Shown here in pieces: positions 1 to 46,398 of a stretch of 46,398 bases of DNA (position 1 is the stretch's first letter; each line of letters starts with the position of its first letter). A program made the position numbers and the translations under genes. The stretch comes from a virus, in IMG/VR virus record IMGVR_UViG_3300009285_000017, positions 1 to 46,398 of that record; one strand, given 5' to 3'. Below the pieces are notes generated by a model that was given only the letters and a program-made list of their open reading frames with translations, was not told the DNA's origin and did not search any database.

Positions 1-77
1 TATGCGTCCCGATATGGACGATATGTCGAATGCCCTTGCCAAACATTTTGGCATTACCAACCACCGCCCCTACCAAG
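1..77. repeat. Left copy of 77-bp terminal direct repeat
   Basis: These bases are identical to 46322-46398. The overlap length equals a common assembler k-mer, so it most simply marks closure of a circular contig. The open reading frame also continues exactly from the right end into this copy, which supports circularity. A genuine 77-bp direct terminal repeat is possible but less likely. Confidence 0.93.
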
Positions 78-325
78 ACAACCAAGAACTTGACGACTTT
101 ATGAGAGATTTGCCCGAAGAAGAAAAGATACATCAAGTTGAGTATGGCAAATATGCTTTAAGGAAGATTGCGGAAAAATATCTTCCCCTCGAAATTGCTT
201 GGAGAAAGGGAAAGGTTGGAGGCCCTGTCTATCCCGTGAACGCTAAAAAAGGATGGTTGGATATTGACGGGGAGTTCGGGAAAACCGAATACATAAAATG
301 GCAGAAGGAGATACTCCAAAAGTAA
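1..325 (+). CDS. Asparagine synthetase-like PP-loop protein, 3' part
   Basis: This is the C-terminal end of the gene that starts at 45771 and is cut by the linearisation point. Joined across the junction it gives 291 codons (551 + 325 nt) with no frame change. This part holds the helical end of the asparagine synthase domain, including a basic AWRKGKVGGP stretch near the C-terminus like the substrate and AMP-binding tail of AsnB-type enzymes. It ends in TAA and overlaps the next glycosyltransferase by 28 nt, which implies translational coupling. Position 2 is an internal Met codon, not the start. See 45771 for the catalytic motifs. Confidence 0.8.
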   Translation, partial: MRPDMDDMSNALAKHFGITNHRPYQDNQELDDFMRDLPEEEKIHQVEYGKYALRKIAEKYLPLEIAWRKGKVGGPVYPVNAKKGWLDIDGEFGKTEYIKWQKEILQK

Positions 326-981
326 GTATCATCGTCGTACATTGGGCACAGAACGAGTTTCGCTCCCAGAAGATGCGGGAGTGTATCGTTTCGTTGATTC
401 AAACAACAGGGCTTTCTTTCCCAGAAATTATCGTAGTAGACAATGGGGGGAACTATGAAGACAGTCAGTTTCTTCTCGACCAGACAAACGATGGCAATAT
501 CTCCTGCTATATCCGTAATCGCAAGAATATGAGTTTTGGTTTTGCCCGAAATCAGGGATTGAAGATGGCAACAGGCGAATACATTTGTATCTCCGACAAC
601 GATATTTTGTATAAAGAGGGCTGGCTGGAGAAATGTATAGGAATACTAGAAGCTCACCCCGATAGAAAAATAGGCGTGACTCCTTTGCGGACAGACCGTC
701 AACACCGCCAAGCCAAATGCTGGAAAGGAGAGTTGGAATTTAACGGAGAGAAACTTTTGTTAAACACCAAGGCGGGTTCTAACTGCTGGGTGATGAGAAA
801 AGAGGACTTTCTTGAAGTAGGAAGATTCCTCCAACACAGAGTGGCGGGAAGCAAATGGGCGGATAAGTTTGTCGATAAAGGCTATCTGATGGTGACGATG
901 GAGAAGAATCCATTGGCCGAAGACCTCGCTTTCAAGAAAGGTTATAATTTTAGAGCACCAATAGAAAATACGGAATTGTGA
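298..981 (+). CDS. Family 2-like glycosyltransferase
   Basis: The 227-residue product has the GT-A fold signature of family 2 enzymes: an N-terminal VSIIVVHW strand, then EIIVVDNGG (nucleotide-binding Asp), then NQGLKMATGEYICISDNDIL near residue 95-105, where SDND takes the place of the DxD metal-binding motif. A small C-terminal region follows, shorter than in many family members. Its start overlaps the upstream asparagine synthetase-like gene by 28 nt and its end overlaps the next gene by 4 nt, so it is inside a tightly packed operon. Donor and acceptor sugars cannot be told. The context suggests modification of a virion protein or of the host surface. Confidence 0.8.
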   Translation: MAEGDTPKVSIIVVHWAQNEFRSQKMRECIVSLIQTTGLSFPEIIVVDNGGNYEDSQFLLDQTNDGNISCYIRNRKNMSFGFARNQGLKMATGEYICISDNDILYKEGWLEKCIGILEAHPDRKIGVTPLRTDRQHRQAKCWKGELEFNGEKLLLNTKAGSNCWVMRKEDFLEVGRFLQHRVAGSKWADKFVDKGYLMVTMEKNPLAEDLAFKKGYNFRAPIENTEL

Positions 982-1505
982 AGCTTTCCGTTAATATCCT
1001 GACTTACAAAGGAGAGTTTCTTGATAAGGCAATAGCGTCTGTCAGACCTTATGCTGATGAGGTAATAGTGAAAGATACTGCTGCTATTCAACACTTAGGC
1101 AAGGCGTGGACAAACTCCCCACTGGACATAGAGTTGACTCGTCTCTTGAACGAGATGAAGGATGAGAGCAAGGGAGGGTGGATATTAAAAGTGGATGACG
1201 ATGAGATTTTTACTACAGAGTTGATGGAAGAGATTATGAAAATTGTGCGGAGTGATGATGATACTCCAATCTACGCCATCCCTTTTCGGCATGTCGGCAC
1301 CAGTTCTAAGAAGAGATACATCAAGCGTCTTTTCAGGAACATAGAAGATGTTAGCTGGAATGGTAACTATGGATGGGAAACTCTCGCTTATCAGGGAAAG
1401 CGGATTTCTTCCAACAAATGTCCTAAATTAAATAACTTCTTTTACCATCTGGGCGGTTTGCGGAAAGAATACACCAGAAAGCATGACTACAGCACTTTAC
1501 AATAA
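978..1505 (+). CDS. Small family 2-like glycosyltransferase
   Basis: A 175-residue protein starting at GTG, which overlaps the stop of the previous gene (GTGA). It begins LSVNILTYKGEFLDKAIASV and has WILKVDDDEIF near residue 75, a DDD motif in the place of DxD, typical of short GT-A enzymes of the WaaE/KdtX-like type. The usual UDP-binding Asp after strand 2 sits in ADEVIVKDT. It is shorter than a standard GT2 domain, so it may be a minimal domain or a partner of a neighbouring transferase. The acceptor is unknown. Confidence 0.65.
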   Translation: MKLSVNILTYKGEFLDKAIASVRPYADEVIVKDTAAIQHLGKAWTNSPLDIELTRLLNEMKDESKGGWILKVDDDEIFTTELMEEIMKIVRSDDDTPIYAIPFRHVGTSSKKRYIKRLFRNIEDVSWNGNYGWETLAYQGKRISSNKCPKLNNFFYHLGGLRKEYTRKHDYSTLQ

Positions 1506-2172
1506 GAAGATAGTTATTGTTGTCCAGTCAAAGTTCCCTAAAGTTTTAGAAGAGTTTAAGACGCAGTTTGAAGCGACCACCGAGGATTTTAAGAACTTAA
1601 AACTTCTTGGAATAATCGGAGAAGAATACGGGGCGAAAGAAATAAATAGGATTCTTCGCCCCATCACCGCCCAAAAAGAAGTGGAAATCTTCGGTGTTTA
1701 TAATGATGACCTTTGGTTCGGGGAGAGGTGGCTGGAAGATATATTGGAGAAACTTGAAATTTACCCTTGTGTTTCACCTGGCTATGTAGAAACTGATAAA
1801 TGGGAAGTTTTTAAGAAAGCAGTGGATGGCACTAAAGATGAGATAGGAGTAGTGCCATTTCTTTATGGCCCAGCCCACACTTTTAGAACATCTCTCTTTC
1901 GACAGATAGGTTTATTTGATGAGAGATTCGACTGGTCGGTGGATGACCTAGATTGGGCATGGCGAATAAAGTTAAACGGAATGGAATCGGCGACTTCCAA
2001 GAAAATAACAATAGGACATAGGGTCGGGACAACTCTTACCAAGACGAAAGGATGGAACCGAATCTCGGATATTAACAAGGAACTTTTCTACGATAAGCAT
2101 GGCTGGCCAGCTTACCGACATCTGCGAAATCACTATAAAAACTATCATTCTTATTTTGTAGAATGGAAGTAA
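1483..2172 (+). CDS. Family 2-like glycosyltransferase
   Basis: The 229-residue product carries GVYNDDLWF (DD motif) near residue 85 and the block IGLFDERFDWSVDDLDWAWR near residue 140-160. This matches the conserved FDE-F-x-ED-x-D-x-xxR signature of the acceptor side of GT2 enzymes, with a DD pair where many have ED. It overlaps the previous gene by 23 nt and the next by 10 nt. Third transferase in a row; the three differ in sequence and are not recent duplicates. Confidence 0.78.
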   Translation: MTTALYNKKIVIVVQSKFPKVLEEFKTQFEATTEDFKNLKLLGIIGEEYGAKEINRILRPITAQKEVEIFGVYNDDLWFGERWLEDILEKLEIYPCVSPGYVETDKWEVFKKAVDGTKDEIGVVPFLYGPAHTFRTSLFRQIGLFDERFDWSVDDLDWAWRIKLNGMESATSKKITIGHRVGTTLTKTKGWNRISDINKELFYDKHGWPAYRHLRNHYKNYHSYFVEWK

Positions 2173-2678
2173 AGCGCTTAGAAATCGGTTCGGGAAAAAT
2201 GCCCCGAAAAGGTTTCACTCATATAGATATTGAGGAGAGTGCGAAACCTGACATTCTCGGAGATTTCCGTACAATGGAGTTCTCTGATTTAGAGGAGATT
2301 ATTGCCCTTCATGTTTTGGAGCATTTTAGTAGGAAAGAGGGACTTGAAGTATTGAAGCAGTGGCATGCTTGGTTGAAAGTCGGCGGGAAACTGATTGTGG
2401 AGACTCCTGACATGGAGAGGATTTGCGGATTTTTTACCACCCGACCAGAGAGATTGTGGGCGGATAGGGAACATCTTAATTTCGCCCTCTACGGCTCGCA
2501 AGGGGAAGATTGGGCATATCATAAAGACGGGTGGTGGCGGGAAAAGTTTAAGAAAGTTTTGCCAGAGATAGGATTTAATATAGTTAAAATTTGGCAGAAA
2601 CACAGCTACATCAGGTATGGAGAGAGCCGAACAAGGTATCGCCTACCTGACATTAGGATTATCGCGGAAAAGATATGA
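2163..2678 (+). CDS. SAM-dependent methyltransferase (class I, small)
   Basis: The 171-residue product starts with LEIGSGKMPRKGFTHIDI, a motif I-like glycine-rich loop followed by an acidic strand-2 end (HIDI). It continues with IIALHVLEHF (motif for post-strand 4) and WLKVGGKLIVETPD, as in Methyltransf_11-type enzymes found in glycan gene clusters. The first beta strand starts at the very N-terminus, so the domain has no N-terminal cap. It lies between glycosyltransferase and FkbM-type genes with 4-10 nt overlaps, so the substrate is probably a sugar or lipid-linked sugar rather than DNA. Confidence 0.75.
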   Translation: MEVKRLEIGSGKMPRKGFTHIDIEESAKPDILGDFRTMEFSDLEEIIALHVLEHFSRKEGLEVLKQWHAWLKVGGKLIVETPDMERICGFFTTRPERLWADREHLNFALYGSQGEDWAYHKDGWWREKFKKVLPEIGFNIVKIWQKHSYIRYGESRTRYRLPDIRIIAEKI

Positions 2679-3310
2679 CAAGTATCAAAGAGTTAGTTGA
2701 TTTACATAGCCCGATTACCGAAAAAGATTTGGTAATTGACGTAGGAGGGTATCAAGGAGATTACGCCCAAGCTGTTTTTGAGAGGTTCGGGTGTATAGTG
2801 GTTGTTTTTGAGCCAAATGCCGAGATTTACGAAGCTTTGGTTAAAAGATTCAACGATAATCCCAAGATACAATGTAATCCTATGGCTATCGGGGGCGAGT
2901 CGGGATTGGAAAAACTTTATCTAAGGGAAGATGGGAGTTCGTTTTTTCAAGAGTGGGCTGGCACTAACGAATGGCGAGGGGTAGCGGTGGGCAGGTTGAG
3001 CGATTTTGTTAAGTTTGCGAAGATAATCCCTAAAATTGTAAAACTTAATTGCGAAGGGGCAGAGTATGATATTATCAAGGAATTAGACGAAAGCGGTTGT
3101 CTGCCCCAAATTAACGAACTTTTAGTCCAACTCCATAAAATACCAAACTGGTTTACCTTGCGTCTAAAAGCGGAAGAAAGATTATCTAAAACTCACGTAA
3201 AAACATACGATTACAAATGGCAACTTTGGAAGCGAAAGGAAATAAACCAAGTTATTGGGACAATATCTGGTCAAAATACCGCTGGCGAGTTGATTCCCCA
3301 GATGTCCTAA
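2675..3310 (+). CDS. FkbM-family methyltransferase
   Basis: A 211-residue protein with LVIDVGGYQGDYA (motif I), VVVFEPNAEIYEAL (acidic residue binding the SAM ribose, EPN as in FkbM proteins) and KLNCEGAEYDIIKEL, which matches the KID-x-EG-x-E signature of the FkbM family. FkbM enzymes methylate hydroxyls of sugars and polyketides. It overlaps the previous gene by 4 nt (ATGA). The last roughly 30 codons overlap the next gene by 94 nt, which is unusual here. The conserved domain seems to end before that overlap, so the tail may be readthrough. Confidence 0.8.
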   Translation: MTSIKELVDLHSPITEKDLVIDVGGYQGDYAQAVFERFGCIVVVFEPNAEIYEALVKRFNDNPKIQCNPMAIGGESGLEKLYLREDGSSFFQEWAGTNEWRGVAVGRLSDFVKFAKIIPKIVKLNCEGAEYDIIKELDESGCLPQINELLVQLHKIPNWFTLRLKAEERLSKTHVKTYDYKWQLWKRKEINQVIGTISGQNTAGELIPQMS

Positions 3311-3882
3311 AAGAAATGGCTGATAGAGCAAACACAAAAGAGTATTGGGATGAGTTGTGGAAATCCCCCAAAAGAAGAGTAGAGAAGTATTCTATGCAGA
3401 GAGCTTGGTGGCATATTTCCCAAACTGGAGCGAAGTCGGTTTTAGACGCTGGTTGCGGAAATGGACGGCTTCTTTTTGGGGTCAAACAGAATCACCCCGA
3501 AATTGAACTTTTCGGCATAGACATCTCGCAAGTGGCAATAGACAGAATGAAGAGAGAGTATGGCGTGGACGGAGCCGTCTTGGATGTTTACCAAGTTGAG
3601 GAATTGGGCAGGAAATTTGATTGTATAGTCGCCAACCATATGCTTGAACATCTTTATCGAGACGAGGACTTCTTAATCTCTTGTAAAAATTGTTTGAATG
3701 AGAATGGCACAGTTTTCTGTGCCGTCCCAAATAATATGAGTGGCCCCAAAGAAACAGATGAGCACGTCAGAAAATATAACAGAGAGATGATTGAGGAACT
3801 TTTCAATAAAGTTTTCGGGAATTGCGAGATTACCATTATCGGAAACCACCTAATTGCTGTCGGGAAAAATGCGGTTAGCTAG
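3217..3882 (+). CDS. SAM-dependent methyltransferase (class I)
   Basis: The 221-residue frame contains SVLDAGCGNGRLLFGV (motif I), ELFGIDIS (motif II), FDCIVANHMLEHL and NGTVFCAVPN, a clear Methyltransf_11/25-like domain of the UbiE type. The start is uncertain. ATG at 3217 gives a 94-nt overlap with the FkbM gene and two N-terminal copies of a YWDxxW motif (YWDNIWSKY and YWDELWKSP). ATG at 3316 removes the overlap and keeps one copy. The same YWDxxW motif opens the methyltransferase at 42001. Likely substrate: a sugar made by the surrounding transferases. Confidence 0.75.
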   Translation: MATLEAKGNKPSYWDNIWSKYRWRVDSPDVLKEMADRANTKEYWDELWKSPKRRVEKYSMQRAWWHISQTGAKSVLDAGCGNGRLLFGVKQNHPEIELFGIDISQVAIDRMKREYGVDGAVLDVYQVEELGRKFDCIVANHMLEHLYRDEDFLISCKNCLNENGTVFCAVPNNMSGPKETDEHVRKYNREMIEELFNKVFGNCEITIIGNHLIAVGKNAVS

Positions 3883-4516
3883 TCATACGATATGCAGGAA
3901 TAGTCTACCGTTCCTTATCCCCGTTTTGGAGCAGGTTGCTCCCTATGTAGATAAGTATTTTATAGCCCTCTCGGAGTTCTCTGATGACGGGACTCTCGAA
4001 GCCATTCAGAGCTGGAACTCACCCAAGCCAGTAGAGTTTATGATAGAAAGTTCAAAGCCCGCCGACCTCACTAAGATAAGGCAGTTTCAAGTAGATAGGA
4101 CAACGCAGGACTGGATTCTTTTTTTAGATGACGATGATTGGTGGATACCCGAGAAACTAAAACACGCCCTTAAAATAGCCGAAAGCGGGGTGGATGCGGT
4201 GGCAGTCAGTCCCTATCAGATTTTAGACAAAAACCACTACGACTCTTGGTGGGGGGAGCATAAATGGTTCACTAAACTATTCAAAAACGAGGACATCAAC
4301 TATCGGGGGAACTGGCCAAAAGACATGATTTACAAAGGCGATAGGATGCTTTACCACAAAACCTATGAGATGGGAAAAGTTCCTTATGGCTACTATCATC
4401 TCTCCGAAGTCAAACCTTATTCTTTTAGGAATGCCGACCCCAAATGGTGGAACTCGGTCAAATCTAAAAAGAAGTTTACAGCCCCGATTCCTGAAGAACT
4501 GACCCGTTTGCTATAA
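3869..4516 (+). CDS. Family 2-like glycosyltransferase, end of sugar operon
   Basis: A 215-residue product with a GT-A domain: LASHTICRNSLPFL at the N-terminus, FSDDGTLEAIQSW and then DWILFLDDDDWWIPEKL near residue 85-100, a strong DxD-type motif followed by the W typical of these enzymes. The start at ATG 3869 is chosen because GGGA lies 5 nt upstream; a TTG at 3854 in the same frame is the alternative. It overlaps the preceding methyltransferase by 14 nt and is the last gene of the run. The next gene has its own promoter only 8 nt downstream. Confidence 0.78.
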   Translation: MRLASHTICRNSLPFLIPVLEQVAPYVDKYFIALSEFSDDGTLEAIQSWNSPKPVEFMIESSKPADLTKIRQFQVDRTTQDWILFLDDDDWWIPEKLKHALKIAESGVDAVAVSPYQILDKNHYDSWWGEHKWFTKLFKNEDINYRGNWPKDMIYKGDRMLYHKTYEMGKVPYGYYHLSEVKPYSFRNADPKWWNSVKSKKKFTAPIPEELTRLL

Positions 4517-4517
4517 T
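4509..4517 (+). promoter_or_regulatory. Extended -10 promoter for a leaderless gene
   Basis: TGCTATAAT overlaps the end of the glycosyltransferase gene. The TATAAT box ends 7 nt before the ATG at 4525, which places the expected transcription start on or beside the start codon. No convincing -35 box is visible. Confidence 0.6.
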
Positions 4518-4524
4518 TGGGTTA

Positions 4525-4758
4525 ATGCTCTGCGATTACAAGATTGGCTACATCTCGGATAGCGGGTTTCATAAGGAAGTGAAGGTCTTTTTTTACGAGA
4601 AAGAGACAGAAAACAGCGTTAGAAAGAAATTAGAAGAGCAGGTTTTTCTTTTCGATCCTTGGGGTTCCCACAAGGAAATAGTCGCATATCTAAATAAATA
4701 TCTTAAAGATCACTACGGTCAAGGCCGCCAGCCGATAAATGAACAACGAGAAGAATAG
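4525..4758 (+). CDS. Unknown protein, first gene of tail operon
   Basis: A 77-residue mixed alpha/beta protein of unknown function. It begins MLCDYKIGYISDSGF and has a charged C-terminus. Its ATG directly follows a TATAAT box with a 7-nt gap, so the mRNA is probably leaderless. The 3' end overlaps the following structural gene by 20 nt, which suggests co-translation with it. No family recognised. Confidence 0.6.
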   Translation: MLCDYKIGYISDSGFHKEVKVFFYEKETENSVRKKLEEQVFLFDPWGSHKEIVAYLNKYLKDHYGQGRQPINEQREE

Positions 4759-6223
4759 AGGACATTTCCTCGCCTTTGATAAGGAGTGGTTTCATAAACA
4801 TCAGAAGAAACTACTTTGGTCATTAAATACACCCATTATTAGACTTTGGGCTAGATGGATTTTACGGATAAACGGCTCTCTTAGTTCGGTGGGAAGCGAG
4901 AGGATTACACGGATACAACCCCATGCCATTTCTTGGGGAGATAAGACAGAATTTCGTACCCACTGGAAGTTCTCTAAACGGCTTTACTACGCCTTTAAGT
5001 ATGCTTGGTGGCTGGCTCACTTTTGGGACTGGGTTTTCGCCGAAAGATTTGCCCCAAAGATGTCTTTCGGCTTTGACACATTAACCGTTTATCCCGACCC
5101 TGCCCCAGAGACGACAACAGTGGATGGATTTGTGGTAAGGGTTCAGGATAACCAAACATGGGCATCTCTTCACGATAATACAGCAGGGACTACTGCCACT
5201 GATGATAGTCCTGATGACCTTGTTTTTGAGTTTAAGGCTGGCACCGACAGTAACACTTGGAGAATAATAGCCAGGGCTTTTTATCTTTTCGATACTTCAT
5301 CTATTCCAGACACCAATTCTATTTCTGCCGTCGTTTTATCTGTGTTTGGCACAGCGGCGGGGGATATCGGTTCTAACTCCCCCAATATGAATGTCTATGC
5401 TTCCACGCCTGCTACTGACACGGCACTAGTTGTTGGGGATTATGACCAAGTAGGCACGACTGCCTACGCTACCGCTATTGCCTATGCGTCTATCAGTACC
5501 TCCGCTTATAATAATTTGACTTTCAATGCGACAGGCAGGGCTGCTATCAGTTTAACGGGAGTTTCAAGATTTTCTGTTAGAAATGGGAATTATGACGCTG
5601 ACAATGTTGAGCCGACTTACGCATCTGGCGCTGATAGTTTTTTCACTGGTTATTTTGCTGACCAAGGAGGGACTACCACCGACCCTAAGTTAGTGGTGAC
5701 TCACGCTGCTCCTACAACCTCCACCTCAACTTCCACAACAACCTCATCAACCAGCACCTCTACTAGCACAAGTTCTTCCACCTCAACTTCCACATCCACA
5801 TCCAGCTCAACTTCTACAAGTTCTTCGACTACCACAACAGCGACTTCGTCTTCAACCTCCTCAAGCACATCTTCATCGACATCAACTAGTTCTAGCACTA
5901 CTACATCCAGTAGTACTTCGTCTTCCACTAGCACTAGTACCACAACTTCTTCCTCCACAACAACATCATCTTCAACTTCTACATCCACCACAACCACCAG
6001 TTCGACTACGACAAGTTCGACATCCTCTTCTTCCTCTACGAGTTCTACTTCTACGACCAGTTCAACGACTTCCAGCACTTCTACTAGCACTAGCACCACT
6101 TCCACCACTACTGCTTTCCCCTACATAATCCCGATATTGAATATCAAGCCCATTACCCCGATATTGGATATTAAGACCAAAACTCCCTATTTAGATATAA
6201 AGAGAACCTATCGTGCAGGGTGA
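4739..6223 (+). CDS. Ser/Thr-tract structural protein with beta-sandwich domain
   Basis: The 494-residue product has four parts. Residues 1-110 are rich in Trp, His and Arg (FHKHQKKLLWSL, HFWDWVFAERF), possibly a virion-attachment region. Residues about 115-320 look like a beta sandwich of the DNRLRE/CBM type (ARAFYLFDTSSIPDTNSIS, then a paired-strand pattern). Residues about 325-457 are almost only Ser and Thr. The C-terminus has AFPYIIPIL followed by repeated P-x-L-x-I-K units. Ser and Thr are encoded by many synonymous codons, so the tract is kept by selection on the protein rather than recent slippage. It is probably a fibre or decoration protein, with the tract a likely O-glycosylation target (inference). 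Confidence 0.7.
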   Translation: MNNEKNRGHFLAFDKEWFHKHQKKLLWSLNTPIIRLWARWILRINGSLSSVGSERITRIQPHAISWGDKTEFRTHWKFSKRLYYAFKYAWWLAHFWDWVFAERFAPKMSFGFDTLTVYPDPAPETTTVDGFVVRVQDNQTWASLHDNTAGTTATDDSPDDLVFEFKAGTDSNTWRIIARAFYLFDTSSIPDTNSISAVVLSVFGTAAGDIGSNSPNMNVYASTPATDTALVVGDYDQVGTTAYATAIAYASISTSAYNNLTFNATGRAAISLTGVSRFSVRNGNYDADNVEPTYASGADSFFTGYFADQGGTTTDPKLVVTHAAPTTSTSTSTTTSSTSTSTSTSSSTSTSTSTSSSTSTSSSTTTTATSSSTSSSTSSSTSTSSSTTTSSSTSSSTSTSTTTSSSTTTSSSTSTSTTTTSSTTTSSTSSSSSTSSTSTTSSTTSSTSTSTSTTSTTTAFPYIIPILNIKPITPILDIKTKTPYLDIKRTYRAG

Positions 6224-6225
6224 TA

Positions 6226-6234
6226 TGGTAAAAT
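6226..6234 (+). promoter_or_regulatory. Extended -10 promoter (TGGTAAAAT)
   Basis: The hexamer TAAAAT ends 9 nt before the ATG at 6244 and follows directly after the stop of the Ser/Thr-tract gene. TG one base upstream of the hexamer gives an extended -10. The gene is probably read from a leaderless or near-leaderless message. Confidence 0.5.
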
Positions 6235-6243
6235 GAAAATAGT

Positions 6244-7638
6244 ATGATTTTCTTAGCAAGAAACGAAGAGTTAATAACAGATAGAGAAAAAACTTATTTG
6301 ACCGCTTCAGTGGCAGTGGCAGGGACTACTCTTACTGTAAGAGCGGTAGATGCTAATGCTTGGGCAGATAACGATTGGGTTATTGTAGGGGAGATAGGTT
6401 CTAAAAACGCTGAGATTTTACAGGTAAATGGCGCTGTGGCTGACGGCACGAGTCTTACGGTTGATAATGCTGGTTCTGGGGGGTCGCGCTATGCTCACTC
6501 AGTAGATGAGCCAGTTTATCGGATTGACTATAATCAAGTGGAGTTTTCCCGTGCGACTACCGAAGCAGGGACTAAATCAACTCTAGCCACAAACGAAATC
6601 CAGCCCGACGACCTCCTTACAAGATATGAAGATACTGCCAATACTACTGGTTTTGGATTTATAAGGTTTGTAAATACATTCCCGACTCCTGATACTTTTT
6701 CTTCATATTCTGATGGCATTCCTTATACAGGGTATTCTGCCCGCTCAACAGGCAGAATGATTCAACTAGTCCGTCAGCAGTTGAATGAACCTGACAGCCG
6801 AGCCATCCCCGATGACTTAATCCAGCGAGAACTGAACGAAAAACAGAGGGATGTTGCTCACGAAAGACTCTGGCCTTTTTACGAAGATATTTTCTCTTTA
6901 AGCAGGGTGGCTTACCAGAGGGACTATGATATAGATTCTGATGTTGTTGTAGGCAAACCACACACAGTCACGGTGGAATCCGAACCAGTCGCCAAGATAG
7001 ACTCCCATAGGTTTGACCAGCTTTATTGGGATAGGTCTACAACGGGCGAGCCGACCCATTGTTCGGTATGGAATAACCAATTAAGGTTCTACCCCGTGCC
7101 GAGTACAGCGGCTACTACTACTGCCATAAATGATGTGGCGGGGATAACCGCTACCGCTACCTCCGTAACGGTGGACTCCACAAGCGGCTTCGCTCCGTCA
7201 GGGAGGATTATCATAGACAGCGAAGTAATGAGCTATACCAACACAACTTCCACCTCTTTCAGGGGGCTGACAAGGGGGTTGGAAGAAACAACAGCAGCCA
7301 CCCACGCTGACGATGCCACCATAACAGAGAGAGATATTGTCTACACCGCCAATCGTGAGCCGAATGAATTAGTGGATATTGGCGATGAAACAAACATTCC
7401 CGACCCGATGGTTCTAGTTTACGGGGCGAGTATGGAAATAGCTTTAGGGAGGTTAAGCGACAACGCCCTCGCCGACCGCATTAAGATTAAATACGACCAA
7501 TCGCTTGAGAAGTTGAGAGATAAGTTCGGTAGAAAATTTACTAGCATACAATACAGAATTAAAGATAGGTCGGAAGTCATTACAGAAGGAGGTCGTTTCT
7601 TAAATCCAAATGATTTTCCAGAATCTCTCAGTGGTTAA
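6244..7638 (+). CDS. Neck / head-to-tail adaptor protein
   Basis: A 464-residue product. An N-terminal beta-rich segment (residues about 20-95) has two copies of a small Ig-like strand pattern (TTLTVRAVDA, TSLTVDNAG), and a similar insert recurs near residue 300 (TATATSVTVDSTSGF). The centre carries QLVRQQLNEPDSRAIPDDLIQRELNEKQRDVAHE, split here by helices, as in adaptor proteins that bind under the portal, with the helical core resuming at residue 390-440. It is directly followed by the tail beta-propeller gene (1-nt overlap). The role is inferred from gene order and helical pattern. Confidence 0.6.
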   Translation: MIFLARNEELITDREKTYLTASVAVAGTTLTVRAVDANAWADNDWVIVGEIGSKNAEILQVNGAVADGTSLTVDNAGSGGSRYAHSVDEPVYRIDYNQVEFSRATTEAGTKSTLATNEIQPDDLLTRYEDTANTTGFGFIRFVNTFPTPDTFSSYSDGIPYTGYSARSTGRMIQLVRQQLNEPDSRAIPDDLIQRELNEKQRDVAHERLWPFYEDIFSLSRVAYQRDYDIDSDVVVGKPHTVTVESEPVAKIDSHRFDQLYWDRSTTGEPTHCSVWNNQLRFYPVPSTAATTTAINDVAGITATATSVTVDSTSGFAPSGRIIIDSEVMSYTNTTSTSFRGLTRGLEETTAATHADDATITERDIVYTANREPNELVDIGDETNIPDPMVLVYGASMEIALGRLSDNALADRIKIKYDQSLEKLRDKFGRKFTSIQYRIKDRSEVITEGGRFLNPNDFPESLSG

Positions 7639-9377
7639 TGGCACAACCTCTTAAAGATTTTTCGGTTACGGACTTTACTGGCGGAATAGTCAATAAGTCC
7701 GACTACCAAATGAAGAGCAACGAGGTTAAACGCTCGGTTAACTTTGACTTAGACGAGGTAGGAAGAGTAAAACGAAGGCGAGGTATTCAACAAATAGGGC
7801 CGACAACGGGGGCGACTGAAAGAGTCTTCGCCTCTACCACCGCTACTTTTCATCCGACAACAGGGCAGAGGGTGGCTCAATTAGTGGCGACAGACGCTGG
7901 TAGCGGGCAATACAGCCTTTATCGTTTAGTGGGGAATTATCTTACAGCTGCGGCGGCGGTAAGTGACACTACCCTCACAGTAGCCAGTAACGCCCTTCTT
8001 GCGACAAGTGGAACAGTGGAAATTAACGGAGACGAAATTGCCTATACGGGCAAAAGCGGAGCAACTGGATTAACGGGTGTGACTGGTATCGCCCGTGCCC
8101 ACATTGCTTTTAGTATGGTCAACCAGTTTGAAGTGCTTGTCGCTGGAGGAGGAATCAACCCCAGAGGGGGAATTTATTTCTCCTACTTGAATGGAAATGT
8201 TATTGTCAACGGCACTGACGACAGCACTCTCTGGGAACCAGCAGGAGGGTTTACGGGCATCACCCCGCCTTTTGGGGTGTTTGCCACGAACTATCGCAAT
8301 CGGATTTATTTAGCTGGGTCGGGTGCTAATGGCACAAATTCTTCGGGGTTGAGAGTTTCTTTCTCTAACGCTGGAACGGCTGCCACTTGGACAACAGCCA
8401 CTGATTACTTTGATGTAGAAGATAATCTGGGCGAACCCGTGCAAGGTCTTGCCGTTCTGAATGACCGCCTTGGAATTTTCAAACCAAATTCTATTTGGAC
8501 TTATGATGAGGTGGAGTTAAAACAAAGAGTAACTGGGGTAGGGGCATACACCCATGATGTTGTCAAACAAATTGGAAGTTTAATCTACACTTTCGGGCCG
8601 ACAGGAGTGTGGGTCACTAATCTTTTTAGTGCCACAAAGATATCTAAACCGATAGAGCCATACTTGAAAGGTTTTAATCCTCGATATACAAGAGATGGTT
8701 TCGGTAAGAATGTAGTAAATTGTTTTGCGGGGACTTTTGAGAATAAATACTTTCTATACATCGGGAGCATTACTGAACCTGAGACCTTGAGCGATGTAGT
8801 GCTTGTTTACGATACCATTCATAAAAATTGGACCATCTATACTGGTTTTACGAATTTTGCTCATCTTGCGTCTTTTCCTGAATGGCACGCCGATTTCAAA
8901 GTCGGGGCGGCGGGAGTGACGGTCGCCCAGACCAGAGCAGCGTTTTTTGGCGGGGATAATGTCGGAAAATACTATCGTTTATTTGAGAACAGATTTATTG
9001 ACAACCAATCTACTCAAACTAACAGGGGAACTGACCTAACAAACGATACTCTCACTACTACTCAAAACCCCATCTCAGCTGAATTGGAAACGAAGTTCTA
9101 CGATTTGGGTAGTCCTCAGTGGTATAAAGATTTCGGGTATATTATGGTATTGGTGGAAAGAGGCGATTTTAACGTCTCCTATCGGGTGGACAAGGGAAAC
9201 GGGGTGTTCACCGACTGGAATACTCTTGGCAACTTTCGCGCTACATCAAATAGGGTGAGAATAACCGAACAAGGATATAGAATTTCCTTTAAGTTCACCA
9301 CTAACACAGCCAATACAATCCCGATATTAAACGGATTTATTATAGAAGATGCCCACGCCACCAGAAAAAGAAAATAA
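7638..9377 (+). CDS. Tail stabilisation / nozzle-like protein (P22 gp10-like)
   Basis: The 579-residue product begins with the pattern of podovirus tail proteins that bind the neck: DFTGGIVNKSDYQM, then NFDLDEVGRVKRRRGI. This is followed by repeated beta-propeller-like blades containing YRNRIYLAG, LNDRLGIFKPNSIWTY, and GPTGVWVTNL near residues 215-330. A beta insertion (residues 95-150) resembles that of the preceding gene. Such proteins close the tail channel. Its position directly after the neck adaptor agrees. The stop overlaps the next gene by 29 nt. Confidence 0.65.
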   Translation: MAQPLKDFSVTDFTGGIVNKSDYQMKSNEVKRSVNFDLDEVGRVKRRRGIQQIGPTTGATERVFASTTATFHPTTGQRVAQLVATDAGSGQYSLYRLVGNYLTAAAAVSDTTLTVASNALLATSGTVEINGDEIAYTGKSGATGLTGVTGIARAHIAFSMVNQFEVLVAGGGINPRGGIYFSYLNGNVIVNGTDDSTLWEPAGGFTGITPPFGVFATNYRNRIYLAGSGANGTNSSGLRVSFSNAGTAATWTTATDYFDVEDNLGEPVQGLAVLNDRLGIFKPNSIWTYDEVELKQRVTGVGAYTHDVVKQIGSLIYTFGPTGVWVTNLFSATKISKPIEPYLKGFNPRYTRDGFGKNVVNCFAGTFENKYFLYIGSITEPETLSDVVLVYDTIHKNWTIYTGFTNFAHLASFPEWHADFKVGAAGVTVAQTRAAFFGGDNVGKYYRLFENRFIDNQSTQTNRGTDLTNDTLTTTQNPISAELETKFYDLGSPQWYKDFGYIMVLVERGDFNVSYRVDKGNGVFTDWNTLGNFRATSNRVRITEQGYRISFKFTTNTANTIPILNGFIIEDAHATRKRK

Positions 9378-10116
9378 AATTAAGGAAGAAGACACGAAAC
9401 TAGACCTCAAAGCGGAGGAGAAGAAACTCGAAGAAGTTAATCTTCTTGATATTCCGACAGAAGAATCCCAAGTCAACCCGTTTGTTATTGATTATGGCAT
9501 TGGCTCATCGATTGCTGGTTCGGCAGTCCAAAACACGGGAAAGATTAGGGGAATCCCGTCTGTATTCAGAGGCGGAACGACCACCAGAAAGTTCGCTAAG
9601 TTGCTTCCGACCTTTTATCCATCGGGAGTGTTGACGGTAAGCACCACCGCAACTTCGGTAGGGGGTGCCACAACGGCTGATACGACATTAAATAGCTTCA
9701 CAATTCCCGCTCTTACCCTTTCTCGAAACGACCCGAAGATAGACAATGTCGGGAATGTCATCAGGGTCTGGGCGGCGGGGAGGTATACCACAGATGATGC
9801 TACTGCGGCTGTCACTCTAAAATGTAAGGTGGGGAGTACCACTTATCACACCATAACTTCGACTGGGTCAGCGGCCTCCAACCAACCTTGGCATATTGGT
9901 TGGGTTTTCGTCATCAACACGCTTGGAACGGGTGGAACGGCAGAAAGTCAGGTTGAAGCTAAAATAAATAATGTCAATAAGGATAGTGCGAACACTAGCA
10001 CGATTACCATTAACACTACGATAGACAACACCCTAGCTATTACTGCCGCTTGGGCAAGCGGGGATGCGGGGGACGATATTAGCATTCGCCAGTTCATCGT
10101 GGAGATTCTCAATTAA
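9349..10116 (+). CDS. Virion surface protein with C-terminal beta domain
   Basis: The 255-residue product has a highly charged, Lys/Glu-rich N-terminal helix (residues 1-35), a linker, and a C-terminal beta-rich domain (residues 90-255) with Thr/Ala strands ending QFIVEILN. This resembles jelly-roll decoration or tail-associated proteins of uncultured phages. It overlaps the tail protein gene and ends 21 nt before the next promoter-start unit. No enzymatic motif was seen, so the role is structural by context. Confidence 0.5.
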   Translation: MPTPPEKENKIKEEDTKLDLKAEEKKLEEVNLLDIPTEESQVNPFVIDYGIGSSIAGSAVQNTGKIRGIPSVFRGGTTTRKFAKLLPTFYPSGVLTVSTTATSVGGATTADTTLNSFTIPALTLSRNDPKIDNVGNVIRVWAAGRYTTDDATAAVTLKCKVGSTTYHTITSTGSAASNQPWHIGWVFVINTLGTGGTAESQVEAKINNVNKDSANTSTITINTTIDNTLAITAAWASGDAGDDISIRQFIVEILN

Positions 10117-10124
10117 CAAAAATG

Positions 10125-10130
10125 TATAAT
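10125..10130 (+). promoter_or_regulatory. -10 box for leaderless internal protein gene
   Basis: TATAAT lies in the 21-nt gap after the stop at 10116, and exactly 7 nt separate it from the ATG at 10138. No Shine-Dalgarno sequence lies between them, as expected if the mRNA begins at the start codon. Confidence 0.6.
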
Positions 10131-10137
10131 TAAGCCA

Positions 10138-11598
10138 ATGGCAGTTCAACCAACAGACCCATCAATCGTAAACTTCCTAACCTCGCGGGGATTCCAACCC
10201 ACGGGCGGAGAGAGAGCACCTCTATTCGGCCAACGAAAAAGTATTTTTGAGAGTTTAGGTTTGGGGACGGATTTTCGAGGTGAATCAGGACAGAATACCG
10301 CCATATTAAACAGACTAACCCAGTTTGAAAGAGATAAAGGGGTTCAGCTAAGTCCTACTAACCTCCCTGATTTTTTGCGAGCAACCCCGCCTACGACAGG
10401 GACAGCCCCTCCTGCGGGTACTCCTCCTGCCCCATCGCAAGTTCCTAATTATCTACGGAGTTTAGCAACCCAGGCCATTTCGCAAGACCAAACTCCCGTT
10501 CTTCCCTCGGCAGACGAAACGGCAAAACTTGCCTTAGAGAAGTTTACGGGAGGAGCCACTTTCCCGTTACAAGTAGAATCGGTTGAAGCGGAGAAATCGC
10601 AAGTTAGATTGGAGGGACAGCAACAAGCGGAAAAGTTTATTAGAAATATCGCTTCAAGAGGACTTATCTTCAGTGGAGCTAAAACGCAAGGCGTGTCAGA
10701 CATTGAAGTAGATACCCTTGCCAAGACGCTAAATGTTGACAGGAGGTTTGCTATGCTCATAGCAACGGGACTCCAAAACGCCGCCCAGGATATTGTGAAG
10801 CAAGCCCAAAAAGAAATAGAAGACTCTAAGAAAGAGGGCAAGGAACAAAGGACAGAAGCTAGAGACGCCCTGAAAGCGTTAGGATATGTGATTGACCCAG
10901 GCACGGGGACACTGATAAGGAGTGAGGAATCGTTGAGAAAAGAACAAGCGGATAAATTATCTATTGTAAGAGAGGAGAGACTTCAAGAGTCAGAGCTATT
11001 CGACAGAGAGATTTCTCTCGCAAATCTTGAAGCACGTCAGGCAAGTCTTGGACTTCAGGCTCACAGCCAGTCACGTCTTGATGCACTAGCTGGTCTTGCT
11101 TTCACAAAGTTTGAGACCGACCAAGCACAACATAATGCGATGGTAGAAGGTGAACTTACCAACTTCCTAAATGGTGGTATCGGGTTATTAGACATCAGCG
11201 ATTCTATTAGGGGGGAGGTGACTAATTATGCTACAAACTTCATAAAAACTACTGAGTTTGTTGGTGCAGATGGTGTAACTAAAAAACTAGATGTTGCTAA
11301 GAAACTAGGAACTTCTGTTGACTTTACGGATAATGAGTGGAGAGCGGCAATCTACGATAACTATGTTCGTGGAGATGCTTATGATGATGTTCTTAATCTA
11401 ATTGCAACCGAACCAATAGCTAATAAAGATAGAGGAAAGCTCATTGCTTCGGAAATCTACCAGATAGGAAAAGGTGCTCCTGATAGTGGGAAAACTGGTA
11501 GAAGTCCACTTGGTCTTGCCTTTGAGGGAGCAAAGGAGGTATTAAGTAAAAACATAGATTACTCGAAGTTAAATATCCCAAGTCTCTTTAGGTTCTAA
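10138..11598 (+). CDS. Internal virion / ejection-type protein
   Basis: The 486-residue product has a Pro-rich low-complexity segment (residues 80-110) followed by a long helical, Gln/Glu/Lys-rich region (residues 130-320) with coiled-coil character, and a compact C-terminal part ending SLFRF. The helix-rich, repeat-free pattern and the position between tail and giant virion protein genes fit an ejected core protein. Codon use changes part way: after about 10980 the sequence is more AT-rich and less constrained than before, which could mark a recombination joint. It ends on the ATG of the next gene (1-nt overlap). Confidence 0.5.
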   Translation: MAVQPTDPSIVNFLTSRGFQPTGGERAPLFGQRKSIFESLGLGTDFRGESGQNTAILNRLTQFERDKGVQLSPTNLPDFLRATPPTTGTAPPAGTPPAPSQVPNYLRSLATQAISQDQTPVLPSADETAKLALEKFTGGATFPLQVESVEAEKSQVRLEGQQQAEKFIRNIASRGLIFSGAKTQGVSDIEVDTLAKTLNVDRRFAMLIATGLQNAAQDIVKQAQKEIEDSKKEGKEQRTEARDALKALGYVIDPGTGTLIRSEESLRKEQADKLSIVREERLQESELFDREISLANLEARQASLGLQAHSQSRLDALAGLAFTKFETDQAQHNAMVEGELTNFLNGGIGLLDISDSIRGEVTNYATNFIKTTEFVGADGVTKKLDVAKKLGTSVDFTDNEWRAAIYDNYVRGDAYDDVLNLIATEPIANKDRGKLIASEIYQIGKGAPDSGKTGRSPLGLAFEGAKEVLSKNIDYSKLNIPSLFRF

Positions 11599-14462
11599 TG
11601 GCTCTAGGTGATACAAACATTAAGGCAGGCACGGCGACACGGGGAAAAGTTGACCCCTCCACTCCCGAAGGGTTAAGACAAATCGCCGCTAAGAGTGGGA
11701 TAGCATTAAAGGAGGAGGATAAGCCAGGAGTTTTAGGAAGAGGGGTACAGGGAGGATTGGACATTCTCCTCTGGAGTTCCCGACAGGTTGGCGTAGGACT
11801 TCAAAAAGCTAAGGGCGTTCCCGACAATCAAATAAATCCCGACCTACTTCCCTCCGATGTTCTCTACGGGAAAGCTCCCGAAATTCGCTCTTTCGGAGGG
11901 GCAATGAAATATCAATTCACTACGGGCGATGGGCTAAAACGACTAGCCACCGATATTGTCCTTGACCCTGTGACATACCTGACGCTAGGCACAGGTGCGG
12001 TGGTCAAGATACCGCTTCAGACAGGGGCAAAAGTAGCCCTTACCAAGACAGGAAAAGAGATGGTTTCTGAACTCGCTAACGAGATGGTGGAGAAGGGAGT
12101 ATCACGCCAGATAGCCGTTGCTAACGCAAAAAAGCAAGTAGGACTATTATTGGAGCCTGGAGAAAAAACCTTGTTAGAGAGAGGTGGGTTAGCGAATATC
12201 ATTAAAGCTCTGGCGAAGCAAGGTAAGAAGCCGACAGCGGTTGAGGTTAAAAAAGTTTTACTGGAAGGTGCGGAGGGTATAAAACGAAAATCAGCCGTGA
12301 GGTTCGGTGTAGGTATCGGGACAAAAGAAGCAAGGATAAAACTTTTTGACCTCCCTAAATTCAGCAAACTCTACGAAGGGGTCACGAATAGCATCGCTTT
12401 TATTCCAGGAGCAAAGGCTCTTTCATCGGGACTTGAAGCTACCTCAAAGGGAGTCGGCAAATTATTTAATAGAGACTTCGGGTTGCCCGATGAGTTCAAG
12501 CCTGTCAAACAGAAATACATAGATAGTTTCGATAACTCGGCTGGTAGGATAAAGAGGGATATCAGGACTATATTCGCTGGGACGAGCAAAGATAGTCGTG
12601 TAGCCATTACAAAAGCAATCGAGAAGGGAGATTTGACCGTGCTTGAACCTGCGATGGCAAAGTTGGCGGTTCGGGTAAAAAACATTTTCGGGGCTATCGC
12701 TAGGGAAGAAGAGAGAAGGGGGCTACTCCATAAGACGATTGAAGATTATGTCACCCATATTTACAAGAATAAAGCCCAAGCACAGACAATAGTTAGGGCG
12801 TTGCGTGAAGGTCAGCCTTCAGCAGCGTTAAGATTTGATAAAACAAGAGTCCTACCAGACCTTGAAACAGCTAAAGCATTAGGATTAGACCCGATAGAAG
12901 ATATAGCGGAGATTTTAAACATCCGACTGCTGGCTTCTGAGCGAGCAAAGCTCACTCAGGACTTTGTTAAAAAGGTAGGCAAGAGGTTTGGTAAAGAAAA
13001 GCCGAAAGAGTTTACAGCATTGTTGAATGAACCCTTAGTAAAGATGGGTGATGTTGTAACAGGTGTCCCTACTGAGTTTAGGAACCTCCATATCCCTCAA
13101 GCTATTGCTGATGACATAGCCAAAATGAATAAGGCGTTCTTCGCTGACGAGAATGTTAAAGGAATGTTGCGAGGCTATGACAAGCTAAACAACTTTTGGA
13201 AAGGTTCGGTGACGGTTCTTTTCCCAGCCTTCCATTTTAGGAACGCTATCTCCAATGTAATGCAGAATTTCTTAGATATCGGGGTAAATGCTTTTTCCCC
13301 CGCTACTCACTCGACTGCCGTCAAGATTATCACAGGTTCTGACGGGTTTTTAACCACCGAATTGGGTGAACAAATCGCTTACTCCACTATTCGCAAGGAG
13401 ATGAAAGCAAACCAAGTATTCCAGGATAGTTTGGCTAGAACTGATGTCGGTAGGCAACTTTCGGAGAAAGCGATAGCCCGCAACACCCCATTTGATATAG
13501 GCAGAAAGATAGGTCGGAGAATAGAGAATGAGGCGAGGGTGGTGAACTATATTACCAATCTTCGGAGAGGATTAGATTTTGAAGATGCCGCTGGCCACTC
13601 GAAACAATTCCTTTTTGACTACGACAACCTCTCTTTATTTGAGAAAGATGTTCTACGGAGAGCTATCCCTTTTTACACCTGGACACGGAAGAACATCGCC
13701 TTACAAGTTAAAGCACTATTTACTACTCCAGGGAAGCAGACAAATATAGCCAAAGCTATTGAAACTATAAACACAATCTTTGGCAAAGACCCAACTGATG
13801 AAGAAAAAGAATTTACCCCCGACTGGATTGCCCAGGGACTGAGCATTATGACCGACAGGAAAGGAGATGACAGAACATTTCTAGTCGGGTTTGACCTTCC
13901 ATTGGAAGACCTTTTTCAGAGGACTACCGAGTTTACAACTAATCCTTTCAGGGCAACCCTCAATTTGATGGCTCCATATATTAAAGCTCCGATTGAGTTC
14001 GCTACGGGCAAGAACCTTTTTAGAGATATTCCTATTCAGGAAGACGATAGTGGGACATTCGCCCAGAACCTTCCTGAAGGAGTGAAAAAATTCTTAGATT
14101 ATTATGAGGAAGACATCACCACAAAAGAAGGCAAGAAGTTTACCAAGAGAACCGTTGACCCAGAGAGGAAGTGGCTTTGGCAACAAGGGACATCTATTTT
14201 AGGTGTGGGAAGGTTATCAGCTGCCACTACGGTTGACGGACTGGCAGCTATGTATTCCTTCTTAAAGGAGGGAAAATTGGACTTCCAGGACAAAGCTGAT
14301 ATTGTTCGGCTCTTCACTGCTTTCAACTTTAAAACAACTAACCTTGAGGCCGAAAGAAAGAGGCAAGAGAAAGAAGAAGCCAGAAAATTAACCGAACAAC
14401 TAGAGAGAAAAGGTGAAGTGGCTACTTTTGAGAAGACCTACGTCCCCAAGTCTAAACGCTAG
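11598..14462 (+). CDS. Large internal virion protein
   Basis: At 954 residues this is the largest gene product. It contains an N-terminal region with weakly hydrophobic helices (residues 115-150), long amphipathic helices, and a block with FPAFHFRNAISNVMQNF near residue 540 and RRAIPFYTWTRKNIALQ near residue 690. Such Arg-Asn blocks occur in very large virion-packaged polyproteins of podoviruses. I infer a pilot or ejection protein that enters the cell with DNA. Its stop codon overlaps the stop of the convergent minus-strand gene, so the two operons meet tail to tail with no spacer. Confidence 0.5.
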   Translation: MALGDTNIKAGTATRGKVDPSTPEGLRQIAAKSGIALKEEDKPGVLGRGVQGGLDILLWSSRQVGVGLQKAKGVPDNQINPDLLPSDVLYGKAPEIRSFGGAMKYQFTTGDGLKRLATDIVLDPVTYLTLGTGAVVKIPLQTGAKVALTKTGKEMVSELANEMVEKGVSRQIAVANAKKQVGLLLEPGEKTLLERGGLANIIKALAKQGKKPTAVEVKKVLLEGAEGIKRKSAVRFGVGIGTKEARIKLFDLPKFSKLYEGVTNSIAFIPGAKALSSGLEATSKGVGKLFNRDFGLPDEFKPVKQKYIDSFDNSAGRIKRDIRTIFAGTSKDSRVAITKAIEKGDLTVLEPAMAKLAVRVKNIFGAIAREEERRGLLHKTIEDYVTHIYKNKAQAQTIVRALREGQPSAALRFDKTRVLPDLETAKALGLDPIEDIAEILNIRLLASERAKLTQDFVKKVGKRFGKEKPKEFTALLNEPLVKMGDVVTGVPTEFRNLHIPQAIADDIAKMNKAFFADENVKGMLRGYDKLNNFWKGSVTVLFPAFHFRNAISNVMQNFLDIGVNAFSPATHSTAVKIITGSDGFLTTELGEQIAYSTIRKEMKANQVFQDSLARTDVGRQLSEKAIARNTPFDIGRKIGRRIENEARVVNYITNLRRGLDFEDAAGHSKQFLFDYDNLSLFEKDVLRRAIPFYTWTRKNIALQVKALFTTPGKQTNIAKAIETINTIFGKDPTDEEKEFTPDWIAQGLSIMTDRKGDDRTFLVGFDLPLEDLFQRTTEFTTNPFRATLNLMAPYIKAPIEFATGKNLFRDIPIQEDDSGTFAQNLPEGVKKFLDYYEEDITTKEGKKFTKRTVDPERKWLWQQGTSILGVGRLSAATTVDGLAAMYSFLKEGKLDFQDKADIVRLFTAFNFKTTNLEAERKRQEKEEARKLTEQLERKGEVATFEKTYVPKSKR

Positions 14463-14605
14463 GGACAATAAACCTCATAAGTTCTTCCTGCCCCAGGCAC
14501 ATACTCACAATCATCCGTTCTAGGTTCCGGATGGGATAGAACCCAAATTACTGAGAACAATATAAAGGCGATGAATGCTATAGTGGCTTTCTTCTCAAAA
14601 CTCAT
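14459..14605 (-). CDS. Small membrane protein
   Basis: A 48-residue protein with one hydrophobic helix (ATIAFIAFILFSVIWVLS, residues 7-24) and a Cys-containing outer tail (DDCEYVPGAGRTYEVYCP) that could form a disulfide. The start at 14605 overlaps the stop of the upstream glycosyltransferase gene (ATGA). A longer frame starting upstream would lie inside that gene and is less likely. It is the last gene of the minus-strand sugar operon. Function unknown; it might anchor or accompany the glycosyltransferases at the membrane. Confidence 0.6.
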   Translation of the reverse strand: MSFEKKATIAFIAFILFSVIWVLSHPEPRTDDCEYVPGAGRTYEVYCP

Positions 14606-15735
14606 CTCCTCAGATATACAAACTCCGACATTTTTGAATTGATGAACTCTTCCAGACCTTTCTGATACTTGCTTTCTTCGTAGGCTTTCTTTGCGAGCGG
14701 GCTTTGCTCTAAAAGTTCCAGCCAACTATCGTGGTAAATTGTGATTGCCCCATAAGAGTTCCCATGCCTTTCCATATTCTTCTTATCCCAGGGCTGTTCC
14801 GCCAGGACTTCGTTGAAGGTATATTTTCTCCGCTTCTCTATAAATGCCCTGTCTTCTGCCATCTCCCGTTCTCCTTCTTCCATTATGAACTTTAATCTTT
14901 CGGGATTTTTTGTCCGCAGATAGTTTATGTAAGCCCTCTCCCGCCAGTCGTCCATTCCTAAAGCGTAGGAGATATTCAGGACATTATGGACATAATCCAT
15001 CTGGTCGTAGCCATAATTGCGGGCGGCGGCCAGATGATAACCGATGGCGTGGGGTTCGGTGGCTACCAATGACCCGAACATCCACCATTTCATATTCAGG
15101 TAGAACTCTCCTCCTCCGTAGGTTCGGTGGATTTTCGGGTAGCCCCCGAAATTTAAGAATTGCTTCTTTTTAACGCACAACCCCCAATGTCCTTGGGCAG
15201 GGACATAAAACCAACTGTCTGCCACCTTATAATTGTTCCAATTCCCTCTTATCTCTTCGCCCAGTTTAAGAGAGTAGCCATACCCCATAGAACGCTCAAA
15301 GGGCGGGTATGCTCCGAGGTCTTGTTTGGCTCCGTGAACTATCCCCCCGCTTTCGTCCACTGCTTTCATCAAATTAGTAAAGAACCCTGGCTTGAAGGCG
15401 ACATGAGCATCCACGAAAAAGATATACTCCCCCCTCGCCACCTCCGCCCCTTTATTCCTGGCGGCGTGGTTTCCCGCTATCGGGTAGTGGACGACCCGCA
15501 GAACCCTATGGCCGAACATCCCCCTCCCCATCATGTAGGTTGTCGTCCCTCCCGTGCCTGGTTTCTCAAAAATGGTGTCGTCGGAGGCGTTGTCTACGAT
15601 GATAATTTCGTAGTCCCGCCAATCATATCCCTCAGCTTCAAGGGCGTGGATGATGGAGTAACAGGTATAAGCCACATCAGGGAACTCATTTCTACTCGGC
15701 ACAATCACCGAAAGTTTTATTTGGGGCCAGAGCAC
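14602..15735 (-). CDS. Glycosyltransferase resembling polypeptide GalNAc-transferases
   Basis: A 377-residue GT-A enzyme starting at GTG. The order of motifs is LSVIVPSRNE (residues 8-17), EIIIVDNASDD (43-53), NHAARNKGAEVARGEYIFFV (89-108) and then DAH at 109-111. DxH rather than DxD is the metal site of GT27 mucin-type polypeptide GalNAc-transferases. Further on, FLNFGGYPKIHRTYGGGEFY (193-212) followed by NMKWWMFG matches the F-x-x-x-G-x-Y and WGGEN-xELSF-xxW-x-CGG block of that family, and HAIGYHL parallels its H-x-GH element. There is no ricin-type lectin domain. Bacterial GT2 relatives with DxH exist, so the peptide acceptor is an inference from motif plus the Ser/Thr-rich partners. Confidence 0.75.
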   Translation of the reverse strand: MLWPQIKLSVIVPSRNEFPDVAYTCYSIIHALEAEGYDWRDYEIIIVDNASDDTIFEKPGTGGTTTYMMGRGMFGHRVLRVVHYPIAGNHAARNKGAEVARGEYIFFVDAHVAFKPGFFTNLMKAVDESGGIVHGAKQDLGAYPPFERSMGYGYSLKLGEEIRGNWNNYKVADSWFYVPAQGHWGLCVKKKQFLNFGGYPKIHRTYGGGEFYLNMKWWMFGSLVATEPHAIGYHLAAARNYGYDQMDYVHNVLNISYALGMDDWRERAYINYLRTKNPERLKFIMEEGEREMAEDRAFIEKRRKYTFNEVLAEQPWDKKNMERHGNSYGAITIYHDSWLELLEQSPLAKKAYEESKYQKGLEEFINSKMSEFVYLRR

Positions 15736-16637
15736 CTTGAAAGAATTGGTGTGTGAGTTGTCGACTTCTCCGTTGGCTCTCCTGCCGCACTGAAAAACTC
15801 TATCTTGTTAAAGTATTCCGAGAGAACATCCCAAAATCCCTCGCTCGTCCATTCTCTAACGTGAGCTTTATTAGCGGGACGCTCGTTGCTTATCGTCTTA
15901 TTATTTCTATTGGGCGTGCTAATATACCAAGTAGAGGAGGGCTTGCCGAGTTTTTTAACCAAGTTAGTCAGGAATGTTTGGTAGTCAGCGATGTGTTCTA
16001 TTGTTTCTATCGCTACGATAAAGTCGAACTTTAAGAACTCACGGGTATCTTTGATAAAGTCAAGGCAATCAAATTTCAGTTCGGAAGAATAATACAACCT
16101 ATTTAGGTTTCGGGTGAACGCTTCGGTGGCGAATTTGACCGACTTCTCGTTTTTGTCTATCCCCCAAGCGAACTGGGCTTCCTGGGAAAGGATGTTTGCT
16201 CCGACCCCGCACCCGCTTCCGACATCCACTACGAAAGGCCCCCAGATATATTTCGGCCATTGAATCCTTCCCTGCGTCCATTTCAGCATTTCATCCCGCA
16301 CAAACTCATACATCATCCTTGTCGGAGGGTAGAGGAGGTGTCCGCTGTGCTGAAATTGGTTGATATTGGTCAGCCACTGCTCTTTGTCCTCTATTTCGGG
16401 GTTTTCTTGGTAGTTAGGGTCGGTTATCCCAGCAGAAGTGGTTGTTAGTGGCTCAATCTGGCTCTCTGCGGGGACTTCTTCTTCGGGTGGGGGGTATTCC
16501 TTGCTTGCCTCCTGTTCTTCCAATTCACGCTGTTTTAGACGCAAGTTTTCTGCCTCAACCACGCCATAGCAATCAGAGCAGAGTAGGTTCTGAAAATCGT
16601 CAGGAATTTCTACCGAACATCGCTCACAAGATTTCAT
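15717..16637 (-). CDS. SAM-dependent methyltransferase with N-terminal zinc ribbon
   Basis: The 306-residue product opens with a CxxC...CxxC zinc ribbon (CERC at residues 4-7 and CSDC near 20). A Glu/Pro-rich linker to about residue 75 follows. The class I methyltransferase domain has FVVDVGSGCGVGANIL (motif I), AWGIDKNEKSV (motif II) and FIVAIETIEHI. The ribbon could bind a partner or nucleic acid. It overlaps the glycosyltransferase gene by 19 nt and the upstream 59-codon gene by 14 nt, so all belong to one operon. Substrate unknown, probably a sugar. Confidence 0.72.
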   Translation of the reverse strand: MKSCERCSVEIPDDFQNLLCSDCYGVVEAENLRLKQRELEEQEASKEYPPPEEEVPAESQIEPLTTTSAGITDPNYQENPEIEDKEQWLTNINQFQHSGHLLYPPTRMMYEFVRDEMLKWTQGRIQWPKYIWGPFVVDVGSGCGVGANILSQEAQFAWGIDKNEKSVKFATEAFTRNLNRLYYSSELKFDCLDFIKDTREFLKFDFIVAIETIEHIADYQTFLTNLVKKLGKPSSTWYISTPNRNNKTISNERPANKAHVREWTSEGFWDVLSEYFNKIEFFSAAGEPTEKSTTHTPILSRCSGPK

Positions 16638-16803
16638 AGCTTATAATCTTATTTTTTATCTGTTCTTCTGTTAGGGATTCAAAGTGTTCTCGACAGTTGT
16701 AGTAAGCAGGATTTTTGAATTTAGGCATTTTATACTTGACCCTTGCCACAGCGGGTTTGTCGCAGTTGCCATTTATCTCGCACCTATTTTGGTTTCCGTT
16801 CAT
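16624..16803 (-). CDS. Small Cys/His-containing protein
   Basis: A 59-residue protein: CEIN-x-x-CDKPAV near the N-terminus, then YNCREH, an arrangement of Cys and His compatible with one zinc site. The start codon at 16803 lies inside the end of the upstream zinc-ribbon gene (20-nt overlap) and the stop overlaps the methyltransferase start. Coding is supported by these tight overlaps on both sides. Function unknown. Confidence 0.6.
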   Translation of the reverse strand: MNGNQNRCEINGNCDKPAVARVKYKMPKFKNPAYYNCREHFESLTEEQIKNKIISYEIL

Positions 16804-16987
16804 CTTTTATTTGGTTGATTTTCTCTTTCAAGATGTAGGTGCAGGTGTCGCAGAAACCTAGTTCTGTTCTTTGTGTTCCCTTCTCTTTCTTGAAGAAAGA
16901 AGTTTCGGCTATGACAACGCTTGCCCCCGCTACGGGGTTCTTCCCTAATTCAGTTTCACAAATATCACAAAAATATCTAACAGCCAT
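16784..16987 (-). CDS. Zinc-ribbon protein
   Basis: A 67-residue protein beginning MAVRYFCDICETEL, with a second pair FCDTC near residue 48, giving a CxxC...CxxC zinc ribbon. The start at 16987 shares one base with the stop of the upstream gene (TAATG), typical of re-initiation. A longer frame running to 17152 exists but would cover the separate 47-codon gene and lose the coupling, so it was rejected. Confidence 0.65.
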   Translation of the reverse strand: MAVRYFCDICETELGKNPVAGASVVIAETSFFKKEKGTQRTELGFCDTCTYILKEKINQIKDERKPK

Positions 16988-17130
16988 TAGTTTGTTTTCT
17001 TTTTCCTCGGCAGTTTCCCTATTTTCGACATAAATTCCCTGCCATACTTTTTGTAGGTTATGCCTCCACCCTTCTTCCCTAACTCGCTGAAGTGCTTTCT
17101 TATGACTTCTTTCTTTTCTTCTTCGGTCAT
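16987..17130 (-). CDS. Small basic protein
   Basis: A 47-residue protein, MTEEEKKEVIRKHFSELG near the start and a very basic tail (KIGKLPRKKKTN). GGGIT-x-KKYGREFM suggests a short helix-turn-helix-like or DNA-binding segment, but this is weak. Its start overlaps the stop of the GT4 gene by 4 nt and its stop overlaps the next start by one base, which supports coding. Confidence 0.6.
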   Translation of the reverse strand: MTEEEKKEVIRKHFSELGKKGGGITYKKYGREFMSKIGKLPRKKKTN

Positions 17131-18389
17131 TTCTCGTACAAAAGAGGTTCAATCTGGTTTCTGAATAGGTAGTCGTAATTGAACTCCCTTTTAATTTTAC
17201 TGGCGACCTTTAAGCTCTTGTTTACGCTGAACTCCGAAATGATTATTTTGGCGACATCCCTCATAAATGTTTGGCGGTCATCCCACTCTACATTCTCGAC
17301 CTGTGAGCCGAACTTAAAATAGAGGGCGTTCTCCTGCCCGAACTCTCTTAAAGAGGGGACACTGTCGTTCAATACAAGAAGACATCCTGACAGCATTGCC
17401 TCTAAAAGTATAAGAGAGCAGTTCTCGGAGGTAGTGGGGAAGATAAAAAGGTTAGAGAGGCGGAAAAAGTCCGACACAGCTTCACGGGGAATACCCAACT
17501 CATAGGTGGGCGGGTCTTCGAGGGATGTGAAGATGAGTTCTGAAGCGTTGATGCCCTGTTTTGAGGCGTAAGAGAAAATCTCCGCTATCTCTTCTTTCTC
17601 TCTATTATTGTTGGCGTGGGCGTTAGGGACGACTATACGAATACTCTTCCCCATCTTCTTGAGCTGTCCCATTACTTCGAGAACGACCCCAAATTGCTTA
17701 TTTCCCATAGCACGGGGGGTGGAAAGAGGATAGACCTGAATAAAATCCGCTGAAAGTAAGTCGTATTTTTCTATGACAGATTTTACTAAAGGGTGGAGAG
17801 GCCAAAAGAGGCGGGGGTCAAGGGCATTGTGGACAATGCGGACATCTTTGGGGAAAAGTCCGTATACTTCAGCGGCTTTCAGAATGTCATGGTTATTCAG
17901 GTAGACGAGTTTGGAATTAGGCGGTAATTCATATCTTAAATTATGAGGATATTTAATATCAGCGGGTTTGGGCGAAGGGACAGAATGAATCCAGTGGAAC
18001 CACTTGATAGAAGTTTCCCTCGCAATTCGGTGAATGGCCATAGCGTGGGGGAGGAACCATCCCTGTAAAAGGAGGTCGTGTTCAAAAACCACATCTATAT
18101 CTTTTAGAGATTCTCGGAGAGCTTCATAAACCTTCTCGGCGTTTTGATGACAAATTTCGTCTACTTCTTGGTGGTCGGAGTAATCTTTGTAAAGAAAGAC
18201 AGGGATGTCTTTCCTTATCTCCACTCCTTCGGGGACTTTTTCGTCGTCTTTGAAATTAGTACAGGTATAAAGAGCGGGGGCGTAGTCGTTTTTAACCAAC
18301 GCGACTAGCTGGGATTGGATGACCGAACAAAGAGAGTAGGAGTTGTCCCACTTATCTAGTGGTGTGAGGATTGCTATACGAAGTTTCAC
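17127..18389 (-). CDS. GT4-like glycosyltransferase (GT-B fold)
   Basis: The 420-residue product has an N-terminal Rossmann half (RIAILTPLDKWDNSYS), then VRIVHNALDPRLFWPL, which is the linker region before the C-terminal half. The C-terminal half contains IQVYPLSTPRAMGNKQ, KSIRIVVPNAHAN and FIFPTTSENCSLILLEAMLS, which is the E-x7-E nucleotide-sugar binding block of GT4 enzymes. This is the only GT-B type enzyme in the genome. It starts 4 nt into the end of the YopX-like gene. Probable role: sugar transfer for the same glycan made by the GT-A enzymes. Confidence 0.8.
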   Translation of the reverse strand: MKLRIAILTPLDKWDNSYSLCSVIQSQLVALVKNDYAPALYTCTNFKDDEKVPEGVEIRKDIPVFLYKDYSDHQEVDEICHQNAEKVYEALRESLKDIDVVFEHDLLLQGWFLPHAMAIHRIARETSIKWFHWIHSVPSPKPADIKYPHNLRYELPPNSKLVYLNNHDILKAAEVYGLFPKDVRIVHNALDPRLFWPLHPLVKSVIEKYDLLSADFIQVYPLSTPRAMGNKQFGVVLEVMGQLKKMGKSIRIVVPNAHANNNREKEEIAEIFSYASKQGINASELIFTSLEDPPTYELGIPREAVSDFFRLSNLFIFPTTSENCSLILLEAMLSGCLLVLNDSVPSLREFGQENALYFKFGSQVENVEWDDRQTFMRDVAKIIISEFSVNKSLKVASKIKREFNYDYLFRNQIEPLLYEK

Positions 18390-18754
18390 TTCAAAAGTTC
18401 GGGATTTTCATAGATATTGCCGATGATTTCATGCTCATATTCTGGGTATCCTATATTAAAGCAAGCATATTCTTTATTCCATTCAACTACTATATTATTA
18501 GAGGTTCCGATTCTTTCAGTCTCTTTTTTTGTCAGGGGTTTTGAACTTAATATATCTCCCTCATAAATCTCTTTGCCATTTTTGTCTTTGAGACCTGTGA
18601 ATTGCATTAGTTTTAAGTCGTCATCAGGCAGAGATAATTGGACAGGTTCTATTCTTTCTACGGCTCTTGCCTTCCCATCTATGCTCCCAACAAAGAAGCC
18701 GAATTTCATCATTTTGGCTCTCTTATCCCAAGCTCTAAATTTTATTTCTTTCAT
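18386..18754 (-). CDS. YopX-family protein
   Basis: A 122-residue protein with the YopX signature: KEIKFRAWDKRAKMM at the N-terminus, LMQFTGLKDKNGKEIYEGDI in the centre and EHEIIGNIYENPELL at the C-terminus. YopX proteins are widespread in phages; their function is not established. The start overlaps the stop of the preceding 55-codon gene (ATGA). Confidence 0.88.
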   Translation of the reverse strand: MKEIKFRAWDKRAKMMKFGFFVGSIDGKARAVERIEPVQLSLPDDDLKLMQFTGLKDKNGKEIYEGDILSSKPLTKKETERIGTSNNIVVEWNKEYACFNIGYPEYEHEIIGNIYENPELLK

Positions 18755-18918
18755 CTCTCAACAACCAAAAATCGGTCAACTATCTCAAAGACCTTTTCGC
18801 CCTTAACCGACTTCTCCCCAACCACGAACGACCTGAAAAAGACCTGAACATCTTTTTGCTTTTTATTCTGGAGGTAGGTGTCCAAATCCTCCACCCGCTC
18901 GAACATTTTTGCTTTCAT
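18751..18918 (-). CDS. Small protein, first gene of minus sugar operon
   Basis: A 55-residue alpha/beta protein (KMFERVEDLDTYLQNKK, then VVGEKSVKGEKVFEIVDRF) of unknown function. The ATG lies 6 nt after a TAGAAT -10 box, so it should be translated from a leaderless mRNA and heads the whole 18918-14459 operon. Confidence 0.65.
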   Translation of the reverse strand: MKAKMFERVEDLDTYLQNKKQKDVQVFFRSFVVGEKSVKGEKVFEIVDRFLVVER

Positions 18919-18924
18919 GCCTAT

Positions 18925-18953
18925 ATTCTAATCTAACTGCTTGTCAGAGTCAA
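18925..18953 (-). promoter_or_regulatory. Sigma70-type promoter of minus sugar operon
   Basis: On the minus strand TTGACT (18953-18948) and TAGAAT (18930-18925) are separated by exactly 17 nt. The -10 box ends 6 nt before the ATG at 18918. This is one of the best promoters in the window. Confidence 0.75.
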
Positions 18954-18980
18954 ACGGGTCGTTGGGGATAACTCATTTAG

Positions 18981-18986
18981 TATAAT
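18981..18986 (+). promoter_or_regulatory. -10 box of lysis operon
   Basis: TATAAT ends 6 nt before the ATG at 18993. It lies back to back with the minus promoter in a 74-nt divergent region, so one regulator could control both. No clear -35 box is seen. Confidence 0.55.
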
Positions 18987-18992
18987 AAAGAG

Positions 18993-19190
18993 ATGGTTGA
19001 TAATGGAGATTTCTGGAGAAAGGAAGCATGGGACGCCCTCAACGAAAAAGTAGACAGGATTGAGGGAAAGGTTGACGGCATCAAAGAAAAACAGGACAAG
19101 ATGATTGGACAAGCGTCTATTATCTCCCTTATAGTTGGAGCGACTGCTTCATTGGTTGCCGTCTGGATTAAAGGACTTTTAGGGAAATGA
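18993..19190 (+). CDS. Holin-like membrane protein
   Basis: A 65-residue protein with an N-terminal coiled coil (ALNEKVDRIEGKVDGIKEKQ, residues 15-34) and one C-terminal membrane helix (ASIISLIVGATASLVAVWIKG, shown split around residues 42-61), ending in basic residues. This layout matches the haemolysin XhlA-type holin-associated proteins. It is the first lysis gene and overlaps the peptidase gene by 4 nt. Confidence 0.7.
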   Translation: MVDNGDFWRKEAWDALNEKVDRIEGKVDGIKEKQDKMIGQASIISLIVGATASLVAVWIKGLLGK

Positions 19191-20056
19191 ACCATTCATT
19201 TGTAAATACAGGGGGAGTTCCTTCCCCTAAAGATAAGAGAGACTTTAAACTCGACCGAGTAATTAAATTAGTCGGGGCGGCTGAAATTATCCCCTCGTCT
19301 TACTTTACCGACATTTCCAAACTACCTGTTCTCTATCAAGGGAAACAACCTTCCTGTATAGGCCACGCCACCGCGTCAGGGATGATGGCTCAAGATGATG
19401 GAGCTTATTCTTTTGATTACTCTCCGAGGTTCATCTACGCTCTTTGTAAAAGAGATGACGGCATCCCCGAAGTAGAGGGGACTTATTACCGACAAGGATT
19501 CAAAGAAGCCCAACTCTATGGAGTCTGCGATAACGCCCAACACCCGAATGACATTGAGTTGGACAAACGACTTTACAAAGATGCTTTCCTTATAAGCTCG
19601 GAATCCTTTAGGGTAGCTCAAGACAGAAAAGTAAAATCTTATGTGGCTCTGAACGATTTATCCTTTGACGGGATTAAAAAAGCCATCTATGAGAATGGAT
19701 TGGTTCTTCTAGGAGTTCATGTTGGCAATGAATGGTGGACTGCTCCGAACGGCAATTCGTCTTGGCAGGAAGCAGATATTTTGCCTCTTCGTCCGCCAAA
19801 AGTGAGAATTTCAGGCCACGCTATTTTGGCTTACGGATATGATGAGAACTACATCTATTTCAGAAATTCCTTTGGCTCGACTTGGGGAAGAGAAGGAGAT
19901 GGCTATTTCGGGGCAAACTATGCCTCGCAAGTTTACGAGGGCTGGATTTTCAAAGACCTTGCTCCTGAAGTAGTAGCCGAGATGAAGAGGAAAATTGGGA
20001 TACTTCAAAAGATATTGGAAATCTATAAAAAGATTTTTGAATTGAAAGGTCGCTAA
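19187..20056 (+). CDS. Papain-like (C1A) cysteine peptidase
   Basis: A 289-residue protein with the papain order of catalytic residues: QGKQPSCIGHATASGM (oxyanion Gln and nucleophile Cys, near residues 51-57), ISGHAILAYGYDE (His, near 210) and FRNSFGSTWGREGDGYF (Asn, near 226, in the usual N-S-x-G-x-x-WG context). It lacks a clear signal peptide and has a C-terminal helical extension rich in Ile and Lys. It sits between two holin-like genes and a transglycosylase, so it probably digests peptide crosslinks or a proteinaceous envelope layer at lysis. This is an unusual enzyme class for a phage. Confidence 0.82.
   Translation: MNHSFVNTGGVPSPKDKRDFKLDRVIKLVGAAEIIPSSYFTDISKLPVLYQGKQPSCIGHATASGMMAQDDGAYSFDYSPRFIYALCKRDDGIPEVEGTYYRQGFKEAQLYGVCDNAQHPNDIELDKRLYKDAFLISSESFRVAQDRKVKSYVALNDLSFDGIKKAIYENGLVLLGVHVGNEWWTAPNGNSSWQEADILPLRPPKVRISGHAILAYGYDENYIYFRNSFGSTWGREGDGYFGANYASQVYEGWIFKDLAPEVVAEMKRKIGILQKILEIYKKIFELKGR
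20045..20052 (+). promoter_or_regulatory. AAAGGTCG element before holin-like gene
   Basis: The octamer lies at the very end of the peptidase gene, 17 nt before the ATG at 20070, which has no Shine-Dalgarno sequence. Confidence 0.5.
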
Positions 20057-20069
20057 TAATGATAAAGAT

Positions 20070-20270
20070 ATGTCAAGACCATTAAGTTTTAGGACTCCAG
20101 AAGTAAAAAGCACTCTTAAGGTTTTTGGGTGGAGCGTAGGGTCGGCTGTGGTCGTGTTTCTCCTTGACCTGCTTCAAGTCATAGACATTCCCTCTCAATT
20201 TCTGCCTTACGTTCCGATAGCAAACACAATCCTTTACGCTGTAAAAGAGTTCTTTACGGATAGAAAATAG
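20070..20270 (+). CDS. Membrane protein, holin-like
   Basis: A 66-residue protein with one strong hydrophobic segment (VGSAVVVFLLDLLQVI, residues 22-37) and a second weaker one (FLPYVPIANTILYAV), followed by a charged tail (KEFFTDRK). Two membrane helices and a cytosolic basic tail fit a class II holin. It lies 13 nt after the peptidase gene. Confidence 0.65.
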   Translation: MSRPLSFRTPEVKSTLKVFGWSVGSAVVVFLLDLLQVIDIPSQFLPYVPIANTILYAVKEFFTDRK

Positions 20271-20286
20271 AAGATAAGATTAACCT

Positions 20287-20294
20287 AAAGGTCG
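20287..20294 (+). promoter_or_regulatory. AAAGGTCG element before acidic peptide gene
   Basis: The octamer is located in the intergenic gap 20 nt before the ATG at 20315; no purine-rich Shine-Dalgarno sequence lies closer to the start. Confidence 0.5.
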
Positions 20295-20314
20295 AATAAC
20301 CTTCAAGAAAAACT

Positions 20315-20419
20315 ATGGCAGATTCACAAGAAGAATTAGAAGAGCCTGAATCAGATGGCGAAGAAAAAGAAAAAGACGAAGAAACAGTTGGAGAGGAAGA
20401 TGTAGAAGGGGAAGCTTAA
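20315..20419 (+). CDS. Very acidic 34-residue peptide
   Basis: A short frame in which 18 of 34 residues are Glu or Asp, with no aromatic or Cys residue. It has an AAAGGTCG element upstream and a 9-bp perfect hairpin immediately after its TAA, which together look like a self-contained small gene. Acidic small phage proteins can mimic DNA and block DNA-binding enzymes, but nothing here shows that directly. Confidence 0.5.
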   Translation: MADSQEELEEPESDGEEKEKDEETVGEEDVEGEA

Positions 20420-20421
20420 TT

Positions 20422-20448
20422 AAAGACGGGGCGTAATGTCCCGTCTTT
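20422..20448 (+). terminator. Hairpin after the acidic peptide gene
   Basis: AAAGACGGG (20422-20430) pairs perfectly with CCCGTCTTT (20440-20448) around a 9-nt loop. It begins 3 nt after the stop codon. The A-start and TTT-end arms resemble a bidirectional terminator, although the trailing U-run is short. Confidence 0.6.
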
Positions 20449-20517
20449 CGCTGAAGGAGGCGAAGACGAGAGACCGATTTCACGAAAATTTAATAATCTC
20501 TTATAGTCCTTGTCTCC

Positions 20518-20538
20518 TTCAGGGAGCTTGTCCCTGAA
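20518..20538 (+). promoter_or_regulatory. Hairpin before a strong Shine-Dalgarno sequence
   Basis: TTCAGGGA (20518-20525) and TCCCTGAA (20531-20538) form a perfect 8-bp stem with a 5-nt loop. It ends 9 nt before the AGGAGG at 20548-20553 that serves the GTG at 20558, so it may control access of ribosomes. No U-run follows, so it is not a clear terminator. Confidence 0.45.
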
Positions 20539-20557
20539 CTGTTCCTTAGGAGGACTC

Positions 20558-20740
20558 GTGGAGCAACTTCGGCTTTTCCATCCCGTCTTGTATCATCCTG
20601 TTTTTCAGAAAGGAGAGAAAGTGAATACCTCTGACATTTTAAGATGCTCTCGCTGTGATGCCTACCTCTTTGTCGTCTTCAAAAACGAGAGTGGGCTAAG
20701 GCTGGTTTGCCAGAAGTGCGGAATGGAGCAGAAGGAATGA
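20558..20740 (+). CDS. Zinc-ribbon protein
   Basis: A 60-residue product with RCSRCDAYL and LVCQKCGMEQ near the C-terminus, a CxxC...CxxC ribbon. The GTG at 20558 is chosen because AGGAGG lies 4 nt upstream. An internal GTG at 20621 with its own AGGAG could give a 39-residue form holding only the ribbon, so two products are possible. It overlaps the next gene by 4 nt. Confidence 0.65.
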   Translation: MEQLRLFHPVLYHPVFQKGEKVNTSDILRCSRCDAYLFVVFKNESGLRLVCQKCGMEQKE

Positions 20741-20961
20741 TTGGACAACTCACTCTCTTTTCCTCCTACCTCTACGAGAAAGGGTGGCTCGACCTCGATG
20801 GCTCGACACATCCATCTTTATCGGAAACACAAGTATTCCAGTCCGAGAAGGCGAAGCAGAAGAAGGAAGCAGAAATCGAAGCGGCCGAGCAGATTCCTTC
20901 TAAGGAGGCAAGTGATGACCGCAAAGCGGGACGAAGAGGAGTCGCTGGACGAGGCGTATGA
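20737..20961 (+). CDS. Small charged protein
   Basis: A 74-residue product starting MIGQLTLFSSYLYEKGWLD with a Lys/Glu/Arg-rich C-terminal half. The ATG overlaps the previous stop (ATGA) and GAAGGA precedes it. Its 3' end overlaps the start of the next gene by 47 nt in another frame, so the C-terminal residues may not be conserved. Unknown function. Confidence 0.5.
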   Translation: MIGQLTLFSSYLYEKGWLDLDGSTHPSLSETQVFQSEKAKQKKEAEIEAAEQIPSKEASDDRKAGRRGVAGRGV

Positions 20962-21118
20962 AGTGCTTGATTGGCGGATAGGAGAGCTGGTGAATGCCGG
21001 TTATCCTGAAAAGTTAGCCGTCATCATCGCTCTCCATACCGAGATTGACCTTCACCGGGCTTGCGAGCTGGTGAAAAGAGGCTGCCCTCCGAAGAAGGCC
21101 TACCGAATTTTGAGGTAA
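20915..21118 (+). CDS. Small helical protein
   Basis: A 67-residue, mostly helical protein (LDEAYEVLDWRIGELVNAGY, then KLAVIIALHTEIDLHRACEL, then CPPKKAYRIL). The start at ATG 20915 follows AAGGAGG by 6 nt, one of the strongest Shine-Dalgarno sites in the window. A longer frame from 20741 would bury that site and was not used. It is the last of three genes with strong Shine-Dalgarno sites. Confidence 0.7.
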   Translation: MTAKRDEEESLDEAYEVLDWRIGELVNAGYPEKLAVIIALHTEIDLHRACELVKRGCPPKKAYRILR

Positions 21119-21157
21119 GGGACGTTAGACGTCCTAAACCGCAGACTACCGAGTTTT

Positions 21158-21182
21158 GAGGGATTCTCGCCAAAAATCCCTC
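21158..21182 (+). terminator. Hairpin in the 186-nt gap
   Basis: GAGGGATT and AATCCCTC form a perfect 8-bp stem with a 9-nt loop. A smaller stem, GGACGT/ACGTCC, lies upstream near 21120-21135. The short U-run makes terminator function only possible. The rest of the gap (21183-21304) shows no gene but includes a TTATCCACT near-DnaA box at about 21276. Confidence 0.4.
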
Positions 21183-21304
21183 ATCAATGACGAAAAACCG
21201 AGTCTCCCCCAAACTTTCATTTAAATCTTGTTTTACTAGACACCCAACTTTTTTTCAAGTATTTTTCAAAGGTGGGTTATCCACTCCAAAAGCCCTTGAC
21301 AAAA

Positions 21305-21541
21305 ATGGAGGCTAAACGGAGTAGGAAAAATAGGAGATGCTCAGGATGTAAAACCCTAATAAGGAAGGGGCAAATCGCCTATTCTGTCAGTAAATTGAAA
21401 AAACGCTTTTGCTCGATGTCTTGTAAGACGACTTATGTCAATGATAAAGAGGGGTTCTCTCTCGACCCATTGTTTTGGGATGATATGGATTTTTACGAGA
21501 CGGGTAAAAAGAAAGTTGTCCCCATCTCCGAGATAGTATAA
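21305..21541 (+). CDS. Zinc-finger protein
   Basis: A 78-residue product with RCSGCKTLIRKG and RFCSMSCKTTYV, an FCS/MYM-like zinc-binding pair preceded by a basic N-terminus (KRSRKNRR). It is probably nucleic acid binding or a protein-protein adaptor. An upstream GTG at 21272 is in frame but is less protein-like. No Shine-Dalgarno site was seen. Confidence 0.6.
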   Translation: MEAKRSRKNRRCSGCKTLIRKGQIAYSVSKLKKRFCSMSCKTTYVNDKEGFSLDPLFWDDMDFYETGKKKVVPISEIV

Positions 21542-21621
21542 TAAGGTGTCGAGTTAAATAATGACAAATACGGCTCAACCGACAGCTTTCAGACTTTTAA
21601 CCGCCCCACCGAGAGCAAGTT

Positions 21622-22098
21622 TTGGCTAAACTCACATCGCAACAAAAACAAGTTCTAATTTACTGCCTCATTCTTCTCGCAATCCTCTTCTCGGTAAAGT
21701 GGATTTTCGACCATACGCAGGTTAAGATTTTCCCCTATGACCTCTTCCCAAGTGTCTCTAAATCGCCCCAGATTGAGCTAACGGCAGAACAACGCTATAA
21801 GCTCTATCTTTATGAAAAAAGCTCGTCTTGGGCCAATTTTACTAAGATGAGAGCGATTGCTGAAGCCGAATCGGGCTGGAGGCAGTATGATTCGGAGGGA
21901 AATGTCCTAGTAGGTTATAAAGACGGCCGGGATTACGGGATTTTTCAAATCAGAGACATCCATATTAAAAAAGCGGAAGAACTGGGAATGGACATTAAAA
22001 CCCCCGAAGGGAATATAGATTATGCTTTATATTTGTTCGGGGAAAATGGAACGAGAGATTGGAACGCTTCCAAGAAAAATTGGATTAAACTTTTATAA
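21622..22098 (+). CDS. Membrane-anchored lytic transglycosylase (endolysin)
   Basis: A 158-residue product starting at TTG with an N-terminal membrane helix (VLIYCLILLAILFSVKWIF, residues 11-29). It is followed by a lysozyme-like SLT domain with MRAIAEAESGWRQ (catalytic Glu near residue 80) and YGIFQIRDIH. A membrane anchor plus SLT domain suggests a signal-anchor endolysin that acts from the outer face of the membrane on peptidoglycan. A 22-codon frame (21561-21629) overlaps its start and might couple translation. It shares one base with the next gene. Confidence 0.8.
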   Translation: MAKLTSQQKQVLIYCLILLAILFSVKWIFDHTQVKIFPYDLFPSVSKSPQIELTAEQRYKLYLYEKSSSWANFTKMRAIAEAESGWRQYDSEGNVLVGYKDGRDYGIFQIRDIHIKKAEELGMDIKTPEGNIDYALYLFGENGTRDWNASKKNWIKLL

Positions 22099-23414
22099 TG
22101 TCGGAACTCCCCCTCAATAAGATAATCTGTGCGGATTCTCTCTCTGTTCTAAAAACTTTTCCTGATGAAAGCGTAGATTGTATTATTACCTCTCCGCCCT
22201 ATTACGGACTTCGGGATTACGGAACAGCAAAATGGGAAGGCGGAGATGAAAATTGCGAACACGAAGCTGAAAGAAAAAAGAAGAGGGAGTTTCACCAAAC
22301 GGGGGCAGAAGGACGGGGAAACTCAAAATCTATTATTCATGCCAGTGAAATACTGGAAGGGAAATGCCTCAAATGCGGGGCGATACGAATAGATCAGCAA
22401 ATCGGTTTGGAAAAAACATTAGACGAATATCTTGAGAGAATGCTCGCCATCACCGCTGAGCTAAAGCGAGTTCTTAAAAAGACGGGGACTATGTGGCTTA
22501 ACCATGGGGATTCTTATGGGACGGGAAGCGGCGCAGGGATAAGAAGTGGCAAGCAATCAACAAATCGGGGAACACAAACTAATGAAAATTGGCAGAAAGA
22601 GGGTAAATCGGGAGTTGTCGGCTATGAAAAATCCCTTCTCTTTCAAAACTTTCGATTAGCGATTAGAATGTGCGATGAACAGGGATGGATTCTCCGCAAC
22701 ACGATTATCTGGCACAAACCAAATGTAATGCCCTCCTCGGTAAAAGACAGATTTACGGTGGATTACGAGCCGATATTCTTTTTCTCAAAAAGTAAGAAGT
22801 ATTGGTTTGAGCCGCAGTATGAGCCGCAAGTAGATATGAAATTTAATTATAGAAAATCTCAAAATAATACTAAAAGTGAGGGAATTTATAAGAGAGGAAT
22901 GGATAATCTAATAAAATTGCCATTGGGCCGCAATAAAAGAACGGTTTGGAAAATCCCCACTCAACCTTTCCCCGAAGCCCACTTTGCCACCTTCCCTGAA
23001 GATCTAGTCATAACTCCTATTAAAGCGGGCTGTCCAGAGATGATTTGTAAGAAATGTGGGGTAGCGAGGGAGAAGATTTATGAAAAAGAGAAAATCAACA
23101 TTCGCTCCCATAAATTACATAAGGGGGCGGCCAGAGAAAGCGTAGATACCGAAAACCCGTTTTATCAACCTGCGGCTTTCGCCAGAACAGGGGAACAGTT
23201 TGAGTGGGATGTAAAATTCACGGGAAAATATACCGACTGCGGACACAACGCTGGATGGGAAGCAGGAGTAGTCCTTGACCCCTTTATGGGAAGTGGCACA
23301 GTAGCCATAGTCGCTAAGAAACTTAAGAGAAACTATATTGGGATAGAACTTAATCCTTCTTACATCGAAATCGCCCAAAAACGCCTTGACTCCATCCCCT
23401 CCCCTTTACTCTAG
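22098..23414 (+). CDS. DNA methyltransferase, beta class (N4-cytosine or N6-adenine)
   Basis: A 438-residue enzyme with TSPPYYGLRDYG at residues 31-42 (catalytic motif IV, SPPY type, usual for N4-cytosine enzymes) and VLDPFMGSGT near residue 392-401 (SAM-binding motif I). This order, IV before I, defines the beta class. GIELNPSYIEIAQKRL follows. Two internal Cys pairs (CLKCG near 90 and MICKKCGVAR near 310) suggest a structural zinc. There is no restriction endonuclease beside it, so it likely protects phage DNA from host restriction or marks it. Confidence 0.88.
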   Translation: MSELPLNKIICADSLSVLKTFPDESVDCIITSPPYYGLRDYGTAKWEGGDENCEHEAERKKKREFHQTGAEGRGNSKSIIHASEILEGKCLKCGAIRIDQQIGLEKTLDEYLERMLAITAELKRVLKKTGTMWLNHGDSYGTGSGAGIRSGKQSTNRGTQTNENWQKEGKSGVVGYEKSLLFQNFRLAIRMCDEQGWILRNTIIWHKPNVMPSSVKDRFTVDYEPIFFFSKSKKYWFEPQYEPQVDMKFNYRKSQNNTKSEGIYKRGMDNLIKLPLGRNKRTVWKIPTQPFPEAHFATFPEDLVITPIKAGCPEMICKKCGVAREKIYEKEKINIRSHKLHKGAARESVDTENPFYQPAAFARTGEQFEWDVKFTGKYTDCGHNAGWEAGVVLDPFMGSGTVAIVAKKLKRNYIGIELNPSYIEIAQKRLDSIPSPLL

Positions 23415-23493
23415 AGAGAAAGTTTGGTATAAATAAGTCGTTCTTTGATAGCTGGGGTCAGGTCAAGTCGAGTAAATAAAGTCAAGAAAAGAA

Positions 23494-23832
23494 ATGTCAA
23501 AAATAAGTCCAGTAATGCGTTTATACGATTTAATTCAGAGAGAGATGGTTGATGGCGAGAATTACTTTTTAGGTAAGATTCTCACCATCATAGATGCCTC
23601 TATCCCTGATGCGGAGCGACGCAAAGGTCTAAAAGACCTCATTAAGAACGCTAGATACGAACATCCGAACTGGAGACTGCGAAGAGTTGCAGAAATCATT
23701 AACCAATTCGGGGAAAAATACTCAAAAGTCGCCGCAAGCGAGGAAGAATCTTACTTCCTAAAAAAGGGGGAATGGCCGAGAGATAAGGAGATGGCTCCTC
23801 CTAGTAACGAAAATTACTTCCCAGAAGATTAA
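23494..23832 (+). CDS. Unknown helical protein
   Basis: A 112-residue, helical protein starting MSKISPVMRLYDLIQREM with an acidic Pro/Asn-rich tail. The upstream gap holds AGGTCAAGTCGAG near 23460, a degenerate relative of the AAAGGTCG element, and no Shine-Dalgarno site. Function unknown. Confidence 0.55.
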   Translation: MSKISPVMRLYDLIQREMVDGENYFLGKILTIIDASIPDAERRKGLKDLIKNARYEHPNWRLRRVAEIINQFGEKYSKVAASEEESYFLKKGEWPRDKEMAPPSNENYFPED

Positions 23833-23843
23833 AAGATAAACTC

Positions 23844-23872
23844 TTGACCCCGGTTTTTAGAGATGCTATAAT
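23844..23872 (+). promoter_or_regulatory. Strong sigma70-type promoter
   Basis: TTGACC (23844-23849) and TATAAT (23867-23872) are 17 nt apart, with TGC just before the -10. Transcription should start near 23879. No intact gene follows on this strand until 24820, so the product is either a non-coding RNA or a broken gene. Confidence 0.75.
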
Positions 23873-23946
23873 GTCTTCGCAAGCTGGGGCGAAAGCCCCC
23901 TCACGGCCAGGCGCGCCAAAAGCATGGGCAGTTCTTTGGACTATCT

Positions 23947-24129
23947 ATGCCAAAAAGCTACGAAGCCGTAAAGCTTGCCTTATGAGGGAACATTCCATCT
24001 ATCGGAGGTGTCCCTTACTTTTATACCCACCCAGCTTGGGATAGAAACAATCTGGGTTTGCAGAAACCTCGTCCAGTTCGTCCCTCAAGAAGGAAACTTC
24101 TTAAAAACAAAGGGGGAGGAGTGTTATAA
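23947..24129 (+). pseudogene. Short gene interrupted by one TGA
   Basis: Reading from ATG 23947 gives MPKSYEAVKLAL, then TGA at 23983, then 47 codons of protein-like sequence (GNIPSIGGVPYFYTHPAW, then KPRPVRPSRRKLLKN) to a TAA. A single CGA-to-TGA change would restore a 60-residue basic protein. TGA is a normal stop elsewhere in the genome, so this is probably a nonsense mutation rather than recoding. It lies between a strong promoter and a homing endonuclease gene. Confidence 0.4.
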
Positions 24130-24146
24130 AGGCGGGGTTTTTGCGT

Positions 24147-24662
24147 CTAGAAGTTAGTTCTTGCGAACTCTCCGAACTTTTCTAAGATGAATTGATCGTA
24201 AGCCTTTGCGGCTTCACTCGGAATTTTAAAACTTCCTAAGTGAATTGTTCTTCCTTGATAAGTAGCAGTTGCCATCCACCTATCTTTCGCTTTTTTCCCT
24301 TTCCTTTTTTCTCTCTGAAGCCAGACACCCTTATAGCCACTTTTATTGCTTTTATACTTAGGGGTATTAGCGTGATTTTGACTCCTCGTTGCGAATCTTA
24401 AATTGCTTTTTCGGTTATCTAATATATCACCATTTATATGGTCTACCATCAAATACGATGGGGCATTTAATATAAATCTATGTAGAAACTCTTGTTTTCT
24501 CCCTGATAATTTAACGTTTCCTACGAAATAACGTTTATTTGGGTCTTTCCTACCTCGGAATGAAGGCGACCAATTTACCTCATTAACTTTCTGATAGTCT
24601 TCTTCATCAAGCAGGATGGAATAACCTTTTATCATTAATTCCATCAACTCATTATATAACAA
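24147..24662 (-). CDS. HNH homing endonuclease with AP2 domain
   Basis: The 171-residue product has the HNH core FLHRFILNAPSYLMVDHING followed by DNRKSNLRFATRSQNHAN (residues 60-100). A C-terminal AP2 DNA-binding domain starts SGYKGVWLQREK and includes RWMATATYQGRTIHLGSF and EAAKAYDQF. HNH-AP2 proteins are mobile free-standing endonucleases in phages. It lies on the opposite strand to all neighbours, as expected for an invader. No intron ends were recognised around it. Confidence 0.9.
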   Translation of the reverse strand: MLYNELMELMIKGYSILLDEEDYQKVNEVNWSPSFRGRKDPNKRYFVGNVKLSGRKQEFLHRFILNAPSYLMVDHINGDILDNRKSNLRFATRSQNHANTPKYKSNKSGYKGVWLQREKRKGKKAKDRWMATATYQGRTIHLGSFKIPSEAAKAYDQFILEKFGEFARTNF

Positions 24663-24688
24663 ATCCCGCCTCTAAGCACTATCTTGAG

Positions 24689-24697
24689 TTATCCCCA
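24689..24697 (+). promoter_or_regulatory. DnaA-box-like site
   Basis: TTATCCCCA differs by one base from TTATCCACA. It lies just upstream of the promoter of the replication gene. Confidence 0.35.
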
Positions 24698-24709
24698 GCT
24701 ATCTAGGGT

Positions 24710-24738
24710 TTGACTTTTTTAGGGAAGTAGTATTTAAT
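24710..24738 (+). promoter_or_regulatory. Promoter of replication gene
   Basis: TTGACT (24710-24715), a 17-nt spacer and TTTAAT (24733-24738). Transcription should begin near 24745, leaving a leader of about 70 nt that is filled by the attenuator-like structure. Confidence 0.65.
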
Positions 24739-24757
24739 ATAGGTAGTTTGGTTAGGT

Positions 24758-24813
24758 GGAGGGCTAACGAAACATAAGAAACCCGCCCGCCCTCCAAACC
24801 GGACGGGTTTTTT
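24758..24813 (+). terminator. Attenuator-like terminator at the start of the replication gene
   Basis: The terminator stem is AACCCGCCCG (24780-24789) with CGGACGGGTT (24800-24809), nine of ten pairs, followed by TTTTTT ending at 24813, only 6 nt before the ATG at 24820. GGAGGGC (24758-24764) is a perfect match for GCCCTCC (24789-24795), which is the loop of the terminator, so a competing fold exists. There is no Shine-Dalgarno site. Expression of the gene therefore needs readthrough, which suggests attenuation or antitermination of replication. Confidence 0.6.
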
Positions 24814-24819
24814 ATTTAG

Positions 24820-25335
24820 ATGGCGAAACAACGAATAATAAATACAAAGTTCTGGTCTGATGGCTGGATTCTTACTCTTGACCCGATTGAGCGTTATCTC
24901 TTTCTTTACCTGCTTACTAACGAACATACGGATATAAGCGGTATTTATGAACTACCATTAAGAATTATTTCCCGTGAGACAGGATTTGAAGATGAAATGA
25001 CTATAAAAATACTGAATAGATTTGAAAAAGATAAGCGAGTTCTCTATAAAAATGGCTGGATTGCCATAAAAAACTTCACTCGACATCAAACTTTGAACCC
25101 AAGTGTGTTAAAAGGTATTAAATTAGGCTTTAATAAAGCCCCTAAAAAGATGAGAGACTGGGTACAGTCTGACCCCAGCTTGTTGCATCTTAATCTTAAT
25201 TCTAATTCTAATCTTAATTCTAATTCTAATACCAAGAAATCTTTAAGCCCTTCGGGCTTCGCTGTTAATAAACCTGTGGATAAGTTTAATAACTCCCCTA
25301 AAAGGGACGGGTGGGCTAAAGTGGGAGAACAATGA
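24820..25335 (+). CDS. Replication initiator-like protein (winged helix)
   Basis: A 171-residue product whose first 100 residues (RIINTKFWSDGWILTLDPIE, then YLFLYLLTNEHTDISGIYEL, then FTRHQTLNPSVLKGI) match the N-terminal winged-helix domain of phage replication organisers of the DnaD-associated type. After it comes a Leu/Asn/Ser repeat encoded by tandem DNA repeats, then a Pro/Lys-rich tail. The origin-like repeats lie inside the gene, as in lambda O. The C-terminal partner-binding domain of the family is very short or absent. Confidence 0.7.
   Translation: MAKQRIINTKFWSDGWILTLDPIERYLFLYLLTNEHTDISGIYELPLRIISRETGFEDEMTIKILNRFEKDKRVLYKNGWIAIKNFTRHQTLNPSVLKGIKLGFNKAPKKMRDWVQSDPSLLHLNLNSNSNLNSNSNTKKSLSPSGFAVNKPVDKFNNSPKRDGWAKVGEQ
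25185..25283. other. Candidate origin of replication
   Basis: The DNA at about 25185-25232 is a chain of TTAATC, TTAATT and CTAATT hexamers arranged as two near-identical 18-nt units. It is extremely AT-rich, and a perfect DnaA box (TGTGGATAA, minus orientation) follows at 25275-25283. It is inside the initiator gene. An AT-rich repeat plus a DnaA box in an initiator gene is typical of lambdoid-type origins, so this is my best candidate. No strand-asymmetry calculation was possible. Confidence 0.5.
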
Positions 25336-25339
25336 GAAT

Positions 25340-25597
25340 GTGGAAGTTTATACAAAAGCAGAGGGAGTATTTGGAGAAATTATGAGGGAGAGAGGTAGGG
25401 ATAACCTAGTCGGTCATATTTCAGAGCTTCAAAAAGTTATTTCTGACCTTGAAAATAGTAAGCTGTTTTCTCCGTTTAATCCCTACTTTCTTAAAAATAG
25501 ATTTATTGAAAAATATCGGGAAAGAGTTAAAAGACTAAAAAAACAGATAGAAGAAAAGGGCGGTGAAGCCGAGACAATTAAACAAAAACTTGGCTAG
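25340..25597 (+). CDS. Coiled-coil protein
   Basis: An 85-residue frame from GTG 25340, or 71 residues from ATG 25382, which has TTGGAG 7 nt upstream and is equally likely. It is helical with a charged coiled coil (HISELQKVISDLENSKLF, YRERVKRLKKQIEEKGGE). It follows the replication gene directly, so it may be an initiator partner, but there is no motif for helicase loading. Confidence 0.55.
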   Translation: MEVYTKAEGVFGEIMRERGRDNLVGHISELQKVISDLENSKLFSPFNPYFLKNRFIEKYRERVKRLKKQIEEKGGEAETIKQKLG

Positions 25598-25691
25598 AGC
25601 AGGTGAAACTTGCTTCGCTGGAGCCACTCTGACACCAGAGAAGGTATGCGAGAAAAAACCCGTTCAGTATATCGCCCCTCCAACTCCATAA
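25563..25691 (+). CDS. Possible 42-residue protein
   Basis: A GTG-started frame that overlaps the end of the coiled-coil gene by 35 nt and fills an otherwise empty gap. The sequence (NLARAGETCFAGATLTPEKV, ending YIAPPTP) has mixed composition. AAAAGGG lies just upstream. The call rests only on frame, spacing and ribosome site. Confidence 0.35.
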   Translation: MKPRQLNKNLARAGETCFAGATLTPEKVCEKKPVQYIAPPTP

Positions 25692-25706
25692 GAGCGAGAG
25701 AAAATT

Positions 25707-25973
25707 ATGGCGGCAAAAATCTGCCAGATATGTAGGCATTTGAAAGAAATTAAAGGCAAGGCGGTGGTTTGTGATGAATGCCTTCAAAAGAGATACGAGG
25801 AGTTAAATAAGCAAAAAGATGGTATGGATAAAAAAGAGCTAATAAAGCTATACGAGGAATATCTCGCAGATACAGTGGAAGAGCGAACTTTCGAGATTGA
25901 GGGGAAGAGGGAGTTATGGAAGGGGGATTTTGACGGCTTTATAAATTGGTTAAAAGAAAAGCCGCCCATTTAA
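25707..25973 (+). CDS. Zinc-ribbon protein
   Basis: An 88-residue protein with ICQICRHLKEI and VVCDECLQKRY near the N-terminus (CxxC...CxxC), then a helical acidic part ending NWLKEKPPI. It belongs to the set of small zinc proteins in this region. Function unknown. Confidence 0.65.
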   Translation: MAAKICQICRHLKEIKGKAVVCDECLQKRYEELNKQKDGMDKKELIKLYEEYLADTVEERTFEIEGKRELWKGDFDGFINWLKEKPPI

Positions 25974-25989
25974 GTTTTAATAGGGCGGC
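25961..25989 (-). terminator. Hairpin with minus-strand U-run
   Basis: GCCGCCC (25961-25967) and GGGCGGC (25983-25989) form a perfect 7-bp stem overlapping the stop of the zinc-ribbon gene. The T-rich tail lies only on the minus strand side (TTTTCTTTT), so it would stop minus-strand transcription entering this operon. On the plus strand there is no U-run. Confidence 0.45.
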
Positions 25990-26035
25990 ACAAATCGCTA
26001 GTTGATTTAGTTTTATGTATTTAAAACGGAAGAAC

Positions 26036-26064
26036 TTGACAAAGGATACAGGTTTAGTTAAGAT
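26036..26064 (+). promoter_or_regulatory. Promoter of HTH gene
   Basis: Consensus TTGACA (26036-26041), a 17-nt spacer and TAAGAT (26059-26064). The -10 ends 8 nt before the ATG at 26073, so the message would be leaderless. Confidence 0.75.
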
Positions 26065-26072
26065 GAGGTAAT

Positions 26073-26219
26073 ATGGCGAAAGCCGAAACAAAGCGAAATA
26101 GGGCAATAGTGGCAAAGAGAAAACGGGGTCTTTCCTATCTAGAAATAGCTAAAATCTATGGACTTACCAAAGCGAGGATAATAGCCATTTGTAAAAAAGC
26201 CGATAGATGGGTAAAATAG
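26073..26219 (+). CDS. Small helix-turn-helix protein
   Basis: A 48-residue basic protein with a sigma-70 region 4 or resolvase-like helix-turn-helix: KRGLSYLEIAKIYGLTKARI near residues 18-37, preceded by a Lys/Arg-rich arm. It sits right behind a strong promoter and is followed by a DnaA box, so it may be an early transcription or replication regulator. Too short to contain anything besides the DNA-binding unit. Confidence 0.65.
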   Translation: MAKAETKRNRAIVAKRKRGLSYLEIAKIYGLTKARIIAICKKADRWVK

Positions 26220-26230
26220 GGGTAATAGAG

Positions 26231-26239
26231 TTATCCACA
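26231..26239 (+). promoter_or_regulatory. DnaA box
   Basis: TTATCCACA is a perfect consensus DnaA box, in the intergenic gap between the HTH gene and the next promoter. It may be part of the origin region or an autoregulatory site. Confidence 0.5.
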
Positions 26240-26258
26240 GAAGGGTAATAGTATGATA

Positions 26259-26267
26259 TGGTATAAT
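26259..26267 (+). promoter_or_regulatory. Extended -10 promoter (TGGTATAAT)
   Basis: It lies 38 nt before the ATG at 26306 and just before an AAAGGTCG element (26282-26289). The leader would be about 30 nt and carry the element near its 5' end. Confidence 0.5.
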
Positions 26268-26281
26268 AGGTAGCAGTAGAT

Positions 26282-26289
26282 AAAGGTCG
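26282..26289 (+). promoter_or_regulatory. AAAGGTCG element in a promoter-proximal leader
   Basis: It lies 16 nt before the ATG at 26306 and downstream of a -10 box. This places the element inside the transcribed leader rather than in the promoter. Confidence 0.5.
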
Positions 26290-26305
26290 GAAAAACAAAA
26301 CCAAG

Positions 26306-26428
26306 ATGAAGATAATAGCTGAAGACGAAAATATGACTTGGGCAACGGAAGGTGAAGATTTTGAGGAGCTGGGGGTAGGATTGTGGCTGATGTTTCTTTT
26401 GGTTGTAAGTATTTTAGCGGGATTATGA
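26306..26428 (+). CDS. Small membrane protein
   Basis: A 40-residue protein with an acidic N-terminus (IIAEDENMTWATEGEDFEEL) and a C-terminal hydrophobic helix (LWLMFLLVVSILAGL). The stop overlaps the next start (ATGA), so the pair is translationally coupled. Unknown role, possibly a membrane-acting early protein. Confidence 0.55.
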   Translation: MKIIAEDENMTWATEGEDFEELGVGLWLMFLLVVSILAGL

Positions 26429-26718
26429 ACTACAAGATTTTTTTCGAGAATTTTTTGAGAAGTCAGCAGTTGTCGCAGAAGGCGTTAAGTCGAGGGCTGA
26501 CCTTAGAGGAAAAGGAGGAACTTGCGAAGGTGATGGGATTACAAGAAGACACCTACCTCATCTATATCAAATCCCACAGCGAAGCCCCTGATTACGAGAA
26601 TCAAGTAGAGGCAAAGAATCTCTGGGAAGCGGCGGGTAAGTTCTGGGAGCAGTTGGGAGAGGCCAGAGCCGAATGGACACCTGAAGATTTACTCCCACAT
26701 ATAGCGAAATCACCCTAA
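26425..26718 (+). CDS. Unknown helical protein, possible frameshift at the end
   Basis: A 97-residue helical protein (KALSRGLTLEEKEELAKVMG). The start at ATG 26425 is chosen by the ATGA overlap. Past residue 90 an alternative frame from about 26690 to 26759 encodes natural-looking sequence ending NQIVEGEIVDD, while the annotated frame stops after IAKSP. A one-base indel or programmed frameshift could join the two. Confidence 0.55.
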   Translation: MNYKIFFENFLRSQQLSQKALSRGLTLEEKEELAKVMGLQEDTYLIYIKSHSEAPDYENQVEAKNLWEAAGKFWEQLGEARAEWTPEDLLPHIAKSP

Positions 26719-26777
26719 GCGAAAATCAAATAGTGGAAGGGGAAATTGTAGACGACTAATTCTGATAAAAAGAGGAA

Positions 26778-27752
26778 ATGACAAAGAAAATAAGCGAAAA
26801 CAATAAGTGGTCAGTTGAAGAAGTCTGGAATACTCAACTTACTCTAAGAAGAGAAGAGAGACGACTTGAGCCGAGGAATAGAATTTGGGCTTCGGAGATA
26901 GGAAAACATTATTACGAAAGGTGGCTTAAAATGAGGGGGATAAAACCCGATTTCGATTACGATGAACGGACTTTGAGAAAGTTTGCCGCAGGAGACTTCT
27001 TTGAAAGAATGATTGGGTATGTGTTGATTACATCTGGCTTACTCAAACATGATAACAAATGGTATAACTTGCCACCCGATGAAACTCACTTAGAAGTTTC
27101 CGTTAAGCCGGATTTTATTGCTGGAGGAAAACCTGATTGGGAAAAGATAAAAGCGGAGATAGAAGTCAACTCGTTGTTCTCGGTGCTTCCCGTCTTTGAG
27201 AGAATTGTTAAAGCGTTGGTCGGCTATCTGTCTGAAAAATATCCCGAGGGGCTGGGTGATTTGCTTTACGAGATTAAATCCGTCAACTCGCAAGTCTTTT
27301 GGGCTAAAAAGGATTATCTTCGGGAAGCATATCCGCATCATCAATTTCAATGCTTGACGGGAATGAAGGCAACTAATCTGCCGGAAGGCAGGATACTCTA
27401 TATTAGCAAGGATGACTTGACTGTGGCTGAATTTCCTGTCTTTTTGGATGACAAGGAACTTAATGAAAAATGGGAAGAAGATGTGGTGTTAATGACTAAA
27501 TACATTAAGGAGGGTGTCGAACCCCCAAAACCGGAGAGTGTCGTTTTTGACCCTCGAAAGAAACTTTATTTCCAATATAATAAGGAGAAACAAGTTATCG
27601 AAGGGTGCTGGACACCCAACTGGGAAGTCGAGTGGTCAAATTATCTGCCTACTATTACAGGATTTAAGAGTGTCGAGAAGTGGAAAGCAAGTTCCAAGGA
27701 AGAAGCCCGAATTAAAAATAAAGAGCTAAAAGACGAATACAAAAATGACTGA
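26778..27752 (+). CDS. PD-(D/E)XK nuclease-superfamily protein
   Basis: A 324-residue protein with the order of motifs seen in RecB/Cas4-like nucleases: an N-terminal WASEIGKHYYERWL, then HLEVSVKPDFIAGGKPD (motif with Asp near residue 113), then LLYEIKSVNSQVFW (E-x-K, near residues 163-165), then HHQFQCLTGM (Q motif). No Cys cluster for an Fe-S centre was seen. It probably trims DNA ends in replication or recombination. It is followed by two small zinc-ribbon genes. Confidence 0.72.
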   Translation: MTKKISENNKWSVEEVWNTQLTLRREERRLEPRNRIWASEIGKHYYERWLKMRGIKPDFDYDERTLRKFAAGDFFERMIGYVLITSGLLKHDNKWYNLPPDETHLEVSVKPDFIAGGKPDWEKIKAEIEVNSLFSVLPVFERIVKALVGYLSEKYPEGLGDLLYEIKSVNSQVFWAKKDYLREAYPHHQFQCLTGMKATNLPEGRILYISKDDLTVAEFPVFLDDKELNEKWEEDVVLMTKYIKEGVEPPKPESVVFDPRKKLYFQYNKEKQVIEGCWTPNWEVEWSNYLPTITGFKSVEKWKASSKEEARIKNKELKDEYKND

Positions 27753-27933
27753 AGTAAGCATAATAACTAGCGGAATGAAACCGATAAAAGGCGAAATAAA
27801 TGTCTGTCTTCATTGCGGCGAACAAGCCCCGTATAGGGGAAAATTCTGCGGGAATTGTAAAACAGCGAAAGGTCGGCAAGAAAGAGACGAAGAAAATAAG
27901 GAGATAGAAGATGGAAGGAAAATTGAGAATTAA
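27745..27933 (+). CDS. Zinc-ribbon protein
   Basis: A 62-residue product with VCLHCGEQAPYRGKFCGNCK, a close CxxC-x11-CxxC ribbon, and a Glu/Lys-rich tail. It overlaps the nuclease gene by 8 nt and the next gene by 23 nt. Confidence 0.65.
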   Translation: MTEVSIITSGMKPIKGEINVCLHCGEQAPYRGKFCGNCKTAKGRQERDEENKEIEDGRKIEN

Positions 27934-28090
27934 AAATAATACTTGCTTTGATTGCGGGGTCAGCCTTGATTTCGAGAATATTGACCCTAATTTAGAGATA
28001 GAATCTGAAGAAGGAAGAAAGATTGCTGTTATGGGAGTATGTTTGAAGTGTGCTCCTCTTATACGAGATAGGTTCTGGAAAGATAAATAG
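27911..28090 (+). CDS. Zinc-binding protein
   Basis: A 59-residue product with TCFDCGVSLDF and GVCLKCAPLI, giving CxxC...CxxC, an acidic middle and a basic end (RDRFWKDK). The start overlaps the previous gene in another frame. Confidence 0.6.
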   Translation: MEGKLRIKNNTCFDCGVSLDFENIDPNLEIESEEGRKIAVMGVCLKCAPLIRDRFWKDK

Positions 28091-28105
28091 AAAGATTAAA
28101 TAAAT

Positions 28106-28111
28106 TAAAAT
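28106..28111 (+). promoter_or_regulatory. Possible -10 box (TAAAAT)
   Basis: It ends 7 nt before the ATG at 28119, the same spacing as the other leaderless starts. The stretch is AT-rich and no -35 is seen, so chance is possible. Confidence 0.35.
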
Positions 28112-28118
28112 AAACAGA

Positions 28119-28487
28119 ATGATAGACAAAAATAAATACCAAGAAGTAAGCGGCGGATTGGATGTGGATAGGACTTGGCCGGAGAAAGACCAAGAGTTAG
28201 CTCCAGGCGACGGCATTGAAGGCCGCTATGTTGAGAAAAAAACAGGCGTAGGCAAGAACAACTCTAATGTTTATGTGCTGGAGGTGGGAACAGCTAAAGT
28301 GGGTGTGTGGGGTTCCACAGTCCTTGATACGAAATTTGCCAATGTGGCTATCGGGAAAATGGTAGCGATTGAGTATCTGGGCGAGGCACAATCCAAACAG
28401 GGAGGTCGTTCTTACAAGGATTATTGGTTGGGGCAGGGCATTCTAAAGGCTGGAGACGAAGAGGCGGATTACCCCGATAAGTTTTAA
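28119..28487 (+). CDS. OB-fold-like, candidate ssDNA-binding protein
   Basis: A 122-residue product with a beta-strand-rich core (GDGIEGRYVEKKTGVG, VYVLEVGTAKVGVWGST, KMVAIEYLGEAQS) and an acidic C-terminus (GDEEADYPDKF). The small beta barrel plus acidic tail is what single-strand binding proteins have, and it lies among DNA-processing genes. The assignment is structural intuition, not a family match. Confidence 0.4.
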   Translation: MIDKNKYQEVSGGLDVDRTWPEKDQELAPGDGIEGRYVEKKTGVGKNNSNVYVLEVGTAKVGVWGSTVLDTKFANVAIGKMVAIEYLGEAQSKQGGRSYKDYWLGQGILKAGDEEADYPDKF

Positions 28488-28502
28488 AGTGGAAAAGAAG
28501 AA

Positions 28503-28565
28503 ATGAGCTTTAAGGGAAGAAAACATACTCCTGAAACTCGGAAAAAAATATGTCTGAGAAAGTAA
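28503..28565 (+). CDS. 20-residue NUMOD3-like frame
   Basis: The peptide SFKGRKHTPETRKKIC matches the NUMOD3 DNA-binding motif found in homing endonucleases (G-K-H-x-x-x-T-x-x-K-I). It has AAGAAG upstream and overlaps the next gene start by 16 nt. It could be a remnant of an endonuclease or a chance frame. Confidence 0.3.
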   Translation: MSFKGRKHTPETRKKICLRK

Positions 28566-28930
28566 TCAACGAAAATGTTTTAAGGTTGACGGGGAGTTTT
28601 AACCTTCCCTTCACCCTCAAAAACGCCCACGATTATAAGCTCTTGATTGAAGGCACGATAAACGGGGTGAACGAGAAACCTAATTTTGATGGCACTTTCG
28701 ACCTCATTCATAAGTTCAAACCGATTATGGGAGAGATAATTAACGAAGAAGGTAAAACTGCCTCGCTTAAGGATAAAACTGCCGAGAGCGTTAAGAATAG
28801 GCGATTGCTGATGGGTGCGGCTTCGGAGAGGGGCTGGGAAGAAGAAGAATTTTATCGCCAGTTCTTCGGCTGGTTCAGAAGCCCTGAAGTGTTTGACCAG
28901 ATTTTAGAGATGTATGAGAAATCAAGATGA
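28550..28930 (+). CDS. Unknown protein among DNA metabolism genes
   Basis: A 126-residue alpha/beta protein: a beta-rich first part (LRLTGSFNLPFTLKNAHDYK, then IEGTINGV) and a helical, basic second part (ESVKNRRLLMGAASERGWEE). No motif recognised. It overlaps the next gene by 4 nt. Confidence 0.6.
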   Translation: MSEKVINENVLRLTGSFNLPFTLKNAHDYKLLIEGTINGVNEKPNFDGTFDLIHKFKPIMGEIINEEGKTASLKDKTAESVKNRRLLMGAASERGWEEEEFYRQFFGWFRSPEVFDQILEMYEKSR

Positions 28931-29184
28931 AAACCGAACGCTCTCTTAAAACAGAAATCAGGTTTTTAGTATATAGGGAATTTCCTAACTTTGTGAATGG
29001 CGGGAGAATAGAAAGGTTGGCGATGGAGCTGAATTTTAAAGCCAGTAATAGTAGTCGTAGGGCGCGGGAACTTCACAGCGAAGGAATCTTTGAGCGGAGA
29101 ATAAATAGGGGATCGGTTGAATACAGATACAGCCCAGAACTCATCCCCCGCCCAGAAAAGGTCGCAGAAGCAAAATTATTTTAG
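28927..29184 (+). CDS. Winged-helix DNA-binding protein
   Basis: An 85-residue basic protein with the helix pattern of a small winged helix: FVNGGRIERLAMELNF, then NSSRRARELHSEGIFERRIN, then a beta wing (GSVEYRYSP). It is coupled to the upstream gene by ATGA. Likely a regulator or replication accessory factor. Confidence 0.6.
   Translation: MKTERSLKTEIRFLVYREFPNFVNGGRIERLAMELNFKASNSSRRARELHSEGIFERRINRGSVEYRYSPELIPRPEKVAEAKLF
29157..29164 (+). promoter_or_regulatory. AAAGGTCG element inside a gene end
   Basis: It overlaps the last codons of the winged-helix gene and lies 23 nt before the ATG at 29188. Confidence 0.45.
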
Positions 29185-29187
29185 ACA

Positions 29188-29571
29188 ATGGAAGATAAAA
29201 AGATAGGAGTGGTGATAGCACTCATTGTAATTTTGGTAGTTTCGTTCTTTCTGTTCGGCTATCCCATGATAAGGGTTTGGTGGGCAGGTCAAGCGGGGAA
29301 AGCTCAATTAAGACATGCTAATTTTGAGAGAGAAGTCCAGATTGTAAATGCCCAAGCCAACTTACATGCCCAAGAGTTTAACGCCCAATCGGAAGTAGTT
29401 AGGGCGGAGGGAATAGCTAAAGCGAATAACATTATCAAGGACTCAATTACCGAGGCATACATTCGCTACTTGTGGGTTCAGACGCTAGACAGGACTAATA
29501 ACCAGATAATTTACGTTCCCCTAGGGCAAGACGGGTTACCGATTACAGAAGCGGGCAGAGCAGTAAAGTAA
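29188..29571 (+). CDS. Membrane protein with SPFH-like C-terminus
   Basis: A 127-residue product with one membrane helix (IGVVIALIVILVVSFFLFG, residues 6-24) and then an Ala/Gln-rich helix (residues 45-80). It ends AKANNIIKDSITEAYIRYLW, then IIYVPLGQDGLPI. This end matches the last helices of stomatin/prohibitin-family proteins, but the SPFH globular domain is missing. A role in shaping host membrane domains is possible. Confidence 0.6.
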   Translation: MEDKKIGVVIALIVILVVSFFLFGYPMIRVWWAGQAGKAQLRHANFEREVQIVNAQANLHAQEFNAQSEVVRAEGIAKANNIIKDSITEAYIRYLWVQTLDRTNNQIIYVPLGQDGLPITEAGRAVK

Positions 29572-29578
29572 AAGGTCG
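29571..29578 (+). promoter_or_regulatory. AAAGGTCG element after the SPFH-like gene
   Basis: It starts on the last base of the TAA of the SPFH-like gene and lies 30 nt before the ATG at 29609, the longest gap among the twelve sites. Confidence 0.4.
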
Positions 29579-29608
29579 AGAGTAAGCAAGAAGTGTTAAT
29601 TTAGAGAG

Positions 29609-29701
29609 ATGGGAAAAGAAGGACGTTACATAGAAGAATTCAACAAGGAATTAGGACTGGAAGCTATCCCTTATTACGGAGAAGATAATATGGGGAAATG
29701 A
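29609..29701 (+). CDS. 30-residue peptide
   Basis: A short frame, GRYIEEFNKELGLEAIPYY, whose TGA overlaps the next start (ATGA) and whose ATG follows an AAAGGTCG element. Coding is supported only by this arrangement. Confidence 0.4.
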   Translation: MGKEGRYIEEFNKELGLEAIPYYGEDNMGK

Positions 29702-30132
29702 AAAAGAAAAAGAATGCGTGGCTAAAAGTTGATGTGAAGTTAGGGAAACAGAAGAAAGCAGAGTGGAAAGTGGACTTTCTCTCTTGGATAACCTGTCCTT
29801 ATTGTAAAAATGCGGTGATTTCTGGAGACCCCGTTATCGTAGGGGCATTGAAGAAGTGGCACTCGGAAAGGGTCAAGGCGGAGAAAACTAAAAAGAGGAC
29901 GAGAACCGAGACACGAGAGTTTGACCCTGCAAGTAACAACGGAAGGTTGATGATGAAAGTATGTAGTGAGGTTGTGAAGTCCGAACTCCAAAAGATGATT
30001 GAGGAAACAGCGATGAAATTAGAAAAAATAAGTGTAGATGATGCTGTTATGGAGTCAGGGAGAAAAGTGGTTAAAAACGCTATCCTTTTAGAAGTCGCTC
30101 GGAGGCAGAGGGAGTGGATGGAGGGATTATGA
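29698..30132 (+). CDS. Basic protein with CPYC motif
   Basis: A 144-residue product with a Lys-rich N-terminus and WITCPYCKNAVISGDPV near residue 31, one CxxC pair without a clear second pair, then long charged helices. Possibly nucleic acid binding. It is coupled to the 30-residue gene upstream and overlaps the next tiny frame by 4 nt. Confidence 0.55.
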   Translation: MKKKKNAWLKVDVKLGKQKKAEWKVDFLSWITCPYCKNAVISGDPVIVGALKKWHSERVKAEKTKKRTRTETREFDPASNNGRLMMKVCSEVVKSELQKMIEETAMKLEKISVDDAVMESGRKVVKNAILLEVARRQREWMEGL

Positions 30133-30185
30133 GTATAGATAAATTTGATTATCAATCCCCCAATCAAAAAGAGAATGAAAGGTAA
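30129..30185 (+). CDS. Possible 18-residue peptide
   Basis: ATGA overlap with the preceding gene gives MSIDKFDYQSPNQKENER. Support is limited to the coupling pattern that is common in this operon. Confidence 0.25.
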   Translation: MSIDKFDYQSPNQKENER

Positions 30186-30194
30186 AGGGTAAAT

Positions 30195-30440
30195 ATGTGG
30201 GCAGAAAAAATACACTATATGGATAAGAAGAAGAAAATAATAAAATTGGACTTTACCGACCTCAAGGAAGGAATGATGATAGATATGCTTGATTTACATA
30301 ACGGCAGTTTAGCCGATAGATTAAGAAGATTTGCGGATTCGATAGAAATGCAGGAAAGTGGGAAAACTCGTATAAGAATTATGGAGTCTTCTCTCAAGAT
30401 ATTTATGGAAGATATTTTAAGGTTTTTAGGACATTTTTAA
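30195..30440 (+). CDS. Unknown small protein
   Basis: An 81-residue product, or 73 residues if it starts at the ATG of DKKKKIIKL (30219). It has LDFTDLKEGMMIDMLDL then helical SLADRLRRFADSIEMQ. Function unknown. The AAAGGTAAAGGG just upstream may act as ribosome site or as a variant of the AAAGGTCG element. Confidence 0.5.
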   Translation: MWAEKIHYMDKKKKIIKLDFTDLKEGMMIDMLDLHNGSLADRLRRFADSIEMQESGKTRIRIMESSLKIFMEDILRFLGHF

Positions 30441-30444
30441 TGAT

Positions 30445-30648
30445 ATGAAAACACTAAAAAAACACGAAGAAGAGTTTTGGGAGAACTATAACCAGGAACT
30501 GGAAAAAGCATGGAGAAAAGTTGGAGTCGTCTGTGATAGGTGCGGCGCCGAGTTGGAAGAAAACACTACTACTATCCTGACTTCGAATCCATCTCAAAGA
30601 CAATTAAGATGTCCGAAATGTAAATGGGTCGGAAGCGGACATTTTTAA
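30445..30648 (+). CDS. Zinc-ribbon protein
   Basis: A 67-residue product with VVCDRCGAELEE and LRCPKCKWVGSGHF, a clean CxxC-x-CxxC ribbon after an N-terminal helix. The stop TAA shares a base with the next ATG (TAATG). Confidence 0.65.
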   Translation: MKTLKKHEEEFWENYNQELEKAWRKVGVVCDRCGAELEENTTTILTSNPSQRQLRCPKCKWVGSGHF

Positions 30649-30956
30649 TGATTATGAAGATACCAAAGCAAATTAAAATCGGCGGGCATACCTACAAGGT
30701 AAAAGAAGATCACAAGTTTGTTGAGAGGAGTGATTTACTTGGCTTATGCGACCACTACCAAAGAATTATTTTTATAACCCCTTTTGATGTAAACGGCGCT
30801 AAGAGAGGAAGAACTGGAATAGAGGAGACTTTTATTCACGAGCTTCTTCATGCTGTTGATGAGATTTATAATAGTAAGAAGTTAGAAGAAGATACAGTTA
30901 AAAGAATTAGTGAAGGACTATACCAAGTTTTTAAAGATAATGATTTATTGAGATGA
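30648..30956 (+). CDS. Putative zinc metallopeptidase
   Basis: A 102-residue product with EETFIHELLHAVDEIY, an HExxH zinc-binding and catalytic motif near residue 64-68. A short N-terminal beta region (KIGGHTYKVKEDH) matches the small phage ImmA/IrrE-like or WLM-like peptidases. The start at ATG 30648 overlaps the previous stop; an upstream in-frame ATG at 30624 would lie inside that gene. Confidence 0.7.
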   Translation: MIMKIPKQIKIGGHTYKVKEDHKFVERSDLLGLCDHYQRIIFITPFDVNGAKRGRTGIEETFIHELLHAVDEIYNSKKLEEDTVKRISEGLYQVFKDNDLLR

Positions 30957-31069
30957 GCGGAAAGAGAACTAAAATCCTGCGGAAAAAATATCGGGAGTTG
31001 GGAGAAAATCCGCCTATTAGGTGGAGAAGATATAAGAAAGATGAAGCGAACACCCCTAAAACGAGTTAG
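30953..31069 (+). CDS. Small basic peptide
   Basis: A 38-residue Lys/Arg-rich product (SGKRTKILRKKYRELGE, IRWRRYKKDEA). It is coupled by ATGA to the metallopeptidase gene and overlaps the start of the NinG-like gene. Possibly nucleic acid binding. Confidence 0.4.
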   Translation: MSGKRTKILRKKYRELGENPPIRWRRYKKDEANTPKTS

Positions 31070-31457
31070 CAAGAATCCAGCAGAAGTTCTGCGAAAAAAG
31101 TGTGTCATATTAGCCAAGAAGATAGTAAGAAAAACGAATAGATTTACCTGCGAGTATTGTGGAAAGTCCGAACCTCAAGTAAAAACTCACGGTAGCCATA
31201 TATTTAGTGAAGGAATATATCGGTCAATGTCCGCTGATATAGATAACATATTGTGTTTGTGCTTTACCCACCATTTAGGGACTTGGAACGCCAAAGAACC
31301 AAGCTGGCATAAAAATCCACTGGAGATGACTGACTGGTTCAGAATAAAATACCCCGCCCGCTATAAAGCTCTGAAAACCCGCTCAAAAGTATCCATTCAA
31401 GCAGATAGATTTTATTGGGCAGAAAAACTAGAAAAATTAAAACGCCAGTTATTATAG
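31041..31457 (+). CDS. NinG/Rap-like recombination endonuclease
   Basis: A 138-residue product with KRTPLKRVSKNPAEV at the start, then RFTCEYCGKSEPQVKTHGSH and LCLCFTHHLGTW, an HNH-like zinc fold. WHKNPLEMTDWFRIKYPARY near the end is the NinG hallmark. These enzymes resolve recombination intermediates in lambdoid phages. It is the last gene of the plus-strand DNA metabolism operon. Confidence 0.75.
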   Translation: MKRTPLKRVSKNPAEVLRKKCVILAKKIVRKTNRFTCEYCGKSEPQVKTHGSHIFSEGIYRSMSADIDNILCLCFTHHLGTWNAKEPSWHKNPLEMTDWFRIKYPARYKALKTRSKVSIQADRFYWAEKLEKLKRQLL

Positions 31458-31696
31458 AAAGTTTGCGGAGTTCTGACCTCGCTGGGTTCAGTTGTTAGAG
31501 CATCGCTTCAAATCTGCGGCCAACCTAGATTGAAAATAGCCCTATTTTAGATTTTCAAGGCCTCATTTCCCATATTGTCTGTGCCTCGTCTTGGCCTTGA
31601 GCGATCCACTAGGTAAACAAAAAACCGCCAATGCCAGTGATATTGACGGTCTTTGCCTTAGCTTATTAAGGGCGTTAGCCCTGCTTATGCTTTTAC
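31458..31696. other. Non-coding gap between converging operons
   Basis: It contains TTGAAAAT/ATTTTCAA (about 31531-31561), a minus-strand terminator (31617-31650), an AGGGC-GTTA-GCCCT hairpin near 31668, and a 10-bp inverted repeat ACTAGGTAAA (31608-31617) with TTTACCTAGT (31692-31701). It also has a tRNA D-arm-like stretch near 31487-31504. No gene was found. Confidence 0.5.
31617..31650 (-). terminator. Intrinsic terminator of minus operon
   Basis: On the minus strand ATTGACGGT partner (31650-31642) pairs with 31632-31624 in eight of nine positions, followed by GGTTTTTTGTTT. It lies 47 nt beyond the stop of the last minus gene. Confidence 0.65.
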
Positions 31697-31981
31697 CTAG
31701 TCTTGACTCAATCCTTTCTTAGTTAGTACTTCGTTTAGCTTCTCTTCAAATTCTTTTCCGCTTATTCGTCTCTCCTTGTCTTCGCTTATGGCGTTAAGAT
31801 GCTTGCCAGTGGTTGTAGACCAGTCGTTTTTTCTTATGACTAGTCCATCATCGGCTCGAAAAGCAATAACGGTATCGTAGGAGAAGTATAGAATCAATCC
31901 CTCAAAGTTTACCTCTAAGGCGTTCGCCCCGTAATTGCTTGAGGAATAACGGTAATAACTTTTTATCGTTGGTAGTCTCAC
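31697..31981 (-). CDS. Unknown phage protein
   Basis: A 94-residue product starting at GTG, with a beta-rich centre (GANALEVNFEGLILYFSYDT, then VIAFRADDGLVIRKNDW) and a C-terminal helix. It resembles a small conserved phage family I cannot name with certainty. The start is placed after AGAGGTCTTTAAC, a variant of the AAAGGTCG element, and a chain of hairpins precedes it. Confidence 0.6.
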   Translation of the reverse strand: MRLPTIKSYYRYSSSNYGANALEVNFEGLILYFSYDTVIAFRADDGLVIRKNDWSTTTGKHLNAISEDKERRISGKEFEEKLNEVLTKKGLSQD

Positions 31982-32300
31982 TTTGTTAAAGACCTCTCAC
32001 TGGCAAGAGGCGATCACTCGCCTCGATAGCGAGGGAGCTTATCCGCTCCATTCCGGGTTAAACCTTGTGCCTTGCGGAAGCATTTAACCCAGTAGGAAGG
32101 GATAAACCGACCTAGAATGTAGTATTTCCTTCCCCGACTTCGGAAGTGCGGCGGATTTTACAAGTCCGCTTCATTGCGACACTCACGCCGACCAACTTGT
32201 GAGCTTTTTAATATAGCGGTCTTCAAGTCCAGCTAGAGCTAGTCGCTCCTCTCCGCCCTCAACTTCCGCCGTTGCGATAAGTAAAGAGCGGAGGCAACGG
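31982..32300 (-). ncRNA. Structured region, candidate RNA leader
   Basis: This 319-nt gap is GC-richer than its surroundings and full of stems. Read on the minus strand: CCGTTGC/GCAACGG (7 bp), GGGTTAAA/TTTAACCC (8 bp, near 32091-32056), GGAGC/GCTCC, CCTCG-CTAT-CGAGG, and GAGGCGA-GTGA-TCGCCTC (7 bp with a GNRA loop). Several of these share bases, so they compete. Only short frames without starts are present. It could be a leader controlling the 31981 gene or a separate RNA. I recognise no known RNA family. Confidence 0.45.
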
Positions 32301-32546
32301 CTATGCTTTATTCTCCTTCCAGCCCACTATGCCAAGTTCAGATAGCCCGTCTTTATAAATGGCACTTAATCCTTCAAGATAGTGATTAGCATTCTGGTAG
32401 AAGATTTCGCAAGGATTAAGGGCCTCAATCGCCTCGTAGGTATCAGCGTCCATTTCTTCAACCCTGTCAAACATATATGGCTTTCTTAACTCCTTATTGG
32501 CCCACTCCAAAAGCATCTTTTTCTGTTGTCTTGTTAGATTTCTCAT
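32301..32546 (-). CDS. Unknown small protein
   Basis: An 81-residue, helical protein (NLTRQQKKMLLEWANKEL, then DADTYEAIEALNPCEIFYQN). It has no recognised family. The start follows an AAAGGTCG element by 18 nt with no Shine-Dalgarno site. Confidence 0.6.
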   Translation of the reverse strand: MRNLTRQQKKMLLEWANKELRKPYMFDRVEEMDADTYEAIEALNPCEIFYQNANHYLEGLSAIYKDGLSELGIVGWKENKA

Positions 32547-32564
32547 CTTAATTTAGTTATTTAA

Positions 32565-32572
32565 CGACCTTT
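32565..32572 (-). promoter_or_regulatory. AAAGGTCG element
   Basis: Part of a roughly 31-nt block TAAAGGTCGTTAAATAAC... that is repeated exactly at 32763 and runs up to the ATG in both cases. Confidence 0.55.
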
Positions 32573-32744
32573 AGTATCCTCTACACTCCACAAATAAATC
32601 GTGATAACCTTTCGGACATTTACATTGCTTCTTGATACTTCCTTCCTCGCCAGTCAATTCGCTAAAGAAGGAATGACCCTGACAATATCTCATATTGCGG
32701 TCCGTATTCTCCTTAATCGGTTTTTTACACTTTTCGCACTTCAT
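32571..32744 (-). CDS. Zinc-binding protein
   Basis: A 57-residue product with KCEKCKKPIKEN at the start and QCKCPKGYHDLFVECRGY at the end, two Cys pairs for one or two zinc ions. Its stop overlaps the AAAGGTCG element of the next gene. Confidence 0.6.
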   Translation of the reverse strand: MKCEKCKKPIKENTDRNMRYCQGHSFFSELTGEEGSIKKQCKCPKGYHDLFVECRGY

Positions 32745-32762
32745 CTTAATTTAGTTATTTAA

Positions 32763-32770
32763 CGACCTTT
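32763..32770 (-). promoter_or_regulatory. AAAGGTCG element
   Basis: It overlaps the stop of the membrane protein gene and lies 18 nt before the ATG at 32744, with the same downstream bases as the copy at 32565. Confidence 0.55.
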
Positions 32771-32915
32771 AACCTAAAATCCACCTCAACGGCATTCCCC
32801 AAACCTCCCAGCTCCCGGTCCTGCCCTCAAAAAGTGCCTGGTAGAGAGCAAAAGCAGTAATTAAGAGATACAAGAGAATCACCGTAATTGCTGTGTAAGC
32901 TATGTTATTTACCAT
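32769..32915 (-). CDS. Small membrane protein
   Basis: A 48-residue product with one hydrophobic helix (IAYTAITVILLYLLITAFAL, residues 5-24) and a Trp-rich tail. The ATG lies within the last codons of the upstream gene, in another frame. Confidence 0.55.
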   Translation of the reverse strand: MVNNIAYTAITVILLYLLITAFALYQALFEGRTGSWEVWGMPLRWILG

Positions 32916-33081
32916 CTAAGTATTCTTTTGCGACTTCATCAATCCACGATTCCACTAAGTCAATATCATTCCCGCCGATTATGTGATTGACCACACAATA
33001 CTTATTCAAGCACTCGGCTGTTCGCTTCTCCTTGACCTCATCCACAATCCGTCTTAATGCTCCGTATGTTTTTTCGTCCAT
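32905..33081 (-). CDS. Unknown small protein, first gene of minus operon
   Basis: A 58-residue, helical, charged product (GALRRIVDEVKEKRTAECLN, then IDLVESWIDEVAKEYL). AAAGGTCG lies 17 nt before the ATG (33099-33106). No family recognised. Confidence 0.55.
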   Translation of the reverse strand: MDEKTYGALRRIVDEVKEKRTAECLNKYCVVNHIIGGNDIDLVESWIDEVAKEYLDGK

Positions 33082-33098
33082 TGTATTATTTATTTTCC

Positions 33099-33106
33099 CG
33101 ACCTTT
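33099..33106 (-). promoter_or_regulatory. AAAGGTCG element before the first minus gene
   Basis: It starts the minus leader in the divergent region 33082-33232. An A/T-rich, unstructured spacer joins it to the start codon. Confidence 0.5.
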
Positions 33107-33137
33107 AGAGGAGAGGGGCGAGCTTGCCAGCTGAATA

Positions 33138-33146
33138 TGCTATAAT
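33138..33146 (+). promoter_or_regulatory. Extended -10 promoter of packaging operon
   Basis: TGCTATAAT lies in the divergent region about 90 nt before the first packaging gene at 33233. No good -35 box was seen. Confidence 0.5.
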
Positions 33147-33232
33147 TAAGCTAGTGATAGAGCTTGGACTTTAACGCCCGCCTCACCCTCTATGGCTATT
33201 ATATCAAACGGCTTGTTAAGAAACAATAGGAT

Positions 33233-33451
33233 ATGTTAATAACTTTAGAAACGGCAATTTTAGCGATAATGGCGTATTTATTGGGTTATGCCTATGCCCG
33301 CCTCTTAAAAGATAGCTCAAAATTGACCGCTAAGGCACTTTTAGAGGATACCCTTGATAATCTATCAGCTCGCTTGCCCGCAAAGAAGATAAAGGTATTT
33401 GATAAAAAGACGATCAGACCAGAAGAAGAAGATAGAAACCCTAATAAATGA
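33233..33451 (+). CDS. Small membrane protein before terminase
   Basis: A 72-residue product with an N-terminal hydrophobic segment (LETAILAIMAYLLGYAYA, residues 4-21) and a charged tail. ATAGGAT precedes the ATG. It overlaps the terminase small subunit gene by 4 nt. Confidence 0.6.
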   Translation: MLITLETAILAIMAYLLGYAYARLLKDSSKLTAKALLEDTLDNLSARLPAKKIKVFDKKTIRPEEEDRNPNK

Positions 33452-33894
33452 CCGAACCTAAAGTATTAGCGAAGACAAAGAGAAAAGCCCCTCGCTTTGT
33501 AAGAGATTACATAGAGAGCGGATTCAATGGAGCAGAAGCCGCCAGGAGAAACTTTGATATAGATATGACAAAAGAAAATAGCACGATAACCGCAGCTGTA
33601 ATAGGAAATGAATACTTAAATAAACCTTATTATAAGAAGACATTAGAGGAAGCATTGGAGAATAAGCTCAATGATGATGACATAGGTAAGATAATTCGAC
33701 GCAACGCTAAACAAAATAAAAACCTCCCAGCAAGCAACGCCGCAGTTGATATGGCTATCAAAGTAAAAGGAGGATACGCTCCTGAAAAGAGAGCAAACTA
33801 TAACCTTAATATGTCCGACAAAGATCTTGATACCCGTTTAGAAGAACTAGAAGAAGAAATGAAGCGACTCAAGCTGCTTGATGCCCCGCAATAG
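33448..33894 (+). CDS. terS: Terminase small subunit
   Basis: A 148-residue protein with the DNA-binding N-terminal helices RFVRDYIESGFNGAEAARRN and NSTITAAVIGNEYL, then a central oligomerisation part (NKPYYKKTLEEALENKL), and a C-terminal coiled coil (DTRLEELEEEMKRLK) that binds the large subunit. It recognises packaging sites on phage DNA. It directly precedes and overlaps terL, as is usual. Confidence 0.82.
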   Translation: MTEPKVLAKTKRKAPRFVRDYIESGFNGAEAARRNFDIDMTKENSTITAAVIGNEYLNKPYYKKTLEEALENKLNDDDIGKIIRRNAKQNKNLPASNAAVDMAIKVKGGYAPEKRANYNLNMSDKDLDTRLEELEEEMKRLKLLDAPQ

Positions 33895-35557
33895 GAGAGA
33901 AGTCATAGAGGAATATGATCAACTAGTGAGTGAGAAGCGTAAGAGGATAGCCGAACGCTCATTCCCCGCATTCATAAGCGCATATCTCAAAGCCCACCAG
34001 ACAGTCCAAAGCGCAGAGATACATAAGGAGATGGTAGAGATGCTAGGCAGGATGGTAAGCTCACCACAGAGGGTAGAATTGAGCGAATATAAGCGTATAG
34101 ACCAGAAGGGGGAGGGGGGGGTGCGCCCCCATACGGAAGGCAGAAGTTTCTATTTACCACCGACACAAATTTTTTCTAAAATTCAAGAACGAACCCCTAT
34201 TGACACTCTAAACAGATTGTTGTTCCTTGCTCCCAGAGGGTTTGCTAAAAGCTATTATTGTTCCTTCTTTTTTGTTCTTTGGCTGGCTCTTTATGCTAAG
34301 AAGGAGGATATTTTCATCGTCTCCGCCACCATATCTCTTTCAGAATCCCTTTTGCGGAAAATTCGGAATGAGATTGAAAACAATGAGCTTATCTTGAAGG
34401 ACTTCGGGGATATGAGGTCTCCTAAATGGACGGAGGGGACTTTGATTTTAAGTAATGGAGTCCAAATTACTGCTAAGGGAAGGGGGTTTCAGATTCGGGG
34501 TTTCCGCCCTGATATGGTCATCTGCGATGATTTAGAAGATGAGGAGGTCATTTACTCCAAAGACCAGAGAGACAAAACGGAGCATTGGTTTTACCGGACA
34601 CTCCTGCCTGCCTTGAAACCATCTCAGGGGCTTTTGTATGTCGGGACGAAACTTCATCAGTTCGCCCTCATAGCTAAATTGGAAAAAAAGGAAGAGTTTA
34701 CTAAGAGATTTTATCGAGCGTTGGTGGATGGGAAGTCGACTTGGGAAGCCCAATTCCCAACGGAATACCTCAAGAACCTCAGAAAGGAGATGGGGACTTA
34801 CGCTTTTGAGGCGGAGTACCAAAACAACCCCATCTCACTTGAAGACCAGCCCGTCAAACCCCATATGTTGGATGGGGTGTCCATTAAAGGGAAGCTCGAT
34901 TCTCTGGTCTTGGCAGTAGACCCTGCCATTTCGGAGAAAACAAGTTCAGATGAGAGGGCTTTTGTCCTAATCGGGAGATACAGGGACGAAGACGGGATTA
35001 CGGGCTTCAAAGAGGTCTATTCCGAGACGGGAAGGTGGCCGATTTCCGAACAAGTGGAAAGAATCATTGATATTTATAAAAGATACGAGCCGACAAGGGT
35101 GATTCTGGAGGAAGTGGCCTTTCAGAGGGTTTACAGGGATGTTCTGCTCCAAGCCGCTCGAAAACAGGGCATTTTCATCCCCATCTCTTCGGCGGAGCTG
35201 GGAGTGGGGCCGACCAAAAGACCGAAAGACAAGTTCACAAGATTGATGGAGGTCGTCCACCTCTTCGAGCAGAAACTGGTGGAGGTTCAAAACCCAAAAC
35301 TCTACGAAGAATTGACTTCTTTCCCTCACGGGGATTCGGATAATATGGTGGATGCCATTGTTTACGGACTCTACTACCTCATAAAGTACGGGAAGGGGGG
35401 GTTTCGGGGCAAGAAAGAGCTTATAAGCAGGGCTATCGAAACAAAAAAAGGTGCTTGGCATATGAAAGAAGTCCGTCCAGGAGTTTTCGCCGCCGTTTCT
35501 GGCGAGAGGCCGATATTCGAGGAGAAAAAGACGAAAGTAATCTACTTGGATAGATGA
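33881..35557 (+). CDS. terL: Terminase large subunit
   Basis: The 558-residue product (ATG 33881; a TTG three bases earlier is in frame) has an ATPase domain with Walker A APRGFAKS (residues about 117-124) and Walker B MVICDDLE (212-219). The C-terminal RNase H-like nuclease shows LAVDPAIS (first catalytic Asp, near 346) and DNMVDAIVYGLYYL (last Asp pair, near 485). It packages DNA into the prohead. A G8 run at 34114-34121 followed by a C5 run encodes a Gly-rich insert before the ATPase and could be slippery. Confidence 0.92.
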   Translation: MPRNRREVIEEYDQLVSEKRKRIAERSFPAFISAYLKAHQTVQSAEIHKEMVEMLGRMVSSPQRVELSEYKRIDQKGEGGVRPHTEGRSFYLPPTQIFSKIQERTPIDTLNRLLFLAPRGFAKSYYCSFFFVLWLALYAKKEDIFIVSATISLSESLLRKIRNEIENNELILKDFGDMRSPKWTEGTLILSNGVQITAKGRGFQIRGFRPDMVICDDLEDEEVIYSKDQRDKTEHWFYRTLLPALKPSQGLLYVGTKLHQFALIAKLEKKEEFTKRFYRALVDGKSTWEAQFPTEYLKNLRKEMGTYAFEAEYQNNPISLEDQPVKPHMLDGVSIKGKLDSLVLAVDPAISEKTSSDERAFVLIGRYRDEDGITGFKEVYSETGRWPISEQVERIIDIYKRYEPTRVILEEVAFQRVYRDVLLQAARKQGIFIPISSAELGVGPTKRPKDKFTRLMEVVHLFEQKLVEVQNPKLYEELTSFPHGDSDNMVDAIVYGLYYLIKYGKGGFRGKKELISRAIETKKGAWHMKEVRPGVFAAVSGERPIFEEKKTKVIYLDR

Positions 35558-35961
35558 TTGTCTCTTTTTGGTGTAAAAGATGTAAGTTAGACCAAGATTT
35601 GCCCGCCGAAAAACGATACTATTATGGCGGTGGGGAAAAGTTTGTGTCGAAGTGTAAGTGCGGGGAAGAATTGATGAGATTGATTACCGAAAAACATCTC
35701 GACCCCTACTTTAGAGAATCCGAAAAACTGCGAAGGCAGAGGGCGATGATGGAAAAGGAACTAATCCAGCCCAGCGACCCCCGATTCAGGACTCTCTACA
35801 AAGACGAATATGATAGAATTGAAAAAGCAAAAGAAAATTATGAGAATGAAATTAAAAAACGCAAAGAACGCATTACGAGGTATAAGAAAGAGCTTGTCCA
35901 CGACTACGATAAGGAAGCTGTCGGCAAGGTTTTGGAAAAACATTTATTAAATGTTGGGTGA
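35554..35961 (+). CDS. Zinc-ribbon coiled-coil protein
   Basis: A 135-residue product with FWCKRCKLDQ and SKCKCGEEL near the N-terminus (zinc ribbon) and a long charged coiled coil (residues 55-125). It lies between terminase and portal genes with overlaps on both sides, so it could bridge the packaging motor and portal. Confidence 0.6.
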   Translation: MIVSFWCKRCKLDQDLPAEKRYYYGGGEKFVSKCKCGEELMRLITEKHLDPYFRESEKLRRQRAMMEKELIQPSDPRFRTLYKDEYDRIEKAKENYENEIKKRKERITRYKKELVHDYDKEAVGKVLEKHLLNVG

Positions 35962-37621
35962 CGAAAAAGAGATAGGAAATATCGGCGAACCCTCTGCGAA
36001 GGAGGAGTTTGACATTGGGATTTCGGACAAAGACCTGCTCCGCCAAATCCAGGACTGGGAAAAAGATTCCGAAACTTATTACGGGCAGTTAAGGACGATT
36101 TGGGATATAAACGAGGACTATTACAAGGGCATCCAGACGGATGTCCAGAGAATCTACGGCAAGTTTTCCAGGGCGGTGGAAAACAGAATCTTTATGGCGT
36201 TGGAGACGATGATTCCGATTGTCACCGCCCGCCTTCCCGAGATTGAAGTCCTTTCGCTAGACGACGCTGAGGTCGCCCAGATGAACGCTGAAGACTTGAA
36301 GGACATCCTTCTCCATCAGCTGGAACGGCTGGGGATCCAAGAGAAAATGGAGCGGTTCATCCGCAACATGATTATCAAGAGGTATGGGGTGTTCAAGGTT
36401 GTGTGGGATAAGGCGAATGACGATGTCGGACTCATAGAAATTGACCCGAAGAGAATCCGTATTCCTCGGCACGGAAAAGAAATCAAAGACCTCAAGTATC
36501 TCATAGAAGATTTAGAAATCTCATACGACCAGGCGGTTATTTACTTCGGGAAGGAGAAAGCCGATGAGCTGAGGAAGATGGGGGCGAATCTCGTCCAGCG
36601 GACTTTTCAGCCAGAAAAAGTTCGGAGAGCCACCTTTAGCGTCCAGGAGGTGTGGACGAATGAGTTTGTGGCGTGGAGGGCGGGAAGCCAGATTCTCAAA
36701 AAAGAGAAGAATCCTTTTTACAAGTTTGATGACGAGAAAGCGAACCACCTTGCGATTCCCCTCATGCCTTACATTATCAAGTCCCTTTTCCAAACTAAGG
36801 AATCTATCATTGGGGATACTGATTACATTCAACAGGTTAAGCCCATCCAGGACAATATAAATATCAGAAAGAGGCAAATTGAGGATATCGTGAACAAGGT
36901 GGCTGACCCGCCGCTTCTTATAGATTCTGATGCGATGAGCGAGGAGGAGGTGGCCAACATCACCAATGAGCCAGGCAAGATTTTCTACGGGAAGGATGTG
37001 GCGACTAAAGTTCAGTTCGCCGCCCCAGGGCAAGTTCCCGCATACCTGTTTAATGATTTAGAATCTTCAAGAAACGAGTTTGACAATATCTGGGGTTTCC
37101 ACTCCACGACCAGAGGCGAGAGAGAGGGCAGGGAGACTTTAGGCGGACGCAAACTCTTGAAACAGGGTGACCTTGGGAGGGTTGATTCAGTCGCCCGCCA
37201 AGTCGAGAGAGCGTTGAACGACATCGCCGACTATATGACCCAGCTTATTAAACTTTTCTACACCGATAAGCGGGCTTTCCCGATTCTAGGGGATGACGGG
37301 AAAAGATTTGTGAGGGAATTCTCGCAGGATAAGGTTGAGGATGTTCGCCTTATTGTAAGACCAGGTTCCACCCTCCCTAAGGATGAGGTGACGATTCACG
37401 ATGAAGCCATCATTCTCTGGCAGAATAAAGCTATCGGCCCGAAAACCCTCTACAAGATGCTGAAGTTAGCCAACCAACCCGACGCTCTCCAGGATTTGAA
37501 GGACTTTATGACGGGGGCGTTTGCCAATCCCCAGGGCGGGGGCGAGCCAGCACCCATTCCAGGTGAGACGGGCGGCGCGGGCGAACCGCTAAATGAAATG
37601 GTCGGAGCACAACAAGTATAA
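35951..37621 (+). CDS. Portal protein
   Basis: The 556-residue product is the size of podovirus portals. It starts with helices around DWEKDSETYYGQLRTIWDIN. The central part has the stem and wing strands (RYGVFKVVWDKANDDVGLI, IDPKRIRIPRHG), and the long helix region near residue 300 (QPIQDNINIRKRQIEDIVNK pattern) is usual for these portals. Gene order terS-terL-portal-scaffold-capsid agrees. The portal is the ring through which DNA is pumped. Confidence 0.85.
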   Translation: MLGDEKEIGNIGEPSAKEEFDIGISDKDLLRQIQDWEKDSETYYGQLRTIWDINEDYYKGIQTDVQRIYGKFSRAVENRIFMALETMIPIVTARLPEIEVLSLDDAEVAQMNAEDLKDILLHQLERLGIQEKMERFIRNMIIKRYGVFKVVWDKANDDVGLIEIDPKRIRIPRHGKEIKDLKYLIEDLEISYDQAVIYFGKEKADELRKMGANLVQRTFQPEKVRRATFSVQEVWTNEFVAWRAGSQILKKEKNPFYKFDDEKANHLAIPLMPYIIKSLFQTKESIIGDTDYIQQVKPIQDNINIRKRQIEDIVNKVADPPLLIDSDAMSEEEVANITNEPGKIFYGKDVATKVQFAAPGQVPAYLFNDLESSRNEFDNIWGFHSTTRGEREGRETLGGRKLLKQGDLGRVDSVARQVERALNDIADYMTQLIKLFYTDKRAFPILGDDGKRFVREFSQDKVEDVRLIVRPGSTLPKDEVTIHDEAIILWQNKAIGPKTLYKMLKLANQPDALQDLKDFMTGAFANPQGGGEPAPIPGETGGAGEPLNEMVGAQQV

Positions 37622-37788
37622 TGAGCAAACACGGAACGAAGCAACATAAGATTTCCGAGAAAATCCGTAAGATTATGCACGAGGGTGTAAAAGGCAAGAA
37701 GGTTAAGGTGAAGCAAGCCGCCGCGATAGCTTACAATATGGCTCGGAAGGGGAAACTCGGCAAGATGGCGAGCAAACTTAAAAGCTAA
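37621..37788 (+). CDS. Small basic protein
   Basis: A 55-residue Lys-rich product (HKISEKIRKIMHEGVKGKK, QAAAIAYNMARKGKLG). A short positively charged protein in a head operon may bind DNA or the scaffold. It shares one base with the portal gene end and is followed by a promoter. Confidence 0.55.
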   Translation: MSKHGTKQHKISEKIRKIMHEGVKGKKVKVKQAAAIAYNMARKGKLGKMASKLKS

Positions 37789-37790
37789 TT

Positions 37791-37799
37791 TGCTATAAT
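37791..37799 (+). promoter_or_regulatory. Extended -10 promoter before scaffold gene
   Basis: TGCTATAAT immediately after the small basic gene. The leader to the ATG at 37877 would be about 70 nt and contains a short TGAGG/CCTCA hairpin. Confidence 0.55.
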
Positions 37800-37876
37800 A
37801 AAAACAAATCAAGGGCGTGAGGAGACACCCCTCATTAAAAAAGCGTAAACCAAGGCGATAACTTGTAAAACACGAC

Positions 37877-38479
37877 ATGGATGAAATAGAAAACCAGGAG
37901 GAAACTCCTGAAGAGGAAGCATCCGACCTCGAAACCGAGCAGAAAGAGAAAACTGTTCCTTATGACCGCTTTAGTGAGGTTTATAAGGAAAAGAAAGCTC
38001 TTGAAACTCGAATCACCGAACTCGAAAAGAAAGAAGACAAAGGCACCTTAACTGACAAACAGCAGCAAGAACTGGAAGCTAAAAAGTATTTACAAGGTCT
38101 AATCCATGAAACTCTTTCTGAAACAGAAAAGACGAAGGAGCAAAAGGAAAAAGAAGAACTTGTCCAGTTTGAAACTGAAGTAAAGGATTTTCTGGCTCTT
38201 AACCCAGAAGTTAAGAGAGCCGACTTCGTAAAGTTCTTGAAAGACGAGGCTGACGGATATGGTGCGACGGGCGTTGAGGGAGCAGGAAAACTATTCCTGA
38301 AACTTAACGACATTGATGCCAAGGCTACCGATAAGGCGAAAGCCGACATCAAGAAAAAGCCAGGTCTCCCAGAAAACGAAGGAGGAGGGTCTTCAACGGG
38401 CTACAACCCAGAGACAGACCGAGGAAAATCATTGGGTCAGTTGGCCCACGACAAAATCAGAGAGTTCGGCCTTAAGTAA
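37877..38479 (+). CDS. Scaffolding protein
   Basis: A 200-residue, strongly acidic, helical protein with a Glu-rich N-terminus, coiled coil (EKKALETRITELEKKEDKG) and Gly/Ser linker before a conserved basic end (QLAHDKIREFGLK) that would bind the capsid protein. Composition and place just before the major capsid gene are characteristic of scaffolds. Confidence 0.75.
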   Translation: MDEIENQEETPEEEASDLETEQKEKTVPYDRFSEVYKEKKALETRITELEKKEDKGTLTDKQQQELEAKKYLQGLIHETLSETEKTKEQKEKEELVQFETEVKDFLALNPEVKRADFVKFLKDEADGYGATGVEGAGKLFLKLNDIDAKATDKAKADIKKKPGLPENEGGGSSTGYNPETDRGKSLGQLAHDKIREFGLK

Positions 38480-38486
38480 AAGGTCG
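38479..38486 (+). promoter_or_regulatory. AAAGGTCG element before capsid gene
   Basis: It lies over the scaffold stop codon and is followed by an A-rich, unstructured 27 nt up to the ATG at 38514. There is no Shine-Dalgarno site although this gene must be highly translated. Confidence 0.6.
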
Positions 38487-38513
38487 TTGAAAAAAACTAA
38501 ATAATACAGATTT

Positions 38514-39530
38514 ATGCCAGCTTTAACACAGCGTGTCACTGATATTACTCAGGACACATTCTTCCCTGCGATGACAGACAACATCTACTCAGGGAACGTG
38601 TTGACAGCGATTCTTTCGAGAAGCCCTCGAACATGGCGTGGCGGAACTCCAATCAGAGTTCCCGTCTACCTAATGAGTGGCCAGTTGCTGAATGTTGGTT
38701 CTTACAGCGGTTTTGATTCATTCTCAACCACTGCCGAGACCCCGACTCAGCAAGCCTCATTCAACCCTTCACAGTATGCCGCTTCAATCCCACTTTCTGG
38801 AATTGAATTGGCCGCTAATAGGGGTGAGGCCGCAGTAGTGGATTTGGTTGCTTCCACATTAAGCATCTACGCAGAAGCTCTTCGCCAAGATATGGGAACG
38901 GACGTTTACGGAGATGGGACAGGAAACAATTCTAAAGCACTACTCGGATTGGTTGCCCAAACAGATGACACGACTTCGGTCACGACATTCGGGGGTATTT
39001 CTCGAACCACATACACCAACTGGAGAGGAACGAGAACAGCTCAGTCTGGTTCTTTGTCCCTAGCGAACTTGGCGGCAGATGTTGATGCGGCACAGGTTGG
39101 AACGGAAAAGCCGAATCTTTTAGTGACTACCCCAGCGGTATTCACAATTTACGAGGCACTTCTAACTCCGACTGTAACCCATAACCTATCCTTTAGCGGA
39201 TACGACATGCTGACCCCAGGGGGCGAGTTCCAAAAGAACGGCCCAGCGGCAGGACAAGGATTCAACTCACTCTATTTCAGAGGGATTCCTTTGGTAGCGG
39301 ATGAGAAGTGTACTAGTGGAAACATTTACACTTTGAACACCCGCCACCTTTACTGGTATGTAATGCCCCAGCCGGAAGAGTTCAAACGAGCCGAGAACAG
39401 AGGCTTTGGTTGGACTGGCTGGAAAGAGTCGCTAAACCAAGACGCAGTAGTCGGGCAACTTTTGCTCTACTGTCAGCTGATTGGCGATGCTCCGAGGCTT
39501 CACGCGCGAAGAACTGGGGTAACGTTATAG
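38514..39530 (+). CDS. Major capsid protein
   Basis: A 338-residue product with the pattern of HK97-fold capsid proteins: an N-terminal helix, the beta hairpin E-loop region (RGGTPIRVPVYLMSGQLLNV), a spine-helix region rich in Ala/Glu (IELAANRGEAAVVDLVAS), A-domain strands (KPNLLVTTPAVFTIYEALL) and a C-terminal VVGQLLLYCQLIGDAPRLHA. Gene position after the scaffold is as expected. Confidence 0.85.
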   Translation: MPALTQRVTDITQDTFFPAMTDNIYSGNVLTAILSRSPRTWRGGTPIRVPVYLMSGQLLNVGSYSGFDSFSTTAETPTQQASFNPSQYAASIPLSGIELAANRGEAAVVDLVASTLSIYAEALRQDMGTDVYGDGTGNNSKALLGLVAQTDDTTSVTTFGGISRTTYTNWRGTRTAQSGSLSLANLAADVDAAQVGTEKPNLLVTTPAVFTIYEALLTPTVTHNLSFSGYDMLTPGGEFQKNGPAAGQGFNSLYFRGIPLVADEKCTSGNIYTLNTRHLYWYVMPQPEEFKRAENRGFGWTGWKESLNQDAVVGQLLLYCQLIGDAPRLHARRTGVTL

Positions 39531-39534
39531 GTCG
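39527..39534 (+). promoter_or_regulatory. ATAGGTCG element before decoration gene
   Basis: A one-base variant of AAAGGTCG that overlaps the stop of the capsid gene, 18 nt before the ATG at 39553. Confidence 0.5.
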
Positions 39535-39552
39535 TTAAAACAATTAACTACT

Positions 39553-39969
39553 ATGCCATTCAAAAACCCAGCACTCTTTGACCAGGAATCTCCTGTCAAA
39601 AGTTTTACAGTCAGCTATCTTTTGTCTGGGGCAGCTCCAGCAACGGCTTCCCAGTATGAAAGATTCTGGATTGCCCCCGCTAAGTGCGTGGTGGATTCAT
39701 TTCAGTTGTCTTACTCCGTTGCTTCTACTTCAGGCACTGTGCAACTGGAGAAAGTCCCTTCTGGAACCGCTCAAGGTTCTGGGACGAACATTCTTACTGG
39801 CACGGTTAGCACTTCTAGCACGGCGAATACCAACAACACTGGAACTATCTCCACTACCGCAGGAACAGCAGAGCTTGCAGCAGGAGACGCATTAGCAATA
39901 GTGGACGGCGGCACGCTTACGAATCTTACGGATTTGTGTGTGACTGTCGGACTTCACTGGATTCCTTAG
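39553..39969 (+). CDS. Head decoration or minor structural protein
   Basis: A 138-residue, Thr/Ser-rich beta protein (SYLLSGAAPATASQYERFW, then repeated TGT/STS strands). It follows the capsid gene, as head decoration proteins do. No enzyme motif. Confidence 0.5.
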   Translation: MPFKNPALFDQESPVKSFTVSYLLSGAAPATASQYERFWIAPAKCVVDSFQLSYSVASTSGTVQLEKVPSGTAQGSGTNILTGTVSTSSTANTNNTGTISTTAGTAELAAGDALAIVDGGTLTNLTDLCVTVGLHWIP

Positions 39970-40005
39970 TACATTAGACCTTGGTCTCTAACGGGATTGA
40001 GGTTG

Positions 40006-40013
40006 CAAGGTCG
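40006..40013 (+). promoter_or_regulatory. CAAGGTCG element before decoration-like gene
   Basis: It lies 25 nt before the ATG at 40039 in a 69-nt gap with no Shine-Dalgarno site. Confidence 0.45.
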
Positions 40014-40038
40014 AGAAAAAGAAACTTAAAGAATAATC

Positions 40039-40749
40039 ATGTTAGGAGGATTTCCCGTAATTTACGGAATTAACCCCCACCAAGAGGAGACTGTTCCTCA
40101 GCACGTACTTGGCACGATGGGAGTCACCTCAGACGGACGGATTTTCCGTTACGCCCAAGCAGGCGCAACGGCGTTAGTGGCTGGAGATTTAGTCCAGTCG
40201 CCCGCTGAAACCGCCGACTCCCAGAGTCTCATCGTGGCGGCGGCTGCTGTCGGTGCGATGACGGTTACTACGACCGACACCACCACCGTAACAGCTAATG
40301 AGTTTGCTGACGGATACCTAATCGTCACTGGGGAGGCTTCTACTGGTACAGGGTTCCAATACCGCATCAAGTCGCACCCTGCGGCTACGGCGGCGGCGGT
40401 GACCCTTACCCTTTACGAGCCAGTCGTGGTTGCTATGACCGCTACTACCCAGATTGATTTGGTTCACAACCCATACAACGGCGTGATCCAGTGGCCAGTA
40501 ACGCAGACAGGTGCTCCAGTTGGAGTTGCCCGCAGAGCATTGGCGATTGACGCCTATGGATGGATTCAGACTGGCGGCCCAGGAGCAGTTTTAACCACTG
40601 GTACGGTTGCCGTTGGTGCGAATGTCTCCGCAGCGACAGCTACAGCAGGAGCCGTTGAAACAGCTACCGCCGCACTTCCAACCATTGGTTTTGCCTTAAC
40701 TGGCATCGCCTCTGGAGAGGTTGGAGCAGTTCATCTCATCATCGATTAG
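40039..40749 (+). CDS. Head structural protein, decoration-like
   Basis: A 236-residue product with two regions: an N-terminal part (VTSDGRIFRYAQAGATALVA near residue 30, the pattern of a short beta barrel often found in phage decoration proteins) and Ala/Thr-rich strands. It ends SGEVGAVHLIID. Likely binds the capsid surface. Confidence 0.55.
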   Translation: MLGGFPVIYGINPHQEETVPQHVLGTMGVTSDGRIFRYAQAGATALVAGDLVQSPAETADSQSLIVAAAAVGAMTVTTTDTTTVTANEFADGYLIVTGEASTGTGFQYRIKSHPAATAAAVTLTLYEPVVVAMTATTQIDLVHNPYNGVIQWPVTQTGAPVGVARRALAIDAYGWIQTGGPGAVLTTGTVAVGANVSAATATAGAVETATAALPTIGFALTGIASGEVGAVHLIID

Positions 40750-40801
40750 TAAACTTAATAAAGGTCAAAAAATTGGGTAGAGAGAGCGAAGCCCTTAATG
40801 T

Positions 40802-40852
40802 CTCCGTCTCCCTTTTCGGAACGCTTCACCGAAAAGAAACGAAAGTTCGGAG
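40802..40852 (+). other. Nested hairpin in gap before coiled-coil gene
   Basis: An inner 8-bp perfect stem CTTTTCGG (40812-40819) / CCGAAAAG (40829-40836) sits inside an outer CTCCG/CGGAG pair. AAAGGTCA at 40760 is a further variant of the element, but is 103 nt from the next start. Possibly a transcription attenuator or processing site between high- and low-level genes. Confidence 0.45.
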
Positions 40853-40870
40853 GCCTCTGCCCTTAGAAGC

Positions 40871-41332
40871 ATGAACAAAATAAATTTAGAATTAGAAACA
40901 ACCAAGTTCGTAAATATAGATGATGACAAACATCAGGCTTATGCGAACGGAGCATTGGTACGAGAAATCGAACCAGGAGAGGAATGCCAGCTGATTGCTT
41001 ATATCGCTCAAGTAGCGGCAAGCCAGTTAGTTGATAAGATTCTCCAAGAACAGGGCATTAAAGACACGAAGCGAGATACCGAAGAGAGGCGAAGTCTTTT
41101 TGCCCGCATCCTCCCAGAATGGGCGGAGAAAATCGATGTTAAACCCCTTTCTCCCGAAGAGGAGCAGAAGAGGATTAACGAGCGAGTGGCGAGGCAAGAA
41201 GAAGAACTCGCCGCCCTCAAACAGGAAATGAAGGTTAGCTCCGAAAAGGACAAGGAGGTTGAAGACTTGAAGGAACAAGTCGCGAAACTTACTGCTTTAC
41301 TGGAGAAACCCAAGGTCGAAAAGAAAAAATAA
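40871..41332 (+). CDS. Coiled-coil structural protein
   Basis: A 153-residue product: a folded N-terminal half (residues 1-70, NIDDDKHQAYANGALVREI) and a long Lys/Glu coiled coil (residues 95-153). It has a position and shape that could suit a head-tail or head assembly factor. Not recognised. Confidence 0.5.
   Translation: MNKINLELETTKFVNIDDDKHQAYANGALVREIEPGEECQLIAYIAQVAASQLVDKILQEQGIKDTKRDTEERRSLFARILPEWAEKIDVKPLSPEEEQKRINERVARQEEELAALKQEMKVSSEKDKEVEDLKEQVAKLTALLEKPKVEKKK
41311..41318 (+). promoter_or_regulatory. CAAGGTCG element inside gene end
   Basis: It lies in the last codons of the coiled-coil gene and 27 nt before the GTG at 41346. Confidence 0.35.
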
Positions 41333-41345
41333 ACTTACCTTTTAG

Positions 41346-41666
41346 GTGCAATACGGACAACCAACAGCTACACGATTTCAGAAGACGACAGTTAATTGCG
41401 TTAATAATTCGTGGACAGACCTAGGCGGAAGCACTCCTCTAACCAACAGAGTGGGGACGGAGTTGTTTGTTAAATCGCAAGCGGCTATTAACAAGCTATA
41501 TATCGCTTACTCTTTGAGTTCAACTGCCCCATCTGATTTAGTTGAGGATTGTATTGCTCTTGAAACTGGTTCCTACCACTTTGTCTCCAATGGCCCAGGA
41601 TTATATCTTTGGGGCAGGACGGACGCTGGTAGGGGTAAGGTAATCGTTACGGAATTTGCGGCATGA
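41346..41666 (+). CDS. Small beta-rich virion protein
   Basis: A 106-residue product (VNCVNNSWTDLGGSTPLTNR, then ALETGSYHFVSNGPGLYLWG) starting at GTG. The beta pattern and position suggest a virion surface protein. Its stop overlaps the Ser/Thr-tract gene start by 4 nt, so the two are made together. Confidence 0.5.
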   Translation: MQYGQPTATRFQKTTVNCVNNSWTDLGGSTPLTNRVGTELFVKSQAAINKLYIAYSLSSTAPSDLVEDCIALETGSYHFVSNGPGLYLWGRTDAGRGKVIVTEFAA

Positions 41667-41998
41667 CATACTTTTTTCACGTTGATACAGCCCTAACTTG
41701 GACGACTACTTCGACCAGTTCGAGCACATCTACTACGACTTCCACTACCTCGACTAGTTCGTCCACATCAACTTCGTCTACTACAACTTCCAGCACCTCA
41801 ACAAGTTCAACTACTAGTTCTACTAGTACTAGTACGAGTTCAACCTCAACTAGTACGACAACGTCGACTAGCTCAAGCACGTCGACCAGTACAAGCACCA
41901 GTAGTTCTACTTCCACTAGCTCATCTACAACATCATCTACGACCTCTAGTACGTCTTCGACTAGCACTTCAACTAGCTCATCGACTACTATGCCTTAG
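41663..41998 (+). CDS. Ser/Thr-tract protein
   Basis: A 111-residue product made of a short N-terminal piece (TYFFHVDTALTWTTT) and about 98 residues of Ser and Thr, ending MP. Unlike the other two tract proteins it has no C-terminal P-x-L-x-I-K module, so the tract itself is the conserved part. It is coupled to the upstream virion protein, and followed by a methyltransferase and an epimerase. Likely substrate of O-glycosylation (inference). Confidence 0.6.
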   Translation: MTYFFHVDTALTWTTTSTSSSTSTTTSTTSTSSSTSTSSTTTSSTSTSSTTSSTSTSTSSTSTSTTTSTSSSTSTSTSTSSSTSTSSSTTSSTTSSTSSTSTSTSSSTTMP

Positions 41999-42000
41999 AG

Positions 42001-42468
42001 ATGGTGTATGATGAGACCTATTGGGATATTGTCTGGTCTCGGAAATACGAGAAGTACAACCGTCACCACGCTTCCGTGTGGCAGGCGGTTGTGCCTTTTT
42101 TGAAAGGCAGGGTTTTAGATTTGGGTTGTGGCCCGTGTGTTATTTATAAAGGGCAAGATGTCGACCTTACAGGGGTAGACCAGTCAGGCGAAGCCCTAAA
42201 GCAAGCTAAACTAAATTACCCTAATGGGACTTATGTTAAAGCCGATGTCTTATCCACAGGGCTTCCCGACAATCAGTATGATACAATAATAATGCTTGGG
42301 CTTCTGGATTACTTTGAGGACTGGGGGCCGATATTAAACGAAGCAAGGCGACTAAAGAAACCTGATGGTAAAATAGTCGCTACTTTATTAAACGGCTATG
42401 AGGGTCACGACTGGACAAAGAATCCACACATCACAAGCAACTGGTACCTTTACACCGAAGGAGGATAA
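42001..42468 (+). CDS. SAM-dependent methyltransferase
   Basis: A 155-residue class I methyltransferase with GRVLDLGCGPCVIYKG (motif I), DLTGVDQSGEALKQAK (motif II) and YDTIIMLGLLDYF. It begins YWDIVWSRKYEKY, the same YWDxxW opening as the enzyme at 3217. It starts 3 nt after the Ser/Thr-tract gene and ends one base before the epimerase. Confidence 0.75.
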   Translation: MVYDETYWDIVWSRKYEKYNRHHASVWQAVVPFLKGRVLDLGCGPCVIYKGQDVDLTGVDQSGEALKQAKLNYPNGTYVKADVLSTGLPDNQYDTIIMLGLLDYFEDWGPILNEARRLKKPDGKIVATLLNGYEGHDWTKNPHITSNWYLYTEGG

Positions 42469-42469
42469 A

Positions 42470-43327
42470 ATGCGAGTTTTAGTAACGGGCCATAAAGGTT
42501 TCATCGGAACCCATGTCTTTAGCACCCTCCTGGAAGAGGGGTATGACGTGGTTGGGTGGGATTTGAAGGACGGCAATGATGTAACCCAGATGCTGCCCTC
42601 TGACCTCAACGACGGCAGGTCTAGGCAAGTGGATGTCATCTTCCACTTGGCGGCGATGCCGAGAGTTCCTCTCTCGATAGAGAGGCCAGAGTACACCAAC
42701 TGGCACAATGTCGAGGGGACACTTAGGGTTCTCTGGGCAGCCCACAAGGCAGGGGTGAAGAGAGTCATCTACTCGTCCTCTTCCTCTATTTATGGGCAGA
42801 GCCACAACCTTCCCATAAACGAGGAGACGAAGCCGAACCCGATGTCTCCCTACGCTGTCCAGAAGCTGACGGGGGAACATTACTGCAAGGTTTTCGCTAA
42901 TGTTTACGAACTGGAGACAGTGTCCCTCCGCTACTTCAACGTCTACGGTGAGGGGATGAAGGCAGACGACCCCTACTCCCCGTGTATCGCCATCTTCCTC
43001 GACCAGAAGAGGAAGGACGAACCACTTACCATCCTTGGAGGAAAGCAGAAAAGGGACTTCACTTATGTAGGTGATGTAGTTAAGGCGAACCTTCTGGCGA
43101 TGACTTCCGATAAGGTCGGAAAAGGCGAAGCAATCAACATCGGTGGAGGAAAAAACTACTCCATCGATGAGATAGCTTCCTTTATCAGCGACAAGACGAT
43201 TCACCTTCCCCAACGCAAAGGTGAGCCGATGAATACGCTGGCGAACATTGAGAAAGCGAAGTATCTCCTCAGATGGGAGCCAACGGTCAACCTCAAGAGC
43301 TGGCTACTCGACCAAATGGGGGCGTGA
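42470..43327 (+). CDS. NAD-dependent sugar epimerase/dehydratase
   Basis: A 285-residue extended short-chain dehydrogenase with LVTGHKGFIGTHV (GxxGxxG cofactor motif, residues 4-16), VIYSSSSSIYG and SPYAVQKLTGEHY (YxxxK catalytic pair, near residues 125-129). RYFNVYGEGM follows, which is typical of UDP-sugar 4-epimerases and related dTDP/GDP-sugar enzymes. ATG 42470 is chosen because GGAGG lies 5 nt upstream. It likely provides a nucleotide sugar for the glycosyltransferases. The reaction cannot be specified. Confidence 0.8.
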   Translation: MRVLVTGHKGFIGTHVFSTLLEEGYDVVGWDLKDGNDVTQMLPSDLNDGRSRQVDVIFHLAAMPRVPLSIERPEYTNWHNVEGTLRVLWAAHKAGVKRVIYSSSSSIYGQSHNLPINEETKPNPMSPYAVQKLTGEHYCKVFANVYELETVSLRYFNVYGEGMKADDPYSPCIAIFLDQKRKDEPLTILGGKQKRDFTYVGDVVKANLLAMTSDKVGKGEAINIGGGKNYSIDEIASFISDKTIHLPQRKGEPMNTLANIEKAKYLLRWEPTVNLKSWLLDQMGA

Positions 43328-43347
43328 TATTACGTCCCCATTTTTCT
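43318..43347 (+). terminator. Intrinsic terminator after epimerase gene
   Basis: GGGGGCGT (43318-43325) and ACGTCCCC (43332-43339) form an 8-bp stem with one G-U pair and a 6-nt loop, followed by ATTTTTCT. The stem overlaps the stop codon. It separates the head operon from the tail fibre operon. Confidence 0.8.
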
Positions 43348-43353
43348 AAAAAT

Positions 43354-43361
43354 GTTAAAAT
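43354..43361 (+). promoter_or_regulatory. Promoter of tail fibre operon
   Basis: TAAAAT (43356-43361) with upstream TG, 6 nt before the ATG at 43368. It follows directly after the terminator, so this promoter restarts transcription without a leader. Confidence 0.55.
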
Positions 43362-43367
43362 AGAATT

Positions 43368-44990
43368 ATGCCTACAACCTATCCAACATCAAAGCAGACC
43401 TTTACAGACCCTCTTACTACTGATTTTCTAAATTCTCCCTCGCATGCAGGATTACATGTCGATAAAAATGACACATTAGAGGCCATCCAGGATAGATTGG
43501 GTTTTGGTTCTGACACTACTCCAGGTGCGACTGGACGAGTTTTAAATTCAACTTCAGCTACTGCCACAACTTGGACTGGAACACCCACTTTTACTGGTCT
43601 TACCTTGTCTGGATTAACAGCTGGTTCAATTCTTTTCGCAGGGACAGGTGGACTGATATCCCAAGACAACGCCAATCTTTTCTGGGACGATACTAATAAT
43701 CGTCTAGGGATTGGGACGGTTTCCCCCGCCTCGCAACTAGACATCTCCTCAACCGCCCCCACTTTCCGAATGACTGATACGACCGCTTCAGCCAATTCTC
43801 TGCTTTTTAGCGTAGACGCTAACGCCGCCGAATTAAAAGAAATTTCAGGGGCGGCTAACTCTCTTTTGACTTTGGATTTGGCTAATAATCGCTTGGGAAT
43901 AGGCATTGTTCCGACAACCAAAATTCATATGTCGGAGACCTATACCGGCTCTACTACTGCTTATAAGAGCTTCAACTTGGTTTTCGATCCCAATCCTTCT
44001 GCTGACATCACGGCAACCACGACTTTCTCGGCTTTTTATGTAAGCTCTATTATCAATTCCGCTAATACTCAGGTTCTGACCGGTCTTAATAGTCGGGCGC
44101 TTGAGTTCGTATCCAGACATTCTGGGTCTGGGACTGTCAATGTAATTTCGGGAATGTTGGGCGAAACCTCACTTGGCGGCAGCGGAACGATAACTAGTGG
44201 AACCGGTATAATTGCTACCATATTCATCGCTTCTGGGGCTACGGGTACAATCACCACAGCTAGGGGATTAAATGCTCAGGCCAATCTTGCTAATTTGGCT
44301 TCTGGGCAGACTATTACAACATCCACGCTAGGTAATTTTGGTCTGACCGCTCAAGGGGCAGGCTCTACAATAACTACTCTCCAAGGTATTAACATTGCCA
44401 GACCAACAAGTTCAGGGACGATTGGCACTACTTATGGTATTTTCATCGCCAACCAGACATCGGCTGGAGGAACGCACACCAACGTTCCATACGGTCTCTA
44501 TCAAGCGGGGACTGGAGATAGGAATTACTTTGGCAGTCCAGTAGGAATCGGACAGACTGCCCCGACTGCTTTGCTTCATATAAAAGCGGGCACGGCAACG
44601 GCCAACACTTCCCCTATTAAACTTACATCTGGCCCATTGCTGACTACTCCTGAAGTAGGGGCAATAGAATTTTTGACCGATAAAAAATACTTCACTATCA
44701 CCACTGGTACAGCCCGCAAGGAATTTACTCTAAACGATGCGGCTTTGACTTCAGGACGAGTACCTTTTGCTACCACTAACGGACGATTGACTGATGACGC
44801 TGACCTGACATTTGCGACTGATACGCTTACGGCCGCTAAGATGGTTGGCACTACCAGTGTGAAAGTCGGCACGGCTGCTGGCTTTATCTCAAGCGATGGA
44901 AGCACAGGAGCAACAGGAACTTTCACCAGCGCTGATGCGCCAGCAAAGGTCGTGACGGTTAAGGATGGAATAATAACCAGTATTGTTTGA
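43368..44990 (+). CDS. Tail fibre / receptor-binding protein
   Basis: The 540-residue product starts with PTTYPTSKQTFTDPLTTDFL, a structural-attachment motif common in fibre proteins. It continues with many short beta repeats including LFWDDTNNRLGIGT and LLTLDLANNRLGIG, and later GIGQTAPTALLHIKAG, which is the repeat style of bacteriophage fibres with an intramolecular chaperone-like region. The middle is Gly/Thr/Ser rich (residues 240-370). It is the first gene of the operon with the sugar-modifying cluster. Confidence 0.72.
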   Translation: MPTTYPTSKQTFTDPLTTDFLNSPSHAGLHVDKNDTLEAIQDRLGFGSDTTPGATGRVLNSTSATATTWTGTPTFTGLTLSGLTAGSILFAGTGGLISQDNANLFWDDTNNRLGIGTVSPASQLDISSTAPTFRMTDTTASANSLLFSVDANAAELKEISGAANSLLTLDLANNRLGIGIVPTTKIHMSETYTGSTTAYKSFNLVFDPNPSADITATTTFSAFYVSSIINSANTQVLTGLNSRALEFVSRHSGSGTVNVISGMLGETSLGGSGTITSGTGIIATIFIASGATGTITTARGLNAQANLANLASGQTITTSTLGNFGLTAQGAGSTITTLQGINIARPTSSGTIGTTYGIFIANQTSAGGTHTNVPYGLYQAGTGDRNYFGSPVGIGQTAPTALLHIKAGTATANTSPIKLTSGPLLTTPEVGAIEFLTDKKYFTITTGTARKEFTLNDAALTSGRVPFATTNGRLTDDADLTFATDTLTAAKMVGTTSVKVGTAAGFISSDGSTGATGTFTSADAPAKVVTVKDGIITSIV

Positions 44991-45214
44991 TGGACTACAC
45001 AAAATACACTAGATACAAAAATAAAGGGTTAGTTAGTCTTCAGAAAGCAATAGAAGGAGACTTCGAGATAGTCAAAACTGTTTATGACGAGATGGGAAAC
45101 ACCTCAAACGAGATAACTCCCCTAACCCTAGAAAATGTCCAAGCTAAAAGGGCGGCGCTCGTTAAAGAGATAGCGGAAGTCGATGCCCTGATAAACGACT
45201 TAAAAGCATTATGA
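44987..45214 (+). CDS. Small helical protein
   Basis: A 75-residue product with a coiled-coil C-terminal helix (ALVKEIAEVDALINDLKAL). It overlaps the fibre gene by 4 nt and the next gene by 4 nt. Possibly a fibre assembly factor. Confidence 0.5.
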   Translation: MMDYTKYTRYKNKGLVSLQKAIEGDFEIVKTVYDEMGNTSNEITPLTLENVQAKRAALVKEIAEVDALINDLKAL

Positions 45215-45369
45215 ACGAAATAGAGAAACTTAAAGCTCAGGCCTACGATGTTTTAGCGGAGCTTGAACGATTACAGGCAGTTCTGCGGGAATTAAACATT
45301 CAGATAATGCGGCTACAGCAAGAATCTCGACAAAAGAACAGCGGTAAGCAAATAGCTAAGAATGATTAA
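45211..45369 (+). CDS. Small coiled-coil protein
   Basis: A 52-residue, almost fully helical product (KLKAQAYDVLAELERLQAVL, then IQIMRLQQESRQ), coupled by ATGA to the gene before. A 15-codon frame (45362-45409) overlaps its end and may only link to the next gene. Confidence 0.5.
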   Translation: MNEIEKLKAQAYDVLAELERLQAVLRELNIQIMRLQQESRQKNSGKQIAKND

Positions 45370-45418
45370 GGAATATGAGAAACTTAACATTCCCGATGAA
45401 AGTAGGTAGGAAAATTCA

Positions 45419-45769
45419 ATGCCGAATGAAAATTACAACGCAGCTACTAGGCAATATGATGAACGCTGGCTTCAGTTTGATGGAGCCACCACAACTACCA
45501 GTTCGACTACTACAAGCACTACCTCGACCTCTACCACTACTAGTACTAGCACAACAAGTTCAACCTCTAGTTCAACTTCGACTTCTTCCAGTACATCTAC
45601 TTCTACCTCTACTTCGTCTACTACATCAACATCCACTTCAACCACTTCCACCACTACTGCTTTCCCCTACATAATTCCTATCTTGGAGATAAAGTCGTTT
45701 AAACCGATTTTGGAGATAAAGTCGTTTAAACCGAAACTTTCGATAGTTAGAGAAGATAAAAATACATAA
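45419..45769 (+). CDS. Ser/Thr-tract protein with C-terminal repeat
   Basis: A 116-residue product with an N-terminal piece (ENYNAATRQYDERWLQFDGA), Ser/Thr only from about residue 24 to 79, then AFPYIIPIL and repeated LEIKSFKP units. The junction AFPYIIPIL is shared exactly with the protein at 4739 and the units are of the same kind. The gene ends one base before the asparagine synthetase-like gene. Confidence 0.65.
   Translation: MPNENYNAATRQYDERWLQFDGATTTTSSTTTSTTSTSTTTSTSTTSSTSSSTSTSSSTSTSTSTSSTTSTSTSTTSTTTAFPYIIPILEIKSFKPILEIKSFKPKLSIVREDKNT
45683..45736 (+). repeat. Two tandem 27-bp units
   Basis: The unit beginning TTGGAGATAAAGTCG occurs at 45683 and 45710 with the first 25 bases identical. 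It encodes two LEIKSFKPx units at the end of the Ser/Thr-tract protein. The identity suggests recent duplication by slippage or recombination. Confidence 0.85.
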
Positions 45770-45770
45770 A

Positions 45771-46398
45771 ATGAAAAATCTTGAAGAACTAATAACTAAG
45801 AACATCAAACCTTATTTGGGAATACCCCTCGCCCTTTCTGGCGGAGTTGATAGCAGTTTGTTGGCGGCACTCATAAAGCCAAAGTTCGCTATTTCGGTGG
45901 AGTTGCCAGAGGGGAAACATGATGAGATAAAGTATTCAAAATTGGTCGCAGAACATTTAGGGCTAAGACACATCATCGTCAAGTTGGACGACAGCAATCT
46001 TGACGAAGATATGGAGATTGCGGTTAAGGCAATCGGGAGAGTAATCCCTCATTTCAATATCTTTCCGCTTTACCAGATGTATAAAAAATTAAATGAAATG
46101 GGTGAGACGGAATTAGTATTAGGGGACGGCCCTGACGAAACAATGTCGGGCTACGCCAGAGATTTAATCATCTCCTATCTTTATAAAGTCTATGACTTTC
46201 CCGCTTTTTTAAACTACAAAACACTCATAGATAAAATCCTCCCGCCAATTTCAGAAACGATTTCAAGAAGTATAGGAATAGAGACCGACCTTACCTCCAT
46301 AATGGAAGCTGACATCGTTCTTATGCGTCCCGATATGGACGATATGTCGAATGCCCTTGCCAAACATTTTGGCATTACCAACCACCGCCCCTACCAAG
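45771..46398 (+). CDS. Asparagine synthetase-like PP-loop protein, 5' part
   Basis: Together with 1-325 it encodes a 291-residue protein. Residues 22-29 are LSGGVDSS, the pyrophosphatase loop that binds ATP, and LGDGPDETMSGYAR near residue 130 matches the G-x-x-DE-x-x-GGY motif of the asparagine synthetase B synthetase domain. The N-terminal glutaminase domain is absent: the start follows directly after the previous stop and only about 16 residues precede the loop. It may adenylate a carboxylate and use ammonia, or be a variant ligase for sugar carboxylates. It heads the glycosyltransferase run. Confidence 0.8.
   Translation, partial: MKNLEELITKNIKPYLGIPLALSGGVDSSLLAALIKPKFAISVELPEGKHDEIKYSKLVAEHLGLRHIIVKLDDSNLDEDMEIAVKAIGRVIPHFNIFPLYQMYKKLNEMGETELVLGDGPDETMSGYARDLIISYLYKVYDFPAFLNYKTLIDKILPPISETISRSIGIETDLTSIMEADIVLMRPDMDDMSNALAKHFGITNHRPYQ
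46322..46398. repeat. Right copy of 77-bp terminal direct repeat
   Basis: Identical to bases 1-77. The reading frame of the asparagine synthetase-like gene passes through this copy and continues at base 78 of the left end, so the two copies represent one locus on a circular map. Confidence 0.93.

Follow-up and report, generated by a model that had tools for sequence, protein, structure and literature searches.

A recurrent pairing of a GT4 glycosyltransferase with Ser/Thr-tract genes in dozens of uncultured phages suggests that these phages equip themselves with mucin-like, sugar-coated bristles

Only a few cultured phages are known to put glycans of their own making on their virions. The window studied here, i.e., the whole of a 46,398-nucleotide stretch of DNA (positions 1 to 46,398 of IMG/VR virus record IMGVR_UViG_3300009285_000017), raises the question of whether an uncultured phage could coat itself with mucin-like proteins and, if so, which of its enzymes would place the first sugar. 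The first-pass annotation had seen three genes with tracts composed almost only of Ser and Thr, about 55 to 130 residues long, and a glycosyltransferase resembling the polypeptide GalNAc-transferases of family GT27, and had suggested that this enzyme glycosylates the phage's own tract proteins. The tracts, the enzymes and their linkage in other phages are considered in turn.

The window and its Ser/Thr tracts

Genes for capsid, portal and terminase proteins can be recognised in the window, which has a 77-bp direct terminal repeat (1-77 and 46322-46398) and an AsnB-like gene that spans the contig ends; because of these two features, the phage genome is probably complete, and circularly permuted or terminally redundant. 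Elsewhere, the window encodes a papain-like cysteine protease homologue (19187-20056; Peptidase_C1, E 5e-4), also found in the phage G037, and an HNH + AP2 protein of the homing-endonuclease type (24147-24662). The tract genes and the capsid gene are as follows.

4739..6223, + strand: tract protein A, 494 aa, with an N-terminal domain, a 133-residue S/T tract (5714-6112) and a C-terminal PILxIK tail
41663..41998, + strand: tract protein B, 111 aa, with a short leader (...VDTALTWTTTS) and then a 96-residue S/T tract (41702-41989)
45419..45769, + strand: tract protein C, 116 aa, with a short N-terminal domain, a 57-residue tract (45488-45658) and a PILEIK tail
38514..39530, + strand: major capsid protein (phrog_9953, E 8e-50)

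A six-frame scan of the window for at least 50% S/T over 40 residues gave these three tracts and nothing else comparable, and their measured lengths of 133, 96 and 57 residues agree with the range first reported. Tract A has one Ala among its 133 residues and otherwise consists only of Ser and Thr; tracts B and C have no other residue at all. The N-terminal part of tract protein A has homologues in G005, G009 and G037, and the PILxIK tail that ends tracts A and C is also found in G001, G009 and G037, where tails of the PxLxIxxxxPILxI type end the tract proteins. The tail behind tract C contains a perfect 27-bp tandem duplication (45683-45734), read as a PILEIKSFK repeat. Tract protein B (..HVDTALTWTTTS..) has a leader-plus-tract layout, which is that of the gene directly 5' of GT4 in other phages (e.g., MPNLGYVDTALTWTTTS in L298); because the major capsid protein is encoded at 38514..39530, tract gene B belongs to the structural module.

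All four ACN codons are used in the tracts (three in tract C), Ser is encoded by both TCN and AGY, and tandem-repeat scores are low, with weak tandem repeats detectable. The mixed codons and low scores mean that the tracts are not simple slippage products, and a slippage origin was rejected as contradicted by the codon evidence. Between two related phages, 31 tract codons have changed: 26 changes are synonymous, 5 exchange Ser and Thr, and none gives another residue, whereas about 53% of random single changes in tract codons are expected to do so. On this codon comparison, selection holds the tract residues as Ser or Thr, and it is the hydroxyl residues that it keeps, the choice between Ser and Thr being of little matter.

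The glycosyltransferases and the genes around them

The enzyme to which tract glycosylation had been ascribed is encoded on the opposite strand, together with a methyltransferase and a second glycosyltransferase.

14602..15735, - strand: DxH GT2-fold glycosyltransferase, 377 aa, GTG start (PF00535; D109, H111, H234 and E210 invariant)
15717..16637, - strand: class I SAM methyltransferase (Methyltransf_31) that has a Cys-rich segment at its N-terminus, between the GT4 and DxH genes
17127..18389, - strand: GT4 (GT-B) glycosyltransferase, 420 aa, of a family kept alongside tract genes in uncultured phages

The 377-aa enzyme has a GT2-type catalytic domain (PF00535, E 1.4e-16 in Pfam), with DAH at residues 109-111 and YGGGE at 206-210, followed by WW. 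The DxH and GGGE...W motifs first noticed are thus confirmed, and D109, A110, H111, H234, three Gly and E210 are invariant in eight aligned relatives. The DxH metal site and the later His ligand align to the GT27 region and are not unique to GT27. A profile search of the DxH family against the PDB matched GalNAc-transferases over most of the catalytic domain at E 2e-4 to 3e-3 (E 1.7e-4 for GalNAc-T3 of Toxoplasma). The AlphaFold model is of moderate confidence (pLDDT 71, pTM 0.75), and its top Foldseek matches, at TM 0.5-0.6 and E about 1e-13 to 1e-12, are Toxoplasma GalNAc-T3 and human T2, T4 and T12, with RmlT, TarS and TarP close behind and the lead of GT27 slight (E 3e-13 vs 1e-12 for RmlT). 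The WGGEN motif of GT27 is not kept: the sequence reads Y-G-G-G-E-F, with the Glu retained and the Trp and Asn replaced. Pfam finds GT2 models alone across the 377 aa, the ricin-type lectin domain being absent, and the sequence opens straight into a GT2 strand, i.e., there is no N-terminal membrane anchor. Structure prediction, proposed in the first-pass annotation as a check on this protein, hence puts GT27 first, with the teichoic-acid enzymes TarS, TarP and RmlT almost equal. The resemblance to GT27 is real, yet it does not fix the acceptor.

Three relatives of the DxH enzyme were found in a first IMG/VR scan and ten loci, at 53-60% identity, with an alignment; a GTDB scan with the enzyme gave none. 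In L146 (G042), the DxH gene is a 675-aa ORF with an in-frame, intein-like insert of ~300 aa, which reads CVDEKTEVLTMDGW...VSVTGQ|T and has a weak LAGLIDADG match. The 680-aa copy at L349:13474-15513 has a similar LAGLIDADG insert.

For the 420-aa enzyme, an alignment of 13 sequences shows E322 and E330 to be invariant, which is the EX7E motif of retaining GT4s, and the AF2 model (pLDDT 91) has a GT-B fold, with GlgM, MshA and BshA as best folds. PF00534 falls just below cutoff for this protein and above cutoff for L271. The likeness is to generic GT4s and not to GtfA, which is found neither among the PDB-chain profile matches up to E 0.1 nor among the top 50 folds; assignment to GtfA was accordingly rejected as unsupported. 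The family has zero matches in 50,697 deposited phage records, and a scan with the 13-sequence alignment found it in 117 IMG/VR viral contigs and four GTDB MAG contigs.

Further genes of the cassette are encoded on the + strand.

45771..46397, + strand: AsnB-like amidotransferase, 5' part (NCBIfam asn_synth_AEB, E 1e-14)
2..325, + strand: AsnB-like amidotransferase, 3' part, continuing across the 77-bp terminal repeat
298..981, + strand: GT2 glycosyltransferase of the accessory cassette (PF00535, E 1e-18), with homologues in relatives
978..1505, + strand: weak GT2-like glycosyltransferase (PF00535, E 0.008)
1483..2172, + strand: putative glycosyltransferase with a weak rhamnosyltransferase-like match and homologues in the G004, G037 and G042 cassettes
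2163..2678, + strand: conserved cassette gene, 171 aa, methyltransferase-like by sequence reading, with no NCBIfam match and with homologues in G005 and G042
2675..3310, + strand: FkbM-family methyltransferase, a candidate for O-methyl capping (TIGR01444 above cutoff)
3217..3882, + strand: class I methyltransferase
3854..4516, + strand: GT2 glycosyltransferase upstream of tract protein A (PF00535, E 1e-11)
42001..42468, + strand: class I methyltransferase, the next gene after tract gene B
42398..43327, + strand: NDP-sugar epimerase/dehydratase, extended SDR (PF01370, E 7e-59)

Both AsnB-like parts match a 337-aa homologue in L005. The best models for the epimerase are TviC and GalE, both below their cutoffs.

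GT4 and tract genes across phages

IMG/VR was scanned for GT4 blind to the presence of tracts, and 84 loci were examined (80 kept viral loci and 4 from GTDB). A strict S/T tract lies within 10 kb of GT4 in 57 of the 84 loci, and a tract gene on the same strand lies at most 3 kb upstream in 48 of the 81 that could be tested; none was found downstream (0/60) or on the opposite strand (0), and the shortest distances between tract and GT4 match are 18-51 bp. With the pattern applied to the controls, 49 of the 84 GT4 loci vs 1 of 26 control contigs were positive (p 2e-7, uncorrected for relatedness). Related phages inflate the raw linkage counts; after clustering at 70% identity, a tract adjoins GT4 in 28 of 45 clusters, and when the GT4 tree is rooted at its midpoint both halves include such loci. 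About 30% of the GT4 loci, one clade of eight included, have no strict tract within 10 kb, some of them being contig fragments or having tracts elsewhere. The window's own GT4 operon is on the opposite strand to its tract genes and does not adjoin them.

The tract proteins linked to GT4 are mostly minimal, with 7-60 residues before the tract, and these short N-terminal parts have either a leader like MPNLGYVDTALTWTTTS or a GDEYYNTTxxxWMRYDGxxWRG motif. Their genes lie among structural genes, e.g., in G004, G005 and L357 immediately behind that of the capsid, and from this gene position the tract proteins would be part of the virion. A second and common kind of tract, seen in L028, L050, L129 and similar loci, consists of PTTTTTSSSTSTS linkers between domains, often with Pro; tracts of this kind occur without this GT4 and without the DxH enzyme, and many phages lacking this GT4 have linkers rich in S/T, often with Pro in them. 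S/T tracts alone were rejected as a mark of the system, since a blind pattern scan returned many tract contigs of other types with neither enzyme.

Forty-two GT4 loci with an adjacent tract hold no DxH GT2. The DxH enzyme is also missing from the tract phages G034, G039, G045 and G103, all of which carry GT4 (E 1e-67 to 1e-88), and in a blind IMG/VR scan for tracts of the S/T type its close family occurred in 2 of the 38 tract contigs checked first, both of which share the window's tract layout and tail, and in 0 of the next 17. The DxH enzyme was therefore rejected as the main tract partner, tract phages being often without it, and the suggestion that it is the mucin-type initiator is not supported. 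A wider set of DxH/GGxE GT2s is present in 21 of the 84 GT4 loci. A second DxH subfamily, tried as a control, was discarded as not independent, because 5 of its 7 loci also hold GT4.

Phages with related capsids were gathered with a capsid alignment, the scan with a single capsid query being weak. Among those of at least 20 kb, all that have the DxH enzyme have tracts, and every DxH relative of at least 20 kb has pure S/T tracts; 13 tract-free phages with related capsids have neither the DxH enzyme nor GT4, and one 20-kb fragment has a tract and neither enzyme. Of 13 contigs chosen by random 15-mer, none has either enzyme and one has a tract-like match. GT4, the class I methyltransferase and the DxH GT2 form a conserved core, present in all relatives with enough sequence. 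Core and tracts are present in G004 and G005 too, though the window's major capsid protein did not match their capsid protein (that of G005 is a Phage_capsid_4 / Mu gpT-like protein). To judge from gene content, tracts and glycosyltransferase cassette co-occur in every sufficiently sequenced relative, across phages with different capsid modules. The genes round the core vary, and include UDP-sugar dehydrogenase, epimerases, AsnB-like amidotransferase, FkbM and other methyltransferases, DegT aminotransferase and further glycosyltransferases; a gene like that for UDP-sugar dehydrogenase often follows GT4 and is held by 38 of the 84 loci.

Several other arrangements were observed. Some UDP-sugar dehydrogenases are short, 256-271 aa (L001:7680-8486, L005:11122-11937, L267:2822-3589), and the two of these that were scanned match only the NAD-binding and central domains, the UDP-binding domain of the C-terminus being absent. 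GT2 and methyltransferase domains are joined in one protein at L293:12424-14106 and L006:15607-17358, as in Che8 gp108. A chromosomal GT4 relative of 560 aa in a Luminiphilus MAG (L288:9701-11808) adjoins a small protein whose S/T/G-rich tail is rich in TTTSGSSTTTSG, a possible cellular version of the module. In an Anaerolineales contig (L289:8486-11296), which apparently has phage-tail or injection-system-like genes, a T-rich protein is encoded directly upstream of a GT4 relative. Both of these distant relatives agree with the linkage seen in phages.

That the phage modifies its own S/T tracts, as originally suggested, is well supported by gene linkage, the co-occurrence of cassette and tracts and the selection for Ser/Thr pointing the same way; by the linkage, GT4 is a better partner than the DxH enzyme, and is most likely the core enzyme that would start glycans on the tracts.

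The proposed module, its rivals and known systems

We consider it likely that the phage O-glycosylates its own virion by means of a self-contained module, in which GT4 starts glycans on S/T tracts and other enzymes extend or cap them to give mucin-like bristles. In the host cytoplasm, GT4 (17127-18389) would put the first sugar on Ser/Thr hydroxyls of the acceptors, i.e., the three tract proteins, whose genes lie among those for structural proteins. The methyltransferase next to it, the DxH GT2, the further GT2s, the epimerase, the AsnB-like amidotransferase and the other methyltransferases would extend, modify and cap the glycans, and the glycosylated bristles would then be borne on the particle. 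The DxH enzyme is proposed as an extender, and is possibly a polypeptide transferase. Judging from the dehydrogenase and AsnB-like genes in relatives, the sugars may be uronic acids or uronamides. The coat might benefit the phage by shielding, hydration, tuned adsorption or mimicry.

The same genes could be read in other ways. If the DxH enzyme (14602-15735) were a mucin-type polypeptide transferase that starts the tract glycans, GT4 would merely extend them; this order of events would suit the GT27 fold and profile matches, the invariance of three putative metal ligands and of the Glu of the GGE block, and the occurrence of DxH/GGxE GT2s at 21 of the 84 GT4 loci and of GT4 at 5 of the 7 loci of the second subfamily. 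It is nonetheless unlikely, given the 42 tract-adjacent GT4 loci and the GT4-bearing tract phages that lack the enzyme, and the nearly equal fit of teichoic-acid GT2s to a model with pLDDT 71 and TM 0.5-0.6. Those wall-teichoic-acid folds would also fit a cassette for making or altering a glycan of the host surface (LPS, capsule, teichoic acid), e.g., to block superinfection, with the tracts as unmodified virion spacers. So would the kinds of gene present, since GT2, epimerase, UDP-sugar dehydrogenase and AsnB-like genes are usual in O-antigen loci, and the NCBIfam models that come closest, which are exopolysaccharide or Vi-antigen enzymes and all far below cutoff. Such a role is quite unlikely: it does not account for the position of tract genes, directly upstream of GT4 and in no case downstream, or for the lack of both enzymes in tract-free phages of the same capsid type, and the ORFs searched include no recognisable integrase.

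Tracts that were neutral low-complexity DNA, arising by slippage of WSN repeats and linked to the glycosyltransferases by chance, are conceivable in so far as short low-complexity coding repeats expand easily and weak tandem repeats are detectable; the mixed codons, the 31 changed codons without one non-S/T outcome where about 53% would be expected at random, and the strand- and side-specific linkage to GT4 make this very improbable. Phage glycosyltransferases that glycosylate DNA are known (cited in PMC12619734) and the window has a DNA methylase, but the linkage is to S/T-tract genes, and the window ORFs tested include none recognisable as a base-hydroxymethylating or thymidylate-synthase-like gene; hypermodification of phage DNA has next to no probability.

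If tract glycosylation by GT4 is the correct reading, then viruses of bacteria have also evolved coats of a mucin-like kind, with matched tracts and enzymes in more than 100 uncultured phage contigs. The chances are about even that this is a new phage system of wide occurrence: a dedicated GT4 family, which deposited phage genomes lack, would O-glycosylate mucin-like Ser/Thr bristles purpose-built for the virion, and swappable extender cassettes (dehydrogenase, methyltransferase + DxH GT2, amidotransferase) would give a phage-specific glycan coat. The enzyme-acceptor pair is small, a 420-aa GT4 and a 111-aa protein of almost only Ser and Thr, and such pairs may explain the targets of abundant glycosyltransferases in environmental phages.

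There is a fair chance that the GT4-tract module is distinct from the systems already described. In the literature searched, with most subscription papers outside its scope, phage S/T-tract glycosylation has no description. The first-pass annotation knew of no comparable phage system; phage-encoded virion O-glycosylation is in fact known from mycobacteriophages (Che8 and others; Freeman et al. 2023), with sugars reported on the C-termini of capsid and tail-tube proteins, as cited in PMC12619734 and PMC11652166. Phage glycosyltransferases modify the phage's own virion proteins there, as they would here, and the Che8 cluster likewise has GT2 and methyltransferase domains in one protein: of gp108-gp110, the first is a GT2-methyltransferase fusion, the second is GT2-like and the third GT25-like, and on the Che8 annotation these are presumably the enzymes of the reported system. 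The difference lies in the acceptors, C-terminal there and dedicated S/T tracts in the window phage, and in the enzymes, which are unrelated (no detectable match of gp108-110 to the GT4 and DxH profiles A5, A2 and A6; E > 0.06).

With the mucin-type O-glycosylation of animals and apicomplexans, the 377-aa enzyme shares the DxH, the later His, the GGE block and the best folds of GT27; it differs in having no WGGEN Trp, lectin domain or membrane anchor, in sequence matches that reach only E 1e-4 to 1e-3, and in being absent from most tract loci. TarS, TarP and RmlT are its next-best structural matches and have the same soluble bacterial GT2 catalytic fold, but their acceptors are ribitol-phosphate polymers, whereas the DxH enzyme belongs to an operon that a phage shares between it and S/T-tract genes, and its metal site is DAH, unlike the DxD that TarS-type enzymes use.

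GtfA and GtfB are GT4 glycosyltransferases. In streptococci, staphylococci and lactobacilli they glycosylate Ser/Thr-rich proteins, the serine-rich repeat adhesins (PMC6973325). The window system differs in occurring in phages, and neither a GtfB partner nor accessory Sec export was seen in it. GtfA/GtfB may be taken, without specific similarity, as a functional parallel to the GT4-tract module: in both, a soluble GT4 is encoded beside a Ser/Thr-rich acceptor gene (here on the same strand and at most 3 kb upstream of GT4, in 48 of 81 loci) and further glycosyltransferases extend, or would extend, the glycan.
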